Shown here: one piece after another, positions 1 to 64,000 of the stretch | Position numbering within the stretch: position 1 is the stretch's first letter | Layout: each line of letters begins with the position of its first letter | NCBI RefSeq assembly: GCF_015840715.1 | Contig: NZ_CP060397.1 | Span: 3,058,686-3,122,685 of the forward strand | From: Synechococcus sp. CBW1004 | GTDB lineage: Bacteria > Cyanobacteriota > Cyanobacteriia > PCC-6307 > Cyanobiaceae | Direction: 5' to 3' | DNA length: 64,000 bases | Notes under the pieces: model-generated | What the model saw: only the letters and a program-made list of their open reading frames with translations | Databases searched by the model: none | Told to the model about the DNA's origin: nothing | Made by a program: the position numbers and the translations under genes

Positions 1-1128
1 CTGGGAGTGCGACCAGGTCGATCAGATCCGCGACGCCGTGGTTGAGGTCTACGACGAGTTCCAGCAGGGCATCGAGCCTGATGCCTGCGTTGCCCGGATG
101 CCCCGTGCGGAGGAGCAAGGCTCCGATGGGGCGGCAGTGCTCCGATCGGCCTCGAGCCAGGTTGGCCGCGCCAGGCATCGAGGAGGTGCGGCGCTCCACG
201 CTCCTGGTGACTGGGATGCCTTGATTGCAGCCTTCCGGGAGCACAAGCTGATCAGTGGCGAGATCAAGCCGTCGACCTGGCATCGGGTCTACAGGCACCA
301 CATGAACCACGTGCTCGGGGCCGTGGCTGTGACGGCCCCGCCGCAGAACGCCAAGCAGCTGCTGGAGACCCTGGCCCGGATCTGGGCGGACAAGCCGGGC
401 GGGCGCACCCGCCAGATCCAGATTCAGTCGACTGCCGCCCTGCTGCGTTGGGCCGTGGCGGAGCGGCGGCTGGGCGAGGACTGGGAGCCGCCTCAGGATC
501 TGGCGGTGTTCGTGGGGCGTCGCGTGCGGCGAAAGCGATCACGACGCCCTTGGAGGTGGAGCACATCCTTGGGTTGGTGCGGGCCATCCCGGATGCCCGC
601 TGGCGCTTCGCCTTTCAACTGATGGCTGCCTACGGACTGCGCCCGGAGGAGCTCCAACATCTGCAGATCCGCCAGGGTCGGCTCTGGTGCATGTATGAGA
701 AGGTCGCCTCCCGCGGCAAGACCCGGCCAAGGGTGTTGCGGCCGCTGCCCTGTGACGACTGGGCAGACGGTTGGCGCCTGGAGGAACGCTTCCCAACCCA
801 GGAGCTGCCTCCCATGCAGCCTGGTCTGGGTGGGGGCTACGTGGGCCACTACCTGATGAATCGCCCGCTCTGGAAGGAGCTTCGGCGTGAGTACGAGGCC
901 AAGGGCGAAAAGCTCGTGCCTTACTCCTGCCGCCACGGCTACGCCCACCGAGCCCACGTGATCTGTGATCTGCCGCCCAAGGTGGTGGCCGCGGCGATGG
1001 GGCACAGCGTGCAGACCCACCTGGCGGCCTACAGCCGCTGGTGCGGGGATGACGTGGTGGATGACGCCTTCGCCAAGGCAGAACTACGGCTGGGCCAGGG
1101 GCTACGCGCTCAGAGCTCAGCGGCGTAG
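1..1128 (+). pseudogene. Tyrosine recombinase (integrase), frameshifted, 5' end outside window
   Basis: Two overlapping frames together give one phage/island-type tyrosine recombinase. The first frame is open from the left edge and carries the SAM-like N-terminal domain (residues around KPSTWHRVYRHHMNHVL). The second carries the catalytic domain: the box I arginine in GLRPEEL, the RHGYAHR segment, MGHS, and the nucleophile tyrosine in AYSRW. The frames switch at about 520-535, where a single missing base accounts for the change from VFVGRR to AAKAITTPLE. The gene would excise or integrate the island whose other edge is probably the tRNA-Gly fragment at 9547. It is probably inactive unless the shift is a sequencing error; I see no slippery heptamer that would suggest programmed frameshifting. 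Confidence 0.8.
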
Positions 1129-1680
1129 TGCCGCACGGCCTCCGAGAACTTGCTTAGACCCTGTTCCTCCAGGGTGACCAGGTACTGCTCAACTGACTTG
1201 GGTGGGTTCCTGAGGCTGGCTCGGTGCTGCCGCATCGCCATGCACACCCGCTCGGCATCCAGGTTCAGCTGGTCCACCAGAAACAGATCGGGATGGCAGG
1301 CACCAAGGCCGTAGCTCGCCAGGACGTGCTCCGGGAAATCATCCAGGTTGAAGGTGAGGATCAGATCGGCTCCACACTTGATGGCGGCTGCCAGAACATG
1401 GCGGTCATCCGGGTCCGGTAACTCCAGGGCTGGAATCAGGCTCTGATGGCCATCCACCAAGCGCATCACGCACGTGAGCATTCATCAGCGAGCGGGTGCG
1501 CTCCAGCTGTTCTCTGGAGAGATCAGGCCGGTTCCGCAGCACGGCCGTGATCCACTCCTCATGAATCTGATCGCTCCATCGAGCCCGGTAGAGATCCGTG
1601 AGCGCCAGGCGCATCAGCAGGTCGCGAAGTGGCGCTGGATAGAGAACGCAGGCGTCGTAGACGACCGTGAAGCGATTCAC
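1110..1680 (-). pseudogene. PIN-domain toxin, frameshifted
   Basis: Reading on the minus strand from a GTG at 1680, the protein starts NRFTVVYDACVLYPAPLRD, which holds the first PIN acidic residue. It continues to about HVRDAL and then needs a shift to the second frame, VDGHQSLIPALELPDPDDRH...TFNLDDFP, which supplies the remaining acidic positions. The shift falls at 1457-1461, where one extra T in CTTGG breaks the frame. PIN proteins of this kind are Mg-dependent RNases and act as toxins. The start is one base after the stop of the upstream HTH gene, the usual antitoxin-toxin coupling. As read, only a fragment without the C-terminal acidic residues would be made, so the toxin is probably dead. 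The 3' end overlaps the integrase by 19 bases, convergently. Confidence 0.75.
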
Positions 1681-1681
1681 C

Positions 1682-2155
1682 TCAGTAGCCCATGCCCAGC
1701 TCCTGGGCCTGGGCCGCCAGCTCATCCAGTGCCGCTCCGCGCTGCTGGTCGATGCCGTGCTTGTAGGCCATCAGGTCGGCCAGGCGGATCCGCCGGTGGG
1801 TGCCGACCTTGCGGAAGGGGATCTCCCCTTGCTCCAGCCGCTCGATCAGGAAGGGCCGCGACACATTCAGCAGATCGGCGGCCTGCTGGGTCGTGAGCTC
1901 GGCATGCACCGGCACCAGGGTGACGGCATTGCCCTGGGCCATCTGCACCAGGATTCCATGGAGCAATTCCAGCACTGCGGCCGGGATTGGGACAGATGCG
2001 CGCTGTCCATCGTCCAGGTCCAGGGAGAGGCTGGCTTGGCGCAGACCGTGGCTGGCACGGAAGCTGGCGAGATCGCGCAAGCTCGCCCCTGCAGCCTCAG
2101 CCGCCTCAGCCGTGGGGATCACGGGCTCAATGGAGCTTGGGAGAGCGACGGCCAT
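1682..2155 (-). CDS. Excisionase-family HTH antitoxin paired with PIN toxin
   Basis: This 157-residue protein ends in an excisionase/MerR-like winged helix: [16 protein letters not shown], then [14 protein letters not shown] and LADLMAYK. The N-terminal half is an unstructured or dimerising segment of the sort seen in antitoxins next to PIN toxins. It should bind the promoter and the PIN protein and so repress the pair. I take the ATG at 2155; a TTG two codons upstream is possible, and neither has a strong ribosome binding site. The stop is separated by one base from the GTG of the toxin. The antitoxin is intact although its toxin is frameshifted. The 278 bases upstream, to the divergent primase-helicase gene, hold the promoters of both, but no clear boxes were found. 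Confidence 0.75.
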
Positions 2156-2433
2156 GGGCAACGGGGGAGGGCCACTCGCACAGTAATCGAAATAATCGCA
2201 GCATCCGCAGCATCTGCAAGAGGGTGGGCCGAACGGCTGATCGAGCAGCGGATTCCCGCCGGCAGGATCCCGGGCTGCAGTGATCGCACCAGGATCAAGC
2301 TCCGCACCGCGGGCTTCCGCCTGGTGGTCGAGGTGCGGGTCACACGAGGTGCCGGTCCTTTTCGTGGCGGTGGGTCAGCAGTGGCGTAATGCTGTCTACC
2401 TCCAGGTTGACCAGCGCTGAGGCCCCTCTCCTC

Positions 2434-4845
2434 ATGGCCGACTCCAAGCCATCCGAGCTGGATCAGCTCCGCCTGGAGAACAGCAGGCTGATTGCCCTGC
2501 TGGAGGCTCACGGCATTGCCTGGCGCTCCACCGAACAACCCAGATCGGAGCCAACCCCGGACTCAGCACAGCCTGCTGGCAGTGCCCCCGGTTCAGTGCA
2601 GCAGAAGGTGGCCCTGTTTCGGCGTCTGTTCCGCGGTCGTGATGACATCTACGCCCTGCGCTGGGAGAGCAGGACCAGCGGGCGATCGGGCTATGCGCCG
2701 GCCTGCGCGAATGAATGGAAGCCGGGGATCTGCGAGAAGCCACGGATCTCCTGCCGCGACTGCAACCACCGCGAGCTGCTGCCCCTCAGTGATGCGGCGA
2801 TCTACGGCCATCTGGCCGGCGAACACACGCTTGGGCTCTACCCCCTGCTGGAGAACGACACCTGTCATCTGTTGGCGGTGGATTTCGACGAGCAGGACTG
2901 GCGCGAGGACGCAAGGGCCTTTCTGCGCTCCTGCCTGGAGCTGGCGGTGCCGGCTGCACTGGAGATCTCTCGTTCCGGGGAGGGCGCCCATGTGTGGGTG
3001 TTCTTTGAGGAGGCGGTACCGGCCCGAGAGGCTCGCCAGCTCGGGGCAGCCCTGATCAGTCACACCTGCGCCGCGTCACGCCAGTTGCAGCTGAGCTCCT
3101 ACGACCGGCTGTTCCCCAATCAGGACACCATGCCGAAGGGGGGCTTCGGCAATCTGATCGCCCTGCCGCTGCAGAAGGAAGCCCGGCAGCGGGGTTGCAG
3201 CGTGTTTGTGGATGACGACCTGAAGCCCTATCCCGATCAGTGGGCCTATCTGGCAACCCTGCAGAGGCTGTCGGTGGCAGGGCTGCAGACCTTGATCCAG
3301 AGCGCCACGGGCGGTGCCCATCCTCTCGATCTGGCGTTCATCGACGAGGAGGACCTGGCGACCCCATGGAAACCGCATCAGGCGGCTCCAGCGATCAGGG
3401 GACCGCTGCCCACCTCACTCACGCTCACCCTGGCTGATCGCCTCTATGTGGAGCGCTCGAGCCTGCCGCAGCCACTGCTCAATCGCCTGATCCGCCTCGC
3501 CGCCTTCGCAAACCCGGCCTTTTACAAAGCCCAGGCAATGCGCCTGTCGGTATGGGACAAACCGCGGGTGATCGGCTGCGCCGAGAACTTTCCCCAGCAC
3601 ATTGCCCTGCCGCGGGGCTGCCTGGAACCCGTGCAGACCCTGCTGCAGGAGCTGGGCATCGGCTTTGATCTGGTGGATGAACGGCAAAACGGCTCACTCC
3701 TGGAGCTGGCGTTCACGGGCCAGCTGCGCGCTGACCAGGAGGCCGCCGTCGAAGCGATGCTGCGCCATGACATCGGAGTGCTGCAGGCACCGACGGCTTT
3801 CGGGAAAACGGTGGTGGCAGCAGCGATCCTGGCGCGCCGCAGGGTCAACACCCTGGTGCTGGTGCATCGGGCGGAGTTGCTGCGCCAATGGCAGGAGCGG
3901 CTCCAATCCTTTCTGGATGTCACTCCTGAGGCGATCGGTTGCATCGGTGGAGGCAAAGCCAAGCCCACCGGCCAGCTCGACATCGCCGTGATGCAGTCGC
4001 TGGTGCGGAAGGGAGAGGTGAACCCTGTGGTGCAGGGCTACGGGCAGGTGATCGTCGACGAGTGCCACCACATCGCCGCCGCCTCCTTTGAAACGATCCT
4101 CAGGCAGGTGAAGGCCCGCCACGTGCTGGGCCTGTCGGCCACCCTGGTGCGCCGCGACGGCCTGCAGCCGATCCTGTTCATGCAGTGCGGCCCCATTCGC
4201 CACACCGCCCAGCGACCTGCCGGGGCGCCCCAGACCCTGGAACTGGTAAGCCGCACCCATCAGCTCCCAGCACTACCGGCCGATCTGCCGATCCAGGAGC
4301 TGATGCGCCGGCTGGCGGAAGACCAACACCGAACCGATCAGATTGTGGCGGCGGCGCTGACTTGCTGGGGCGATGGTCGCAAGCTGCTGCTGCTGAGTGA
4401 GCGGACGGACCACATCACAGGGATCGCCCGCGCGCTGGCCGAGCAGGTGCCAAACCTGTTTCTGCTGCATGGTCGCCTGAGCGCACGCCTGCGCAGCGCC
4501 ACCCTGGCCGCGCTGGAGCAGCTGCCCCCAGAGGCACCTCGCATCGTGCTGGCCACCGGGCGACTGGTGGGGGAAGGGTTCGACCATCCGCCGCTCGACA
4601 CCCTGCTGCTGGCGATGCCCGTGTCGTGGAAAGGCACGCTGCAGCAATACGCCGGCCGGCTGCACCGGCAGCAGAGCGGCAAGACCAGCGTCCGCATCAT
4701 CGACTGGCTCGATCTCGGCCATCCGGTGCCGCAACGCATGTGGGAGCGGAGGCTGCGGGGCTATCGGGCGATGGGGTATGAGCTGACCTCGACGCGGCTG
4801 CCCATCTCAGACTACGGCCATGTACGGCCATGCCCCGTACAATGA
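2434..4845 (+). CDS. TOTE-type archaeo-eukaryotic primase fused to superfamily 2 helicase
   Basis: The protein has 803 residues from the ATG at 2434; an in-frame ATG at 2389 would add 15. A short coiled coil (SELDQLRLENSRLIALLEAH) comes first. A Cys cluster follows (CANEW..GICEK..SCRDC), then an archaeo-eukaryotic primase core with AVDFDEQDW, the SGEGAHVWVFF histidine motif, and RLFPNQD..GGFGNLIALP. The C-terminal half is an SF2 helicase: APTAFGKT (Walker A), VDECHH (Walker B), GLSATL, and QQYAGRLHR (motif VI). This layout matches the primase-helicase of TOTE conflict systems, predicted to attack invading nucleic acid. It has no visible nuclease domain, and no nuclease gene lies beside it. 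A TacA-TacT operon starts at its 3' end, so the two may travel as one defence cassette. The family call is firm; the activity is inferred. Confidence 0.8.
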   Translation: MADSKPSELDQLRLENSRLIALLEAHGIAWRSTEQPRSEPTPDSAQPAGSAPGSVQQKVALFRRLFRGRDDIYALRWESRTSGRSGYAPACANEWKPGICEKPRISCRDCNHRELLPLSDAAIYGHLAGEHTLGLYPLLENDTCHLLAVDFDEQDWREDARAFLRSCLELAVPAALEISRSGEGAHVWVFFEEAVPAREARQLGAALISHTCAASRQLQLSSYDRLFPNQDTMPKGGFGNLIALPLQKEARQRGCSVFVDDDLKPYPDQWAYLATLQRLSVAGLQTLIQSATGGAHPLDLAFIDEEDLATPWKPHQAAPAIRGPLPTSLTLTLADRLYVERSSLPQPLLNRLIRLAAFANPAFYKAQAMRLSVWDKPRVIGCAENFPQHIALPRGCLEPVQTLLQELGIGFDLVDERQNGSLLELAFTGQLRADQEAAVEAMLRHDIGVLQAPTAFGKTVVAAAILARRRVNTLVLVHRAELLRQWQERLQSFLDVTPEAIGCIGGGKAKPTGQLDIAVMQSLVRKGEVNPVVQGYGQVIVDECHHIAAASFETILRQVKARHVLGLSATLVRRDGLQPILFMQCGPIRHTAQRPAGAPQTLELVSRTHQLPALPADLPIQELMRRLAEDQHRTDQIVAAALTCWGDGRKLLLLSERTDHITGIARALAEQVPNLFLLHGRLSARLRSATLAALEQLPPEAPRIVLATGRLVGEGFDHPPLDTLLLAMPVSWKGTLQQYAGRLHRQQSGKTSVRIIDWLDLGHPVPQRMWERRLRGYRAMGYELTSTRLPISDYGHVRPCPVQ
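4813..4843 (+). promoter_or_regulatory. Probable promoter/operator of the tacA-tacT operon
   Basis: TACGGCCATG occurs twice head to tail at 4813-4822 and 4823-4832. It is followed by an inverted pair GTACGG (4822-4827) / CCGTAC (4835-4840). A TACAAT hexamer at 4838-4843 is a good -10 box 24 bases upstream of the TacA start codon. TacA-type antitoxins bind palindromic operators over their own promoters, so this cluster of repeats is a likely binding site. It lies inside the last codons of the primase-helicase gene. No clear -35 box is seen. Confidence 0.45.
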
Positions 4846-4867
4846 TGAAGTCGCTCTCTGTGGTGCC

Positions 4868-5188
4868 ATGTCACCGGTCGAGACCGCGCTCCATGCGGCG
4901 ATCGAAGCGATCGACGAGCCCCGCTCGGCTCGGATGGACCAGCGCACCAAGCCCTCGGTGAAGGCCAGCATTGAGGCCGCGGCTGACCTGATGGGAATCG
5001 AGGCCTCCGCCTTCGTGGTCATGTCGGCGTATGCGCGTGCCCAGGAGCTGCTCAGTGGCAGGCAGCAGACCCTGCTCAGCCAGGGCGATCACCAGGCTCT
5101 GCTCGCCGCCCTCGACGAAGAGACCGCGCCAACGCCCGCTCTGCTAGAAGCCTGGCGGCTGCACCAGGACCAGGTCGTGCGCTCCTGA
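4868..5188 (+). CDS. TacA-type (DUF1778) antitoxin
   Basis: This 106-residue protein has the ribbon-helix-helix segment typical of DUF1778/TacA (MDQRTKPSVKASIEAAADLM, then ASAFVVMSAYARAQELL) and a C-terminal tail that would wrap the toxin. It should neutralise the acetyltransferase encoded four bases downstream and, with it, repress the operon. I choose the ATG at 4868. An upstream in-frame ATG at 4820 would start inside the repeats of the putative operator, before the -10 box. Confidence 0.85.
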   Translation: MSPVETALHAAIEAIDEPRSARMDQRTKPSVKASIEAAADLMGIEASAFVVMSAYARAQELLSGRQQTLLSQGDHQALLAALDEETAPTPALLEAWRLHQDQVVRS

Positions 5189-5192
5189 ACCG

Positions 5193-5777
5193 GTGGCTTA
5201 CCGGATCGAAGCCTTTGACCCTGGCCTGCACGACACCAAAGACTTCCGCTGCGGCAGCGACAGCCAGGACAACTTTCTGCGCCGCACCGCCAAGCGCCAG
5301 CAGCGTGATGGCTACACCCGGCTCTACGTCGCCACTGACACCGCCCAGGCAGGCGAACCTCGGGCCTGTCTCGGCTTCTACGCCATCAATGCCCATGCCA
5401 TCGGCGTGGCTGATGTGCCTGCCGATGCTGTCCCGCGGGCACCACGCTCGAATCTGATTCCAGGCATTTTTCTCAGTCACCTCGCTGTCGACGGGAGACA
5501 CCAAGGCCAGGGGTTGGGGCGCATCCTGCTGGTGGATGCGATGCAGCAGTGCCAGCGGGCGGGGCAGATCCTCGGGGTGCGGCTGATGTTGCTCGATGTG
5601 GCGGGCGCCGCTGGAGACGCGGAACGCGCACGCCTGCACAGCTTCTACGCGTCGATGGGGTTCCGGCCCCTCCCAGGACGACCGGAGCGGTTGTTCATCA
5701 CCCTCAGTGCTCTTCCGCCTCCGCAATCGGGCGGATCAAGCATCAGAGGCGCAGATGTTTCCTGCTCCAGCCGGTGA
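5193..5777 (+). CDS. TacT-type GNAT acetyltransferase toxin
   Basis: A GNAT-fold protein of 194 residues starting at GTG 5193. The opening (FDPGLHDTKDFRCGSD) is the usual start of TacT toxins. The acetyl-CoA loop is RHQGQGLGRILL, and the catalytic tyrosine region is SFYASMGFRPLP. TacT toxins acetylate the amino group of charged tRNAs and stop translation; TacA blocks them. The last 35 bases overlap a convergent HTH gene, and the C-terminal tail after ITLSALPPP is probably an extension beyond the usual end, perhaps the result of a rearrangement near the IS66 remnant. All core motifs are intact, so unlike the PIN pair this module looks functional. Confidence 0.85.
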   Translation: MAYRIEAFDPGLHDTKDFRCGSDSQDNFLRRTAKRQQRDGYTRLYVATDTAQAGEPRACLGFYAINAHAIGVADVPADAVPRAPRSNLIPGIFLSHLAVDGRHQGQGLGRILLVDAMQQCQRAGQILGVRLMLLDVAGAAGDAERARLHSFYASMGFRPLPGRPERLFITLSALPPPQSGGSSIRGADVSCSSR

Positions 5778-5979
5778 TGGTCGCCTCCACGTTCTCGAGG
5801 TGCCACTGCAGGGGCCCCCGGCCCTGGGTGCAGCCCCAGCGGCGGTAGTGCTTGCCCGGGGTGAGCACCCCCCGCAGCCGCAGCTGGCGGAGGGTTTCGC
5901 GGCTCATCCCCAGAGCTGCGCAGGCTTCTGCCGTTGTGACCCAGACCCGCTGACGCGATGAGGTTGTCGGCGTGTCCAT
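5743..5979 (-). CDS. Small helix-turn-helix DNA-binding protein
   Basis: A 78-residue protein with a single predicted HTH (VTTAEACAALGMSRETLRQL) followed by a basic wing-like segment (GKHYRRWGCTQGRG). It resembles the small excisionase/AlpA-like regulators of cyanobacterial islands. Its ATG shares one base with the stop of the truncated gene upstream (TGATG), so the two were translationally coupled. Role unknown; it could be an excision or transcription factor of the island. Confidence 0.6.
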   Translation of the reverse strand: MDTPTTSSRQRVWVTTAEACAALGMSRETLRQLRLRGVLTPGKHYRRWGCTQGRGPLQWHLENVEATITGWSRKHLRL

Positions 5980-6470
5980 CAGCCCCCTGCCAGCTGGGCG
6001 CGAAAGCGCTTGAGGGTGTCGATCAGCCAGGACCGCCGGTAGCTCTTGACCTGACGCGGGGCCCCATCAACGAACTGCTGCCGCAGCGGCGGCTCCTGGC
6101 CAAAGTCTGTCCGGTAGGCCTCGGCCACCAACATCCCGGCCGAGCGGTACTTGGCACGCGGCAGCACTTCCTGGAACACCTCCAGCCAGGCATCGCTGAG
6201 GGTCAGTTCGTCGTCGGCGGGGGTGCCGGGCAGCAGTCCTGAACTGGCAGTGAGGACGTTGCTGCGGACGATGTCCTTGAACAGGAGCTGGTCGCGCTGA
6301 TCCAGTCCGCCCAGCCGCTCGAACAAGCCAATGCTGCGCTCCACCAGGGAAATCACCTCGGCCTCCCTGAGCCGAGGTGCGGGTGTGTGTTGGCAGGAGC
6401 CGGCTGAGCCGGCTGGATGCTCTCCAGAAACCAGCCGTCCATCCACACCGCGAACGGTGCGCTGATCTGG
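5979..6470 (-). pseudogene. Unrecognised gene, 5' end lost at the IS66 fragment
   Basis: From about 6370 down to 5979 the minus strand reads as a normal protein: VISLVERSIGLFERLGG, DQRDQLLFKDIVRSNVL, SDAWLEVFQEVLPRAKY and a basic C-terminus ending in DTLKRFRAQLAGG. I do not recognise the family. Upstream the frame degrades (Pro/Arg/Gly-rich) and runs into the complement of the IS66 transposase. A different minus frame at 6360-6450 looks protein-like (SAPFAVWMDGWFLESIQ), which suggests a further frameshift near 6370-6390. The gene is coupled to the HTH gene downstream. I infer that the original start was lost when the transposon inserted or partly deleted. Confidence 0.5.
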
Positions 6471-7085
6471 CGGCCATCGCTGAACGCCAGGGCGCCAGCA
6501 GGGAGATCGGAGCCCAGATGCTGGCTCTGCAGCAGCATCTGTTCGCTCACTGGCACCAGTGGAAGAGCGGAGCGATCGACCGGCCCCAGCTCCTGCATCG
6601 ATGCCACCCCCTCCGCTTGGCGTTCGAGGCCACGCTGCAGCGGGTGGTGGATCTGGGCTGTGAGCGGGGCGAGCAGACGCCCTGGGCCCAGACGGTGCGA
6701 ACCTGTCGCCAGTTGCTGCAGCGCAAGCAGGCGCTCTGGACTTTTCTGGAAACGCCAGGGATCGAGCCCACCAACAACGCTGCCGAGCGGGCACTGCGGC
6801 AATCGGTGATTCACCGCAAGATCAGCCATGGCGTCCAGTCCTCCGGCGGCGCCATCTGCCGCAGCCGGTTGCTCACCGTCACCGCCACCCTGCGGCAGCA
6901 GGGCCGCGATGTCTGGCAATTCCTGGAGCAGGCCTGGATTGCCCATCGCCTCGGCGGCGTGATGCCATCGCTGGTGCCGGATCGCTGAGGCAGCGATCAC
7001 ACGTGGAAGGAACAGATGGCCCCTCTCAGAGGAGAGATCGGAGATTGACTGACGCACTGGGGTGTCCCGACCCCTGAACGCTTAC
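6455..7085 (+). mobile_element. IS66-family transposon remnant (3' part of transposase and right end)
   Basis: The plus strand carries the C-terminal third of an IS66 transposase, ending at 6988 (DR stop). The segments EIGAQMLALQQHLFAHWHQ, GEQTPWAQTVRTCRQLL, GIEPTNNAAERALRQSVIHR and WQFLEQAWIAHRLGGVMPSL are characteristic. The right end at 7085 is the IS66-type terminal repeat, which reads GTAAGCGTTCAGGGG inward. The N-terminal catalytic region, the accessory IS66 genes and the left end are absent, so the element cannot move. Its left junction, near 6455, truncates the gene at 5979; its right junction closes the helicase fragment. Confidence 0.8.
7066..7085. repeat. Right terminal inverted repeat of the IS66 remnant
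   Basis: Read from the right boundary inward (minus strand), the end begins GTAAGCGTTCAGGGGTCGGG, matching the GTAAGCG start common to IS66-family ends. No second copy was seen in the window, as expected for a left-deleted element. The TAA within it (7084-7082) serves as stop codon of the adjacent helicase frame. Confidence 0.6.
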
Positions 7086-7744
7086 TCCCACTGCTTGCCA
7101 CCCACCGCATCCAGAGAGGCTTTGAGCTTGCGAGGCAGAGCTTCGATCGGGATGCCGCTCTGCACCCAGCGATCGATCGTGAAGGCGATCAGCTGGCGGC
7201 TCAGAATGGCCGCGGCATCGAGGTAGCAGCCGGGTGGTGTGACCCTGCCCTGCAACATCTCGCTGGGCTCGGCATAGAAGTAGAGGTCATGGGGGGTGCC
7301 GTTGACTACGGTGCCGACAACGGCATTGCCATCGCGGCGACCGGCTCGTCCGATGCGCTGCAGGTAGTTGGCAGGTTCTGGTGGCACCGAACAGAGCAGT
7401 ACCGAGGAAAGGTCTCCGATGTTGATGCCCATCTCCAGGGTGGAGGTGGCCGAGAGCAGGTTGGGATGACTGCGGGGGCCGTCATGGACGAACTGGTGCT
7501 CCAGCCGCTCACGGTCGGTGCGGGAGAGCAGGCCGGTGTGCTCGCGGGCAATGATGCGATTCACCTGCCCTGAGGTGTAAAGGCGGCGGTAGAGCGGTAG
7601 TCCTCCCCTGGGATCGCTCCGGTAGTGGCCGGGGCAGCGTTGCACCAGGCAGGGCATGCCCTCCCAAGCGCTCACTTCAGCCGGCCGGATGCTCTGGCCA
7701 TCACCGCAGCAGCTGCAGCACAGGCTGTTCGTCTGAGCCGTCAC
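7082..7744 (-). pseudogene. Internal fragment of a large DEAD/DEAH helicase
   Basis: This 220-codon frame starts at a GTG overlapping the Gp157 gene's stop (GTGA). It encodes a Cys-rich stretch (CCSCCGDG) and the C-terminal RecA lobe of a superfamily 2 helicase: LLSATSTLEMGINIGDLSS, then NYLQRIGRAGRRDGNA (motif VI). These motifs belong to large bacterial defence-type helicases in which this lobe is normally flanked on both sides. Walker A and B are missing, so it cannot be an active helicase. The stop TAA is provided by the IS66 terminal repeat. It is a relic, cut on the 3' side by the transposon and on the 5' side by a deletion that left it coupled to the upstream gene. Confidence 0.7.
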
Positions 7745-8232
7745 CACAGGGTCTCGTTCTCGATGGCGACGGATGTGGAGCGGGTGCTGCGCAGCTCGTG
7801 ATTGGGGAACGAGAACCGGGTGGCTGCGGGCTGCAGCCGGGTGAGCACCAGCACCAGTGATTCCTCCAGGGCATCGGCCCGGCCGGCATCGGAGCGGGAC
7901 AGCTCCGTGAGCCGCTTGGCCTGCTGCTGGCGGTAGGCGGCCTGGCCGCGCAGGTGCTCGATCACCCAGCAGGTGGCATCGGCCTTGGCGGCGAGGGCCT
8001 GCTTGTTGCCCTCCTCGGCCAGCAGGGCGGCCTCCAGCTCGGCGAGCGCCTGGGACCGGGCGTCTTCGTCGTCGGCTTCCAGCTGCTGGGCCAGCTGGCC
8101 GATGGCAGTGGTGAGCTCCTGGGCCTCGATGCCCAGCTGCCAGAGGGAACCGGTGCGCTGCAGCGAGCAGGCAGGGCCTGCTGCTTGGGGGAGGGCCGGG
8201 GGGAGAGGAGCGGTGGTGGTGAGAACAGACAT
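7741..8232 (-). CDS. Siphovirus Gp157-like protein
   Basis: This 163-residue, mostly helical protein matches the siphovirus Gp157 family: a helical hairpin LGIEAQELTTAIGQLAQQLE, then ALLAEEGNKQALAAKADA, then RLQPAATRFSFPNHELRST. The family comes from phage-resistance and replication-associated prophage genes; no enzymatic activity is established. The ATG at 8232 is chosen because everything upstream in the frame overlaps the preceding gene and is arginine/proline-rich. It sits 49 bases after the SLOG gene on the same strand and overlaps the helicase fragment by four bases, so the three form one operon. Confidence 0.65.
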   Translation of the reverse strand: MSVLTTTAPLPPALPQAAGPACSLQRTGSLWQLGIEAQELTTAIGQLAQQLEADDEDARSQALAELEAALLAEEGNKQALAAKADATCWVIEHLRGQAAYRQQQAKRLTELSRSDAGRADALEESLVLVLTRLQPAATRFSFPNHELRSTRSTSVAIENETLW

Positions 8233-8281
8233 GGGGAGATGGAGAGGGATGGAACAAGAACTGCGGGGCGGCGGATGCCGC

Positions 8282-8803
8282 TCAGGCGGCGAAGGGCTCC
8301 GGCGAGAAGGGCGGCGGCACTTCCAGCACCACCACCGGCACCGGCGAACGGACTGAGCAGCGCCGGGCCTGCTGCACCAGCGAGGCCGTGCCCGCACCAC
8401 CGGGGAAGGCGATCACCAGCACTGAGGCGCTGAACGCTGGGGAGGTGTGGGCCTGGGCCTCGACCAAGGCCTGCTCGAGAAGGCGCCGATTGCGGATGGG
8501 GCCGGCGCAGCGGCCATACCGGCGCCACTCGGCATCGAGGGACTGAACGCGCCAGCCGAGCTGGTGGGCAGCGCGGCCGATGGCTTGATCGGCGCCACGG
8601 GCACCGCCATGGAGCAGCAGATGCACAGCACGGCCACCGCTGCGCTGGAGCAGGGCGGAGGCGATGCGCTCCTGAGGCCATGAGAGATCACGACCACCGC
8701 CGGCGACGATGACGACCGAGCGATGGGCCAACGCCGGCGGCGGCAGGAGGCCAGGAAGAGGCAATGCAGCGGCCTGGGCCACTGCAGCAGAGGACAAGCT
8801 CAT
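8282..8803 (-). CDS. SLOG-fold protein (DUF2493 / YspA-like)
   Basis: A 173-residue Rossmann-like protein. SVVIVAGGGRDLSWPQ is the first strand and glycine loop, LLLHGGARGADQAIGRAAHQL is the SLOG nucleotide-binding GGARGAD signature, and VLVIAFPGGAGTASLVQQAR is the late PGGxGT loop. SLOG proteins bind nucleotide or nucleotide-derived ligands and are common in phage and conflict loci as sensors or nucleosidases. It heads the SLOG-Gp157-helicase operon. The substrate cannot be predicted from sequence. Confidence 0.75.
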   Translation of the reverse strand: MSLSSAAVAQAAALPLPGLLPPPALAHRSVVIVAGGGRDLSWPQERIASALLQRSGGRAVHLLLHGGARGADQAIGRAAHQLGWRVQSLDAEWRRYGRCAGPIRNRRLLEQALVEAQAHTSPAFSASVLVIAFPGGAGTASLVQQARRCSVRSPVPVVVLEVPPPFSPEPFAA

Positions 8804-8888
8804 GGGCTACAGAGCAAACGAACGGGGCAAGTTTTCCGAGGATTTCGTTGCCGCAGGCGATGGGCTCGGGGCCTTTGGCGCAGTCTTT

Positions 8889-8897
8889 ATTCTACCA
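8889..8897 (-). promoter_or_regulatory. Possible extended -10 promoter of the SLOG-Gp157 operon
   Basis: On the minus strand this reads TGGTAGAAT, a TGn extension with TAGAAT as -10 box, about 85 bases before the SLOG start codon. No -35 box is evident, which an extended -10 could excuse. Confidence 0.35.
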
Positions 8898-9317
8898 GTA
8901 CAAACGCACTGAGCGGTGAGCAGAAGAGCTGCAGGGCAGTGGATCTGGGCAGAGCAAGGCCATGCACTGACGGATCGGAAAGCTGATAAGCAGACCCGCC
9001 AGATTCAGCGCTGAACAACCAGCTGGCCGCGCAGCCGCGCGGGAAACTTGCTGCCTCCCGCTATGACGCGAGCGAAGGCCCGGCCAACGCAGCCGCGGGA
9101 GAGCAGCCATGCCCACCAACCCATACCGGCCCTGGTGCGGAGGGCGGCGGCGGCTGGCCGATGCACGCCACGGCGCAGCCGTGGCACGCTGAAGGACGGC
9201 CGCTGACGACCGGAGCCTTGGGGAGCTTGCTCAGCCCCGCGGCGAGGACCGTTCAAGTGGTTTCGCGCCCTCTCGACGCCCGTGTCTGTGGGCCGCTTCG
9301 GGCGAACCTTGAATCCG

Positions 9318-9365
9318 CCTCGCCTTATTCAAGGAAGCGGCCGTTCCTCTGAATAAGGCGAGGCC
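9318..9365. repeat. Long near-perfect palindrome (hairpin)
   Basis: GCCTCGCCTTATTCA at 9318-9332 is repeated exactly in inverted form at 9351-9365. Inside, AGGAA (9333-9337) pairs with TTCCT (9345-9349) around GCGGCCG. The result is a stem of about 20 pairs with one bulged C and a 7-base loop. There is no T-run on either side, so it is not a standard terminator. It lies 182 bases from the tRNA-Gly fragment. Confidence 0.8.
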
Positions 9366-9546
9366 TTGCACTTGTGTCTCGCATATCCCGCCACCGTCTC
9401 GCGCGCCTGCGGCGCGACGGATGTGTTCCCGGGGAGCCCCCGGCCCTGGCCGGCTGCAGGCGGCAAAACATCTCACCAAACATCTCACATGCGGCTTTTT
9501 TCTTGTTGAGAAGTTAGGTGCAGCAATGAGATTGGGCGATTTATGG

Positions 9547-9592
<46 letters not shown>

Positions 9593-9701
9593 TTCCTTCC
9601 ATCTTCGGCATTGCAGGGCTGGCCCGGTGTGGTCGCTGCATCCCACAGGTCAGCCACTGCTTTCATGGCAATGGGTGTGTCTCCGCCCGGGCGGATGACA
9701 T

Positions 9702-11333
9702 TCACGACATCACTTGCGGCCGTCTTGGAATCTCAATGATCACCTCGGCACCTCTGAGTTCGTCGTGGCGGCCGATGCGCAGGCAGCCGCCGTGGTTGAT
9801 GGCAGCGGTCTGAGCCAGGAACAGGCCGATCCCCATGCCGCTGGCCTTGGTGCTCCTGAGCAGTTCCCAGCTGGTGGTGCCCCTGTAGTCGTGGGGAAAG
9901 CCTGGGCCGCTGTCGGCAACCTGGATGACCACGTGATCGCTCCGGTCGTCCAGTCTGAGAAGCAGCTTCCTGCTGCAAGGGGGTTGTTGCTCCATGGCCT
10001 GGATGGCATTGCGTATCAGATTGACCACGGCACTCTGCAGCTGGGCTCCATCTCCCATCAGCGGACAGGGCTGGTGCAGGCCGTGGCAGATCAGTTGAAT
10101 CTGATTCTCCTGGAGAGCCTGTTGGAGATAGATCAGGCTGCTCTCGATGTTGATGGTCAGATCCAGCGGGGCTGGTTGTGTTTCCACATTGCGAAGCAGC
10201 ATGCGCACCCGCTCCATCGTGGCTGTGACCTGATCGCCATTGGCGGTGAGCTGGCTGAGCTGGTTGCGCAGGGCAGCCGGGATGGTCGCTTCCGGCAGCT
10301 GTCTGACACTCGCCTCCGCCAGTCGACAGTTCAGCAAAATGCAGGCCAGAGGCTGCTGGATTTCATGCACAACGGCGGAGGCCGTGAGACTGGTCTTCAG
10401 TTTCTGCTCCAGTTGGCTGCGTTGTTGTTGGGCGATCGCTGTCTCGCGCTGCTGGGCTTTGTTCAGTTTGGCCTCGACCAGTTTGCGATCGCTGATGTCA
10501 ATGATGTTCATGTGAAACCAGTCGGGCGTTGACCCGTTTCGGAGACCCTTGCCACCGGCCATCAGGGTGTGAACGATGCTGCCATCCTTTCGGATGAAGC
10601 GCTTTTCGATCTGATATCCGTGGATTTCGTTGCGCTGCATCCGAGTGAACAATGCCATCTCCTGCGCCAGGTCGTCTGGATGGGTCAGTTCCATCCAGGT
10701 GCGACTGAAGAGCTCCTCGCGCCCATAGCCAAGCAAGGAGATTGTCTTGTCATTGACGGCAACCCAGCGTTGCTCGATGTCGGTGATGGCGGTGCCGACC
10801 AGCGGGAGATTGAAGAAGCTGCGGTAACGGGCTTCGCTCGCTTCCAGGTCGGCTTTGGTCTGGCTCAGAATCAGCATCTGCTGCTGCAACTGGTTGGCAC
10901 GTTCGCGTTCGGCGGCCGCAAAGATTTCGATCAGACTGCGACTGATCGCCAGGAACAGCAGCAGGTAAACCGGCAGAAAGAACCAGGCCTGGCTCAGGTC
11001 AGGGCGCGCGCGGCGGAGCGCGCTGCTCGCTTCGATGAGCTGGGGATCAAAGTCCTGCCAGTGACGTGCGGCCAGCACCCCGATTTGTATGGCGAGGATC
11101 CATTGGAGACCCTTCAGGCCCTGGATGCTGTGATGACGACTGATGGTGGCCACCTCAAGGAAGGCCCACATCGCCAGAGAGCCCAGCAGAAGGGCAAGCA
11201 GAAAATACTGGGTGGGATAGAGGTGGTTGGCGGCCAGCACCTCATAGACCGCGCTGATCAGAATGATCAGGGTTGAGAGCAGCCCTGCGGTCTGCAGGGG
11301 GATCGCCACCGCCCGACGCTCTTTGCTCCCCAT
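9702..11333 (-). CDS. Membrane PAS sensor histidine kinase
   Basis: A 543-residue kinase from the ATG at 11333. N-terminal hydrophobic segments (LLSTLIILISAVYEV, YFLLALLLGSLAMWAF, WILAIQIGVLA, FFLPVYLLLFLAI) anchor it in the membrane. A PAS domain follows (ARYRSFFNLPLVG...WVAVNDKTISLLGYGREEL) with its PAC motif. The kinase core has the H box AVVHEIQQPLACILLN, the N box NLIRNAIQAM, and the G boxes DSGPGF and GMGIGLFLAQ. It starts 20 bases after the stop of the DctP-like gene on the same strand, so the binding protein is probably its periplasmic ligand sensor. No response regulator lies alongside. Insertion of the ISAs1 element in the upstream gene may reduce its expression. Confidence 0.9.
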   Translation of the reverse strand: MGSKERRAVAIPLQTAGLLSTLIILISAVYEVLAANHLYPTQYFLLALLLGSLAMWAFLEVATISRHHSIQGLKGLQWILAIQIGVLAARHWQDFDPQLIEASSALRRARPDLSQAWFFLPVYLLLFLAISRSLIEIFAAAERERANQLQQQMLILSQTKADLEASEARYRSFFNLPLVGTAITDIEQRWVAVNDKTISLLGYGREELFSRTWMELTHPDDLAQEMALFTRMQRNEIHGYQIEKRFIRKDGSIVHTLMAGGKGLRNGSTPDWFHMNIIDISDRKLVEAKLNKAQQRETAIAQQQRSQLEQKLKTSLTASAVVHEIQQPLACILLNCRLAEASVRQLPEATIPAALRNQLSQLTANGDQVTATMERVRMLLRNVETQPAPLDLTINIESSLIYLQQALQENQIQLICHGLHQPCPLMGDGAQLQSAVVNLIRNAIQAMEQQPPCSRKLLLRLDDRSDHVVIQVADSGPGFPHDYRGTTSWELLRSTKASGMGIGLFLAQTAAINHGGCLRIGRHDELRGAEVIIEIPRRPQVMS

Positions 11334-11640
11334 GGGACTGGGACGGGCGCGTTTCACGGGTGGCCCGGCTCCTGGCCTGAGAAATCGGTGATCGGCGCCA
11401 CCTTCTGGTCCCATTCACGCCGGCAGCCTGGATGCTGCTGTTCGCAGCGCTCGGACCACTGGGGCAGCACGACCTGTCTGGAGAGCTGCTGGAGCAGCTG
11501 CACATCCTGATGGCTCGGCTGAACAAGCGTCAGCCGCTGAGGCGGCAGGATCCGGCAGTCTTCTCCGGTGATGCAGGCCTCCGACTCCCGCTGCAGAGTC
11601 TGGGAATAGGTCCAGAGCTTCTCGCTGAAGGCCTGGAAGG

Positions 11641-12882
11641 CAGGGCTGATTCAAAGTCTCAGCCAGTACCGGGCTGGGGTCGCCGCTGCACCATTGCCAG
11701 CAGCGCCGTCATGTCGTGCATCACCGCCTGGATGCCAGCCCGGATCGACCGGAAGCCAGTCAGACGCAGCAGGTTCAAGGCGGCGGTGCGCAGCGTGGCC
11801 ATTACCCCAGCACCATTGCCCCGGTAGCGGTGGGCGTCCTCATCGAGCTGGGTGTCACGGATCCAGTGCCAGCCCTCAATGCTCCAGCGGTCGCGCACCA
11901 GTTGCAGCAGGGCTTCTGGCGTGGTGCGGAGGCTCGTCAGAAACAGATGGGTGGCTTGAAATGGCTTGCCGTCACGGGTGCCGCTGGCCGCGACTTCCAC
12001 GATCCAGCTGGTGCCGATCCAGGCCTCGCTGATGTGCTCTGGAGCCGCTTTGGCGCGCAGCCTCCAGGTGATGTCGCGGCCGTGGCCAACCTCGTGAACG
12101 TCCGCCACGAAAGGGATGTGCCGCTTTCCCTGGAACTGAGATCGGATCTGACGATGCAACGTCTTCTGATTCGCTTTCACTGTCAGGAGGAAGTCGGCCC
12201 CCTGCTCCTGGAGTTGCCGAAAAACGGACGCTGGGTATGGAGCGCGTCAGCCTGGATCAGCACGCCCTCGAGATCCAGCTCGCCGAGCAGTTGGCGCAGC
12301 ACCGCCCGCTCGTGGTTTTCGCCGGTGGCGTAGCAAGCCTGGCTGATCGCCACGCCCAGGGCGGCTGAATACAGCGTGACCTGAGCAATGAACGCGGAGC
12401 CCCCGCCGGCCGTGGGCTCTATCGAACCCCTCAGGGTTTTGCCGTCACACACCAGCTGATCGAGATCTGCTGCGCCACCTGGGATTTGAGCGATCGTCCA
12501 GTCACGGATCGCGCCGCACAGGGCTGGCACGTCGACTTGCTGGAAGAAGTAGCGGAACGAGGAATCAGATGGCGGCCGCCGCAGCTCCACGCCCAGCGCC
12601 TCGGTGAGCACGGCGTGGTGCCGGATGGCAAACCGCTCCAGATCCCGCAAGCTCTGGCAGCCACTCAGGATCCCGAGCACGGCCACCAGCAGCAGGTACC
12701 AGGCTGGAAACCGAATCCCGCGCCGCCTCCGCGCTTCGGGGATCGACCTCAGATAGCTGATCAGGTCGAGATCGGTTGCGGCGGAAGCGCTTTCCTGCAC
12801 AAAGAGAAGGCGATTCCGCCGACCTCAACCCATGCTGACAGCCCCGGCAAGAGAGACTGGGACAGACTTTGAATCAGCCCTG
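11641..12882 (-). mobile_element. ISAs1-family insertion sequence, 1242 bp, with 10-bp target duplication
   Basis: Both ends begin CAGGGCTGATTCAAAGTCT when read inward (11641 rightwards; 12882 leftwards). The flanking decamer GCCTGGAAGG is present at 11631-11640 and again at 12883-12892, giving a 10-base target duplication. Those two values and the transposase type point to ISAs1. The element lies in the DctP-like gene with the transposase in the same orientation. The duplication is perfect and the ends are well kept, so the insertion is recent. Confidence 0.92.
11659..12800 (-). pseudogene. ISAs1-family transposase, frameshifted
   Basis: The first frame (12800-12183) has the N-terminal domain (IPEARRRRGIRFPAWYLLLV) and the DGKTLRGS motif of ISAs1 transposases, ending soon after ADALHTQRPFF. 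The second (12180-11659) continues LLTVKANQKTLHRQI through RDRWSIEGWHWIRDTQLDED to the normal C-terminus. The switch is in a run of five A (12220-12224); one more base would join the frames as PFFRQLQEQGADF. The transposase is therefore inactive as read, or the run was miscounted in sequencing. Confidence 0.88.
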
Positions 12883-13864
12883 GCCTGGAAGGCGTCGCCC
12901 AGTCGTTGTTGCTCATCGGCGGAAAGGGAGTGCCATCGCTTCAGGGACATCGCATAGCCATTGAATCCGAACTGAAAAGCCAGCGGGTAGTAGTACTGAC
13001 TGAATCGAGTCCAGCCCGCATAGCTTGCCGAGGCAGCGCTGGTCACGGCACAGTCCACGATGCCCTGCGCCAGGGCGGCCTGCGTGTCCTCGAAGGAAAG
13101 AATGGCCGGAATGCCCCCCACGGCATTGATCAGCTGCGCCAGCCCTGGGCTGGCCACCCGCACCTTGCGTCCCTGGATGTCGGTGAGCCTGCGGATCGAT
13201 TCACGGCAGACCATCACCTGTGGACCGAAGCTCCAGATACCCAGCAGCTTGGCTCCGAAGGCCTGCTGCAGGTGGCGATCCACCGTGGGGCTGTAGGCAC
13301 GGACCACCTGCCTGGCTTTGTTGAAATCGGGGATCCTTCCGGGAAGGTCGATTCTCTCGAGGCTGGCTTCCTTGGCGATGTTCTGCATGAATCGCAAGGA
13401 GGCGATGTCGATGCGTCCATCCCGCAGGGCATCCAGTTGATGGGTGTCCTTGAGCCCGAACGTATCGGTTGTCACATAGGTGATCTTCAGCGGTAATCCC
13501 GTGGTCGCCGCGAGATTCCGGAAGAAGGGTTCTTCCTGATCGCGTTGCAGCAGTCCGACGGTGCGGGGCTGTCCGATCACCAGCAGCGGAATCGCGGCGA
13601 ACTGACGCCAGGCCACGGCAAAGGCCGTGATCAGGCCCGCGATCAGCACCAGGCGTGCGAGAACCTGGTGTCGTGGGGACAGCGCGGAGCGGTCGCCAGC
13701 GGCGACGGACGGCTCTTTCCGCGGGTTCGGGTCACTGCTGGACACCGGTTGCTCCCCCGGCTGGCTGACGCCAGTCTGTCCTGATCCGCGACAGGCTTCC
13801 GCGCCTCCCCCTGGCAAGGCCCCGGATCTGCCGGCACAGTGGCGTAGAAAGTCCGTCTCAGGAG

Positions 13865-14110
13865 ATGGCCGGGATCAACCACTGGAGCATCACCCTCGCT
13901 GGCGGACGAACCCGGCGTCCGCGCTGGTTGACGGTGAACGGGCATTTCAGCTCCAACCCGGCCCTTGCCCTTCGCCTGGTCAGCCCGGAGGTGGCGGCGC
14001 GGCGTGTGCAGACCTACATGAAGCTGCGCGGCTGGCCGACGGAGGCCATGGAACGCTTCGTGCTGGTTCCCTCCCCACCCCTCGAGGGTGCGCCAGAGGT
14101 CGCGGCCTGA
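13865..14110 (+). CDS. Small conserved cyanobacterial protein of unknown function
   Basis: This 81-residue protein has a regular composition (INHWSITLAGGR, VSPEVAARRVQTYMKLRGW) unlike random frames in this GC-rich DNA. It is followed by a convincing terminator. No domain is recognised; the acidic/basic balance suggests a soluble protein. Its start lies 120 bases from the divergent DctP-like gene. Confidence 0.5.
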   Translation: MAGINHWSITLAGGRTRRPRWLTVNGHFSSNPALALRLVSPEVAARRVQTYMKLRGWPTEAMERFVLVPSPPLEGAPEVAA

Positions 14111-14165
14111 GATCCCGCTGCGGAATACATGACCTGATGGCACGTCGCGCATGGCACATCGCAGT

Positions 14166-14218
14166 GCCCTGAGGCTGAGGACTGCATCGCGCACACTCCT
14201 CAGGGCTCGCCGTTTTTT
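14166..14218 (+). terminator. Rho-independent terminator of the small gene
   Basis: GCCCTGAGG (14166-14174) pairs with CCTCAGGGC (14198-14206), with a six-T run at 14213-14218. It follows the gene ending at 14110. Confidence 0.7.
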
Positions 14219-14348
14219 GATGTGTGGCCATCACGGATCCGCATCTCCCTCCGGCTGGCCGTGACGTCGTCTCCGGGCTGGGGTGGGGGCCGGCATCCGC
14301 GGTTGAGAGCCAGTGACTGGGAAGCGCTTCGCTGGCACTGACTTCATG
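14219..14348. other. Spacer between two facing terminators
   Basis: Together with the terminators this makes a 305-base gene-free gap between the small plus-strand gene and psbA on the minus strand. No gene or RNA is seen in it. Confidence 0.5.
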
Positions 14349-14373
14349 AAAAAGCCCCCTCCGAGGAGGGGGC
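14349..14373 (-). terminator. psbA terminator
   Basis: On the minus strand GCCCCCTC and GAGGGGGC form a tight stem, followed by TTTTT, 43 bases beyond the psbA stop codon. Confidence 0.8.
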
Positions 14374-14415
14374 CCGAGCTCAACAGAGCGTTGAGGGTTG
14401 GAAAAATCCCGAGGA

Positions 14416-15495
14416 TCAGCCGATGACCGGAGCGGTCAGCGCCACAGGCGTGGCCTCAGCAGCAGCCAGGTCGAGCGGGAAGTTGTGAGCGTTGCGCTCG
14501 TGCATCACTTCCATGCCCAGACCAGCGCGGTTCAGGATGTCCGCCCAGGTGTTCAGCACACGACCCTGCGAATCAAGGATCGACTGGTTGAAGTTGAAGC
14601 CGTTCAGGTTGAAGGCCATCGTGCTCACGCCCAGGGCAGTGAACCAGATGCCGATCACAGGCCAGGCAGCCAGGAAGAAGTGCAGGCTGCGGCTGTTGTT
14701 GAACGAGGCGTATTGGAAGATCAGGCGACCGAAGTAACCGTGGGCAGCCACGATGTTGTAGGTCTCTTCCTCCTGGCCGAACTTGTAACCGTAGTTCTGG
14801 GACTCAGACTCGGTGGTTTCACGCACCAGGCTGGAGGTCACCAGCGAACCGTGCATGGCGGAGAACAGGCTGCCGCCGAACACACCGGCCACACCCAGCA
14901 TGTGGAAGGGGTGCATCAGGATGTTGTGCTCAGCCTGGAACACCAGCATGTAGTTGAAGGTGCCGCTGATGCCGAGGGGCATGCCGTCGGAGAAGGAGCC
15001 CTGACCGAAGGGATACACCAGGAACACAGCCGAAGCAGCGGCCACAGGGGCGCTGTAGGCAACGCAGATCCAGGGGCGCATGCCCAGGCGGTAGGAGAGT
15101 TCCCACTCACGACCCATGTAGGCGTAGACGCCGATCAGGAAGTGGAACACCACCAGCTGGTAAGGACCGCCGTTGTACAGCCACTCGTCGAGGCTGGCGG
15201 CTTCCCAGATGGGATAGAAGTGCAGGCCGATGGCGTTGCTCGAAGGAACAACGGCGCCGGAGATGATGTTGTTGCCGTACATCAGCGAGCCGGCAACGGG
15301 CTCACGGATGCCATCGATGTCCACAGGGGGAGCAGCGATGAAGGCGATCACGAAGCAGATGGTGGCGGCCAGCAGGCAGGGGATCATCAGCACGCCGAAC
15401 CAGCCCACGTAAAGGCGGTTGTTGGTGGAGGTGACCCACTCGCAGAACTGCTGCCAACCGGAAGCGCCGGAGCGCTGCTGGAGAGTGGCGGTCAT
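14416..15495 (-). CDS. psbA: Photosystem II reaction-centre protein D1, Glu130 (D1:2) form
   Basis: D1 is the core PSII subunit that carries P680, the Mn cluster ligands and the QB site in the thylakoid membrane. All 359 residues are present. Landmarks are [28 protein letters not shown], the QB region [13 protein letters not shown], and LDLA followed by the 15-residue extension removed by CtpA. Residue 130 is glutamate (in [11 protein letters not shown]), the mark of the high-light D1:2 isoform; D1:1 has glutamine. Other psbA copies would be elsewhere in the genome. It is transcribed alone from its own promoter and has a strong terminator. Confidence 0.98.
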
Positions 15496-15570
15496 GAGAA
15501 CGGTTGAGGTGGTGCCCCGGTGCCGGCGACAGGACAGACCTGAACGCAGACAGAGAGACGGGAATGAAGG

Positions 15571-15586
15571 GGCGGGTTCCCGCCCG
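15571..15586 (-). promoter_or_regulatory. Stem-loop at the start of the psbA leader
   Basis: GGCGGG-TTC-CCGCC (within GGGCGGGAACCCGCCC on the minus strand) forms a short GC hairpin at the predicted 5' end of the mRNA, just after the -10 box. A 5' hairpin could protect the transcript from RNase E. Confidence 0.4.
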
Positions 15587-15592
15587 ACGGCA

Positions 15593-15621
15593 ATGTAACG
15601 GATCTTTGCGGCGTTTGTGAA
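15593..15621 (-). promoter_or_regulatory. psbA promoter
   Basis: On the minus strand, TTCACA (-35, 15621-15616) is separated by 17 bases from TTACAT (-10, 15598-15593), about 98 bases before the psbA start codon. The -10 lies inside GTTACATT, a half-site of the light-response element HLR1 bound by RpaB in cyanobacteria; a second half-site at the usual spacing is not seen. Confidence 0.55.
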
Positions 15622-15901
15622 GGAGCCGTCATGAAGATTTCCTGAGCGGGGCGGGAGGCCCCGGATCCGCCTCTGGGCATGGGTGGCGGTGGACGCTTCC
15701 GGAGGCGTTCCGGCACGCCCTGGGGCATGGGCTCAGCGGCCTGACCCGGGGGGCCGTGGCCCGTGGCCCAGAACAGGTGGACCTGCGCCGTTGCCGACGC
15801 GCGGGTCGCCGCTCCCCTCGCTGGGGCCGCCGGGTCGGTCTGTGTCGCTGCGTTCGCCTGCCGAACCCGGGCGCGAAGCTGGTGGTGACCGCTGCATCGC
15901 C

Positions 15902-16936
15902 ATGGTCACGTCGGGATCCCTGTCCGTGCCCGATCGCGGGCGCTGCGGCGGCCTGGGGGCGGCGCGACGCTGCCGCACGGTCACCTGGAGTCCGAGCGTC
16001 ACGCTGGTGCCCAGCCGCGGCTGCTTCAACGCCTGCGGCTACTGCTCGTTCCGGCGGCCGCCCGACCCGGGCGATCCCCTGGCGGATGCCCTCAGCGATC
16101 ACGAGGCGAGGCAGGTGCTGAGGCAACGCCCCCAGGCCGCCGAGGTGCTGCTGCTCAGCGGTGAAGTGGCCCCGGGATCTCCCTGGCGCTCCGCCTGGTT
16201 CGCCCGCCTCCTGGCTCTCTCGCGCCTGGCGCTGGCTGTGGGACGCCTGCCCCACACCAACGCCGGACCGCTGTCGCTGCGCGAGATGGCGGCGCTCGGC
16301 CGCCTCAACCCTTCGATGGGTCTGATGCTCGAAGGGCTGGGCCCCGCCTACGACGCCCTGCACCGGCAGGCTCCCAGCAAGCGCCTCGCCACGCGGCTGG
16401 GCCAGCTCGAGCAGGCCGGGCGGCTCGGGATTCCGTTCACCACCGGCCTGCTGCTGGGGGTGGGCGAAACACACGCCGATCGGCGGCGGGCTCTGAAGCT
16501 GCTGGCGGAGTTGCAGCGCCGCTGGGGGCACCTCCAGGAGGTGATCCTGCAGCCCTGGCGGCCGCATGGCGAGAGGGCCCTGCTCCTCGATGATCGTCGC
16601 TGCGGCGAGCTGCTGGAGACGATCGTGGCCGCCCGTCGCATCCTGCCGGCTGAGGTGCATCTGCAGCTGCCCCCCAACCTCTGGCCCCTGGAGCGGCTGC
16701 CCCAGGCCCTGGAGGCCGGCATCGACGACCTCGGCGGCATCGATGTCCACGATGTGATCAACCCCGCCTACCCCCAGCCCGGCATCGAGCCACTGCAGTC
16801 GTTGCTGGAGCGCGCCGGCTGGCAGCTGCGGCCGCGCCTGTGTGTGCACCCGGGGTGGCAGGTGCGACTCCCCCCTGTGCTGCGGCGCCGCTGCGAGATC
16901 CTGGCCGAGCGTCTTCCGGCGTTGGGTCAGGCCTGA
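15902..16936 (+). CDS. cofG: FO synthase subunit 1 (radical SAM, CofG)
   Basis: This 344-residue radical SAM protein has the cluster motif CFNACGYCSF. The segments HTNAGPLSLREMAALGRLNPSM and IQ-type equivalents such as EVILQPWRPHGERALL match CofG, which with CofH makes 7,8-didemethyl-8-hydroxy-5-deazariboflavin. In cyanobacteria FO serves as antenna cofactor for photolyase or as F420 precursor. I use the ATG at 15902; the frame is open further upstream, but that part is Pro/Arg/Gly-rich and unlike a protein. The gap to psbA upstream (divergent) is about 400 bases. Confidence 0.85.
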   Translation: MVTSGSLSVPDRGRCGGLGAARRCRTVTWSPSVTLVPSRGCFNACGYCSFRRPPDPGDPLADALSDHEARQVLRQRPQAAEVLLLSGEVAPGSPWRSAWFARLLALSRLALAVGRLPHTNAGPLSLREMAALGRLNPSMGLMLEGLGPAYDALHRQAPSKRLATRLGQLEQAGRLGIPFTTGLLLGVGETHADRRRALKLLAELQRRWGHLQEVILQPWRPHGERALLLDDRRCGELLETIVAARRILPAEVHLQLPPNLWPLERLPQALEAGIDDLGGIDVHDVINPAYPQPGIEPLQSLLERAGWQLRPRLCVHPGWQVRLPPVLRRRCEILAERLPALGQA

Positions 16937-17034
16937 GACCTGGCGCCGCGATCCGTTCCGTGGGGCCGGAAGCCCGCCCCCTCAGGCGCCGGAGCATGGT
17001 TGTTAGCGTCCAGCCCGAATGCAAGCCACCGGCC

Positions 17035-18606
17035 ATGAGTGACCACCGGGTGCTGCTGGTACGCCTGCCCTGCAATCCGATCTTCCCGATCGGCCCGATC
17101 TATCTGGCGGATCATCTGCACAAGCAGTTCCCGGGCCTGCCGCAGCGGATCCTCGATCTGGCCGCCGTGCCCTTGCTCGATGTGCAGCGGGTGCTCAGGG
17201 GGGAGGTGGAGCGTTTCCGGCCGACCCTGCTGGTGTTCTCCTGGCGCGACATCCAGATCTATGCGCCGGTGGATGGCCGTGGCGGCAATCCGCTGCAGAA
17301 CTCCTTCGAGGTGTTCTACGCCCGCAATCCGCTGCGGCGACTGCGCGGTGCCCTGGGTGGCCTGCGCCTGATGGGCTCCTATTACGGCGAGCTGTACCGC
17401 AACCTGGCCCTGGTGCGACGCGGTCTGCGGTGGGCCCGCCGCCACCACCCGGACGCCCGCGCCGTCATCGGCGGCGGTGCCGTGAGCGTGTTCTATGAAC
17501 AGCTCGGCCGCAGGCTGCCTGCCGGCACGGTGGTGTCGGTGGGCGAGGGAGAGCCGCTGCTCGAGAAGCTGATCCGCGGTGAGTCGCTGGAGCGGGAGCG
17601 CTGCTTCCTCGCCGGTGAGGCTCCCCGGCCGGGGCTGATCCACGAGCAGCCGGCCGGCATGGAGAAGACCGCCTGCGATTACACCTATATCGCCTCGATC
17701 TGGCCCCAGCTCGACTGGTATCTCGACGGCGGCGACTTCTATGTGGGCGTGCAGACCAAGCGGGGCTGCCCCCACAACTGCTGTTACTGCGTCTACACCG
17801 TGGTGGAGGGCAAGGCGGTGCGCGTCAACCCGGTGGAGGAGGTGATCGCGGAGATGCGGCAGCTCTATGCGCGGGGCGTGCGCGGCTTCTGGTTCACCGA
17901 TGCCCAGTTCATTCCCGCGCGCCGCTACATCGAGGACGCCAAGGCGCTGCTGCGGGCGATCCAGGCCGAGGGTTGGAATGACATCCGCTGGGCGGCCTAC
18001 ATCCGCGCCGACAACCTCGATGCCGAGCTCGCCGAGCTGATGGTGGCCACGGGTATGGAGTATTTCGAGATCGGCATCACCTCCGGCTCCCAGGAGCTGG
18101 TGCGCAAGATGCGCATGGGCTACAACCTGCGCACCGTGCTCGAAAGCTGCCGGATGCTGGCGCGAGCGGGCTTCCGCCACCACGTGTCGGTGAACTACTC
18201 CTTCAACGTCATCGACGAGCGGCCCGAGACGATCCGCCAGACGGTGGCCTATCACCGTGAGCTCGAGCGCATCTTCGGGGCCGACAAGGTGGAGCCGGCG
18301 ATCTTCTTCATCGGCCTGCAGCCCCACACCCATCTGGAGCAGTACGGCTTCGATCAGGGCCTGATCAAGCCGGGCTACAACCCGATGAGCATGATGCCCT
18401 GGACCGCCCGCCAGCTGCTCTGGAACCCCGAACCGATGGGCAGCACCTTCGGTCGCCTCTGTCTGGAGGCCTTCGAGCGCAACCCCGCCGATTTCGGCCG
18501 TACGGTGATGGATCTCCTGCAGCGCGACTACGGCCTGGCACCGCTGGAGGAGGCCCTGCATGCCCCGGTCGAGGGCCGCCGCGCCCTGGCCACGGCTGTT
18601 CGCTAA
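17035..18606 (+). CDS. B12-binding-domain radical SAM protein
   Basis: A 523-residue protein from the ATG at 17035. The first 200 residues form a B12-binding-like Rossmann domain (VLLVRLPCNPIFPIGPIYLA...AVIGGGAVSVFYEQL). The radical SAM core starts at the cluster motif RGCPHNCCYCVY and continues with GFWFTDAQFIPARRYIED and YFEIGITSGSQELVRKMRMG. The family is widespread in picocyanobacteria; its reaction is unknown, though such enzymes often methylate or cyclise tetrapyrroles or lipids. The last codons (TAVR stop) form the first unit of a 19-base tandem repeat. A methyltransferase gene follows on the same strand. Confidence 0.8.
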   Translation: MSDHRVLLVRLPCNPIFPIGPIYLADHLHKQFPGLPQRILDLAAVPLLDVQRVLRGEVERFRPTLLVFSWRDIQIYAPVDGRGGNPLQNSFEVFYARNPLRRLRGALGGLRLMGSYYGELYRNLALVRRGLRWARRHHPDARAVIGGGAVSVFYEQLGRRLPAGTVVSVGEGEPLLEKLIRGESLERERCFLAGEAPRPGLIHEQPAGMEKTACDYTYIASIWPQLDWYLDGGDFYVGVQTKRGCPHNCCYCVYTVVEGKAVRVNPVEEVIAEMRQLYARGVRGFWFTDAQFIPARRYIEDAKALLRAIQAEGWNDIRWAAYIRADNLDAELAELMVATGMEYFEIGITSGSQELVRKMRMGYNLRTVLESCRMLARAGFRHHVSVNYSFNVIDERPETIRQTVAYHRELERIFGADKVEPAIFFIGLQPHTHLEQYGFDQGLIKPGYNPMSMMPWTARQLLWNPEPMGSTFGRLCLEAFERNPADFGRTVMDLLQRDYGLAPLEEALHAPVEGRRALATAVR

Positions 18607-18707
18607 GCAAACGGCTGTTCGCTAGGCCTCCGGCTGTTCGCTAGGCAAGCGGCTGTTCGCTGAGCCACTGGCTGTTCGCTGAGCATCACCCTGTTCGCTG
18701 AGCCTGA
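18594..18707 (+). repeat. Six-copy 19-bp tandem repeat across the radical SAM stop codon
   Basis: The unit is GGCTGTTCGCTRRGCNNNC, starting at 18594, 18613, 18632, 18651, 18670 and 18689 (the last copy diverges in its first bases). The spacing is exactly 19. Copy 1 encodes the C-terminal AVR and the stop TAA; the rest fills the gap to the methyltransferase start at 18713. The TAA/TAG/TGA in the core (GCTAAG, GCTAGG, GCTGAG) appears in every copy, so a stop occurs at each step as the frame rotates. Confidence 0.9.
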
Positions 18708-18712
18708 CCCCC

Positions 18713-19492
18713 ATGGAGAGCAACACCCTCGAAGACGCCGCCGCCAGGAGCGCAGCCGGCCCAGCCGCCACCCGCAACCTCTCGCCGGAGAGTCTCGCCT
18801 TGTTCGAGCGAAGCTGGCAGAGCTACCACCGCGTCGTTGAAGCCGATCTGATGGAGCACGCCGGCCTGCTCGGGGCCCTGGCGAGCCATCTCGAGGCCTT
18901 CGTGACCTGCTGGGGCCCGGCGCCGCTCAGCCTGGCGGATCTGGCCTGCGGTGATCTCACCACCCTCGAGCCTCTGCTGCGTTCGCTCCCCCTCGCCGCC
19001 TTCACCGGTGTCGATGCGGCCGCCACGGCCCTGTCCCTGGCCCGCACCCGCATGGCCGGCTGGACGGTGACCTGCCATTGGGTGCAGGACGACCTGCTGC
19101 GCTGGGCGGAGCAGCGGGGAGAGCGCCATGCCGTGATCAGTTGTCTGTTCGGCCTGCATCACCTCGCCGATGGAGACAAGCAGCGTTTTCTCGAGCAGGT
19201 CGAAGGCCGGTTGGCCGAGGGGGGGCTGCTGCTGATCGGTGATGTGTTCCGGGAGCCGGGAGAGGAGCGTCCGGCCTACTTGGAGCGTTATGTGCGCCGC
19301 ATCCGCACCCAGTGGACAGGGCTGGAGACGGCCCTGCAGGACCATGTGATCGACCACCTGACGAGCAGTGACTTCCCCGCTGCGCGTGACGCGTTCACGG
19401 CCATGGCGCAGGCGGCAGGTTGGCGGATTGCTTGGATCTGGGCAGGGCGCCATTGCGCTGAGCGGTTGGCGGTGCTGCAGCGCGCCGTTTGA
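18713..19492 (+). CDS. Class I SAM-dependent methyltransferase
   Basis: A 259-residue protein with motif I LADLACGDLTTLEPLL (loop slightly altered from the usual GxGxG), motif II FTGVDAAATALSLARTRM, and ISCLFGLHHLADGDKQRFL in place of motif IV/V, followed by EGGLLLIGDVFREPGEE. Substrate unknown. It may act with the radical SAM enzyme upstream, from which it is separated only by the 19-base repeats. A hairpin at 19514-19532 (GCTGCAC / GTGCAGC) lies just after it and could end transcription, though no T-run follows. Confidence 0.7.
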   Translation: MESNTLEDAAARSAAGPAATRNLSPESLALFERSWQSYHRVVEADLMEHAGLLGALASHLEAFVTCWGPAPLSLADLACGDLTTLEPLLRSLPLAAFTGVDAAATALSLARTRMAGWTVTCHWVQDDLLRWAEQRGERHAVISCLFGLHHLADGDKQRFLEQVEGRLAEGGLLLIGDVFREPGEERPAYLERYVRRIRTQWTGLETALQDHVIDHLTSSDFPAARDAFTAMAQAAGWRIAWIWAGRHCAERLAVLQRAV

Positions 19493-19694
19493 TCCGCTGG
19501 CTCGGCAGCGGGAGCTGCACGCGAGGTGCAGCTTCTGGAGGTTCTGCAGTTGTCTGGCTGTGATCTTCAACTGTGGCTCGATGCCGACGTCATCAGGCCC
19601 GATCGCGGTGCAAGCTCAAGAACGGCAGCAATGACAATCGGCGCAGCGCGGATAGGATAGGTTTCAGCTCATTCATTCCATCCATCCAGAGCCC

Positions 19695-21854
19695 ATGCCG
19701 CGCTTCGTGTGCATTGAACAATATTCGGAGGAGGATTGTGGTGCTGCCTGTGTGGCAACCATTGCTCTGCATTACGGCAAGCGGTTTCCCTTGTCGCGTG
19801 TGCGGGAGCTTGTGGGTACTGGCGTGAACGGGACCACCCTGCTTGGCCTTCGCCGAGGTGCTGATTCGCTCGGATTTAATTGTCGGGCGGTACGAGCTGA
19901 GGTCAAGCAAGATATTTTTTCTGATCTTCATAAAATTGAGCTCCCTGCAATCTGCCATTGGAAAGGAGACCATTGGGTGGTTTTATATGGTGTTTTCCGC
20001 AATAAAGTGGTCATCGCTGATCCGGCGGTTGGTGTGCGGTGGATCTCGCGACAAGAGTTTCTTGCCTCCTGGACCAATGGTGTGCTGCTGCTGCTCGACC
20101 CCGATTATCTGAGGCTCAACTCGCAGCCCGATGATCCTCGCATTCGTAGTAGCTATCGCAAGATCATCAAATATGTGAAGCCTCTAAGTGGATTGCTCCT
20201 CAATGCCCTACTGATCAACATTGTCATCGGCATCGTGGCCCTGGGCATGCCGATCCTCATGCAGCTGCTAACCGACGATGTGTTGGTCAGGAGAGATGCC
20301 GGCTTCCTCAGTAGCCTGGCGATCGGCATGATGATCCTACTTGGCTTTCGAGCCATACTTGACTATATTCAGAGCAAGATGTTTGGCTACTTCACCGAAC
20401 GAATCGAGCTCAATGTGATCTTGCTGTACGGACGCAAGCTATTTCAAATGCCGCTTGCCTACTTTGAAACGCACCGTAGCGGCGAGATTCTTAGTCGCAT
20501 CAGTGACATCGGGCGCATGAATGAGATTCTTAGCTTTGCGTTCGTTGGACTGCCCAGTCAATTCTTTATTGCCGCGATCTCACTCGTTGTGATGATTTTT
20601 TATTCGCCATCAATGACGTTGATGGCAGTCTGCCTTTTTGCTGTAATCATTCTAATCGATATATCGTTTTTGCCTGCAATCCGCGATAAGGCTCGTCGAG
20701 TTATTGTTAAGAACGCTCAGAATCAGGGCTTTCTAGTCGAGATGTTTCGAGGAGCTCAAGTGCTTAAGACAACTGACGCTACTCCGCAAGCATGGCAAGA
20801 ATATCAGGGCAATTTCGGAGCCATATCGCGGTTGAGTTGGCAAAGCCTAAATCTATCTGTGGCCAGCAGTACAATCAGTGAAACATTAAACGCCATCGTT
20901 CATCTTGGTCTGCTGATTTATGGCAGCAGCTTTGTTCTGAGCGGCAAGCTGAGCATTGGTCAATTGCTTGCCTTTAATGGGATGAGCTCTAATGTACTTG
21001 CTTTCTTGACGGATCTCTCAAACTTTGCGGCAAAGTATATCAATGGAAATCTAATCTTTGGACGCCTTTCCGAGGTGCTGGATGGCAAGCCTGAAGAAGT
21101 AAACCCTGACAAAAAGGTTTGGATTGATCTGCCTCCAAATGCTCCAATTACTTGTAAAAGAGTCAGCTTTTCACATCCCGGACGGGTTGAGTTGATCCGT
21201 GGACTAAATCTAGAAATCCCGGGTGGAATGACGACGGCGTTGGTCGGTGAATCAGGTTGTGGCAAAAGCACCATGGCTAAGTTGCTGGCAGGTCTATGTG
21301 AGCCGCAAAAGGGCATTGTCCAATTTGGTCCTTATGGCCAGAAGGATATCGCCCTCGATTGTTTGCGTCAGCAGATCTGCTTGGTGCCACAAGATACTCA
21401 GTTCTTTAATCGATCAATTCTCGATAACTTTAAATTCAGTTATCCAAAAGTCAGCTATGATCAGATCGTCAGAGCCTGCGAGATTTGCTTGGCCCACGAT
21501 TTTGTTTGCGAGCTCCCCGACGGCTATCATACGATTCTGGGTGAGTTTGGTGCCAACCTTTCGGGGGGGCAAAAGCAGAGATTAGCCGTTGCTAGAGCCC
21601 TAATTGCTGATCCATCAATTCTGATCCTGGATGAGTCGACTTCGGCAATGGATCCTGTGCTGGAAGGTAAATTCCTAGCCAATCTATTCTCCCATCGTGA
21701 GGGGTGTACCAATGTTTTGATCAGCCATCGTCCTAACCTAATTCTGCAATGTGATTGGGTCATTTATCTTGAGAAAGGAGGTATTAAATATCAAGGCAGA
21801 CCAAGTGATATGAAACAACGATCTTCCCTGGCTCAATTTCTGCTCAAATCATGA
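19695..21854 (+). CDS. Peptidase-containing ABC transporter (C39 peptidase, double-glycine exporter)
   Basis: A 719-residue exporter. Residues 1-130 form a C39 peptidase with catalytic Cys15 (EEDCGAACV), His93 (GDHWVVLYG) and Asp109 (IADPAVG). A six-helix ABC membrane domain covers about 160-440. The ATPase follows, with Walker A GESGCGKST (about 518), signature NLSGGQKQR (about 620), and SILILDESTSAMD. Such proteins cut leader peptides after Gly-Gly and pump out the core. All catalytic residues are present. The stop overlaps the HlyD-type gene by four bases (ATGA). Base composition is clearly AT-richer than the flanking core genes, which suggests transfer. The likely substrate is the 36-residue peptide encoded convergently at 23133-23243. 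Confidence 0.93.
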   Translation: MPRFVCIEQYSEEDCGAACVATIALHYGKRFPLSRVRELVGTGVNGTTLLGLRRGADSLGFNCRAVRAEVKQDIFSDLHKIELPAICHWKGDHWVVLYGVFRNKVVIADPAVGVRWISRQEFLASWTNGVLLLLDPDYLRLNSQPDDPRIRSSYRKIIKYVKPLSGLLLNALLINIVIGIVALGMPILMQLLTDDVLVRRDAGFLSSLAIGMMILLGFRAILDYIQSKMFGYFTERIELNVILLYGRKLFQMPLAYFETHRSGEILSRISDIGRMNEILSFAFVGLPSQFFIAAISLVVMIFYSPSMTLMAVCLFAVIILIDISFLPAIRDKARRVIVKNAQNQGFLVEMFRGAQVLKTTDATPQAWQEYQGNFGAISRLSWQSLNLSVASSTISETLNAIVHLGLLIYGSSFVLSGKLSIGQLLAFNGMSSNVLAFLTDLSNFAAKYINGNLIFGRLSEVLDGKPEEVNPDKKVWIDLPPNAPITCKRVSFSHPGRVELIRGLNLEIPGGMTTALVGESGCGKSTMAKLLAGLCEPQKGIVQFGPYGQKDIALDCLRQQICLVPQDTQFFNRSILDNFKFSYPKVSYDQIVRACEICLAHDFVCELPDGYHTILGEFGANLSGGQKQRLAVARALIADPSILILDESTSAMDPVLEGKFLANLFSHREGCTNVLISHRPNLILQCDWVIYLEKGGIKYQGRPSDMKQRSSLAQFLLKS

Positions 21855-23053
21855 ATCAGAACATTGATTCCGTTGAACTTCAGGACATCACGCCTGCGAC
21901 CATCCCAGGACGGTTAACGCTTCGCGACGAAGAAGGCTTGGCAGAACTGAAATTCGACGAATATATCCCCTCAATTCAGCCCTGGATGAAAATTTCAAGC
22001 CTGATGATGGTATCGGGCTTTTTGGCGGCCATTGCATTTATGGCTGTATGCCCTTACAGGGTCGTTGTCAGAGCAGTCGGTAATATCCGACCAGCTGGTG
22101 AGCTCAGTGTCATTAACTCACCTTTTGAGGGGAGGCTGCACAGTATCAATGTTTCCACAAATCAGGCCATTGATGCTGGTCAAGTTGTGGTTACATTGGA
22201 TCAATCAGATATGCAAGCTAGGCTCCAAGAAATCGACAATAATATTAAGCAGATTTCGATCCAAGCCGCGTCCCTAGCTGGCCAATCCGAAGCTGAGTAC
22301 GGCGCTGCTCTTGTAGAGGTTGAAAAGAACCGTGCACAGCTTAAGTTGGCAGAATCAGAGTATCGGCGCTTTCGTGGTCTGATGGCGACTGGTGCTGCTT
22401 CCATTCAACAGCTCGAAGAGCGAGAAGCCGCTTATAATATTGCCAAGGCGGGTTTTGACAAGTCGAGAAAGTTATTAGGAGAAATACAGTCTCGCAGTAA
22501 TAATCTTGAAGCTCAACTCAAGCGAGACTTGGTTACGCAAGAAGCCAGCGCTGCCAAGATCCGGAGAGATCTCGGCTATACTCAAGTGCGCTCACCCATA
22601 CGTGGAACTGTTTTTAAACTGGATGTAAGAAGCCCAGGCCAGACGATTTCAATAGGTCAACCGATAGCGAGTATCGCTCCTAAAGACGTTAATCTGGTCA
22701 TCAAGGCCATTGTCCAAAGCGAGGAAATATCCAATGTAAAAGTAGGTCAACCTGCAATTCTTAAAATCACGGGCTGCCCACACCCCGACTTCGGTGTCCT
22801 CAAAGCAAAAGTGACATCAATTGCTCCTGATGCTCTCGGGACAGAGATGAATAAACAGTCAGTCAATCAACAACTACCTGCTAATTCAGGATATGAAGTG
22901 AGACTGCAGCCAGATAAAACATACTTGGTGGCCAATACAGGACTGCGATGCCAGCTGAAAATTGGCATGGATCTAAGCGCTGATATCACCATCCGCAATG
23001 AGGCAATGCTGATGTTTTTGCTGAGAAAAGCGCGAATAGTAACGGGGAGCTAG
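21851..23053 (+). CDS. HlyD-family periplasmic adaptor of the ABC exporter
   Basis: This 400-residue protein has one N-terminal membrane helix (MVSGFLAAIAFMAVCPY, about 55-70), a lipoyl/barrel-sandwich half (IRPAGELSVINSPFEGRL), a long coiled-coil hairpin (about 110-230), and the second barrel half (YTQVRSPIRGTVFKLDVRSP). It joins the inner-membrane exporter to an outer-membrane channel of the TolC type, not encoded here. Translation is coupled to the transporter by an ATGA overlap. Confidence 0.92.
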   Translation: MNQNIDSVELQDITPATIPGRLTLRDEEGLAELKFDEYIPSIQPWMKISSLMMVSGFLAAIAFMAVCPYRVVVRAVGNIRPAGELSVINSPFEGRLHSINVSTNQAIDAGQVVVTLDQSDMQARLQEIDNNIKQISIQAASLAGQSEAEYGAALVEVEKNRAQLKLAESEYRRFRGLMATGAASIQQLEEREAAYNIAKAGFDKSRKLLGEIQSRSNNLEAQLKRDLVTQEASAAKIRRDLGYTQVRSPIRGTVFKLDVRSPGQTISIGQPIASIAPKDVNLVIKAIVQSEEISNVKVGQPAILKITGCPHPDFGVLKAKVTSIAPDALGTEMNKQSVNQQLPANSGYEVRLQPDKTYLVANTGLRCQLKIGMDLSADITIRNEAMLMFLLRKARIVTGS

Positions 23054-23132
23054 GATAAAACATCCCAACTCCCCCCGCATTCAGAAGAGGTCAATTTAAT
23101 GGCTGGCGGAAAAAGTCTCGCTGGCCGCTGAG

Positions 23133-23243
23133 TCACTTCTTGGATTTGTTGCCACTGCTGTCCTTGCCTTTTTTAGGACGCTTAGAACCGCCACCGCTGA
23201 GCAGCTCGGCTTCGTTATCATTCAATTGAGCAAAATCGCCCAT
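23133..23243 (-). CDS. Putative double-glycine-leader peptide, substrate of the adjacent exporter
   Basis: A 36-residue open frame, ATG at 23243, behind a near-perfect ribosome site (AGGAG, five bases upstream). The first 18 residues are a classical double-glycine leader: LNDNEAELLSGG, with hydrophobic residues at -4, -5 and -12, acidic residues and Gly-Gly. The core (GSKRPKKGKDSSGNKSKK) is strongly basic, with eight lysines, one arginine and no cysteine. It faces the C39 exporter/HlyD operon, 79 bases from its end, and lies downstream of the glycosyltransferase gene on its own strand. Analogous secreted small proteins (EbfG in Synechococcus elongatus) control biofilm formation. A bacteriocin or signal role is equally possible. 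No modification enzyme other than the neighbouring glycosyl/sulfotransferase is present. Confidence 0.8.
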   Translation of the reverse strand: MGDFAQLNDNEAELLSGGGSKRPKKGKDSSGNKSKK

Positions 23244-23414
23244 GGTGACTCCTTGTTGTGTTGTGTGCGGTTTGTAACGCTCAAGTTGGTCCCTTGAACG
23301 CTCTCACTCCTAGTTTATCTTAGCACCAGCGCGCGTTGGGCATCGCAGCTGTTGTCGGAGCCAAGATGGAATTCCCATGCCCCCAAGGTGCTTGTGGGAG
23401 GCTTGGTATCGATT

Positions 23415-26180
23415 CTAACCATTTTGGCGCTGGTTGTTTCGAATTCCGAAAAGATGTTCTTCAGAATCGTGCCATCGGTCTTGTAGAAGTTTGCAGAGGG
23501 TGAGCACCTTCTGGTGGGATGTGTTCCGCGATGGCGAAAATTCATCTTCTGATTTGGCGATCTCCGCCAGTGACAGATCTGGCTCCGTCAGTTCTGGATC
23601 TTCATCCAAAGCGGTTGCCTCAAGGAGTTGAAGCAGAGGTGCAAAGGAAGATCTCACGTGATGAGAGTCAGCATCTGAAAGCTGTAATTCTGTAGCTTGG
23701 CCCCCCTTGGCGACTTCCATCTTGGCGTCAAGGTCACCCCACCATTCTGCGTAGCTTCCCTGAACCGAGAAGCGCTCGTCAAGATGAATATCCTGTTCAA
23801 CTTGTTGTTTAATCGTCTCCAACTCATTCATATAAACAGTATTCACGGCGCCCAATGTGTCGATTCGTCGCTTTAATCCCTTCGGCCATTCAGGTGTCTT
23901 CAAGCCAAGCCAATCTGCCACATGACGAAGCGAACCTGTAGGGTCTTGATTGAAAGCTTCTTGTCTGACGATCAGAAGTTGCCCGATCGGAGCTGCTTGT
24001 AGCGGTTGTATCAAGGCTTCCAGGTATTGATCACAAAGCTCTTCGATCGTCAGGCATGGTATGCCGCTCATCAACGCCTGCGCTTTGGCGACTGAGTTGA
24101 GCCGGGTGATCTGATCAATTGGATCGCCAATCACCAACAGAGCGCGATGCATTGGTAACAGTTCAAACAAGAGCTGGGCAGCATAGGCTGCTGAACTGCT
24201 TCTCTCAATCAGATTGGAGACTCCGTTGATGCGACTGAAGCTCCGGCATCGTGCAGGCATGGTGGCCTGAACCAGTCTGAAATAGGCTTCCAGAGCGGTG
24301 AAAGTGCGATTCGGGCTTAGAGCTAAACCCGCATCAATTAAAGGATCAAGCCGCCAATCTCTGCTCGCTTTGTCTCGCTTTTCAAGTTGCCGCAGCCGAT
24401 TGAGGATCGTGGTCGATGAATGACGATCCAGGCAATCACCACCAAAAGCTTGGTACCAGCGATACAAAAAGTTGTTGGGAGGCAGGCCAAAAAAAGTGAT
24501 GTGATGGCAGAGGTCACGCTGTAGTCGGTGAGCGCCACAACCAACAGGCCCCAGAATAGAAATCAAATTCAGTCTCGTTTTCTTGGGACTCTCGGGCAAC
24601 GAGCTTGGCAGAAATGGAGTGTGTGATCTGTGGCGGAAGCGATCACTCACTTTCTGCCATTCCTCTAGGGACCTGGCATGTAGAAACTTCGCATTGGCTG
24701 GTGGTAAATGCCCGGCAGCTGTGAAGTGACCCCAATACCAAGTCTCAAACACCACGCTTGAGTGATCACTCCAGGCGCATCTGAAGTGTGATGTGAGATA
24801 GTTAAATGCGACGCGATCACAAAAGGGGCCAAGTTCGCGTGGCATTTGCGCCCATAGACTCAAGGAGCGAAACGCGGGTTCAAAAACCACCACAGAACTC
24901 GTATCTGCATGGCTACGACTCAGATCTTCTTCATCAAGCTGGGGCAACAACTCGCCATCAGGGAAAGCCACTTCGCGGCCAGTAAAAACGATCTCACAAC
25001 CGGTTTCACGTTGAACTCTGATCGCTGACTCCAGGTGATCGGGGAGAAACCAGTTATCGGCATCAAGGTAGGCAATGCAGGTGAAGCCTTCATTCATCGC
25101 ACAAAGGGCACCAATGCTGCGAGGCGTGTTGCCGTTGTCGTTGTGGCCCATGCCACCCAAGCGGATGTGGCGGCAGTTCAGTGCTTCGAGCTCCTCGCGT
25201 CCTTGCCCATCCGCCACAAGAAAATGGCAACAAGGGATGGTTTGTGCCAGCACGCTGTGATGGCATCGCTTCAGGATCGCAAGATCCTCGTTGTAATAGG
25301 GTGTTATGACAGCCACGCGAGGACTGTCCTTGAGATCATCTGAGTATGTCGCAGATGTCTGCTCGTTGTTTGCGACTAAACTTTTTGTGAGAATGCCATG
25401 TTGATGGCGATCCTCGATTTCAGCGAGTGCTTGGGTGTAGTCAAGCAGAAACTTCTCGGGGACGAAGTGACCTTTCCGAGTGTGAACGCGAGAAATCCCT
25501 TCGCCATGAGTTGATGTTAGGAAACGCCGCTTGTCCACCGTGTTCCGACTATGGCCAATGCAGGTAATTGTCCTGAGAGGCTCCAGCTGCACCATTGGGA
25601 CACTAAAATTGTCTAAAAAATATGCCTCCTCGGCATGTGTTGCCCCGGCTTCATAGGCATGGTTGGTGAGATAGCTGCGATGAAAGGCCAGCGTGTTGCC
25701 CGTGGCATGCCCGGAGCCAAACGCATGAATCATCCATGTCGAGCATTCTGGGAGCAGTAGCAGAGGCAGTTCGCTGGAGCCAGCAATCAGGCATTCGCTG
25801 TTCTGCAATGCGGTCACCGCATGCGAGACCCGGGTGGGAGGATAGTAATCATCATCATCCATGTAGACGATGAACTCTCCTCTACAGTATTCATGAGACA
25901 GATTGCGCTTGGCTCCAAGCTCTAAGCGTTGCTCTAAATAGTAATAGCGGACCTTGACTCCTGATTTTATGGCGTCTGTAAAGCCAAACGTGGTGGGCCC
26001 GTTAGGGCTGTCATCAATAATGATCCACTCAAGATTTGCCTGTGGATAGTCCTGCAGGATTAAAGACTGTTCCAGCAGCGGCAGCAGCGCTTGCCGTTCA
26101 TAGGTGACGGTGCAGATGCTGACGAGCGGAGTTAAATATGATGGCATAACGACGTCGGCAAGCCTGTCTGTTTCTTGCAT
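23415..26180 (-). CDS. Fused GT2 - GT2 - sulfotransferase-like protein
   Basis: A 921-residue protein in three parts. Residues about 17-260 form a GT2 glycosyltransferase (VSICTVTYERQALLPLLEQS, IVYMDDDDYYPPTRV). About 285-500 form a second GT2 domain (VAVITPYYNEDLAILKRC, CIAYLDADNWFLPDHLES). About 540-800 look like a sulfotransferase domain with a P-loop-like start (LISILGPVGCGAHRLQRDL) and a later GDPIDQITRLNSVAKAQ segment resembling the PAPS 3'-phosphate site. The tail is acidic and low-complexity. It probably builds and sulfates a surface glycan, or modifies the double-glycine peptide. The 170 bases downstream, up to the peptide gene, show no terminator. Confidence 0.75.
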   Translation of the reverse strand: MQETDRLADVVMPSYLTPLVSICTVTYERQALLPLLEQSLILQDYPQANLEWIIIDDSPNGPTTFGFTDAIKSGVKVRYYYLEQRLELGAKRNLSHEYCRGEFIVYMDDDDYYPPTRVSHAVTALQNSECLIAGSSELPLLLLPECSTWMIHAFGSGHATGNTLAFHRSYLTNHAYEAGATHAEEAYFLDNFSVPMVQLEPLRTITCIGHSRNTVDKRRFLTSTHGEGISRVHTRKGHFVPEKFLLDYTQALAEIEDRHQHGILTKSLVANNEQTSATYSDDLKDSPRVAVITPYYNEDLAILKRCHHSVLAQTIPCCHFLVADGQGREELEALNCRHIRLGGMGHNDNGNTPRSIGALCAMNEGFTCIAYLDADNWFLPDHLESAIRVQRETGCEIVFTGREVAFPDGELLPQLDEEDLSRSHADTSSVVVFEPAFRSLSLWAQMPRELGPFCDRVAFNYLTSHFRCAWSDHSSVVFETWYWGHFTAAGHLPPANAKFLHARSLEEWQKVSDRFRHRSHTPFLPSSLPESPKKTRLNLISILGPVGCGAHRLQRDLCHHITFFGLPPNNFLYRWYQAFGGDCLDRHSSTTILNRLRQLEKRDKASRDWRLDPLIDAGLALSPNRTFTALEAYFRLVQATMPARCRSFSRINGVSNLIERSSSAAYAAQLLFELLPMHRALLVIGDPIDQITRLNSVAKAQALMSGIPCLTIEELCDQYLEALIQPLQAAPIGQLLIVRQEAFNQDPTGSLRHVADWLGLKTPEWPKGLKRRIDTLGAVNTVYMNELETIKQQVEQDIHLDERFSVQGSYAEWWGDLDAKMEVAKGGQATELQLSDADSHHVRSSFAPLLQLLEATALDEDPELTEPDLSLAEIAKSEDEFSPSRNTSHQKVLTLCKLLQDRWHDSEEHLFGIRNNQRQNG

Positions 26181-26347
26181 GCGGTCTTTGGACTTTGGAT
26201 TGTCATCACCGCCTCACTGTAGCCATCTTCTGCTTGTGTGAAACGGTTGCGAGGCGACTTATGCCTGCGCTGGTCGCTGAGATCAGCGTTGAGGAGCTTT
26301 ACGCATGACCACGTATGCCTAGTGGTTTCACTCCATAATTTACGAGT

Positions 26348-26947
26348 TCATGACCTTGTGACGCTGCAGTTGAAGATCGTGGCGATTTCCGTGTGCACGG
26401 CATCGCTGCTTGCGTAGCGCTTCCACTTTGTACCTGTTATCGCTTTTTCGTAGGAGTACTGTCCCGCTTCTACATCCTCAATCGTTTTAATCTTTTGCCG
26501 TTCGTTCTCGCGGCCGGATGTGCTTAGGAGGCGTTTCTTGATATTCGCAAAAACCACGTCATGCGAGGGTTGCAGGTAGAGGAGGTGAATATCGGTTTCC
26601 TTGAAGCTCTTGCCATTGGCGGCAAGCGCTGTCGTCAATGCCTCGCGAAACCAATCGTTTGCAAATACTGCTCCTTCGGCCAGAATATGGCCATGATGTT
26701 CTCTGACATTCGGGCAGATGGAGTTCAGGCTCGTGAACATTAGTAGTTCAAGGTGCATCGTTGCTGGGTCTTTCGGCCATGATCTCCAGCTATATAGATA
26801 TGGCTTCCGAATGAATGGAAAGGCGCGCCGAGCGGCATCTGCTTGTAATGAATCTCCTTTGATGCACAAGGCTTGATCGGTATACTGCTTAAGGATAGTT
26901 GTCTTGCCACTGCCTGTGTAGCCTGCCAGGAAAATCAAGCTTGCCAT
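26348..26947 (-). CDS. P-loop kinase-like ATP-binding protein
   Basis: A 199-residue protein that opens with a textbook Walker A (LIFLAGYTGSGKTTIL), followed by LCIKGDSLQAD and a late basic lid segment (FANIKKRLLSTSGRENERQK). The layout resembles small-molecule kinases and zeta-like kinases, but no specific family is recognised. I use the ATG at 26947, right before the first strand, since upstream residues are unlike the family. Isolated on the minus strand between the CPBP gene and the glycosyltransferase. Confidence 0.6.
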   Translation of the reverse strand: MASLIFLAGYTGSGKTTILKQYTDQALCIKGDSLQADAARRAFPFIRKPYLYSWRSWPKDPATMHLELLMFTSLNSICPNVREHHGHILAEGAVFANDWFREALTTALAANGKSFKETDIHLLYLQPSHDVVFANIKKRLLSTSGRENERQKIKTIEDVEAGQYSYEKAITGTKWKRYASSDAVHTEIATIFNCSVTRS

Positions 26948-27033
26948 TGATATGCTGAAAATCAGTTGCCTCTGTCTCTCTCCAAGTTTACTTGTGGCGG
27001 ACCTTATTGTCGCCCTTGGTGCGACCAAGGCTA

Positions 27034-27891
27034 TCAAGAGGCCTCAGCCGGATGCTGCCAGTGTGGGCGCCGGATCATGATCAGAACGAGCAGCCCAAGC
27101 CATCCAATCAGCCCTCCAACGGGATTGGGATTGGGATTCCCTGGACCGACAAGCCAGACAGGAGCCTGGTTGTTAAGCTGCAAAAGCCCATTTTGCAGCA
27201 GAAAAAGCCCGCCTACCAGCCCTCCATGCAGGCCCACGGCTCCCCACAGCAACCCTTGGTCAGCTCTGCGCTGTAGGGCAAGGGCCAATCCAAGCAGGAT
27301 CAGTCCCCCCAGCAGCGTGACGGACGGCAGACCCTCGTGTTGGTACCAAGGATGCAGCAGCGCGAAGATCGTCGCTTGCAGTCCCAAGGCCCGATTGCTG
27401 CTGGTCATGAGCGATAGCTCACCCCACAACCAGCCCCGGAACAAAAGTTCTTCTGCGAATCCAACACCCGCAGCGAGAGCGATGGCATTGGCCAGAATGC
27501 CGATATCCCAAGCGCCTGCCCATCGGCCGAGATGCGTGAGCAGGAGGATGGCGACGAACCCAAAAAGCAGCGCGGCGGCTTTCAGACCGCCTCGTAGCAG
27601 CGCTCTGACGCAGACCGATGGTGCACCCACAAGTCCGAGCCGTCGCCAGGGTTCTCTTTCGCCCCAGACCAGATACAGCCGTCTGGGTAAGGTCAGGAGA
27701 AACAGAACCAGCGCCAGAACAGCGCCAGCAAGATCAACCTGATCAGGCTTGAGCTGCGGGGCGAACCAGAGGAGTGGTCGCGACAGCAGCCAGCCGAGGC
27801 CATACAGCAGTGGCACATAGATCGCCGAACTCCACCAGCGAACCCCAATCGCTTTCGGCGAATGCATGGTACGGTCATCCCGTTTTGTCAT
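27034..27891 (-). CDS. CPBP-family intramembrane protease (CAAX-type)
   Basis: A 285-residue multi-pass membrane protein with the CPBP signature: GFAEELLFRGWLWGELSL (EExxxR), then the His motif in FALLHPWYQHEG, and GLHGGLVGGLFL as the last catalytic segment. Members cleave or process membrane-bound peptides and are often linked to bacteriocin immunity. The ATG at 27891 lies four bases after the clpS stop, so the two are cotranscribed. Its position near the double-glycine peptide exporter may be coincidence. Confidence 0.85.
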   Translation of the reverse strand: MTKRDDRTMHSPKAIGVRWWSSAIYVPLLYGLGWLLSRPLLWFAPQLKPDQVDLAGAVLALVLFLLTLPRRLYLVWGEREPWRRLGLVGAPSVCVRALLRGGLKAAALLFGFVAILLLTHLGRWAGAWDIGILANAIALAAGVGFAEELLFRGWLWGELSLMTSSNRALGLQATIFALLHPWYQHEGLPSVTLLGGLILLGLALALQRRADQGLLWGAVGLHGGLVGGLFLLQNGLLQLNNQAPVWLVGPGNPNPNPVGGLIGWLGLLVLIMIRRPHWQHPAEAS

Positions 27892-27895
27892 CAAC

Positions 27896-28234
27896 TCAGG
27901 CTTCCGGTTCGATCGTGCTGGTGAGTCCCTTGGCCTTGAGTGATTCGCAGTAAAATTCTGCGGGTTCAATGTCACAGATGATTACCAGACCAATGCCGGT
28001 GTTGTGCGCTTCAAGCATCACTGCAATCGCATCTTGTTCGCTGAGTGAGGGAACAACCTGCCTGAGAGTGGCTACCACATATTCCATCGAGTTGATGGGG
28101 TCATTGTGGAGCAATACCTTGTAACGCGGAGACGGTTTGCGAGTGCGTTGCTGCTCCTTCTCGATGACAGCGATGCCACCGGATTCTTCTTTGGCTGCTC
28201 GGAGCGGCATGGATGCCTGGTCAGTTGCGTTCAT
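27896..28234 (-). CDS. clpS: ClpS adaptor of the Clp protease
   Basis: This 112-residue N-end rule adaptor carries the core YKVLLHNDPINSMEYVVATL, the EAHNTGIGLVIICDIEPAEF region that forms the N-degron pocket, and the LTSTIEPE end typical of cyanobacterial ClpS1. It delivers N-degron substrates to ClpC/ClpP. I use ATG 28234; an upstream start at 28267 is possible. Followed by the CPBP gene in one unit. Confidence 0.92.
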   Translation of the reverse strand: MNATDQASMPLRAAKEESGGIAVIEKEQQRTRKPSPRYKVLLHNDPINSMEYVVATLRQVVPSLSEQDAIAVMLEAHNTGIGLVIICDIEPAEFYCESLKAKGLTSTIEPEA

Positions 28235-28392
28235 CAGGCTCACGGTACGGGAGTCTCGGATCTGCAATCCAGACCGCCATCTTAAAGGGTCACTCGCATG
28301 ACGCAGCGCAGCCCCAGTTGCTGGGCCCTGGTTTTGCGCCGTCGCCGTGATGGTCTGCCCAAAGGCTGTTGATGGTTTGACTCGGCGCGGAG

Positions 28393-29172
28393 TCAGTGCA
28401 GGTGGTTGTTCCTGATGTAAAGCCTGATCCAGTGCACGAAGGAGCGATAACGGTATTTCGCCAGTGCCACGGCTGGCGCTGGTACGGGTGCTGAGAGATT
28501 GAGAAGCTCTTCCACCTGTCTGATCAGCTGATTGACATTTTCTGTTCCTGCGATGGTGCCACCGCCTGCACGAACGGCGGCATGGGAGGCTTCGATTGAC
28601 TTGTCGCGCAGCATCCTTGCCTCTCGAACGATGTTGACTGCGTCCTGCATGGAGGTGATCCCCGCCTCTACCGATTTCAACAGCTCACATTGGTACGACC
28701 TGCATTTTCTGGGTCTTTTCTGATAGCACTCGCATCGACCATCTGATCCGAGATACTGGCAGCCGAGGCGCATGCGAATCTCGCCATTTGACCTGGTGTA
28801 AAATTTTCCTTTGTCCTGCAGTCGTTCCTTTTCCTTGGAACTGACTTCTACCCGATCGAAGAGGGTTCCATCGCAGCAGAAGCCGCAGGCCTCGCAAACA
28901 TGCAAGGGCTCCGAGAACGTACTCTCATGGGTGTGATGTTGTTGTTCGTGGATCGATTCTGCATGACCCCTGTCTTGAGGGCTGTGCTGGTCGTCCTCCC
29001 CCAGCTGTTGTTGCGTTGTCATCGCTGGTTTTAAGGGAGGTTGATTGTCAGCCTGCATGTGGTCATTGTCTCTGTCGGGTCCTTCTGCGTTTCTGGGCTG
29101 GCGGCTTGGGTCAATCACCTGTCTCCTAGTCATGTGAGCAGATTGGGGCGTTGCGACGTTTAGAGCCTCCAT
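28393..29172 (-). CDS. YkgJ-type Cys-cluster protein
   Basis: The last 170 residues hold the zinc/iron-cluster pattern of the YkgJ family: CEACGFCCDGTLF, then LGCQYLGSDGRCECYQKRPRKC and YQCELL. The N-terminal 90 residues are a hydrophilic, His/Gln-rich tail without recognisable fold, so the true start may be further in (several internal ATGs). Function unknown; possibly a metal-dependent protein modifier. Confidence 0.65.
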   Translation of the reverse strand: MEALNVATPQSAHMTRRQVIDPSRQPRNAEGPDRDNDHMQADNQPPLKPAMTTQQQLGEDDQHSPQDRGHAESIHEQQHHTHESTFSEPLHVCEACGFCCDGTLFDRVEVSSKEKERLQDKGKFYTRSNGEIRMRLGCQYLGSDGRCECYQKRPRKCRSYQCELLKSVEAGITSMQDAVNIVREARMLRDKSIEASHAAVRAGGGTIAGTENVNQLIRQVEELLNLSAPVPAPAVALAKYRYRSFVHWIRLYIRNNHLH

Positions 29173-29288
29173 TCATTCTACTTCTTTCGCATGTCTCGCT
29201 TGCTATCAGGTGGACAAGCTTTTGAATCCTGAGTTATCTCTGCCGTCCGTCGCGTTGCTCGGCCAGCTCGAATGGCCTACATTGATGC

Positions 29289-29945
29289 ATGCTTTCATGT
29301 CCTCCAATGCCTGTTTTCCTCAAGCAGGACCAACGGCCGGTTCTGTTTGTCCACGTTCCCAAGGCAGGTGGGAGTAGCTTTTCATCTGTGATGGTGTCTT
29401 GTGGATGGCGGGAGTTGTATAGCATTCGGGGACTGCATGCCGATGCATTGGCATTTGCGCGTTGTTCTCCTCAGCATTGGCATGCCGAAATTCTTGATTG
29501 GATGTTCAAACGTGACTGTTTCGCTCATATTGTTGCCGTCTTCAGGGATCCCTTTGAGCGGTTTATGTCTGAATACCGCTGGCAATCTCACCAGGGAATG
29601 ACTTCAATGCGCCCTGCGGAGTGGACTGCTTTTGTGATTGACTCTTGCCTCCGGGACCCCTACATCTTCGATAATCACATTCGTCCTCAGTCCGACTTTG
29701 TGCTTGAGGGTGCAAGCCTTTATCGATTGGAGTCTGAGGGGTTGGCGAAGGCTCTTCGCCAATGCCTCGGCCATGCTTTTCCGATTCCAGGAGCTCATGA
29801 TCCTGATGGTGTTCCTGTTGTGTTGCCTCGTCTGAAGCAGACTGAGCACCAATCTCCGTTGCGTGATCAGTTTGAGGCGCTGCGTCCTTACATTGAGGAT
29901 TTCTACCGTAGGGACTACGATCTTCTTGCCTCTTGTTGTGATTGA
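29289..29945 (+). CDS. Sulfotransferase
   Basis: A 218-residue single-domain sulfotransferase. LFVHVPKAGGSSFSSVM is the PAPS 5'-phosphosulfate loop, and VFRDPFERFMSEYRW is the 3'-phosphate site. An ATG at 29307 is an equally good start. The stop overlaps the frame of the coiled-coil protein downstream, which itself starts 30 bases later. It probably sulfates a carbohydrate of the cell surface together with its neighbours. Confidence 0.82.
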   Translation: MLSCPPMPVFLKQDQRPVLFVHVPKAGGSSFSSVMVSCGWRELYSIRGLHADALAFARCSPQHWHAEILDWMFKRDCFAHIVAVFRDPFERFMSEYRWQSHQGMTSMRPAEWTAFVIDSCLRDPYIFDNHIRPQSDFVLEGASLYRLESEGLAKALRQCLGHAFPIPGAHDPDGVPVVLPRLKQTEHQSPLRDQFEALRPYIEDFYRRDYDLLASCCD

Positions 29946-29974
29946 CCTGTCCACCTTTTCCCTGCTTCCTTTCA

Positions 29975-32236
29975 ATGCCTTCTGATTCTTCTGCTTCTAT
30001 ACCTGCCGGTGTCAACCTTTGTTTATTCGGCCTCAATCGCTCTCTCAGTCTGACGATCGAATCGTTACGTCGACGGGTGCTGGTGCCCCTTCGTGACCTG
30101 GGTGTCTCTGTTCGCCTGTATGCTTGTTTTGTCAGGCCCTCTGCTCCTGTGGTCAATGTGCGTACAGGAGAAATGCAAGTTTTGCCTGAACGCACTGAGG
30201 CAGAGCTTCTCTCCGACGCATCGATTCGTTACGTTGATCAGCAAACCATCGACGCCATTGTTGATTGGCAGGCTATTCTGGCTCCCGGCGATCTTTTCGG
30301 TGATGCTTGTCTGGAGGGGGCAGGGGCTCCTTCCGGCTCTGTTTGTAATGCTGTCAGGGCTCTGACGAGCCTGCGTATTGCATACGAAATGATCCCCGAG
30401 GCCGACTTGGATCGCCCAGTCATATTCCTGAGGCCGGATTTAGACATTCTTTCGTCTCTGCCTTGGGAAGCTATCTTTTCTGGGTTGTCAACTCGCCCAG
30501 GTGTCAATTCTTATGGGCTGGATCGTGGCGTCGCAGTCGTTCCATCCTGGCATCGTTGGGATGGGGTCAATGATCGTTTTGCTGTTTGTTCTTCGGGTGA
30601 TGCGGCCTATTCCTACGCTCAGAGGGTGAATCTTATCCGTGATTACCTCCGCGTTTCTGCGAGGCCTTTCCATCCGGAGTCTTTTTTGCTCCACGTCTTG
30701 ACACTGCGCCACATCCGCCCGCTACCGATTGTTGATACTCCGATGGTGCGGATTCGCTGTGAAGGCAGAATCCAGTTGGAGCCCTTTGGTGATGGTCATC
30801 AACAGTGGATTTACCCTGCCGCCTCTTGGGAGCGGCTGGTCAGGCTGCATCAGGAGTCCGCTTCCAAGCTGCTTGCCGCAGAACAACTACTTTCCAGGCA
30901 AGCTGAGTTAGCAAAACTGGAACCCGCGCTGGCTGCTGCTCGTCAGGAGCTGGAGGCCTTGCGCGGTGAGGTGGAACGTTTGAGGGGTCTGGAGTCAGAG
31001 CTTGAGGAGGCGCGTTTGAGCTGCCAGCAGCTGGCGGACCGTGAGCGGGAGCTGGAGGCCTTGCGCGGTGAGGTGGAACGTTTGAGGGGTCTGGAGTCAG
31101 AGCTTGAGGAGGCGCGTTTGAGCTGCCAGCAGCTGGCGGACCGTGAGCGGGAGCTGGAGGCCTTGCGTGGTGAGGTGGAACGTTTGAGGGGTCTGGAGCC
31201 AGAGCTTGAGGAGGCGCGTTTGAGCTGCCAGCTGCTGGCGGACCGTGAGCGGGAGCTGGAGGCCGTCCGTGGCGAGGTGGAACGCCTGAGGGGTCTGGAG
31301 CCAGAGCTTGAGGAGGCGCGTTTGAGCTGCCAGCAGCTGGCGGACCGTGAGCGGGAGCTGGAGGCCGTCCGTGGCGAGGTGGAACGTTTGAGGGGTCTGG
31401 AGCCAGAGCTTGAGGAGGCGCGTTTGAGCTGCCAGCAGCTGGCGGACCGTGAGCGGGAGCTGGAGGCCGTCCGTGGCGAGGTGGAACGTTTGAGGGGTCT
31501 GGAGTCAGAGCTTGAGGAGTCGCGTTTGAGCTGCCAGCAGCTGGCGGACCGTGAGCGGGAGCTGGAGGCCTTGCGTGGTGAGGTGGAACGTTTGAGGGGT
31601 CTGGAGCCAGAGCTTGAGGAGGCGCGTTTGAGCTGCCAGCTGCTGGCGGACCGTGAGCGGGAGCTGGAGGCCGTCCGTGGCGAGGTGGAACGTTTGAGGG
31701 GTCTGGAGCCAGAGCTTGAGGAGTCGCGTTTGAGCTGCCAGCAGCTGGCGGACCGTGAGCGGGAGCTGGAGGCCGTCCGTGGCGAGGTGGAACGTTTGAG
31801 GGGTCTGGAGCCAGAGCTTGAGGAGGCGCGTTTGAGCTGCCAGCAGCTGGCGGACCGTGAGCGGGAGCTGGAGGCCTTGCGTGGCGAGGTGGAACGCCTG
31901 AGGGGACTTGACGGTGAATTTCAGGGCCTTCAGGCCCGCCTAGTCACACTCGACGCAGCTTGGCAGGAGTTGGACATCCTGCGATCTGAACTTCAGAGTT
32001 CCAGGCAGGCCATGGGTGAGCTTGATGACCTCCGCCGTGACAACGCCATCTTGATGGAGGAGCTCTCCTGTGCCCAGGAAATGTTGGAACACTGCCTGCA
32101 ACAACTGGACAGCCGCCCGGACGCATCCGACGTCACGTCCTCACGGGCGCCGCTTCCTGAGCAGCCGTCATCTCCCATGGTTACGGATACTGTCACCATC
32201 AATCTCAACCGTTCACGCCTGCTGGCCCCCGTCTGA
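29975..32236 (+). CDS. Unrecognised domain plus long tandem-repeat coiled coil
   Basis: A 753-residue protein. Residues 1 to about 290 form a globular domain of unknown family with conserved-looking motifs (IFLRPDLDILSSLPWEAIF, WDGVNDRFAVCSSGDAAYSYAQR, RPFHPESFLLHVL, RIRCEGRI). These resemble a glycosyltransferase-type enzyme found beside cyanobacterial glycan genes. Then nine full and one partial copies of a 34-residue heptad-rich repeat (ELEALRGEVERLRGLESELE...) form a coiled coil of about 330 residues, followed by a non-repetitive coil and a short tail. The repeats would set a rod length. It lies between the sulfotransferase and the alginate-lyase gene, on the same strand. Confidence 0.7.
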   Translation: MPSDSSASIPAGVNLCLFGLNRSLSLTIESLRRRVLVPLRDLGVSVRLYACFVRPSAPVVNVRTGEMQVLPERTEAELLSDASIRYVDQQTIDAIVDWQAILAPGDLFGDACLEGAGAPSGSVCNAVRALTSLRIAYEMIPEADLDRPVIFLRPDLDILSSLPWEAIFSGLSTRPGVNSYGLDRGVAVVPSWHRWDGVNDRFAVCSSGDAAYSYAQRVNLIRDYLRVSARPFHPESFLLHVLTLRHIRPLPIVDTPMVRIRCEGRIQLEPFGDGHQQWIYPAASWERLVRLHQESASKLLAAEQLLSRQAELAKLEPALAAARQELEALRGEVERLRGLESELEEARLSCQQLADRERELEALRGEVERLRGLESELEEARLSCQQLADRERELEALRGEVERLRGLEPELEEARLSCQLLADRERELEAVRGEVERLRGLEPELEEARLSCQQLADRERELEAVRGEVERLRGLEPELEEARLSCQQLADRERELEAVRGEVERLRGLESELEESRLSCQQLADRERELEALRGEVERLRGLEPELEEARLSCQLLADRERELEAVRGEVERLRGLEPELEESRLSCQQLADRERELEAVRGEVERLRGLEPELEEARLSCQQLADRERELEALRGEVERLRGLDGEFQGLQARLVTLDAAWQELDILRSELQSSRQAMGELDDLRRDNAILMEELSCAQEMLEHCLQQLDSRPDASDVTSSRAPLPEQPSSPMVTDTVTINLNRSRLLAPV
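30947..31914 (+). repeat. 102-bp coding tandem repeat, 9.5 copies
   Basis: Copies start at 30947, 31049, 31151, 31253, 31355, 31457, 31559, 31661, 31763 and 31865 (partial). They are nearly identical at the DNA level, differing by a few bases each (for example LEALRG versus LEAVRG, ESELEEARL versus EPELEESRL, QQLAD versus QLLAD). The multiple-of-three length keeps the frame. Such identity implies recent duplication or gene conversion, so copy number should vary between strains. Confidence 0.95.
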
Positions 32237-32262
32237 GTCTGCACACTCTCGCAGTTCCCCCG

Positions 32263-34368
32263 ATGCCCGACCGTCGTTTTCGTTCCACCTTGCGTCGGTT
32301 CTTCTCGCCCCACTCTTCACCTGCGATCGCTGATGGCCAGCGCCAGGCAGAACAAAATCCTGTCGCTGTTCTGTTCCGTATCCTTGGGGCTGCCCATGAC
32401 GGAGCCGATCCGGATGAAGGCCTCCTGGATCAGCTGGCATTCATCCTCGAGCATGAGCCTGCTCATCGCGGCCTGCAGAAGCGTTGGCTGCTGCATCGTC
32501 TCCCCGATTCAGAGCTGAGGGAACAGATCGTTGCGCTGCTCGATCGGCATCAGCAGCCCTGGGATGAGATCCCATTTGAGCCTCAGGCTTACGCAGCCTG
32601 CTGGACGGACATTGGCAGTGTGCCGGAAGATTGTCATCCTTGGAGTGAGTCTTTCCGTGAGCTCGACTCCGAATTCCAGGGGCAGATTCTTGCTTATGTG
32701 GCCCGGCGCAAAACTCGCTATCTCTTTAACCTCAATGAGGCTCGCAATCATGCTCTTCGCCTCGCTGCCCCGCTTGCGCGCTGGGTTTTCCCTTGGGATG
32801 GTTGCTGCTTCCTGACTTCAGATGCCTGGCATGTGATTCGTCCTTTGCTGGATCTGCCTGAGCTCGCCTATCTGGCGGTGCCCTCCAGCCTTCTGGATGA
32901 TAGGCAATCCCTGTTGTGTGGCACAAGCCAGCCGCCCCTTGCGGATGGATTGCCGTTGCTCGGATTCCTCGGTCCCTCGGAGGTGCCCTACAACGCCGGT
33001 CTGGACGAGATCGGCGAGGTCGACACGGATCTTCTGCGGCGCCTGGGGCTCCCCGGTCCCTGGTTGCATGAGGAGCCCGATGTCGTTAACTGGTCGGGCT
33101 TCGATATCACACCTGTGCCGGATCGCGGCCGGCTTGTGCAGGCCGGTTGGGTGTATCGGCTGCCTCCCCATCCGCCTGGGGATTCCGAAGAGCGCCGCGA
33201 GAATGCCCGCCTGAGCGCACGCAGGATTGACATGAAGCTGGTTCGAGAGGCCCTAGATTCCCAGCCACTCCATTGCTGGCACGGACTGGCGGCCGCGAAG
33301 GAGTTGATTCCCGGCCTGCAGGCATTCGCCGCGAACGCCAGGGCCGTTCCTCCCCTCAGCGTCACTGACAAGCCTGCAAACTTGGCTGGGCTGCCAGAGC
33401 GCCAGTATGTGAATGCCGTGCCTCATTGGCAGAGTCTGGCCGGCAGTGAAAGCACCATTCAGCGCGGTGTTCTGAGCGGTGTTTTATTTCCTGTTGCCGG
33501 TGATGTCAGCCAGAACTACGATCGAACGCGTCTGCAGTTGATGGTCGACTGTGTCTGTACCTTGGCGCTTGATTCGCATCTTAATGATGATCAAGAGTCG
33601 CGTCGGCATGCTGTGCGTTTGGTTCGAGCATGGTTTCTTGAGCCGGCTACGGCGATGATTCCTGATGGTGCTTATGCACGCCTATCTGGGTCTGAACCAG
33701 CGCGCAGCGTTCTTGATGCGGCTCTGGACTTCCGGGATTTCTTCCCTTTGATCGACGCTCTTTCGCTCCTCCTGGAAGCGGGTTGTTTTACGCTCGCTGA
33801 GCGTCAGCAGCTTGATGCTTGGTTTGATGCTTTTCTTGCCTGGCTTGCCAGTGAAAGCGCTGTGTTCCTCCAGGCTAATTCTGGCCGGTCAGCCTCAACG
33901 TGGTATCACTTGCTGATGTTGGCAATCGCCTCCTATCGCGGGCGACTGAATGTGGCCTGCCAGGTTTTTGACAATCTTCCAGGGCTTCTGGACCGTCAGT
34001 TCCGGCCTGATGGTTCGCCCCGATCCGCTCCATCCGGAGTGCCTCTCAGCCATGAGCATCTGTTCAATCTGCAGGCCTGGTCAAATCTGGTGGTGATCAC
34101 CACCGCACTGGGCCGCGACCTGATGGCGTTCCGTGACAGCAATGGTGTCGCCCTCGTCATGGCCTTTGCTTATGCCCACCGGCATCTGCCTGAGGAGCAA
34201 TCGTCCCATGCGGGGGTGAGTGCGCGCTCGTGGCTGGCCGCCATGCAGGTGCAGATTCAGCCGGCGGTCAGCTCCGTCGTGGCTCCGGACCTGCCTCCGC
34301 TGGCTGATGCCAGCACCGGTCTGCCCCCCTTCTGGACATTATGCAGCCGGGCGGGCATACCTCAGTGA
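32263..34368 (+). CDS. Protein with C-terminal alginate-lyase-type domain
   Basis: A 701-residue protein. The first 300 residues hold an unknown domain (NEARNHALRLAAPLARWVFPWDGCCFLTSDAW). From about 400 on the sequence follows the alginate lyase family fold: YDRTRLQLMVDCVCTLAL, RRHAVRLVRAWFLEP, DALSLLLEAGCFTLAERQQ, and NSGRSASTWYHLLMLAIASY. No signal peptide is visible, so it is either cytoplasmic or exported in another way. It probably trims or remodels an acidic polysaccharide made by the adjacent sulfotransferase and glycosyltransferase genes. It ends 20 bases before the convergent dapL. Confidence 0.7.
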   Translation: MPDRRFRSTLRRFFSPHSSPAIADGQRQAEQNPVAVLFRILGAAHDGADPDEGLLDQLAFILEHEPAHRGLQKRWLLHRLPDSELREQIVALLDRHQQPWDEIPFEPQAYAACWTDIGSVPEDCHPWSESFRELDSEFQGQILAYVARRKTRYLFNLNEARNHALRLAAPLARWVFPWDGCCFLTSDAWHVIRPLLDLPELAYLAVPSSLLDDRQSLLCGTSQPPLADGLPLLGFLGPSEVPYNAGLDEIGEVDTDLLRRLGLPGPWLHEEPDVVNWSGFDITPVPDRGRLVQAGWVYRLPPHPPGDSEERRENARLSARRIDMKLVREALDSQPLHCWHGLAAAKELIPGLQAFAANARAVPPLSVTDKPANLAGLPERQYVNAVPHWQSLAGSESTIQRGVLSGVLFPVAGDVSQNYDRTRLQLMVDCVCTLALDSHLNDDQESRRHAVRLVRAWFLEPATAMIPDGAYARLSGSEPARSVLDAALDFRDFFPLIDALSLLLEAGCFTLAERQQLDAWFDAFLAWLASESAVFLQANSGRSASTWYHLLMLAIASYRGRLNVACQVFDNLPGLLDRQFRPDGSPRSAPSGVPLSHEHLFNLQAWSNLVVITTALGRDLMAFRDSNGVALVMAFAYAHRHLPEEQSSHAGVSARSWLAAMQVQIQPAVSSVVAPDLPPLADASTGLPPFWTLCSRAGIPQ

Positions 34369-34388
34369 CTCTGGATGGAGTTGCCGCT

Positions 34389-35621
34389 TCAGCCCAGCGC
34401 CGCCTGCACGCGCCGCATCGCCTCCAGAACGTTGTCGCGGCTGTTGAACGCCGAGAGACGGAAATACCCCTCACCGGCGGCACCGAAGCCGCTTCCGGGG
34501 GTGCCCACCACGTGGGCCTTGCTCAGCAGCAGATCGAAGAAGCCCCAGGAATCCACGCCCTCGGGCGTCCTGATCCAGACGTAGGGGGCCTGCTCACCGC
34601 CGTACACCTGCAGCCCGGCGGCACTCAGTTCGCGGCGGATGATTGCTGCGTTCTCCATGTAGAAGCCGATCAGTGCCTTCACCTGGGCCTGGCCCTCGGC
34701 TGAATACACCGCTTCGGCGCCGCGCTGCACGATGTAGCTGACGCCGTTGAACTTGGTGCACTGGCGGCGGTTCCACAGGCCCCACAGCTCCACCTTCTCG
34801 CCGTTGCTTGCTGTGCCCATCAGGCCGCGGGGCACCACGGTGAGTGCGCAGCGGGTGCCGGTGAAGCCGGCGTTCTTCGAGAAGGAGCGGAACTCGATCG
34901 CGCACTCCCGCGCTCCCTCGATCTCATAAATGGAGTGGGGCAGCGATGGATCCTGGATGAACGCCTCGTAGGCGGCGTCGAACAGGATCAGGGCATCGTT
35001 GGCGCGGGCATAGTCCACCCAGGCTTTGAGCTGCTCCCGGGTGGCGACGGCGCCGGTGGGGTTGTTGGGGAAGCAGAGGTAGATCAGATCCACCTTCTGC
35101 GTGGGGATCTGGGCGGTGAAGTTGTTGGCGGCGTTGATGGGCAGGTAGGTGAGGCCGCCGTACTGGCCGGCGTCATCGGCGTCGCCGGTGCGCCCTGCCA
35201 TCACGTTGCTGTCCACGTACACCGGATACACCGGGTCGGTGACGGCGATGCGGTTGCCTTCGCCCAGGATGTCGAGGATGTTGGCGCTGTCGCACTTGCT
35301 GCCGTCGGAGACGAAGATCTCCTCTGCGCTGATCTGGCAGCCGCGCGCCTGGAAGTCGTGCTGTGCGATGGCCTCGCGCAGCCACAGGTAGCCCTGCTCC
35401 GGCCCGTAGCCGTGGAACCCCTCGCGGGTGCCCATCTCATCGACGGCCGCCTTCATGGCGTCCCGGCAGGCCTGCGGCAGTGGCTCGGTGACATCGCCGA
35501 TGCCCAGGCGGATGATCGCGGCGTCCGGGTTGGCCTCACTGAAGGCCTTGACGCGCCGGGCGATCTCGGGGAACAGGTAGCCCGCCTTGAGCTTGAGGTA
35601 GTTGCCGTTGACCTGGACCAT
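34389..35621 (-). CDS. dapL: LL-diaminopimelate aminotransferase
   Basis: A PLP-dependent transaminase of 410 residues that makes LL-diaminopimelate directly from tetrahydrodipicolinate, the lysine/peptidoglycan route of cyanobacteria and plants. Key segments are [52 protein letters not shown], and [13 protein letters not shown], where the lysine binds PLP. The start ATG 35621 gives the usual [11 protein letters not shown] opening. Divergent from the radical SAM gene. Confidence 0.97.
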
Positions 35622-35864
35622 GGAGGGGCGGGCGCCGTGCGCGCAGTCGGATCGCCGGATTGTCCTATGGCGGCGGTGCCGCTGGCGGCTGAATCGCGGC
35701 ACCGGCCTCCACGGGAGGCCGCACCCAGATACCGGACCAGGCTCTGCGGGCCAGATCCAACGGGCCGATCGGCTGGGCCTGCTCTGGCTGCATACGATCG
35801 AGCCAGTGCCGCCGCGGCTGCCGTGACCTTGACCCCGCTCAGCGCCGACGCAGGCCGCTCCGAT

Positions 35865-38546
35865 ATGAGATCTGTCCCGGCCGGCCATGCCCCGATCGAC
35901 TTCAACGTCGTGGTGGACCGCCACATGTCGAAGCCGGCCCGCTATCTCGGCAATGAGCGCGGTGTGCTCGCCCGCGACTGGAGAGAGGCCTGGCCTGCCG
36001 CCGGCGTGCGCTGGTGCCTCACCTATCCAGAGATCTACGAGGTGGGCGCGAGCAACAGCGGCCACATCATTCTCTATTCGATCCTCAACAGCGTTCCCGG
36101 CCAGCTGTGCGACCGCAGCTACCTGCCGGCGCCGGATCTTGCCGAGCGCCTGCGCCTCACCCACACGCCCCTGTTCGCGGTCGAAAGCCGCATGCCGCTG
36201 CCGGCCTTTGACATCCTCGGCTTCTCTCTGAGCTATGAGCTGGGCGCCACCAACATCCTGGCGATGCTGGATCTGGCCGGGATTCCGCTCCGCGCCGCCG
36301 ATCGGGGTGACCTGCCGCTGAATCATTCCGAGGCGCCGCCGCTGATCTTTGCCGGCGGCCCCACCGCCACCAGCAACCCGGAGCCCTACGCCGCCTTCTT
36401 TGACTTCTTCGCTCTCGGCGACGGCGAAGAGCTCCTGCCGGAGATCGGCCTCGTGGTGGCGGAGGCACGCTCATCCGGGCTGAGCCGCCGCGAGCTGCTG
36501 CGCGACCTGGCCCAGGTGCCGGGCGTCTATGTGCCTTCGCTCTACGCGCCCGGCGCCGACGGGGTGACGATCGAGCCGCTTGAGCCTGGCCTGCCAGGGC
36601 GGATCCTGCGGCGCACGGCCACGCCGATGCCGCACTACGCCATGGGCCTGGTGCCGCACATCGAAACCGTGCATGACCGGCTGACGGTGGAGATCCGCCG
36701 CGGCTGCACCCGCGGTTGCCGCTTCTGCCAGCCCGGCATGCTCACCCGCCCCGCCCGCGACGTGGAGCCCGAGGCGGTGATCGAGGCGGTGGAGGAAGGG
36801 ATGCGCCGCACCGGCTACAGCGACTTCTCGCTGCTGTCGCTGAGCTGCAGCGACTACCTGGCCCTGCCGGCGGTGGGGGTGGAGCTGCGCAACCGCCTGG
36901 CGGAGAGCAACGTCAGCCTCACCCTGCCCAGTCAGCGGGTGGACCGCTTCGACAGCGACATCGCCCACATCCTCGGCGGAACCCGCCGCGCCGGCCTCAC
37001 CTTCGCCCCCGAGGCCGGCACCCAGCGGCTGCGCGACATCGTCAACAAGGGCCTCACCGACGCGGAGCTGCTGCGGGGCATCCGCACCGCCATGGAGAGC
37101 GGCTACCGCAAGGTCAAGCTCTATTTCATGATCGGCCTGCCCGGCGAATGCGACGCCGACGTGCTGGGCATCGCCGACACCTGCCGCTCGCTGCAGCAGC
37201 AGTGCCGTGACATCGGCCGGCTGGAGCTGAATCTGACGATCAGCAACTTCACCCCCAAGCCTCACACGCCGTTCCAGTGGCACAGCGTCAGCACCGCCGA
37301 GTTCCGGCGTCGCCAGGAGCTGCTGCGCCAGGCCCTGCGCCAGCTGCGGGGGATCAAGGTGAACTTCACCGATGTGCGCCTCTCGGCGGTGGAGGACTTC
37401 ATCGGTCGCAGCGATCGTCGCCTGGCGCCGGTGATCGAGGCCGCCTGGCGGGCGGGAGCCGGTCTGGATGCCTGGTTCGAATCGGCGGAGCGCACCCACA
37501 CCGCCTGGACCACCGCGATGGAGGAGGCCGGCCTGGGCGGTCGCTACCGCGAACTGGAGATGGGCGGCTGGGGCTCCACCGAGACCATGGACCCGGAGCA
37601 GCGCGCCGCCTTCTGCCGTCAGCCCCTGCCCTGGGACCACATCGACAGCGGCGTCGACAAGGCCTGGCTGGCCGAGGATCTGGAGCGGGCCCTGGCGGCG
37701 GTCGTGGTGCCCGACTGCTCCTTCGACGGCTGCAGCCACTGCGGCGTCTGCGGTCCGGAGCTGGGCCACAACGTCGTGATCCCGCCGCCGCCGGTGCCAC
37801 CGGCGCTGCCGGCGCGCGCTCCGGCCAGCGAGCGGGTCAGCCGGTTGCGCTTCGGCTTCTCGCGTACGGGCTCGCTGGCGCGTATCAGCCATCTCGACAG
37901 CGTGCGGCTGATGGAGCGGGCTCTGCGTCGCAGCGCTCTGCCGGTGAGCTTCTCAGGCGGTTTCCATCCCCTGCCGCGGCTGCAGTTCGCCCTCTCGCTG
38001 CCCCTGGGTGTGGAGGGCCTGGGGGAATGGTTCGACCTGGAGTTCACCGAGCTCCCGGAGCGGCTCGATCCGCAGGCGACGCGCCGTGCCCTGCAGGCCG
38101 AGCTGCCCGAGGAGTTCCAGCTGCTGTCGGTGTCAGCGGTGCCGGTGTCGGCGCCCAGCCTGTCCCAGGAGGTGATCCGGGCACAGTGGCGTTTCCTGCT
38201 GCAGGCTCCGGCAGCCGCGGTAGGCCCCTGGCCGGCGCAGGATGGCTGGGACGGGGCGATTGCGGACCTGCTCCAGTCCGATGCGCTGATCTGGAACGAC
38301 ACCGACAAGAAGGGGCGTCCCCGCAGCCGTGACTGTCGCCCGGCGTTGCTGCAACTCAGCCGCAGCGGAGAAGGCCCGACCGGTTCGAGCTCGCCCTCTC
38401 TCCGGCTGGATCTGGAGGCTGCTGTCGATCCGGCCGGGCGCAGCCTGCGCCCCGAGCAGATCGCCCAGTGGCTCGGTGAGCGCCTGGCGATCCCGCTGGA
38501 GCCCACGCAGGTGCAGCGCCGGAGCCTGGTGCTGCGCTCGTGCTAA
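35865..38546 (+). CDS. Fused radical SAM protein (TIGR03960 + TIGR03936/DUF2344)
   Basis: An 893-residue protein. The N-terminal part is a B12-binding-type domain ([34 protein letters not shown]). The radical SAM core has the cluster motif [16 protein letters not shown] and [17 protein letters not shown]. After a Cys-rich linker ([13 protein letters not shown]) comes the DUF2344 domain ([39 protein letters not shown]). The family commonly sits directly upstream of the RNase E/G gene, as here, suggesting a role in RNA or ribosome metabolism; the reaction is unknown. An in-frame GTG at 35823 is an alternative start. Confidence 0.88.
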
Positions 38547-39055
38547 CTTGCCACCAAGACGGATGATCGGTCCTGGGACTATCCCTCAACAGGGATTCCT
38601 GAGTGACCATTCCGCTCAGGTCTGATCGGATCAGTTTCTTCCGATTCGTGTTCATGCCTGACGGGATCCGGCTCCAGAGACCGGCCTCAGGGCTGTGCTC
38701 TCAGCCAGGGTCTGCCAGACCCGGCTCACCGTCAGACGCTTCCCTCCGATCGCTCGCTTCTCTAGCGAACCCCACATCGGGTAGCGCTTTTCTTTCATTT
38801 CCGGCCGTTGTCCGGTGCGCCCCGCAGAGCGCAGGATCCGCTGATCCCCTTCCGGCCAACCCCGACCATCCGGTCGGCAGCTCCTGCCCCCGATGGTGAA
38901 CCCGATCCAGGGCGGGCCGGCACGCTTTCTTATCCACGCTGTCCGCGTCAGGAATCCTTCCCCGAACGCCGTCCCTTCAGGACAGGCATCCGGCCACGCC
39001 GACAGATCACCTGCCCAGCGGCGGCAGGGCTCCCCGAGTCGAGCCAGCTTTTTCC
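38547..39055 (+). promoter_or_regulatory. Long leader region of rne
   Basis: These 509 bases lie between the radical SAM gene and the RNase E start, with no coding frame of protein-like composition. A pyrimidine-rich stretch (CGCTTTTCTTTCATTTCC, near 38788) lies mid-way. RNase E mRNA leaders in bacteria, including cyanobacteria, are long and serve as sites where the enzyme cleaves its own message, so autoregulation is likely. No promoter could be fixed with certainty. Confidence 0.5.
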
Positions 39056-41098
39056 ATGCCCCAGCAGATCGTCATCGCCGAGCAGCTGCGGATCGCCGCC
39101 GTGCTCAGCGACGAACGCGTCGATGAATTGGTGGTGGCCCAGGGCCGCTATCAGATCGGCGATGTCTACCTCGGAACCGTTGAGAATGTTCTCCCCGGGA
39201 TCGATGCCGCTTTCGTCAACATCGGCGAGAGCGAAAAGAACGGTTTCATCCACATCACCGACCTCGGCCCCCTGCGGCTGAAGAAGGGTGGTGCCGGCAT
39301 CACCGAACTTCTGGAGCCACGCCAGAAGGTGCTGGTTCAGGTGATGAAGGAGCCCACCGGCAGCAAGGGCCCCCGGCTCACCGGCAACCTCACCCTTCCA
39401 GGCCGCTTTCTGGTGCTCCAGCCCTATGGCCAGGGGGTGAACATCTCGCGCCGGATCAACGGCGAGAACGAGCGCAACCGCCTGCGGGCGCTCGGGGTGT
39501 TGATCAAGCCCCCCGGAGCCGGACTGCTGATCCGCACCGAGGCGGAAGGGGTGGCCGAAGAGCAGCTGATCGACGATCTCGAGGCGCTGCTGCGTCAGTG
39601 GGAGGCGATCCAGCAGGCGGCCGAGACCGCCACGCCGCCGGTGCTGCTCAACCGCGACGAGGACTTCATCCACCGCGTCCTGCGCGACCTGTTCAGCCCT
39701 GAGCTGGTGCGTGTGGTGGTGGATTCGGCCGATGCCGTCGCCCGCGTCAAGGCCTTCCTGGGGCCGGATCAGGCCAACGTCAGCGTTGAGGCCCACAGTG
39801 AGTCCGGCGAGATTCTTGAGCACTTCAAGGTCAACGCGGCCATCCGCGATGCGCTCAAGCCGCGGGTGGAGCTCCCATCCGGCGGCTACATCATCATCGA
39901 GCCCACCGAGGCGCTCACGGTGATCGATGTCAACTCAGGCTCGTTCACCCGCTCCGCCAACGCCCGCGAGACGGTCCTGTGGACCAATTGCGAGGCGGCT
40001 GTCGAGATCGCCCGCCAGCTGAAGCTGCGCAACATCGGCGGGGTGGTGATCGTCGATTTCATCGACATGGATTCACGCCGTGATCAGCTGCAGCTGCTCG
40101 AGCATTTCACCCAGGCCGTCCGCGACGATGCCGCCCGTCCCCAGATCGCCCAGCTCACCGAACTGGGCCTGGTGGAGCTGACGCGCAAGCGCCAGGGCCA
40201 GAACATCTATGAGCTGTTCGGCCGTCCCTGCCCCAGCTGCGGTGGCCTCGGCCATGTGGCGGTGCTTCCCGGCCGCGACACCCTTCAGCCCCTGGCCACC
40301 GTTTCCGGCCTGGTGCGTTCGGTCACCGCCACCCGCTCGGATCTGCCGGCGGCGGCGGCGGCGGCGGTGGTTCCCAGCGAAAACGGCAGCGGTCGCCGTC
40401 GCCGCGGTGGCCGTGGTGGTCGCGGTGGCGATGCCGGCGAGGCCGTTGCCGTGGTGGAGGCCCCTGCCTATCCCAGCGCCGAACCCAGTCCCGAGCGCGG
40501 CGAAGCCCCCACCCGCCGGGTCGAGCATGAGTTCGTGGCGGTGCCGATGCAGCCCGAACAGGAGCGCGTCTACGGCTGGTTCGGGCTCAATCCGGCCCTG
40601 CTGCTCGATCCGATGCCCAGCGGCGACAACCTGGTGGTGCGGGTGGTACGTCCGGGATCCGATCCCGAGGAGGTGCTCGAACAGGCCCGGCAGCAGCTGG
40701 CCGTCTCCGGTTCCCGCCGCCGCCGCCGCGGCCGCGGCGGCGAGGGTCGCGGCACTGTCCTGGCGGAGGGAGGCAGCGAGGCTGCGTCTGAAGCCAATGG
40801 CAGCGGTGCGCCCGCGGCGCTGGCAGAGCCCATGCTCACGATCACGCCCCTTCCCGAGAGCCAGGAGCCTGTCGCCCCCGAGACGCCTGCGGCCCCCGAG
40901 ATCAAGGAGGAGCCACTCAGCGACGCCCCGCCCACCCGTCGTCGCCGGCGTTCCAGCACCGCCGCTGTTGAGGAGTCCTCTGCGGTGGACACCGTCACCT
41001 CGCCCTCCGCTGCCGAGGCCAGCGCCCCTGCCGGCAACGAGGAGGAGGCCGCTTCCGAACCGCGCCGCCGCCGCCGCCGCTCCTCCGCCAGCGGCTGA
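39056..41098 (+). CDS. rne: Ribonuclease E/G
   Basis: A 680-residue endoribonuclease that starts RNA decay and matures RNAs. The catalytic half (1-400) has the S1 domain ([19 protein letters not shown]), the DNase I-like active site [12 protein letters not shown] and [10 protein letters not shown], and the zinc-link CPSCGG. The disordered C-terminal third ends with [11 protein letters not shown]; the peptide RRRRRRSSA is the established site by which cyanobacterial RNase E binds polynucleotide phosphorylase. Arginine-rich clusters and an alanine run (GCG repeats near 40357) mark the linker. rnhB starts five bases after the stop. Confidence 0.97.
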
Positions 41099-41102
41099 GC
41101 GG

Positions 41103-41744
41103 TTGGCCTCCCGTGTCGACCGCAGCGGCGATCCCTGGGATGGTCGCGACCCGGCGATCTGTGCCGGGGTGGACGAAGTGGGCCGCGGTTGCCTGTTCGG
41201 CCCGGTGTTCGCGGCCGCCGCGGTGGTGGATGCTGAGGCCATCACGCTCCTGCAGGCTGCAGGCCTCACCGACAGCAAGCAACTCTCGGCGCGGCGCCGG
41301 GCGGCTCTGGTGCCGCTGATTCAGACCCATGCCCGCGCCTGGGCCCTGGGTCAGGCGAGTGCGGGTGAGATCGATCGCCATGGCATTCGAACTGCCACAG
41401 AGCGGGCGATGCGCCGTGCCCTGCACCGCCTGCCGGCGTCTCCGGAGCTGCTGCTGGTGGACGGCGTCCTGCCGCTGCGGGGCTGGAACGGCGAACAGCG
41501 CACGCTCGTGGCCGGTGATCAACGCTGTGCGGCGATCGCCGCCGCCAGCGTGCTTGCCAAGGAGGCCCGTGACGCCTTGCTGCGGCGCCTGGCAGTCCGC
41601 TACCCCGGGTATGGCCTGGAGCGCCATGTGGGCTATGGCACGGCCGTGCATCGCCAGGCGATTCTGAAGTTGGGCCCGACGCCGCTGCACAGGCGCAGTT
41701 TTCTGCGCAACCTGCTGGCGGCCGAGGGATCTCTCCAGGGCTGA
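41103..41744 (+). CDS. rnhB: Ribonuclease HII
   Basis: A 213-residue enzyme that removes ribonucleotides from DNA hybrids. [20 protein letters not shown] holds the DEG-type catalytic motif, [12 protein letters not shown] and LLLVDGV carry further acidic residues, and VLAKEARD completes the site. The start appears to be TTG 41103, right after rne; no ATG or GTG lies in frame between the rne stop and the first motif. It forms an operon with rne and ends three bases before the convergent DUF1997 gene. Confidence 0.93.
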
Positions 41745-41747
41745 GGC

Positions 41748-42281
41748 TCAGGCGGCGCTGCTTCCAGGCTGCCGCTCCTGGCACCAATGGCGAAAATCCG
41801 CCAGCAGCTGCTGGCCGACGCGGTTGCGGATGCCCAGCAGGATGCCCGCCAGGATCGAGTGCCCGGTGGCCTCGAGGATGCGCGGGGGGATCAGTTTCAG
41901 GAGCGGCGGCTGGCTGACCGTGACCGAAAGGCTGGCCTCGCCTTCCAGGCCCTCGCCGGAGGCCTCCAGCCAGGAGTCCAGGGTCAGCTGGAAATCATCG
42001 ACCAGTCCCAGCCCTTCGAGCTGGCAGTCGAGAGCCTGCAGTTCGAGGCGGCCCTCATGGCAGTGGGCCTGCAGTTCCACGATCGGCTGGATGTGGAGTT
42101 GGAACACCTGCACGCGGGTCACCGTGTAGCGGTAATGCCCGGGACCGAGGGGCTGCAGCTGGCGTCGATCGAGCAGCGCCCCGACCACCCGCTCCTCGTC
42201 ACGCAGGTAGTCGGCCAGCTCCTCGAGGTTCTCGCGGACGGGCAGAGCCAGTTGCTGTCGGGCGCTGAACGCCAGGGTCAT
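41748..42281 (-). CDS. DUF1997-family protein
   Basis: This 177-residue conserved cyanobacterial/plastid protein has a pattern of beta strands (VFQLHIQPIVELQAHCHEG, FQLTLDSWLEA) like the coenzyme Q-binding/START-like fold. Function unknown. Its start lies back to back with pheA (56 bases). Confidence 0.75.
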   Translation of the reverse strand: MTLAFSARQQLALPVRENLEELADYLRDEERVVGALLDRRQLQPLGPGHYRYTVTRVQVFQLHIQPIVELQAHCHEGRLELQALDCQLEGLGLVDDFQLTLDSWLEASGEGLEGEASLSVTVSQPPLLKLIPPRILEATGHSILAGILLGIRNRVGQQLLADFRHWCQERQPGSSAA

Positions 42282-42337
42282 GGCATGGAGCCCGGCAGGG
42301 CATGATCCTATCCGTCTCGTTTTCCCGCCTCCGCGCC

Positions 42338-43180
42338 ATGCGTCTCGCCTTTCTTGGCCCCGTCGGCACCTATGGCGAGCGGGCGGCCCAGCAGCTGGTG
42401 CAGCTCGAGGGTCTTGCGGAGGTCACCTACGTTCCCCAGGCGGGTATCCGGGCCGTGATCCAGAGCCTGGCCAGCGGCGACTGTGAGGCCGCCGTCGTGC
42501 CCGTGGAGAACTCGGTGGAGGGAGGGGTCACCACCTGCCTCGATGCCCTCTGGGAGCATCCCGACCTGGCGATCGCCAGGGCGCTGGTGCTGCCGATCCG
42601 CCATGCCCTTCTCGGCAGCGGCCCCCTCGAGGGGATCAGCGAGGTGCTCTCCCATCCACAGGCCCTGGCCCAGTGCGCCCAGTGGCTGGAGCAACAGCTG
42701 CCCACGGCGCTGCAGTTGCCAACCAGCTCGACAGCGGAGGCAGCCCGCATGGTGCGCGGCAGCCGTTTCCGCGGCGCCATCGCCTCTCTCGAGGCTGCCG
42801 GCGAACATGGCCTCAGCGTGATCGCCTATCCGATCAACGATGTGCCCGGCAATTGCACCCGCTTCCTGCTGCTTCGCCGCGGAGAGCGTGCCACGGAAGG
42901 GCCGCTGGTGAGCCTGGCCTTCTCGCTGCTCTCCAACCGTCCCGGGGCGCTGCTGGAGGCTCTGGGCTGCTTCGCGGGCGAGGGCCTCAACATGACGCGG
43001 ATTGAATCCCGTCCCTCCAAGCGGGAGCTGGGCGAATACATCTTCTTCGTGGATCTCGAGTGCGGCGAAGCCGGCGAGGCTCTGGAGAGTGCCCTGGAGC
43101 GGCTGCGACCCCTGTGTGAGCACCTGGTGCTGTTCGGTGCCTACCCACTCACCACCGCCACCACCGGCGATGGGGAGTGA
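42338..43180 (+). CDS. pheA: Prephenate dehydratase
   Basis: A 280-residue enzyme that turns prephenate into phenylpyruvate in phenylalanine synthesis. The catalytic domain opens with LAFLGPVGTYGERAAQQL and includes VPVENSVEGGV and the threonine/serine motif NDVPGNCTRFLLL. The C-terminal ACT domain (RPGALLEALGCFAGEGLNMT, IESRPSKRELGEYIFFVD) binds phenylalanine for feedback control. ATG 42338 gives the family's usual start; an earlier in-frame start at 42302 adds 12 residues. Confidence 0.95.
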   Translation: MRLAFLGPVGTYGERAAQQLVQLEGLAEVTYVPQAGIRAVIQSLASGDCEAAVVPVENSVEGGVTTCLDALWEHPDLAIARALVLPIRHALLGSGPLEGISEVLSHPQALAQCAQWLEQQLPTALQLPTSSTAEAARMVRGSRFRGAIASLEAAGEHGLSVIAYPINDVPGNCTRFLLLRRGERATEGPLVSLAFSLLSNRPGALLEALGCFAGEGLNMTRIESRPSKRELGEYIFFVDLECGEAGEALESALERLRPLCEHLVLFGAYPLTTATTGDGE

Positions 43181-43198
43181 GGCACGCACTGATGGCCG

Positions 43199-44173
43199 TC
43201 AGATCCGGTTCTGATCGTCCGGTTTGCGGCCGCGGAACACCCCGAACTGCATGAGGCCGTTGCGGAAGGCCCAGTCCATCAGAAGCAGCGTCGGGGTCTC
43301 CCGAAGTCCCTGCAGCACGGCACCGGGGCCCAGGCTCAGCACGGCGACGGGCCGGCGGACACCCTCGACGATCGAGTCGATCCAGGAGGGAAGCGTGGCG
43401 GGGGTCCAGTCATCGGTGTCGACCCTGATGCCGTTGCCCCAGCGACTCGCCTGCAGGTTGGCCTGCAGTGAACGGATGCTGGCGAACTCGGGGTGGGCCC
43501 ACTGGTCGAGGAGCTGGCGCATCACCCAGCGTTCAACGCGGCTCATGGCGCCATCGCTGGGATCGCGCCGGTTCCAGTCGGCTACCGCCAGCAGGCCGCC
43601 GGGGCGAAGCACCCTCAGGAGCTCATCGGCATAGCGCTGCTTGTCTGGCATGTGCGGGCCGGCCTCGACGCTCCACACGGCGTCGAAACCCTTTCCGGGG
43701 GCACCATCCGGTAGCTCCAGGTCGAGCGCATCCATCACCGCGAAGCGGCAGGTTCTCAGGCTGGCCGGGGTGAGCTGGCGGGCGCGCTCGATCTGGGCGG
43801 GGCTGATGCTGATGCCCAGCACCTCCAGCCCGTAGTCGCGAGCCAGGATGCGGGCGCTGCCTCCGATTCCGCAGCCGACGTCCAGCACGGTGGAGCCAGG
43901 CGGCAGCTGATCGAGCCCGCTCCAGCGCACCAGTTCATGCACGAACTCCTCCTTGGCGGCGCGGAAGTCGCGGCGGTGAGGAGGATCGCCGTAGTGGCCC
44001 AGGTGCACGTGCTCTCCCCAGAGGCGTTCGAGGAGGCGGTCCTGGGTCCAGCGGTCGTAGGCGTCGGCGACGCTGGCACTGTCCTGGTACCGGCGGTTGC
44101 GTCGCAGCCAGAGGGCGGAGGAGCCAAGGAGGATCAGCGAGATCAGCAGCAGCAGCTGCCAGGGGAGCATCAT
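43199..44173 (-). CDS. MPBQ/MSBQ methyltransferase (tocopherol and plastoquinone synthesis)
   Basis: A 324-residue protein with one N-terminal membrane helix (WQLLLLISLILLGSSAL) and a methyltransferase domain: WGEHVHLGHYGDPP, LDVGCGIGGSARILA (motif I), VWSVEAGPHMPDKQRYA, and LLMDWAFRNGLMQFGVF. It closely follows Synechocystis sll0418 across its whole length; that enzyme methylates 2-methyl-6-phytylbenzoquinone (and the solanesyl form). It overlaps the upstream LON-domain gene by four bases. Confidence 0.88.
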   Translation of the reverse strand: MMLPWQLLLLISLILLGSSALWLRRNRRYQDSASVADAYDRWTQDRLLERLWGEHVHLGHYGDPPHRRDFRAAKEEFVHELVRWSGLDQLPPGSTVLDVGCGIGGSARILARDYGLEVLGISISPAQIERARQLTPASLRTCRFAVMDALDLELPDGAPGKGFDAVWSVEAGPHMPDKQRYADELLRVLRPGGLLAVADWNRRDPSDGAMSRVERWVMRQLLDQWAHPEFASIRSLQANLQASRWGNGIRVDTDDWTPATLPSWIDSIVEGVRRPVAVLSLGPGAVLQGLRETPTLLLMDWAFRNGLMQFGVFRGRKPDDQNRI

Positions 44174-44856
44174 TCGCCGTCCAGCTCCTCAAGGCTGGAG
44201 CGTCGGGGATCGCTGCCGGTGAGCGTGTCCTTCAGCACCGTCCGGGCCGCCAGCTGACGGCGGGTCTGGTCGAGCAGTTCATATTCCTGACGCAGGCGCT
44301 CGCCGGTGTCGGTGATCTCCAGCAGTGCCTGCTGGTGGTCCGCCACCGGTCCACCGAGATGGGAGCCGATCCAGAAGGAGAGCTCCCGCGGCAGGTCGGG
44401 CAGATCCGCCGGCAGGCTTGAGGGTTTGCCGATCAGCTTGCCGGTGAGCTCCACCACATCACGCAGCGCCTGCGACACCTGGTCGGTCAGGGCGGTCAGC
44501 GCATCATGGTCATCGCTGACCTCATCCTCGATCCAGCTCACCAGGCCCACCCGGAAGGGGGCTTCGCGCACGATGTTCAGCACCCGGAAGCGTTGCTGAC
44601 CGAGGGTGACGATGTTGCTGCGGTCGTCCTCCTGGTTCTGGCAGTGGAGAATCTCGGCGCAGCAGCCCACATCGGCCATCTTCTGCTGTTGCGGATCCCA
44701 GCGCACCACGCCGAAGCGGCGGTCTTCGGCCATCACCGTGCGCAGCATCATGCGGTAACGCGGCTCAAAGATATGGAGCGGCAGCACTTCCTGGGGGAAG
44801 AGCACCACGTCGGGCAGGGGAAACAGCGGCAGTTCCCGCACGGCGAGTTCGCTCAC
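44170..44856 (-). CDS. LON substrate-binding-domain protein
   Basis: A 228-residue stand-alone Lon N-terminal domain (LPLFPLPDVVLFPQEVLPLH, IFEPRYRMMLR) followed by helices; there is no AAA or protease part. Common in cyanobacteria, possibly a substrate-recognition factor. Translationally coupled (ATGA) to the methyltransferase gene. Confidence 0.85.
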   Translation of the reverse strand: MSELAVRELPLFPLPDVVLFPQEVLPLHIFEPRYRMMLRTVMAEDRRFGVVRWDPQQQKMADVGCCAEILHCQNQEDDRSNIVTLGQQRFRVLNIVREAPFRVGLVSWIEDEVSDDHDALTALTDQVSQALRDVVELTGKLIGKPSSLPADLPDLPRELSFWIGSHLGGPVADHQQALLEITDTGERLRQEYELLDQTRRQLAARTVLKDTLTGSDPRRSSLEELDGE

Positions 44857-45165
44857 GCCACCAGGCTGCCGCGGGAGTCGCGGCAGGCAGGGGTGGACAG
44901 GGGCTGAGGGGGGCAGTGCGGGCAGCGCAACGCGGATGAATCATGGAAGAGCGAGATCCTAGAAACGGGCCGTGCCGCGTCGCTGGAAGCGGGGGGCGCC
45001 GTCGGGTCCACGTGCTGCCGGAGCAGGACGCCACGGTCAGCCGGCGGCTTCGGGATGTGTTCCCTGTCTCCGGTCCGGAGACAGCAGCGGTGAGCAGGTC
45101 ACACCAGGCCGCGGGAGGTCTGAAGCGAAGGGGCAGCTGCCACAGCCTCTGCACGCAAACAAAAT
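44857..45165. other. Gap between the LON-domain gene and the str operon end
   Basis: Roughly 310 bases with only short frames of arbitrary composition. It must hold the promoter of the LON-domain gene (minus strand). No RNA gene is recognised. Confidence 0.5.
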
Positions 45166-45197
45166 GCGGGAGGCAGGCGTACGAGCCTGTCTCCCGC
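45166..45197 (-). terminator. Terminator of the str operon
   Basis: GCGGGAG..CAGGC and GCCTG..CTCCCGC form a 12-pair stem with a six-base loop. On the minus strand it is followed by ATTTTGTTTG, 38 bases after the rpsJ stop. Confidence 0.75.
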
Positions 45198-45234
45198 GTG
45201 GTGAGGGTTCAATCCGCGTGAAGGGTTGAATGCC

Positions 45235-45555
45235 TCAGAGCTTCACTTCGATGTCGACACCACTCGGCAGATCGAGCTTCATCAGAGCGTCGATGGTCTT
45301 GGAGCTGGGGCTGTAGATATCGATGATGCGACGGTGGGTGCGGGTCTCGAAGTGCTCACGCGAATCCTTGTCGACGTGAGGAGAACGCAGCACGCAATAG
45401 ATCTTGCGCTTGGTGGGAAGCGGGATGGGGCCGACGGCGGTGGCAGCGGTATGGTCGGCGGTTTCGATGATTTTTTCGCAGGACAGATCGAGCATGCGGC
45501 GATCAAACGCCTTCAGGCGGATGCGGATCTTCTGCTGGGCGATGGTGGCGGACAT
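45235..45555 (-). CDS. rpsJ: 30S ribosomal protein S10
   Basis: Full-length S10 of 106 residues ([40 protein letters not shown]). It is the last gene of the rpsL-rpsG-fusA-tuf-rpsJ cluster, the usual cyanobacterial arrangement. I choose ATG 45555; an upstream start at 45597 would add an unlikely 14-residue extension. Confidence 0.97.
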
Positions 45556-45686
45556 GGGAAACGCGGACAGTGAGAAGAGACCAGTGAGGACAGACAACCG
45601 GCCGGATCACGGCAGGGCCGGGCTGGAACGGGTTGTCGAGGTGCGGGATGGGGCAGGAGGGGGGCCATGCCCCCCTCCGCTCAGGA

Positions 45687-46886
<1,200 letters not shown>

Positions 46887-46928
46887 GACTTGGAAGAATC
46901 GGGGTGTTGGGTTGCGTTTGGGTAGAGA

Positions 46929-49004
46929 TCAGGAGTTGCCCTGATTCTTGGAAATGATGGCTTCCGCCACATTGCGAGGAACTTCCTCGTAATGGCTGAA
47001 CTCCATCGAGAAAATACCCCGACCCTGAGTCATGGATCGGAGCTGGGTGGCGTAGCCGAACATCTCGGCCAGAGGCACCTTGGCCTGGACCTTGGACTGA
47101 CCGTCATCGACGGACTGCCCTTCGACCTGGCCGCGGCGGGAGGAGAGATCGCCGATGACGGAACCGAGGAAATCCTCCGGAACCTCCACCTCGACCTTCA
47201 TCATCGGCTCAAGCAGCACAGGGTTGCACTTCTTGACGCCGTCCTTGAAGGCCATGGAGCCGGCGATCTTGAACGCCATTTCCGAAGAGTCGACGTCGTG
47301 ATACGAACCGTCGACCATGGTGACCTTCACATCGATCATCGGGAAACCTGCAATCACGCCGGACTGGCAGGTTTCCTTCATGCCGGCTTCGGCCGGACCG
47401 ATGTATTCCTTGGGAACGATGCCGCCAACAATCTTGTTGACGAACTCGAACCCTGAACCCGGCTCGCCGGGCTCCATTTCGATCACCACATGGCCGTACT
47501 GGCCCTTGCCACCGGTCTGACGGGCGAATTTGCCTTCACCCTTGGCCTTGGCGCGGATGGTTTCACGATAGGAAACCTGCGGAGCGCCGATGTTGGCCTC
47601 AACCTTGAACTCCCGCAGCATGCGGTCCACCAGGATTTCCAGGTGAAGCTCGCCCATGCCGGCGATCACGGTCTGGCTTGTTTCCGGGTCCGTGGAAACC
47701 CGGAAGGTCGGATCTTCCTCGGAGAGGGCGGTGAGGGCCTTGGAGAGCTTCTCCATATCGCCCTTCGTCTTGGGCTCAACGGCAACTGAAATGACCGGCT
47801 CGGGGATGAACAGCGACTCGAGAATGATCGGGTCGTTGTCGACGCAGAGGGTATCCCCAGTGGTGGTGTCCTTGAGGCCGAGCACGGCTCCGAGATCGCC
47901 GGCTCGCAGCTCGTCGACCTCTTCGCGATCATCGGCTTTGAGGATGATCAGGCGGGAGATGCGCTCCTTCTTGTCCTTGGTGGAGTTCAACACATAGCTG
48001 CCCTTCTGCAGCACGCCCGAATAGACGCGTACGAAGGTGAGCTTGCCGAACGGATCGGACATCACCTTGAAGGCCAGGGCACTGAATGGAGCGCTGTCGT
48101 CGGCAGGGCGCACGGCTTCGCTGCCATCGGGCAGCACACCCTGGATCGGGGGCACATCCACCGGCGCCGGCAGGAAGTCCACCACTGCGTCAAGAAGCAG
48201 CTGGACGCCCTTGTTCTTGAAGGCGGAGCCGCACAGCATCGGCACCAGGCCATGCTTCAACACACCCTCGCGAATGCCGTCGCGCAGTTGCTCTTCGCTC
48301 AACTCACCCTTGTCGAAGAATTCTTCGATCAAGGCTTCGTCCGTCTCGGCAACCGCTTCCATCAGCACGTTGCGCCATTCAGCCGCTTCATCAGCCATGG
48401 CGGCAGGGATGTCGGTCTCTTCGATGTCCTTGCCGAGGTCATCCTTGTAGATGAAGGCACGGTTCTTGACGAGGTCGACGATGCCGCTCAGTTCACCTTC
48501 GGCGCCGATCGGCAGCTGGATGGGCACAGCCTTGGCCTTGAGGCGGTCCTTGATCTGACCGTGCACCTTCAGGAAGTCGGCGCCGGTCCGGTCCATCTTA
48601 TTGACGAACACCATCCGGGGCACGTTGTAGCGATCCGCCTGCCGCCACACCGTTTCGGATTGGGGCTGAACGCCGCCGACGGCGCAGAACACCGCAATCA
48701 CACCGTCAAGGACACGCATCGAGCGCTCCACTTCGATCGTGAAATCGACGTGGCCAGGGGTGTCAATGATATTGATGCGGTGATCCTTCCAGCTGGTGGA
48801 AATTGCCGCCGCGGTGATCGTGATGCCACGCTCCCGTTCCTGCACCATCCAGTCGGTCACGGCAGCACCGTCGTGGACTTCGCCCATCTTGTGGACGACA
48901 CCGGAATAGAAGAGGATCCGCTCGGTTGTGGTGGTCTTGCCCGCGTCGATGTGAGCGGCGATGCCGATATTTCTGACGCGTTCGAGGGGGTAGGCGCGGG
49001 CCAC
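46929..49004 (-). CDS. fusA: Elongation factor G
   Basis: A 691-residue translocase GTPase. The start is GTG 49004, giving [20 protein letters not shown] with the G1 motif [13 protein letters not shown] directly after, as in its cyanobacterial homologues. G3 is [15 protein letters not shown] and G4 is [13 protein letters not shown]. All five domains are present, ending [18 protein letters not shown]. Confidence 0.98.
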
Positions 49005-49117
49005 TGCGGTAGGTCTCCGGGTTGGGGTCGACAAAAAACGGGCATCACTTTACAGATCGGCCGCGGAGGCGGCCGGAGGGAGACGGTGCGGCCCAGGCGA
49101 CCGCTCCCTGGGAGAGA

Positions 49118-49588
49118 TCAGTAGCGGTAGTGGGCGAAAGCCTTGTTCGCTTCCGCCATCTTGTGGGTCTCCTCGCGCTTGCGAACGGCACTGCCGGTTT
49201 CGTTGGCCGCGTCCATCAGCTCACCCGCCAGCTTCTGGGCCATCGAGCGGCCGTTGCGGGCGCGGGAGTAGTTGACCAGCCAGCGCAGGGCCATGGCGGT
49301 GCCCCGGTCCTGACGCACCTCCATCGGGACCTGGTAGGTGGCGCCGCCGACGCGCCGGGCGCGCACTTCCACCAGCGGGGTGGCGTTGCGGACGGCAGTC
49401 TCGAACAGTTCCAGAGGGTCGCCGCCGGTGCGCTCGCCGATCAGGCTGAAGGCGTCGGAGAGGATCCGCTGAGCAGTGGATTTCTTGCCGTGCTTCATCA
49501 GCCGGGCCACGATCATCGAGGCCAGACGGCTGTTGAACTGCGGATCGGGCAGGACGGGGCGCTTCTCGGCAGCGTTGCGGCGGGACAT
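49118..49588 (-). CDS. rpsG: 30S ribosomal protein S7
   Basis: 156 residues, full length ([38 protein letters not shown]). Binds the head of 16S rRNA. Second gene of the str operon. Confidence 0.98.
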
Positions 49589-49656
49589 GGAACGGGGGAG
49601 GAAATGGCGGGGGAGACGAAGGAGGGAAGCCGGTCCCGTCGCGGGACGCGTTGGCT

Positions 49657-50031
49657 TCAGGACTTGGGCGTCTTGGCGCCGTACTTGGAGCGGGACTGGC
49701 GCCGGTCCTTCACCCCGGCGGTGTCGAGCGTGCCGCGGATGATGTGATAGCGGACGCCGGGCAGGTCCTTGACACGGCCGCCCCGGATCAGCACCACCGA
49801 GTGCTCCTGGAGGTTGTGGCCGATGCCGGGGATGTAGGCGGTGACCTCAAACCCGGAGGTGAGCCGCACGCGAGCCACCTTGCGCAGGGCCGAGTTCGGC
49901 TTCTTCGGGGTGGAGGTGTACACGCGGGTGCACACACCGCGACGCTCCGGGCAGGAGCGCAGGGCGGGGGACTTGGTCTTGCGGGTGAGGCGCTGTCGCT
50001 CGGTGCGGATCAGCTGCTGAATGGTGGGCAT
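49657..50031 (-). CDS. rpsL: 30S ribosomal protein S12
   Basis: 124 residues, full length, at the decoding centre. The streptomycin-region segments [20 protein letters not shown] and [10 protein letters not shown] are wild-type-like, with the lysine of KKPNSA in place. First gene of the str operon; its promoter must lie in the 75-base gap to the IscA-like gene or beyond. Confidence 0.98.
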
Positions 50032-50106
50032 CGAGGGCCGTCAGGGCTGGGCTTCGTGACTAGTCGTGGCGAACAGGTCGGGCATCCGACCGATTTCGAC
50101 AATCCG

Positions 50107-50457
50107 TCACCTTACTTCCCCGCCGTCCCCCCGACTGAAGGAGGCGCCGCAGGCGCAGCAGCGCACCCCCTCCGCCGCGCGGATCAGGAAGCCACCACCG
50201 CTGAGATCGCCCTTGTAGTCGAGCAGCAGGCCCGCCAGCAGCGGCACCTGTTCAGGTGGCGCATGCAGGGTGACGCCATCGGCGCGGGCCAGCGGCGCGC
50301 CCGCCAGATGGCCCGGCCGCAGGCGGATCGCCCAGCGCTCGCAGCTGCCTTCGAGGAGATCCAGGTGCATCAGTCCCGGCGTTCCGGCGACCGCCGCCTG
50401 ACGGCTCAGTTCCGCGGCGGCGGCGGCGGTGATGCGCAGGTTGTGGCCCCGGATCAC
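50107..50457 (-). CDS. HesB/IscA-like iron-sulfur carrier
   Basis: A 116-residue A-type scaffold-like protein. The first conserved cysteine is in EGSCERW, and the C-terminal pair is in RCCACGASF, where the usual CGC is CAC and an extra cysteine precedes it. The core YKGDLSGGGFLI resembles the family's strand. It may carry Fe-S clusters to targets such as those in PSI, but the altered motif makes the role uncertain. Confidence 0.65.
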   Translation of the reverse strand: MIRGHNLRITAAAAAELSRQAAVAGTPGLMHLDLLEGSCERWAIRLRPGHLAGAPLARADGVTLHAPPEQVPLLAGLLLDYKGDLSGGGFLIRAAEGVRCCACGASFSRGDGGEVR

Positions 50458-50488
50458 GGTGGCGGCAGAGCAGGTGAAGGGCAGTCTG

Positions 50489-52438
50489 TCAGCTGCCGGT
50501 GTCGCCGCCGCCCACCATCGCGTCGTTGCCCCAGCCCGCCTGTCGCGGCTGGGATCCCTGGCGGAGCACCAGCCCCAGGCCGTTGTGGATCGAGGCCGAC
50601 ACCCCGCGCCCCTTGACCGCGTGGCTGCCTCCCATCACCAGGCCCGTGGAGCTGCCGCCGTCGAGGTTGAGGGCATCCCGCACCCCCAGGCGCTGCAGCA
50701 GGACCGCTGTTTCAGACAGGGTCGGGCCGGCATCGCCGACGCCCTCCAGGGTCAGCAGCAGCAGTCGCCGGCCGTCACTGGCCACCACGGTGCGTGGTGC
50801 CGCCTGGCTCAGAAAGGCGGAGCTGAAGCCCTCGCTTGCCCCCTGCAGTGCGATGCGGCCGTCCTGCAGCAGCAGTGGTCCGCCGCCGATCACATTCGGC
50901 GCGCTTCCGAGTGGATCGCTGGGGCGGCTGTCCAGCTGCAGGGGCTCGCCCTCACTCCAGGGGGGCACGCTGCCGCCCCTTCCCACCACCAGCATGTCGC
51001 CGCCGGCCAGGGGCACCCCAGCGGCCAGGCGGGAGCCGTCCAGGCGCTGCACCACCACGCCGCCGCGCACCAGCACGGCGCTCTCGCCATTGCTGAGGGC
51101 GCGGTACCAGGGCCCCCAGTCGGCGGTGTAACGGCTCAGGCCCTTCTGCACGTACCCGCTGTTGAGCACCATCAACGGCCAGCGGTTGCCGTTGCGATCG
51201 ATCAGCGTTTCCTGCAGCTGCAGCCGGCCGAAGCGGGGCAGCTGGCCCGGCTGCCAGCCGAGGGCGCCGCGGTTGAGGATCGGCCCTGACAGCCAGCGGC
51301 CGTCCTCGCGCAGAGCCCCGAGAGGCAGGCGGCGCACCCGGTTGAAGTAACCGCCGTTGACAGCCACCAGCGCATCCCAGCGGCGGGCGAGGTTGGGCAG
51401 GAGGCTGAGGCCCTCCATGCCGTCATCACGGCGCAGGGTGCGCAGCTCCAGCGGGGCCGAGTTCGGATCGATGCTGACGACGTTGAGGCGGACGCTGCCA
51501 TCGCCGATCGGCAGCACCCGGCGGTCCCAGGTGACGCTGCTGCCCAGCAGGGACTGCAGCCGTGGATCGAAGGCGACGGCAGGGCTGGGGCCGCTGGCCG
51601 CCCCTCCGCCGCTGTCGGGAAGATCGATCACCACCCGGGGTGGGGCTCCCAGGGTGAACACCCGGGCCGCCGTGCCGCGGCCAGCCAGGGCCAGGCTCAG
51701 CCGATCCTCCTGCTGACGACCCGCCAGTCCGAGACCCTGCAGGGCCTGCCGCTGGGAGGGATCGCTCTGAAGGTCAAGGGCCACCGCTTCGCCTTCACGG
51801 CTCACCAGGGCCGGGCCGTCGAGGTCGAGCACGATCCGGCGAGGCCCGGGGGTGCGTGAGCTGCGCACCTGCACCAGACGCGGGGGCGGCAGCGACAGGC
51901 TCAGGGCGTCCCCCATGACGCTGAGTCCGACGCCGCTGGCCCGCAGCAGGTCCCCCACCTCCACGGCCACTTCGTCCTGCAGGGGCTGCTGCTCGCCGGG
52001 GGGCACCAGCTGGGAGCGGCCGAACCACTCCAGCTCGAGGGTGCCGTCGGGGCGGCTGCGGCTGCTGAATCCCAGTTGACCCTGCAGCACCTCCAGGGGC
52101 AGCCAGAGCTCTCCCGGCTGGCCAGGGCCGGCGCCGTTGATCAGCCAGGCCGCCCGTTGCTCCAGGCCGTTCAGGCGCAGGCGGGTGCCCTGCTGCGGGC
52201 GGGCGGCCGCTGCCCTGCCGGGCGAGGTCCGCCCGTTCTGGGGGCTGGGGCCCGGTGCCGGTGGTGTTCCAGTCGTCCGCCGTTGCCCGGGTCTGAATGT
52301 CTGGCTCAGGGTCGCGGGGCCTGCGAGGGCGGCCGGCGGTGGCAGCGCCGCGTTGCCGCGTGGAGCGGCCGTTGCCGCGGGCAGAACCGGGCTCAGCAGC
52401 AGGGGGACCGCCAGGGCGGACCAGGGGGCCTTCGCCAT
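50489..52438 (-). CDS. Exported phosphodiester glycosidase (NAGPA-domain) protein
   Basis: A 649-residue protein with an N-terminal signal peptide (WSALAVPLLLSPVLPAATAAP), a Pro-rich linker, an AMIN/copper amine oxidase-like middle (RIVLDLDGPALVSREGEA), and a C-terminal NAGPA domain (ALVAVNGGYFNRVRRLPLGA, ALNLDGGSSTGLVMGG). NAGPA domains cleave sugar phosphodiesters; in cyanobacteria such proteins probably act on cell-envelope glycans. Divergent from gltB. Confidence 0.82.
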   Translation of the reverse strand: MAKAPWSALAVPLLLSPVLPAATAAPRGNAALPPPAALAGPATLSQTFRPGQRRTTGTPPAPGPSPQNGRTSPGRAAAARPQQGTRLRLNGLEQRAAWLINGAGPGQPGELWLPLEVLQGQLGFSSRSRPDGTLELEWFGRSQLVPPGEQQPLQDEVAVEVGDLLRASGVGLSVMGDALSLSLPPPRLVQVRSSRTPGPRRIVLDLDGPALVSREGEAVALDLQSDPSQRQALQGLGLAGRQQEDRLSLALAGRGTAARVFTLGAPPRVVIDLPDSGGGAASGPSPAVAFDPRLQSLLGSSVTWDRRVLPIGDGSVRLNVVSIDPNSAPLELRTLRRDDGMEGLSLLPNLARRWDALVAVNGGYFNRVRRLPLGALREDGRWLSGPILNRGALGWQPGQLPRFGRLQLQETLIDRNGNRWPLMVLNSGYVQKGLSRYTADWGPWYRALSNGESAVLVRGGVVVQRLDGSRLAAGVPLAGGDMLVVGRGGSVPPWSEGEPLQLDSRPSDPLGSAPNVIGGGPLLLQDGRIALQGASEGFSSAFLSQAAPRTVVASDGRRLLLLTLEGVGDAGPTLSETAVLLQRLGVRDALNLDGGSSTGLVMGGSHAVKGRGVSASIHNGLGLVLRQGSQPRQAGWGNDAMVGGGDTGS

Positions 52439-52569
52439 CGGCGCGGAAGCAGCGTCACCGACGCTAGCCAGCTCGGTCTGCTCCGAACAGAGGGGCGCGA
52501 TGCTGCTGCCTAGGATCAGCTCTCGCTTCGGTGGTTCATCGCCATCCAGCAGCGTTGTTCCTCTGCGCC

Positions 52570-55500
52570 ATGGCACTCACGCCACGGCCTCCCGATTTCG
52601 AGTCCATGCCCCACTCCTGCGTTCCCGTCTGGCCCCATCGCGACAGCCCCGCGCCGGCGGCGGTGGCCGGCGAGAAGGATGCCTGTGGGGTCGGTTTTCT
52701 GGCGTCCCTGAAGGGTGAGGCCAGCCATTGGGTGCTGCAGCAGGCCCTGCGAGGTCTCGGCTGCATGGAGCACCGGGGCGGCTGCGGCGGCGATGGCGAT
52801 TCCGGCGACGGCGCCGGCGTCCTTTGTGGGATCCCGTGGGCTTACCTGGAGGCCGTCTGGCCGGAGGCGGCCGCCTCGACAGGCGCCTCCCGTGGCCTTG
52901 GCATGGTGTTCATGCCGGCCGATGCGGCCCGGCGTGAGCAGGCCCGCCTGTTCTGCGCCGAGGAGGCCGCCAAGCTGGGCCTGCGCAGCCTGGGCTGGCG
53001 GGGTGTTCCGGTGGATCCGGCCGTGCTCGGTCCGATGGCACGCTCCACCGCGCCGGTGATCGAACAGTGGCTGATCGGCAGCGACCAGGATGGTGATGCC
53101 CTGGAGGCTCTGCTGTTCCGCCTGCGTCGCCGCTGTGGCGACCGGGCCCGCGACGCCTGGGGCGCCGGCGCCACCGATCTCTATTTCACGTCACTCAGCG
53201 GTCGCACCCTCGTCTACAAGGGCATGGTGCGCTCGGAAGTGCTCGCGGCCTTCTACGCCGACCTGCGCGATGAGCGCTTCGCGGTCACCTTCGCGGTCTA
53301 CCACCGCCGCTTCAGCACCAACACCCTGCCTCGCTGGCCCCTCGCCCAGCCGATGCGGCTGCTGGGCCACAACGGCGAGATCAACACGCTGCTGGGCAAC
53401 CTGAACTGGGCCCGTGCCTCGGAGGCCAGCCTGGATGCCGTCTGGGGTGAAGCGGCCGCCGACCTCAGGCCGGTGGTGAATGCGGCCTTCAGCGATTCCG
53501 CCAACCTTGACGCCACCCTCGAGCTGCTGGTGCGCAGCGGCCGGCCGATCACCGAAAGCCTGCTGACGCTGGTGCCAGAGGCCTTCCGCGACCAGCCGGA
53601 GCTGGCTGACAAGCCCGGCATCACCGCCTTCTACGAGTATTCGGCCTGCACCCAGGAGCCCTGGGATGGCCCGGCCCTGTTGGTGTTCGCCGACGGCCGC
53701 AGCGTCGGCGCCACGCTCGATCGCAACGGCCTGCGGCCGGCCCGCTACTGCATCACCAGCGACGGCTACGTCGTGATGGGCTCCGAAACCGGGGTGGTGG
53801 AGCTCGAGGAGAGCCGCATCGTCGAGAAGGGGCGCCTCGGCCCCGGTCAGATGCTGGCCGTGGATCTCGAGCAGGGACGCCTGCTGCACAACTGGGAGGT
53901 GAAGGAGGAGGTGGCCGCCCGGCACCCCTACGCCGCCTGGTTGGAGGAGCATCGCCGCTCGCTCACGGGCCAGCCCTGGCAGCAGGAGCGTCAGCTGGGC
54001 GACCTGGAGCTGCTGCAGAAGCAGACCGCGTTCGGCTTCACCGCCGAGGACCTCGAACTGGTGATCGAGGACATGGCTGGCGCCGCCAAGGAGCCCACCT
54101 ACTGCATGGGCGACGACATCCCCCTGGCGGTGCTCTCCGGCAAGCCCCACCTGCTGTTCGACTACTTCAAGCAGCGCTTCGCCCAGGTCACCAATCCGCC
54201 GATCGACCCCCTGCGCGAAAAGCTGGTGATGAGCCTGGAGATGCATCTGGGCAAGCGCGGCTCACCCCTGCGTCCCGAACCGTCTTCCGCGGCGGTGCTG
54301 CATCTGGCCACACCGATCCTCAACGAGGCGGAGCTGGCGGCGGTGGGTGCCCAGGGAATCCCTGCCACCACCCTGTCCACGCTGATGCCCATCACAAGCG
54401 GTCCCTCGGCTCTCGAGGCCGCGCTGCAGCGCCTGAAGGCGGAGGCCGAAGCGGCGGTGCGCGCCGGCCGGCAGATCCTGGTGCTTTCCGATCGCCATGG
54501 CCTTGACGGTCAGCCGGGCGGCATCAACGCCACCACCTCCTATGTGCCGCCGTTGCTGGCGGTGGGGGCGGTCCACCATCACCTGCTCGACCTGGGCCTG
54601 AGGCTGCAGGCCTCGCTGGTGGTCGACACCGCTCAGTGCTGGAGCACCCATCATCTGGCCTGCCTGATCGGGTTCGGCGCCAGCGCCGTCTGCCCCTGGC
54701 TCACCTGGGAGACCACCCGTCACTGGCTGGCCCATCCGCGCACCCAGAAGCTGATCGAGACCGGCAAGCTTCCGACCATCAGCGTCGATCAGGCTCAGGC
54801 CAATGTGCGCAAGGCCCTTGAGGATGGTCTGCGCAAGATCCTCTCCAAGATCGGCATCTCACTGCTGGCCAGCTATCACGGCGCCCAGATCTTCGAGGCG
54901 ATCGGTATCGGCGCCGATCTGATCGCGCTGGCCTTCAAAGGCACCACCAGCCGTGTCGCCGGTCTCAGCCTCCCGGAGCTCGCCAACGAGACCTTCACCT
55001 TCCACAGCAAGGCCTTCCCCGAGCTCGACCGCAGCAAGCTCGAGTTCATGGGCTTCGTGCAGTACCGCACCGGCGGTGAGTACCACATGAACAGCCCCGA
55101 GATGGCCAAGGCCCTGCATGCCGCCGTCAAGGCGGGTCCGGGCTACGACCACTTCACCACCTATCAGACCCTGCTCGAGAACCGGCCGGTGACCGCCCTG
55201 CGGGACCTCCTGGAGCTGAAGACCGCGGCGACGCCGCTCCCGATCGAACAGGTGGAGAGCATCGAGAGCATCTGCGCCCGTTTCTGCACCGGCGGCATGA
55301 GCCTGGGTGCCCTGTCACGGGAGGCCCATGAAGTGCTCGCCGTGGCGATGAACCGCATCGGCGGCAAGAGCAACAGCGGCGAGGGTGGCGAGGATCCAGC
55401 CCGCTATCACCCCCTCGATGACGTGGACGTCGAGGGCCGCTCGGCCACCCTGCCCACCATCAAAGGGCTGCGCAACGGCGACAGCGCCTGCTCAGCGATC

Positions 55501-57213
55501 AAGCAGATCGCCTCGGGTCGCTTTGGGGTCACTCCCGAATACCTCCGCAGCGGCAGGCAGCTGGAGATCAAGGTGGCCCAGGGAGCCAAGCCCGGCGAAG
55601 GCGGCCAGCTGCCCGGTCCGAAGGTGGATCCCTACATCGCGTGGCTGCGCAACAGCAAGCCGGGGGTCGGCCTGATCTCGCCGCCGCCCCACCACGACAT
55701 CTATTCGATCGAGGATCTTGCCCAGCTGATCCACGACCTGCACCAGGTGCACCCCGCTGCCAAGGTGAGCGTCAAGCTGGTGGCTGAGATCGGCATCGGC
55801 ACGATCGCGGCCGGGGTGGCCAAGGCCAACGCCGACGTGATCCAGATCTCCGGCCACGACGGCGGCACCGGTGCCTCGCCGCTGAGCTCCATCAAGCATG
55901 CCGGCGGCCCCTGGGAGCTGGGCCTCACCGAGGTGCACCGCGCCCTGTTGGAGAACGGCCTGCGCGACCGGGTGCTGCTGCGCGCCGACGGCGGCCTCAA
56001 GACCGGCTGGGACGTGATCATCGCCGCCCTGCTCGGCGCCGAGGAATACGGCTTCGGTTCGATCGCGATGATCGCTGAGGGCTGCATCATGGCCCGCGTG
56101 TGCCACACCAACAACTGCCCGGTGGGCGTCGCCACCCAGAAGGAGGCGCTGCGTAAGCGCTTCACCGGTCTCCCCGAGCACGTCGTCAACTTCTTCCTGT
56201 TTGTGGCCGAGGAGGTGCGCCAGCTGATGAGCGTGCTCGGCGTGGCGCGCATGGAGGATCTGATCGGCCGCAGCGATCTGCTGCGGCCGCGGTCCGTGCA
56301 GCTGGCCAAGACCCGGTCCCTGGACCTCTCCTGTCTGCTGGATCCGATTCCGGCGGCCGTCGATCGCGGCTGGCTGCACCACGACGCCGAGGCCCATGGC
56401 AATGGCCCGGTGCTTGAGGACCAGTTGCTGGCCGATCCCGAGCTGGTGGCCGCGATCGAAGGCCATGGCCGGGTGGACCGCATCATCCCGATCGTCAACA
56501 CCGATCGCTCGGTGTGCGCCCGCCTCGGGGGCGAGATCGCCGCCCGCCACGGCAACAAGGGCTTCCAGGGGCAGCTCGATCTCACCTTCGAAGGGGCGGC
56601 AGGTCAGAGCTTCGGTGCCTTCAGCGTCCAGGGCATGAATGTGCGGCTGGTCGGCGAGGCGAATGACTACGTCGGCAAGGGCATCAATGGCGGCCGCATC
56701 ACCGTGGTGCCGCCTGCCGGTGTCAACGATCCGGGAAGCCAGGTGATCCTGGGCAACACCTGCCTGTACGGAGCCACGGGCGGCGAGCTGTTCGCACTGG
56801 GCCGCGTCGGTGAGCGCTTCGCCGTGCGCAACAGCGGCTGCCGCACGGTTGTCGAGGGTGCCGGCGACCACTGCTGCGAATACATGACCGGCGGTGTGGT
56901 GGTGGTGCTGGGCAGCACCGGCCGCAACGTGGGTGCCGGCATGACCGGGGGCGTCACCTTCCTGCTCGATGAGAACGGTGGTGTCAGCGAGCGGGTGAAT
57001 CCCGAGATCGTGGGGATCCATCCGCTCGAGACCCCTGAGCAGGAGGCCCTGCTGAGGCCGCTTCTCGAGGCTCATCTGGAGGCCACCGGCAGTGCCAGGG
57101 CAGCTGCGATCCTGGCCGACTGGGCCAGCTCGAAGGGCCGTTTCAAGGTGCTGGTTCCGCCGAGTGAGAAGGCCACCGTCGGCCTGGCCGAGCGACAGGC
57201 GGTGACGGTCTGA
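52570..57213 (+). CDS. gltB: Glutamate synthase, ferredoxin-type large chain
   Basis: A 1547-residue glutamate synthase that makes two glutamates from glutamine and 2-oxoglutarate with ferredoxin as donor. The amidotransferase nucleophile cysteine is in EKDACGVGFLAS. The FMN/synthase domain has GGKSNSGEGGEDPARY and HDGGTGASPLSSIKHAG, and the [3Fe-4S] cysteines are in CIMARVCHTNNCPVG. The C-terminal GXGXG helix is NSGCRTVVEGAGDHCCEYMT. The start follows the annotated cyanobacterial form MALTP; upstream residues to 52531 are unlikely. A stem-loop follows the stop. Confidence 0.97.
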   Translation: MALTPRPPDFESMPHSCVPVWPHRDSPAPAAVAGEKDACGVGFLASLKGEASHWVLQQALRGLGCMEHRGGCGGDGDSGDGAGVLCGIPWAYLEAVWPEAAASTGASRGLGMVFMPADAARREQARLFCAEEAAKLGLRSLGWRGVPVDPAVLGPMARSTAPVIEQWLIGSDQDGDALEALLFRLRRRCGDRARDAWGAGATDLYFTSLSGRTLVYKGMVRSEVLAAFYADLRDERFAVTFAVYHRRFSTNTLPRWPLAQPMRLLGHNGEINTLLGNLNWARASEASLDAVWGEAAADLRPVVNAAFSDSANLDATLELLVRSGRPITESLLTLVPEAFRDQPELADKPGITAFYEYSACTQEPWDGPALLVFADGRSVGATLDRNGLRPARYCITSDGYVVMGSETGVVELEESRIVEKGRLGPGQMLAVDLEQGRLLHNWEVKEEVAARHPYAAWLEEHRRSLTGQPWQQERQLGDLELLQKQTAFGFTAEDLELVIEDMAGAAKEPTYCMGDDIPLAVLSGKPHLLFDYFKQRFAQVTNPPIDPLREKLVMSLEMHLGKRGSPLRPEPSSAAVLHLATPILNEAELAAVGAQGIPATTLSTLMPITSGPSALEAALQRLKAEAEAAVRAGRQILVLSDRHGLDGQPGGINATTSYVPPLLAVGAVHHHLLDLGLRLQASLVVDTAQCWSTHHLACLIGFGASAVCPWLTWETTRHWLAHPRTQKLIETGKLPTISVDQAQANVRKALEDGLRKILSKIGISLLASYHGAQIFEAIGIGADLIALAFKGTTSRVAGLSLPELANETFTFHSKAFPELDRSKLEFMGFVQYRTGGEYHMNSPEMAKALHAAVKAGPGYDHFTTYQTLLENRPVTALRDLLELKTAATPLPIEQVESIESICARFCTGGMSLGALSREAHEVLAVAMNRIGGKSNSGEGGEDPARYHPLDDVDVEGRSATLPTIKGLRNGDSACSAIKQIASGRFGVTPEYLRSGRQLEIKVAQGAKPGEGGQLPGPKVDPYIAWLRNSKPGVGLISPPPHHDIYSIEDLAQLIHDLHQVHPAAKVSVKLVAEIGIGTIAAGVAKANADVIQISGHDGGTGASPLSSIKHAGGPWELGLTEVHRALLENGLRDRVLLRADGGLKTGWDVIIAALLGAEEYGFGSIAMIAEGCIMARVCHTNNCPVGVATQKEALRKRFTGLPEHVVNFFLFVAEEVRQLMSVLGVARMEDLIGRSDLLRPRSVQLAKTRSLDLSCLLDPIPAAVDRGWLHHDAEAHGNGPVLEDQLLADPELVAAIEGHGRVDRIIPIVNTDRSVCARLGGEIAARHGNKGFQGQLDLTFEGAAGQSFGAFSVQGMNVRLVGEANDYVGKGINGGRITVVPPAGVNDPGSQVILGNTCLYGATGGELFALGRVGERFAVRNSGCRTVVEGAGDHCCEYMTGGVVVVLGSTGRNVGAGMTGGVTFLLDENGGVSERVNPEIVGIHPLETPEQEALLRPLLEAHLEATGSARAAAILADWASSKGRFKVLVPPSEKATVGLAERQAVTV

Positions 57214-57220
57214 ACGGGCC

Positions 57221-57265
57221 CTCCCTCTCGCCGTGTCAGGACCGACTGGTGTGGCGAGAGGGGAG
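57221..57265 (+). terminator. Stem-loop after gltB
   Basis: CTCCCTCTCGCC (57221-57232) pairs with GGCGAGAGGGGAG (57253-57265). There is no T-run, so it may be a 3' stabiliser or a Rho-assisted end. Confidence 0.5.
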
Positions 57266-57355
57266 GTTGGTGGCATCAGCAGATTGCCGCCGACGGCGGC
57301 TGATCCGGCCGTGCAGGCCCTTGAGCCGTCCGGTGGCGGCCGGCAGGCTGAAGGT

Positions 57356-57697
57356 TCAGAAATCGTCGTAGACCCGCTCGAACATCGCGAAGGTCTCGTC
57401 GTTGTTCATGCCGGAGACGGCGATCGAAGCCCCGCCCAGTTTGTTGATGCAGCTCACCGCGAGGGCCAGGGGCTTGTCGCGATGGTCGGCATAGAAGAAC
57501 TGGCTGCCTTCTTCACCCAGAACTTCCTGATTTTCCGTGAAGCCGCTCTTGCCGGCGACCCGTTTTGCATTCTGGATGCAGGCTTCGCTACTGGCGATGC
57601 CAAGCACCAGATTGGTGTAGACATGTGGAATCGCTTCGGCTGATTGCGGCAGCGACAGCGACCCCAGCGCGGCCAGCAGCAGTCCTGTCTTGAGCAT
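57356..57697 (-). CDS. Small exported protein (DUF6180-like)
   Basis: A 113-residue protein with a clear signal peptide (MLKTGLLLAALGSLSLPQSAEA, shown by composition) and a short mature domain holding two cysteines (SSEACIQNAKR, LAVSCINKLGG). Tentatively DUF6180; function unknown. The ATG 57697 is preferred because it begins the signal peptide; upstream frame to 57784 is Arg-rich. Confidence 0.6.
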   Translation of the reverse strand: MLKTGLLLAALGSLSLPQSAEAIPHVYTNLVLGIASSEACIQNAKRVAGKSGFTENQEVLGEEGSQFFYADHRDKPLALAVSCINKLGGASIAVSGMNNDETFAMFERVYDDF

Positions 57698-57861
57698 GGA
57701 GAACAAGCGCCTCACTCGGGCTCGCTTCAGAGTAGCCAAGTCAGTGCATCTTTTCTCCCCACGCCAACCGCGCGTCAGGTTCACGGATCTCCGCGATGAG
57801 GGAAGAGCTACAGATGGTCAACATCAGGGTGCGGTCGTGCTCTGAGGCCTGTGGGCCTGGC

Positions 57862-58860
57862 TCAGCGTGGATGCTCCCGCATCAGCCGCTGCACTTCACC
57901 GGCGTGGTAGCTGCTGCGGGTCAGCGGGCTGCTCACCACCTGCAGGAAGCCCAGCTCCTGCTCGCCATGCCGACGGAAGGTCTCGAACTGCTGCGGGGTC
58001 ACGAAGCGATCCACCGGCAGATGTTTGGGGCCCGGTGAGAGGTACTGGCCGATCGTGACGATGTCCACGGCGTGGTCTCTGAGGTCTCTCATCACTTCAA
58101 GCACGTCAGCGTCGCTTTCGCCCAGCCCCACCATCAGGCCGGATTTGCTGTAGCAGCGCGGCCAGCCCTGCCTCACCCGCTGCAGCAGCTCCAGCGAGCG
58201 TTCGTAGATCGCCTGGGGCCGGGCACGCTTGTACAGCCGCGGCACGGTTTCGATGTTGTGGTTCAGCACATCCGGGGCGCCCTCCATCACAGCCGCGAGG
58301 GCGTTCCAGTTGCCGCAGAAATCGGGGATCAGCAGCTCGATCGTGGTCAGGGGGGAGCGCTGCCGCACCGCCGCGATGCAGGCCACGAACTGGCTGGCGC
58401 CGCCATCGTCCAGATCGTCGCGGTTCACCGAGGTGATCACCACGTGGCTCAGCCCCAGCCGGCTGACCGCTTCCCCCAGTCGCTCCGGCTCCGTCGGGTC
58501 GAGCGTGCGCACACTCTTGTCGAAGTCGATGTCGCAGTAAGGGCAGGCCCGGGTGCAGCCCGGTCCCATGATCAGGAAGGTGGCCGTGCCGCCGGCGAAG
58601 CATTCGCCGATGTTGGGGCAACTGGCCTCCTGGCAGACGGTGTTCAGCCTGAGGTCGAGCAGCAGATCCGCCACGGCGCCGATGCGCTCGCGCTGGGGCG
58701 CCTTGACGCGCAGCCAGGGGGGCTTGCCGCTCGGATCGCCTTCGCCGTCAGCGCCGGCGGTGGAGGGTCCCGCTCCCAGGTCGGGTTCTGTCACCGCCCA
58801 GGCGGCCCCTGTCGTTGGCTGCACGGGCAGGACGGGGGCAGGTGACAGGGGATCGGTCAT
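57862..58860 (-). CDS. lipA: Lipoyl synthase
   Basis: A 332-residue radical SAM enzyme that inserts sulfur into octanoyl chains. It has both Fe-S motifs: [12 protein letters not shown] (auxiliary cluster) and [11 protein letters not shown] (radical SAM), plus [15 protein letters not shown] and the C-terminal RSSYHAGEV serine. The N-terminal 55 residues are a low-complexity extension, so translation may start later. Confidence 0.96.
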
Positions 58861-59058
58861 CGGGGGGCGGATCCTGGGTGATGCGGGTGGGGCCTGGACG
58901 GGGGCAGGCTGTGGAGCTGTCCTGGCCTGGTTCAGGACCGGAACGGCGGGCCTGCGTGCTGGCTGTTCACGGTCCGGGCGGCCCTGCTCCCCTACAGGGA
59001 CGTTAGACAGCCGGTTCCCGTGCCCTGGCGGGAGGGCGATCCCTTAAAGTCGGCCCAT

Positions 59059-59132
59059 CGGGATGTAGCGCAGCTTGGTAGCGCACTTCGTTCGGGACGA
59101 AGGGGCCGCAGGTTCGAATCCTGTCATCCCGA
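59059..59132 (+). tRNA. tRNA-Pro(CGG)
   Basis: A complete cloverleaf: acceptor CGGGATG/CATCCCG, D arm with GCTTGGTAGCGC, anticodon stem CTTCG/CGAAG around TTCGGGA (anticodon CGG), T arm GCAGGTTCGAATCCTGT (one mismatch), discriminator A. CCA is not encoded. Terminator follows at 59170. Confidence 0.95.
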
Positions 59133-59169
59133 TTGCCGATCGCGTGGCCTGAAAGCCGCTCCAGACAAG

Positions 59170-59205
59170 GTCCAGCGTCTCACTTCTGAGGCGTTGGACT
59201 TTTTT
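59170..59205 (+). terminator. Terminator of tRNA-Pro
   Basis: GTCCAGCGTCTCA and TGAGGCGTTGGAC form a 13-pair stem (two G-T pairs) with loop CTTC, directly followed by six T. Confidence 0.8.
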
Positions 59206-59438
59206 GATGGGCGGATTGTTGGGTGCCTTCAACCTGGCTGCTGTTCCCCCTGTCGCTCCCCGCGCAGCCGTCAACCGGCCACCTTCTCGGGTCGCCCGCA
59301 GGCCGCGGCGCCGGAGCCGAAGCTCCCAGGAGCCGATCCCAGGTGTTCGGCGGGCTCCGCTGGCTGCGGTGTCTTCAGGCATGCCGCGCCGTTGGGCCGG
59401 TGTCGGTGAAGCTGACTCGCCTGCAGATACCCCGTCGT
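59206..59438. other. Gap downstream of tRNA-Pro, nothing supported
   Basis: With the terminator, 306 bases separate the tRNA from the end of the cobJ fusion. The short open frames here are Arg/Pro-rich and not protein-like. Confidence 0.45.
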
Positions 59439-61310
59439 TCAGGCCAGCTCGGCTCCTGGGTAGCCGCGCGGGGTGACCATGCGGCCATCGCGGCTGTAGC
59501 TGCTGCTGTTGCCGATCAGCACCAGGGTGAGCATGTCCACCTGCTCCACCGGCAGGTCGCCGAGGCAGTGGAGGCTCACCTGTTCCTCGGGGCGCCCCAG
59601 CTGACGCGCCAGCACCACCGGAGTGGATCCGGGGCGGCCCTGCAGCAGCAACTCCACGGCACGCTGCAGCTGCCAGTCCCGCCCCAGGGAGCGTGGGTTG
59701 TACAGCGCCACCACGAAGTCGCCGGCGGCGGCGGCCTGCAGGCGCCGCTCGATCACCGCCCAGGGTGTGAGCCGGTCGCTGAGGCTGATCGTGCAGAAGT
59801 CATGCATCAGCGGAGCTCCGGCGCGGGCGGCGGCCAGCTGCAGGGCCGAGAGACCCGGGTGCACCTCGAAGCGCGGCCGATCGTCGTGAGGCTGCTGCAG
59901 CCAAAGCTCCAGCGCCAGCCCGGCCATGCCGTAAATGCCGCTGTCCCCGGAGGAGATCAGCCCCACCCGGAGCCCCGCCTGAGCCAGGGCCAGGGCCTCG
60001 GCGCAGCGGGCCCGCTCCTCCGTGAGACGGCCGTCGCGTCGCAGTTGATCTGCGCGACGCAGCGGCTCGAGCAGATCCAGATACAGGCCATAGCCCACCC
60101 AGACTGTGGCGCGGGCCAGGGCCTGGCGGGCGTCCCCACTGAGCAGATCCAGACGGCCGGGGCCGCTGCCGATCAGGTGCAGCTCGCCCCTGTGGGGGGC
60201 CCACTGATGCGTCGAGCGGGCAATGGCCAGGGTAGCGGCCCCCCGTTCGCCGGCCTCAGCCCGCCCGATCGTCTTGGTCACAGCCAGCTCGTGAGCTCCC
60301 ACCGGATCGGAGGGCGCCGCCCGCAGCGCCGCGGCTTCCGCGACGCTGGCGGTGCCCATCTCCCGTGCCACCACCGCAGAGGGATGGGGGACCTCCACGG
60401 CGGCCAGGTCAGATGCGGTGAACAACCGCAGCGGCCAGCTGCGCCGTTCGGCCAGCTGCAGCAGGGCCGGCTCATCCCCCTTGCGGTCGATGCTGGCGAG
60501 TCCCGCCACGGCTTCTTTCGCGAGACCGTGGGCGGCCAGGGTCTGATCCACCAGCCGCTCCAGCAGGCTGAGGCTGGTGTCGCGTTCACAGCCGATGCCC
60601 AGCCACAGGCAGGGGGGATGCCAGCGGCAGCCGGGGCCCAGCTGTGGGCTGATCACCAGCCCGTTGTCCCCGGTGTCGAGTCGCTCCAGGGCTTCCGTCG
60701 CCGCCAGCTGTCGCCAGAGATCGAGTCCGGCCTCCTGCTCCAGGACGGGCCTGCGTCCGCGGGCCAGCTCCTGCATCAGCTGGCTCCAGTCGCCACTGCC
60801 GCGACGCCAACCCCAGGCTTTGCCGAAGGCATCGAGGCCCAGCTGACCCTGCACACTGCTGCTGCTGAGCACCGCCTGGGCCCCGAGCAGGGCAGCCACC
60901 TCCTGGCTCAGCTGCTCACCGCCGGCGGCATGGCCGCCGAGAAGAGGGATCACTGTGCGGCCCAGGGGATCGATCACCAGCACCGCCGGATCGCTGAGCT
61001 TGTCCTGAAGCAGCGGAGCGATCAGCCGTGTGACCAGCCCGCACGCCCCCACCGCCAGCACGGCGGAGCAGTGAGGCCAGTGGTGTGCCAGCCAGGACCC
61101 TGCGGATTCCGATCCTGAATCGTCACCGAGCGCATCCCGAACCGTTGAGGCCGTCTCCGCAGGCCAGCGGATCGCCTCCGTCAGGCCGGCCTGCTGCAGG
61201 CGCTGCAGCACCGGAATCGCGACGATGGAGAACCCCAGGGCGACAACGCCGTTGCCCATCCCGACGGCGTCGGATCGCGCCCCTGGCGCCGGATGCTTCG
61301 CGACGCTCAT
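59439..61310 (-). CDS. cobJ: CbiG - CobJ fusion, cobalamin synthesis
   Basis: A 623-residue bifunctional enzyme of the corrin pathway. Residues 1-340 form the CbiG part (cobalt-precorrin-5A hydrolase: CGLVTRLIAPLLQDK, PLLGGHAAGGEQLS, LWLGIGCERDTSLSLLE). Residues 370-623 form the CobJ/CbiH C17-methyltransferase (LHLIGSGPGRLDLLSGDAR, GLISSGDSGIYGMAGLALE, HPGLSALQLAAARAGAPLMH). The fusion is known in Synechococcus relatives. It overlaps the upstream gene by four bases (ATGA). Confidence 0.93.
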   Translation of the reverse strand: MSVAKHPAPGARSDAVGMGNGVVALGFSIVAIPVLQRLQQAGLTEAIRWPAETASTVRDALGDDSGSESAGSWLAHHWPHCSAVLAVGACGLVTRLIAPLLQDKLSDPAVLVIDPLGRTVIPLLGGHAAGGEQLSQEVAALLGAQAVLSSSSVQGQLGLDAFGKAWGWRRGSGDWSQLMQELARGRRPVLEQEAGLDLWRQLAATEALERLDTGDNGLVISPQLGPGCRWHPPCLWLGIGCERDTSLSLLERLVDQTLAAHGLAKEAVAGLASIDRKGDEPALLQLAERRSWPLRLFTASDLAAVEVPHPSAVVAREMGTASVAEAAALRAAPSDPVGAHELAVTKTIGRAEAGERGAATLAIARSTHQWAPHRGELHLIGSGPGRLDLLSGDARQALARATVWVGYGLYLDLLEPLRRADQLRRDGRLTEERARCAEALALAQAGLRVGLISSGDSGIYGMAGLALELWLQQPHDDRPRFEVHPGLSALQLAAARAGAPLMHDFCTISLSDRLTPWAVIERRLQAAAAGDFVVALYNPRSLGRDWQLQRAVELLLQGRPGSTPVVLARQLGRPEEQVSLHCLGDLPVEQVDMLTLVLIGNSSSYSRDGRMVTPRGYPGAELA

Positions 61311-63121
61311 CGCTGCAGCCGCTCACGCAGGCCGGCCAGGGGGCCATGCCGTTCCGGGCGCCGCAGCGTGCCGTTGTCGTTGACCAGATCCCGGGCCCGG
61401 CCGGTCAGTGCGGTGCTCGGACGGACGCGGTTCCGGTCATCGCCGTCTTCGGAGATGGGCGCCGGTGGAGCGGCGGCCTGCACATCGGGTTCGGTTGCGG
61501 GAGGCATGGTCTGCTGGGGAGGTTCACGGCTGGGTTCGCTCGTGCCCTCTGCCGTTGCCGGAGCGGGCAGGCCTGTTTCTGGCACTGGCGTTTCCGGGGC
61601 AGGGGCAGGCTGCGGCGGCACTGACGAGTCAGCCGCTCCGCCCGGCGAGGTGGTGGCCGGGAGGCCATCCGTTGTCGGGGTTTCGGAGGGCATCCCACCC
61701 TCTCGGGTGGGTTCGCCTCGGTCGGTGGCCTGACGGTTCACCTCGGGGGAGACCCGCGATCGGGCCTCCGTCGGCACCGATGGGCTTTCCTCATCAAGGG
61801 ACTGTGTTGCCGCTTCATCCTGCAGGCTGTCGGCCATCAACGCCGGCCCCTGGGTCGGCGAGCTTGTCATGGAGTGGCCGCCGTCCGCTGCCGCTGGAGC
61901 CGACTCCGGTACCTGGGCAGCCCTCAATGGCTGCCGAGCCGCTGTCTCCGGGGTCGTGGCAGAGCGATCATCCGGCGTCTGGGTTGTCAGGCTTCCCAGT
62001 GAGGAGTGGACCTGGAGGCGTTCACCAGGCGGGGATGCCGGAGGCAGCGGGATCTGAGCGGCGGCGGTCTCTGGACTGGGCTCTGCGTCGCGGTTGACCT
62101 CGGCGGGGGATGGGGGCGCCTCACCCAGAAGGATCGCCAGCTCCGTCGGGGACAAGGTGTCGCCGCGCCAGCGCGGCGACACGGCCTTGGGGCCGAGATC
62201 CACCTCCTGCACGAGGCTGTTGAACGGGGGATTGAGGGGCTCGCCCCTGCCGTCGAGCAGTTCCATGAGCAGCGCGTTCAGCCCCGGCCGCCAGCCGCGC
62301 AGCCACAGCGGTGTCTGCTGGTCGAGCAGCACAGTGTTTCCGTTGATGGACAGACGCAGGCGCCACTGGGTGCCGCTGCCGCCCACCTCCTGAAGCGGAG
62401 CATCGAGGAGAAGCCAGTCCAGCAACAGCGGCTCCCCAACGGCAGGGCCCGACGGACTCACGGCCAGCAGCTGGGGGCTGCCGAGGGCGGGCAGGCTGAG
62501 CGGATTCGGGGCCGTGCGATGCAGCCGGATCTGCTGGGCGGATCCAGGATTCTTGCGGGCTTCGCCCCAGGGCATTGCGGCATACACGGTGAGGCGGTGA
62601 CTGCCCGGGCTCAGTTCCGGCATCACCCCTTCCTCGTCGGTCCAGATCCGGGGTGGTTCCTGATCGAGCTGCACCACCACATGGGGGCCCACCCCGAGGG
62701 CGCCACCATCGACCAGGGGCCAGTCATGGATCCGCAGCTTCAGGTTCCAGGGGCCCGCGGGCAGCACGCTGTCATCCCGCGGCGAGAGGATCTCCACCAC
62801 CGGCTGCCGGCCGGCGAGGGCCGTCTGAAGTTGCTGGACCGCTTCCGGCGGAGACACCTCCTGCAAGGGCGCCATGCCGTGGTTCGTCAGGGCGGACTGG
62901 CTGATGGCATCACGCTGTTGTGGCTTCCAGGGCAGAGAAAGGGCAGCCACCGGAGCTGTCGGCAGGCTCACCGCCACGAGGGTCAGAACAAGGATCAGGG
63001 TGAGCAGCCGCCTCAGCGGGTCGGGGCGGCAGGAGGCAGCTGGCGGCAGACCGGGCCGGCGCCCTGGGGGGAACTGCTCGCTCCTGCCGTTCACGCCCTT
63101 GCAGCCCTGGAAAGGATTCAT
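61307..63121 (-). CDS. Conserved picocyanobacterial envelope protein of unknown function
   Basis: A 604-residue protein with one N-terminal hydrophobic segment (LLTLILVLTLVAVSLPTAPVAA, described as signal or anchor) and a beta-rich body (VEILSPRDDSVLPAGPWNLK, HVVVQLDQEPPRIW, GSHRLTVYAAMPWGEARKN). A long disordered Pro/Glu/Ser-rich C-terminal tail follows. No family function is known. It is translated with the CbiG-CobJ fusion and faces psaA. Confidence 0.7.
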   Translation of the reverse strand: MNPFQGCKGVNGRSEQFPPGRRPGLPPAASCRPDPLRRLLTLILVLTLVAVSLPTAPVAALSLPWKPQQRDAISQSALTNHGMAPLQEVSPPEAVQQLQTALAGRQPVVEILSPRDDSVLPAGPWNLKLRIHDWPLVDGGALGVGPHVVVQLDQEPPRIWTDEEGVMPELSPGSHRLTVYAAMPWGEARKNPGSAQQIRLHRTAPNPLSLPALGSPQLLAVSPSGPAVGEPLLLDWLLLDAPLQEVGGSGTQWRLRLSINGNTVLLDQQTPLWLRGWRPGLNALLMELLDGRGEPLNPPFNSLVQEVDLGPKAVSPRWRGDTLSPTELAILLGEAPPSPAEVNRDAEPSPETAAAQIPLPPASPPGERLQVHSSLGSLTTQTPDDRSATTPETAARQPLRAAQVPESAPAAADGGHSMTSSPTQGPALMADSLQDEAATQSLDEESPSVPTEARSRVSPEVNRQATDRGEPTREGGMPSETPTTDGLPATTSPGGAADSSVPPQPAPAPETPVPETGLPAPATAEGTSEPSREPPQQTMPPATEPDVQAAAPPAPISEDGDDRNRVRPSTALTGRARDLVNDNGTLRRPERHGPLAGLRERLQR

Positions 63122-63552
63122 TCTGCCCAGGAGCCGGGCTGGGGCTGCTTGTTGAATGAAATGTGCCGATCAAGCGTGGTCAGGCAATAAACAAAGCGCG
63201 CTCGATCGAATGGTCTCGGTGATGACAACCACCTGCCAGACCCCAGTCAGGAACTGGCCTGGCCAGGGATTGAACCTTTGTAACTGCCTCCCTATTTCGC
63301 TTGATTTCGGCCCTTATACTTCCGCCAGCGGTCCCCTTTCGGGGCCCCATGCCCCAGCCGGGGGTCAGCCCTCTCCCCAGTCGGGGCAAGGGTTTTCCCG
63401 TCCCGCGGCTGGGGCCCATGGCCTGGATGGGTCCCAGCGACTCCTCCTGGTCATAGGTCCCACGGCGATCCCGGCTCCGCCCTGGCGGTGCCTTCAGGGG
63501 TCGTCGAAGGGGTGGACCTCCACCTCGATTCCGTCCCTCGAGGAACCTCTCG
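63122..63552 (+). promoter_or_regulatory. psaA promoter and long structured leader
   Basis: Candidate -10 TATACT at 63315-63320; no clear -35. TTTGTAAC at 63277-63284 resembles one half of the RpaB/HLR1 light-response element. Downstream, the presumed leader of about 225 bases folds well: GGTCCCC/GGGGCC at 63330-63346 and an outer stem CCCCAGCCG (63352-63360) with CGGCTGGGG (63406-63414). A ribosome site GAGGAA lies at 63540-63545, seven bases before the psaA ATG. Confidence 0.55.
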
Positions 63553-64000
63553 ATGACCATCAGCCCACCAGAGCGTGGGAAAACGGCAAAGGACATGGTC
63601 GACCGGAACCGCGTTCCGGCCACGTTCGAGCTTTTCGAAAAGCCCGGCCACTTCGACCGCTCCCTTGCCAAAGGTCCCAAAACCACCACCTGGATTTGGA
63701 ACCTCCACGCCAACGCTCACGACTTCGACAGCCACACGAGCGATCTTGAAGAGGTCTCTCGCAAGATCTTCTCGGCTCACTTCGGCCATCTGGCCGTCAT
63801 CTTCATCTGGCTGAGCGGCGCCTTCTATCACGGGGCCCGTTTCTCCAATTACTCCGGCTGGCTCGCCGACCCCCTGCACGTCAAGCCCAGTGCTCAGGTG
63901 GTCTGGCCGATCTTCGGCCAGGAGATCCTCAATGGCGATGTGGGTGCCGGCTTCCACGGCATTCAGATCACCTCCGGCCTTTTCCATATGTGGCGGGCCT
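63553..64000 (+). CDS. psaA: Photosystem I P700 apoprotein A1, 3' end outside window
   Basis: The first 149 codons of Psa[20 protein letters not shown] is the stroma-facing start, followed by [20 protein letters not shown] and the first membrane helix [20 protein letters not shown] with its chlorophyll-ligating histidines. The rest (normally about 765 residues) lies beyond the window; psaB would follow. Confidence 0.97.

Follow-up and report, generated by a model that had tools for sequence, protein, structure and literature searches.

A short reading frame at positions 23133-23243 of the window, the stretch of 64,000 nucleotides of Synechococcus sp. CBW1004 analyzed here, faces a C39 exporter operon. 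This arrangement raises the questions of whether the frame is a gene, whether its product is the substrate of the exporter, and what such a peptide might do.

The 23133-23243 frame is a double-glycine precursor gene

The minus-strand frame encodes a precursor of 36 amino acids (MGDFAQLNDNEAELLSGGGSKRPKKGKDSSGNKSKK) and consists of the leader MGDFAQLNDNEAELLSGG (23190-23243), the core GSKRPKKGKDSSGNKSKK (23136-23189), and the stop codon (23133-23135). Coordinates, strand, and stop codon were as claimed in an earlier note on this DNA. The strong ribosome site and the canonical Gly-Gly leader described there were also recovered: AAGGAG (23249-23254, minus strand) is located 5 nt before the ATG, and the leader portion ...LNDNEAELLSGG matches the double-glycine consensus. 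When ATG frames of 25-120 codons were scanned for a ribosome site combined with a double-glycine leader, a single one was found in the window, the peptide gene itself, compared to a mean of 0.025 expected from 40 simulated windows (second-order Markov model). With a leader profile derived from four homologues, the peptide was the sole match in its own genome. The profile also gave weak matches to leaders of further double-glycine peptides that are encoded next to C39 exporters (in G251 and G227), which ties the peptide leader to the double-glycine class. The peptide gene and the exporter/HlyD gene pair are convergent and lie on opposite strands. A consensus scan revealed a 14-pair inverted repeat between HlyD and the peptide gene (23044-23074), which is a candidate two-way terminator. 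No Rfam family was detected within 18000-30000. Based on its sequence, its homologues (see below), and the leader profile, the frame is a real gene.

The neighbouring exporter and conservation of the locus

The exporter gene (19695-21854, plus strand) encodes a C39 peptidase-ABC protein of the short type with 719 amino acids. Pfam identified the domains C39 (residues 5-136), ABC_membrane (169-432), and ABC_tran (502-650), all above the cut-offs, and no CAP_ED domain. As the protein also retains Cys15, His93, Asp109, the Walker A motif (518), and the LSGGQ motif (622), the earlier description of an intact peptidase-ABC transporter was borne out. Its nearest solved relative is the bacteriocin-type transporter 4ry2 (E 3e-102), and no other C39 protein was found in the genome. 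The HlyD-type periplasmic adaptor of 400 amino acids (21851-23053, plus strand), which the earlier note had also named, was confirmed by Pfam. Four other loci of the genome encode OEP/TolC-type proteins. LanM, SurA, and a second, peptidase-less ABC transporter were absent from the neighbouring proteins scanned.

A search of 300 family genomes with the 36-residue peptide revealed homologues in three other genomes. In G286, which is the same contig as Microcystis elabens FACHB-917, and in G076, which is Synechococcus sp. BSA11S and belongs to another genus, the layout is the same as in the window, with the homologue just after HlyD and on the opposite strand from exporter and HlyD. The homologues read MGHFSQLNDDDAELLSGG followed by AKPANPSTAYNGSNYGQYLKSGGTTLPNPGGKMGKNK in G286 and MGHFTQLNDDDAELLAGG followed by KKPANASTAYDGSNYGQYTKFTDPASQGNPSTL in G076. 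The fourth homologue, in G175 (MEIFASLSDLQAELLCGG followed by KKGKKKKSKSSSHPETETHVETEHSLSSELTHKNKKKK), lies near a contig end, and its neighbourhood is partly covered. Two genera are represented among the genomes with the peptide beside the exporter. Within the 18 leader codons, the window differs from G286 at 5 first, 0 second, and 11 third positions and from G076 at 5, 1, and 9, respectively. The preponderance of third-position differences indicates purifying selection on the protein sequence of the leader.

A related exporter is present in 36 of 400 family genomes, and most of those examined have at least one double-glycine ORF within a few kb. In a midpoint-rooted tree of 37 exporters, the proteins of the window, G286, and G076 grouped together in a clade with 100/100 support, separate from the remaining 34. 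G286 and G076 share 75% identity in the exporter, 63% in HlyD, and 62% in the enzyme described below, and the window shares 51-54%, 41%, and 41-45% with these two, respectively. The three proteins thus diverge in parallel, which is the pattern that joint inheritance of their genes would produce.

The peptide is most likely the substrate of the neighbouring exporter, as the earlier note had proposed. The comparison of sequences argues for this by the same leader in the same place in both clade-mates, by the purifying selection, and by the double-glycine ORFs beside most of the more distant exporters. A search for the peptide beside exporter genes in related genomes had been suggested, and it was present in G286 and G076; both of these closest relatives, which keep the exporter, keep the frame and the Gly-Gly leader. 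Peptide and exporter might also be neighbours by chance, with the exporter serving other substrates, and the location of the peptide gene on the opposite strand, apparently with its own transcript, would agree with this. However, the identical pairing in three genomes from two genera and the fact that no other leader-profile match exists in the genome make a chance neighbourhood very improbable.

The predicted core is strongly basic in the window genome

The window core comprises 18 residues with a net charge of +7 and lacks hydrophobic residues, Cys, and Tyr. Its characterization as Lys-rich and Cys-free therefore holds for this genome, whereas the Lys-richness is not kept in G286 and G076. 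Only the leader is conserved between the three peptides. The cores of the two relatives are quite different, being weakly basic, with three Tyr each and a common Tyr-rich stretch, STAY[ND]GSNYGQY, that is absent from the window core. Elsewhere in the exporter family, the usual cores are near-neutral and contain hydrophobic residues.

Strongly basic cores recur beside related exporters at or near the same chromosomal site. In G099 (L218), two double-glycine frames on the minus strand (5548-5766 and 6048-6266) have cores with 57-62% Arg+Lys (NRRRSRLRSRRS... and RRRRRSRSGISRPSRS...), and a minus-strand frame in G121 (L221, 2505-2759) contains Arg-Pro-Ser repeats (GRSRPSRPSRPS...). These frames lie downstream of the genes for a C39 exporter and HlyD, close to the radical SAM/clpS site. 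As they have GTG or TTG start codons or long leaders, they are less reliable than the window peptide. Furthermore, a short N-Y/F-G-Q-Y/F motif is common to the cores of several double-glycine peptides that are encoded next to related exporters but are otherwise dissimilar (L222 of G195, 12197-12418; L036, 9973-10140; L042, 6640-6795; L216, 3864-4163).

The layout of C39 exporter, HlyD, and double-glycine peptide is that of microcins and of cyanobacterial clusters called bacteriocins (PMC3140520), and the constant leader with a variable core would also suit a class II microcin or bacteriocin whose exported core kills competitors. However, NCBIfam models did not match the window peptide, and the scores for the CTB family bacteriocin model NF038167 (14.8 bits for G286, 18.1 bits for G076) stayed below the cut-off of 32 bits. 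As moreover the 18-residue core has no hydrophobic residue and no obvious immunity gene adjoins the peptide gene, we consider such a killing function unlikely. C39 exporters export signals too, and a single-copy peptide would be in line with an autoinducer exported for density sensing. This function appears quite improbable in view of a low-complexity core with little sequence specificity and of the neighbouring proteins scanned, among which there was no sensor kinase or regulator.

A GT2-GT2-sulfotransferase fusion is encoded beside the peptide

The earlier note had described the neighbourhood correctly with respect to exporter and HlyD, but had missed the adjoining gene at 23415-26180 (minus strand). 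It encodes a fusion protein of 921 amino acids with two GT2 domains (residues 18-250 and 286-500) and a degenerate sulfotransferase domain (residues 530-765; 23886-24593, minus strand), which has lost the PAPS-binding motifs. In each of the three genomes that combine the peptide with an exporter of the 100/100 clade, this gene is the direct neighbour of the peptide gene. It occurs in four of 400 family genomes, three times beside exporter and peptide and for the fourth time in G023. When 84,980 species genomes were scanned, within the limits set by the two peptide patterns used, G286 and G076 were the only ones to yield full-length relatives. G023 contains one longer and one partial relative, both away from any such exporter, so that the association of enzyme and peptide is not universal. 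One G023 protein of 1240 amino acids (L050, 6931-10653) carries an additional GT2 domain N-terminal to the GT-GT-sulfotransferase part, and repeated transposase-like ORFs lie on either side of its gene.

Homologues of the fusion protein outside the cyanobacteria (Enterobacteriaceae and others) match only in the first GT2 domain and have no C39 exporter nearby, and thus do not belong to the same system. In other picocyanobacteria, the second GT domain has relatives that stand alone, and these reside in a fixed, housekeeping-like neighbourhood that is not near an exporter. A stand-alone sulfotransferase (PF03567) encoded near the cassette at 29289-29945 of the window is not part of the set found in three genomes.

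The PAPS motifs are GPARSGGTLLQ and RDP in G286 and G076, but GPVGCGAHRLQ and IGDP in the window; the 5'-PSB is retained in G286, G076, and one G023 copy. The Pfam score of the sulfotransferase domain was 23.7 bits in the window (cut-off 27), compared to 63.1 in G286, 32.2 in G076, and 50.8 in G023. Codon-position differences of 0.57/0.41/0.71 in this domain versus 0.29/0.25/0.63 in the second GT domain showed that it is less constrained than the GT domains. The second GT domain is the most constrained one (61% identity, third-position bias), and the acidic motifs of both GT domains are intact (DDDD; LDADN). In a structure model with a mean pLDDT of 66, which is poor outside the first GT domain and does not model the sulfotransferase part well, the best fold matches of the tandem GT-A part, here fused to a sulfotransferase, were heparosan synthase 2 and the chondroitin polymerase K4CP (PDB 8vh8, 2z87), with a TM-score (query) of about 0.2. 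The sulfotransferase stretch was weakly nearest to heparan sulfate 3-O-sulfotransferase (E 0.005). This likeness to glycosaminoglycan enzymes in the modelled fold and in the sulfotransferase stretch would favour a glycan as product.

The enzyme might instead modify the peptide, by adding a (sulfated) disaccharide to Ser/Thr or by sulfating Tyr before cleavage and export; in the window, only the sugar transfer would still work. Besides the adjoining genes in three of three genomes, the intact acidic motifs and the strong constraint on the second GT domain speak for such a pathway, as does the fact that the relatives with intact PAPS motifs have a core stretch rich in Tyr, Ser, and Thr, both of which are missing in the window. 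The sulfotransferase may act on this stretch or on sugars attached there, and both may have been lost together in the window; with n = 3, this coincidence is a lead only. Since, in addition, the low-confidence model places the tandem GT folds closest to glycosaminoglycan polymerases rather than to peptide glycosyltransferases, and since the G023 enzyme lacks an exporter of this kind, we give peptide modification, which is a more specific form of the explanation preferred below, a reasonable chance that nevertheless falls short of even.

The cassette occupies a variable site beside clpS

The left border of the site is formed by a core gene for a B12-binding/radical SAM protein (16840-18606, plus strand, start codon uncertain). 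On the other side follow core genes (27034-28267, minus strand) whose products we take from their sequences to be a CPBP-like protein and ClpS. In many genus-mates, the radical SAM gene is directly followed by the CPBP and ClpS genes with no exporter between them, whereas in the window the four cassette genes for exporter, HlyD, peptide, and enzyme are located there. In G076, the cassette lies on the other side of ClpS, and G037, G212, G099, and G121 have exporters of this family in the corresponding neighbourhood. The stretch from exporter to enzyme has a G+C content of 46-53% and low GC3, compared to 61-71% further out on either side. The exporter-free site in genus-mates, the varied placement, and the low G+C content suggest that the cassette of C39 exporter, HlyD, peptide, and GT2-GT2-sulfotransferase was probably acquired at a variable site. 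A plasmid origin was rejected, as the GT-sulfotransferase protein is absent from plasmid records, and none of the viral contigs encodes the exporter.

Between the cassette and the CPBP-ClpS genes, the window encodes a P-loop protein matching zeta-toxin kinase (PF06414; 26348-27037). It was not counted as a cassette member because both the G286 and the G076 locus lack a homologue. Further away, 29942-32236 encodes a coiled-coil protein of 764 amino acids with several near-identical 34-residue repeats (RERELEALRGEVERLRGLESELEEARLSCQQLAD), and 32263-34368 an alginate-lyase-family protein (PF05426). A protein of the latter family with 57% identity to it is encoded several kb downstream of the G286 cassette (L052, 10757-12853).

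Comparison with known systems and proposed function

By domain content and layout, the cassette resembles the cyanobacterial bacteriocin clusters that Wang et al. (PMC3140520, published in 2011) assigned to group III and in which annotation had likewise overlooked precursors. Shared features are the short-type C39-ABC exporter without CAP_ED, HlyD without LanM, SurA, or a second peptidase-less ABC transporter, and a small unannotated double-glycine precursor near the transporter with an unconserved core. Different from these clusters are the adjacent GT2-GT2-sulfotransferase, the strongly basic 18-residue core, and the single precursor; the words 'glycosyltransferase' and 'sulfotransferase' do not occur in the text of PMC3140520. 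The cassette is thus a variant of the known cyanobacterial C39/HlyD double-glycine cluster. In the open-access literature, we found no paper linking a GT2-sulfotransferase fusion to such a peptide.

Two other systems combine such peptides with modifying enzymes. RaxX, which is sulfated by RaxST, is a small double-glycine peptide encoded together with its sulfotransferase, the HlyD adaptor RaxA, and the C39 exporter RaxB (PMC6637879). By analogy, G286 and G076 would come close to this type, with Tyr in the core and intact sulfotransferase motifs. The window shares exporter, HlyD, and leader, but its core is without Tyr and the PAPS motifs are gone; moreover, the sulfotransferase forms a single protein with two GT2 domains. 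In glycocins (sublancin; enterocin F4-9), GT2 enzymes modify the peptides (PMC8620827; PMC12457901), and here too a glycosyltransferase gene lies beside a C39 exporter and a double-glycine peptide. In contrast to glycocins, the GT is tandem and joined to a sulfotransferase, and the window core has no Cys and hence no disulfide-bonded fold. A possible role at the surface or in the matrix is suggested by analogy with another unicellular cyanobacterium, Synechococcus elongatus, where C39-dependent secretion of the double-glycine peptides EbfG1-4 via PteB is needed for biofilm (PMC4997328). EbfG1-3 were reported to form amyloid (PMC9981879), which is unlikely for the window core because it has no hydrophobic residue, and the biofilm parallel is an analogy only.

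For the locus as a whole, we favour the following explanation, which we consider more probable than not, and in which cleavage site, export, modification, and function of the peptide are inferred. The conserved acidic/hydrophobic leader would be recognized by the C39 domain of the neighbouring exporter and cut after the predicted Gly18. The core would then leave the cell through the ABC-HlyD pair and an outer-membrane protein of the TolC type whose gene lies elsewhere in the genome. With less confidence, we suggest that the fused enzyme encoded in the cassette beside clpS either modifies the peptide itself or synthesizes an anionic glycan with which the peptide comes into contact outside the cell. 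The mature peptide might be a polyanion-binding component of cell surface or matrix rather than a membrane-active bacteriocin, since with a net charge of +7 and no hydrophobic residue, binding to polyanions is likelier than membrane insertion. The polyanion idea may not hold family-wide, as basic cores occur in two separate clades and the G286 and G076 cores are weakly basic. A further, tentative proposal, which we hold to be rather doubtful, is that the product of the tandem-GT2/sulfotransferase is a sulfated sugar chain attached to the peptide or, alternatively, a chain of the glycosaminoglycan type to which the exported basic peptide binds, and that the window holds a natural variant in which sulfation has been lost and the core has become Lys-rich.

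Picocyanobacteria encode many double-glycine peptides, most of which lack annotation and hardly any of which has been assigned a function. The full gene set described here is carried by three genomes only. One peptide, one exporter as sole C39 protein, and one enzyme possibly adding sugar and sulfate would allow a clean genetic test, for which natural intact and degenerate versions of the sulfotransferase are available for comparison. If the proposed function is true, picocyanobacteria would possess a surface system composed of a peptide and a sulfated glycan.
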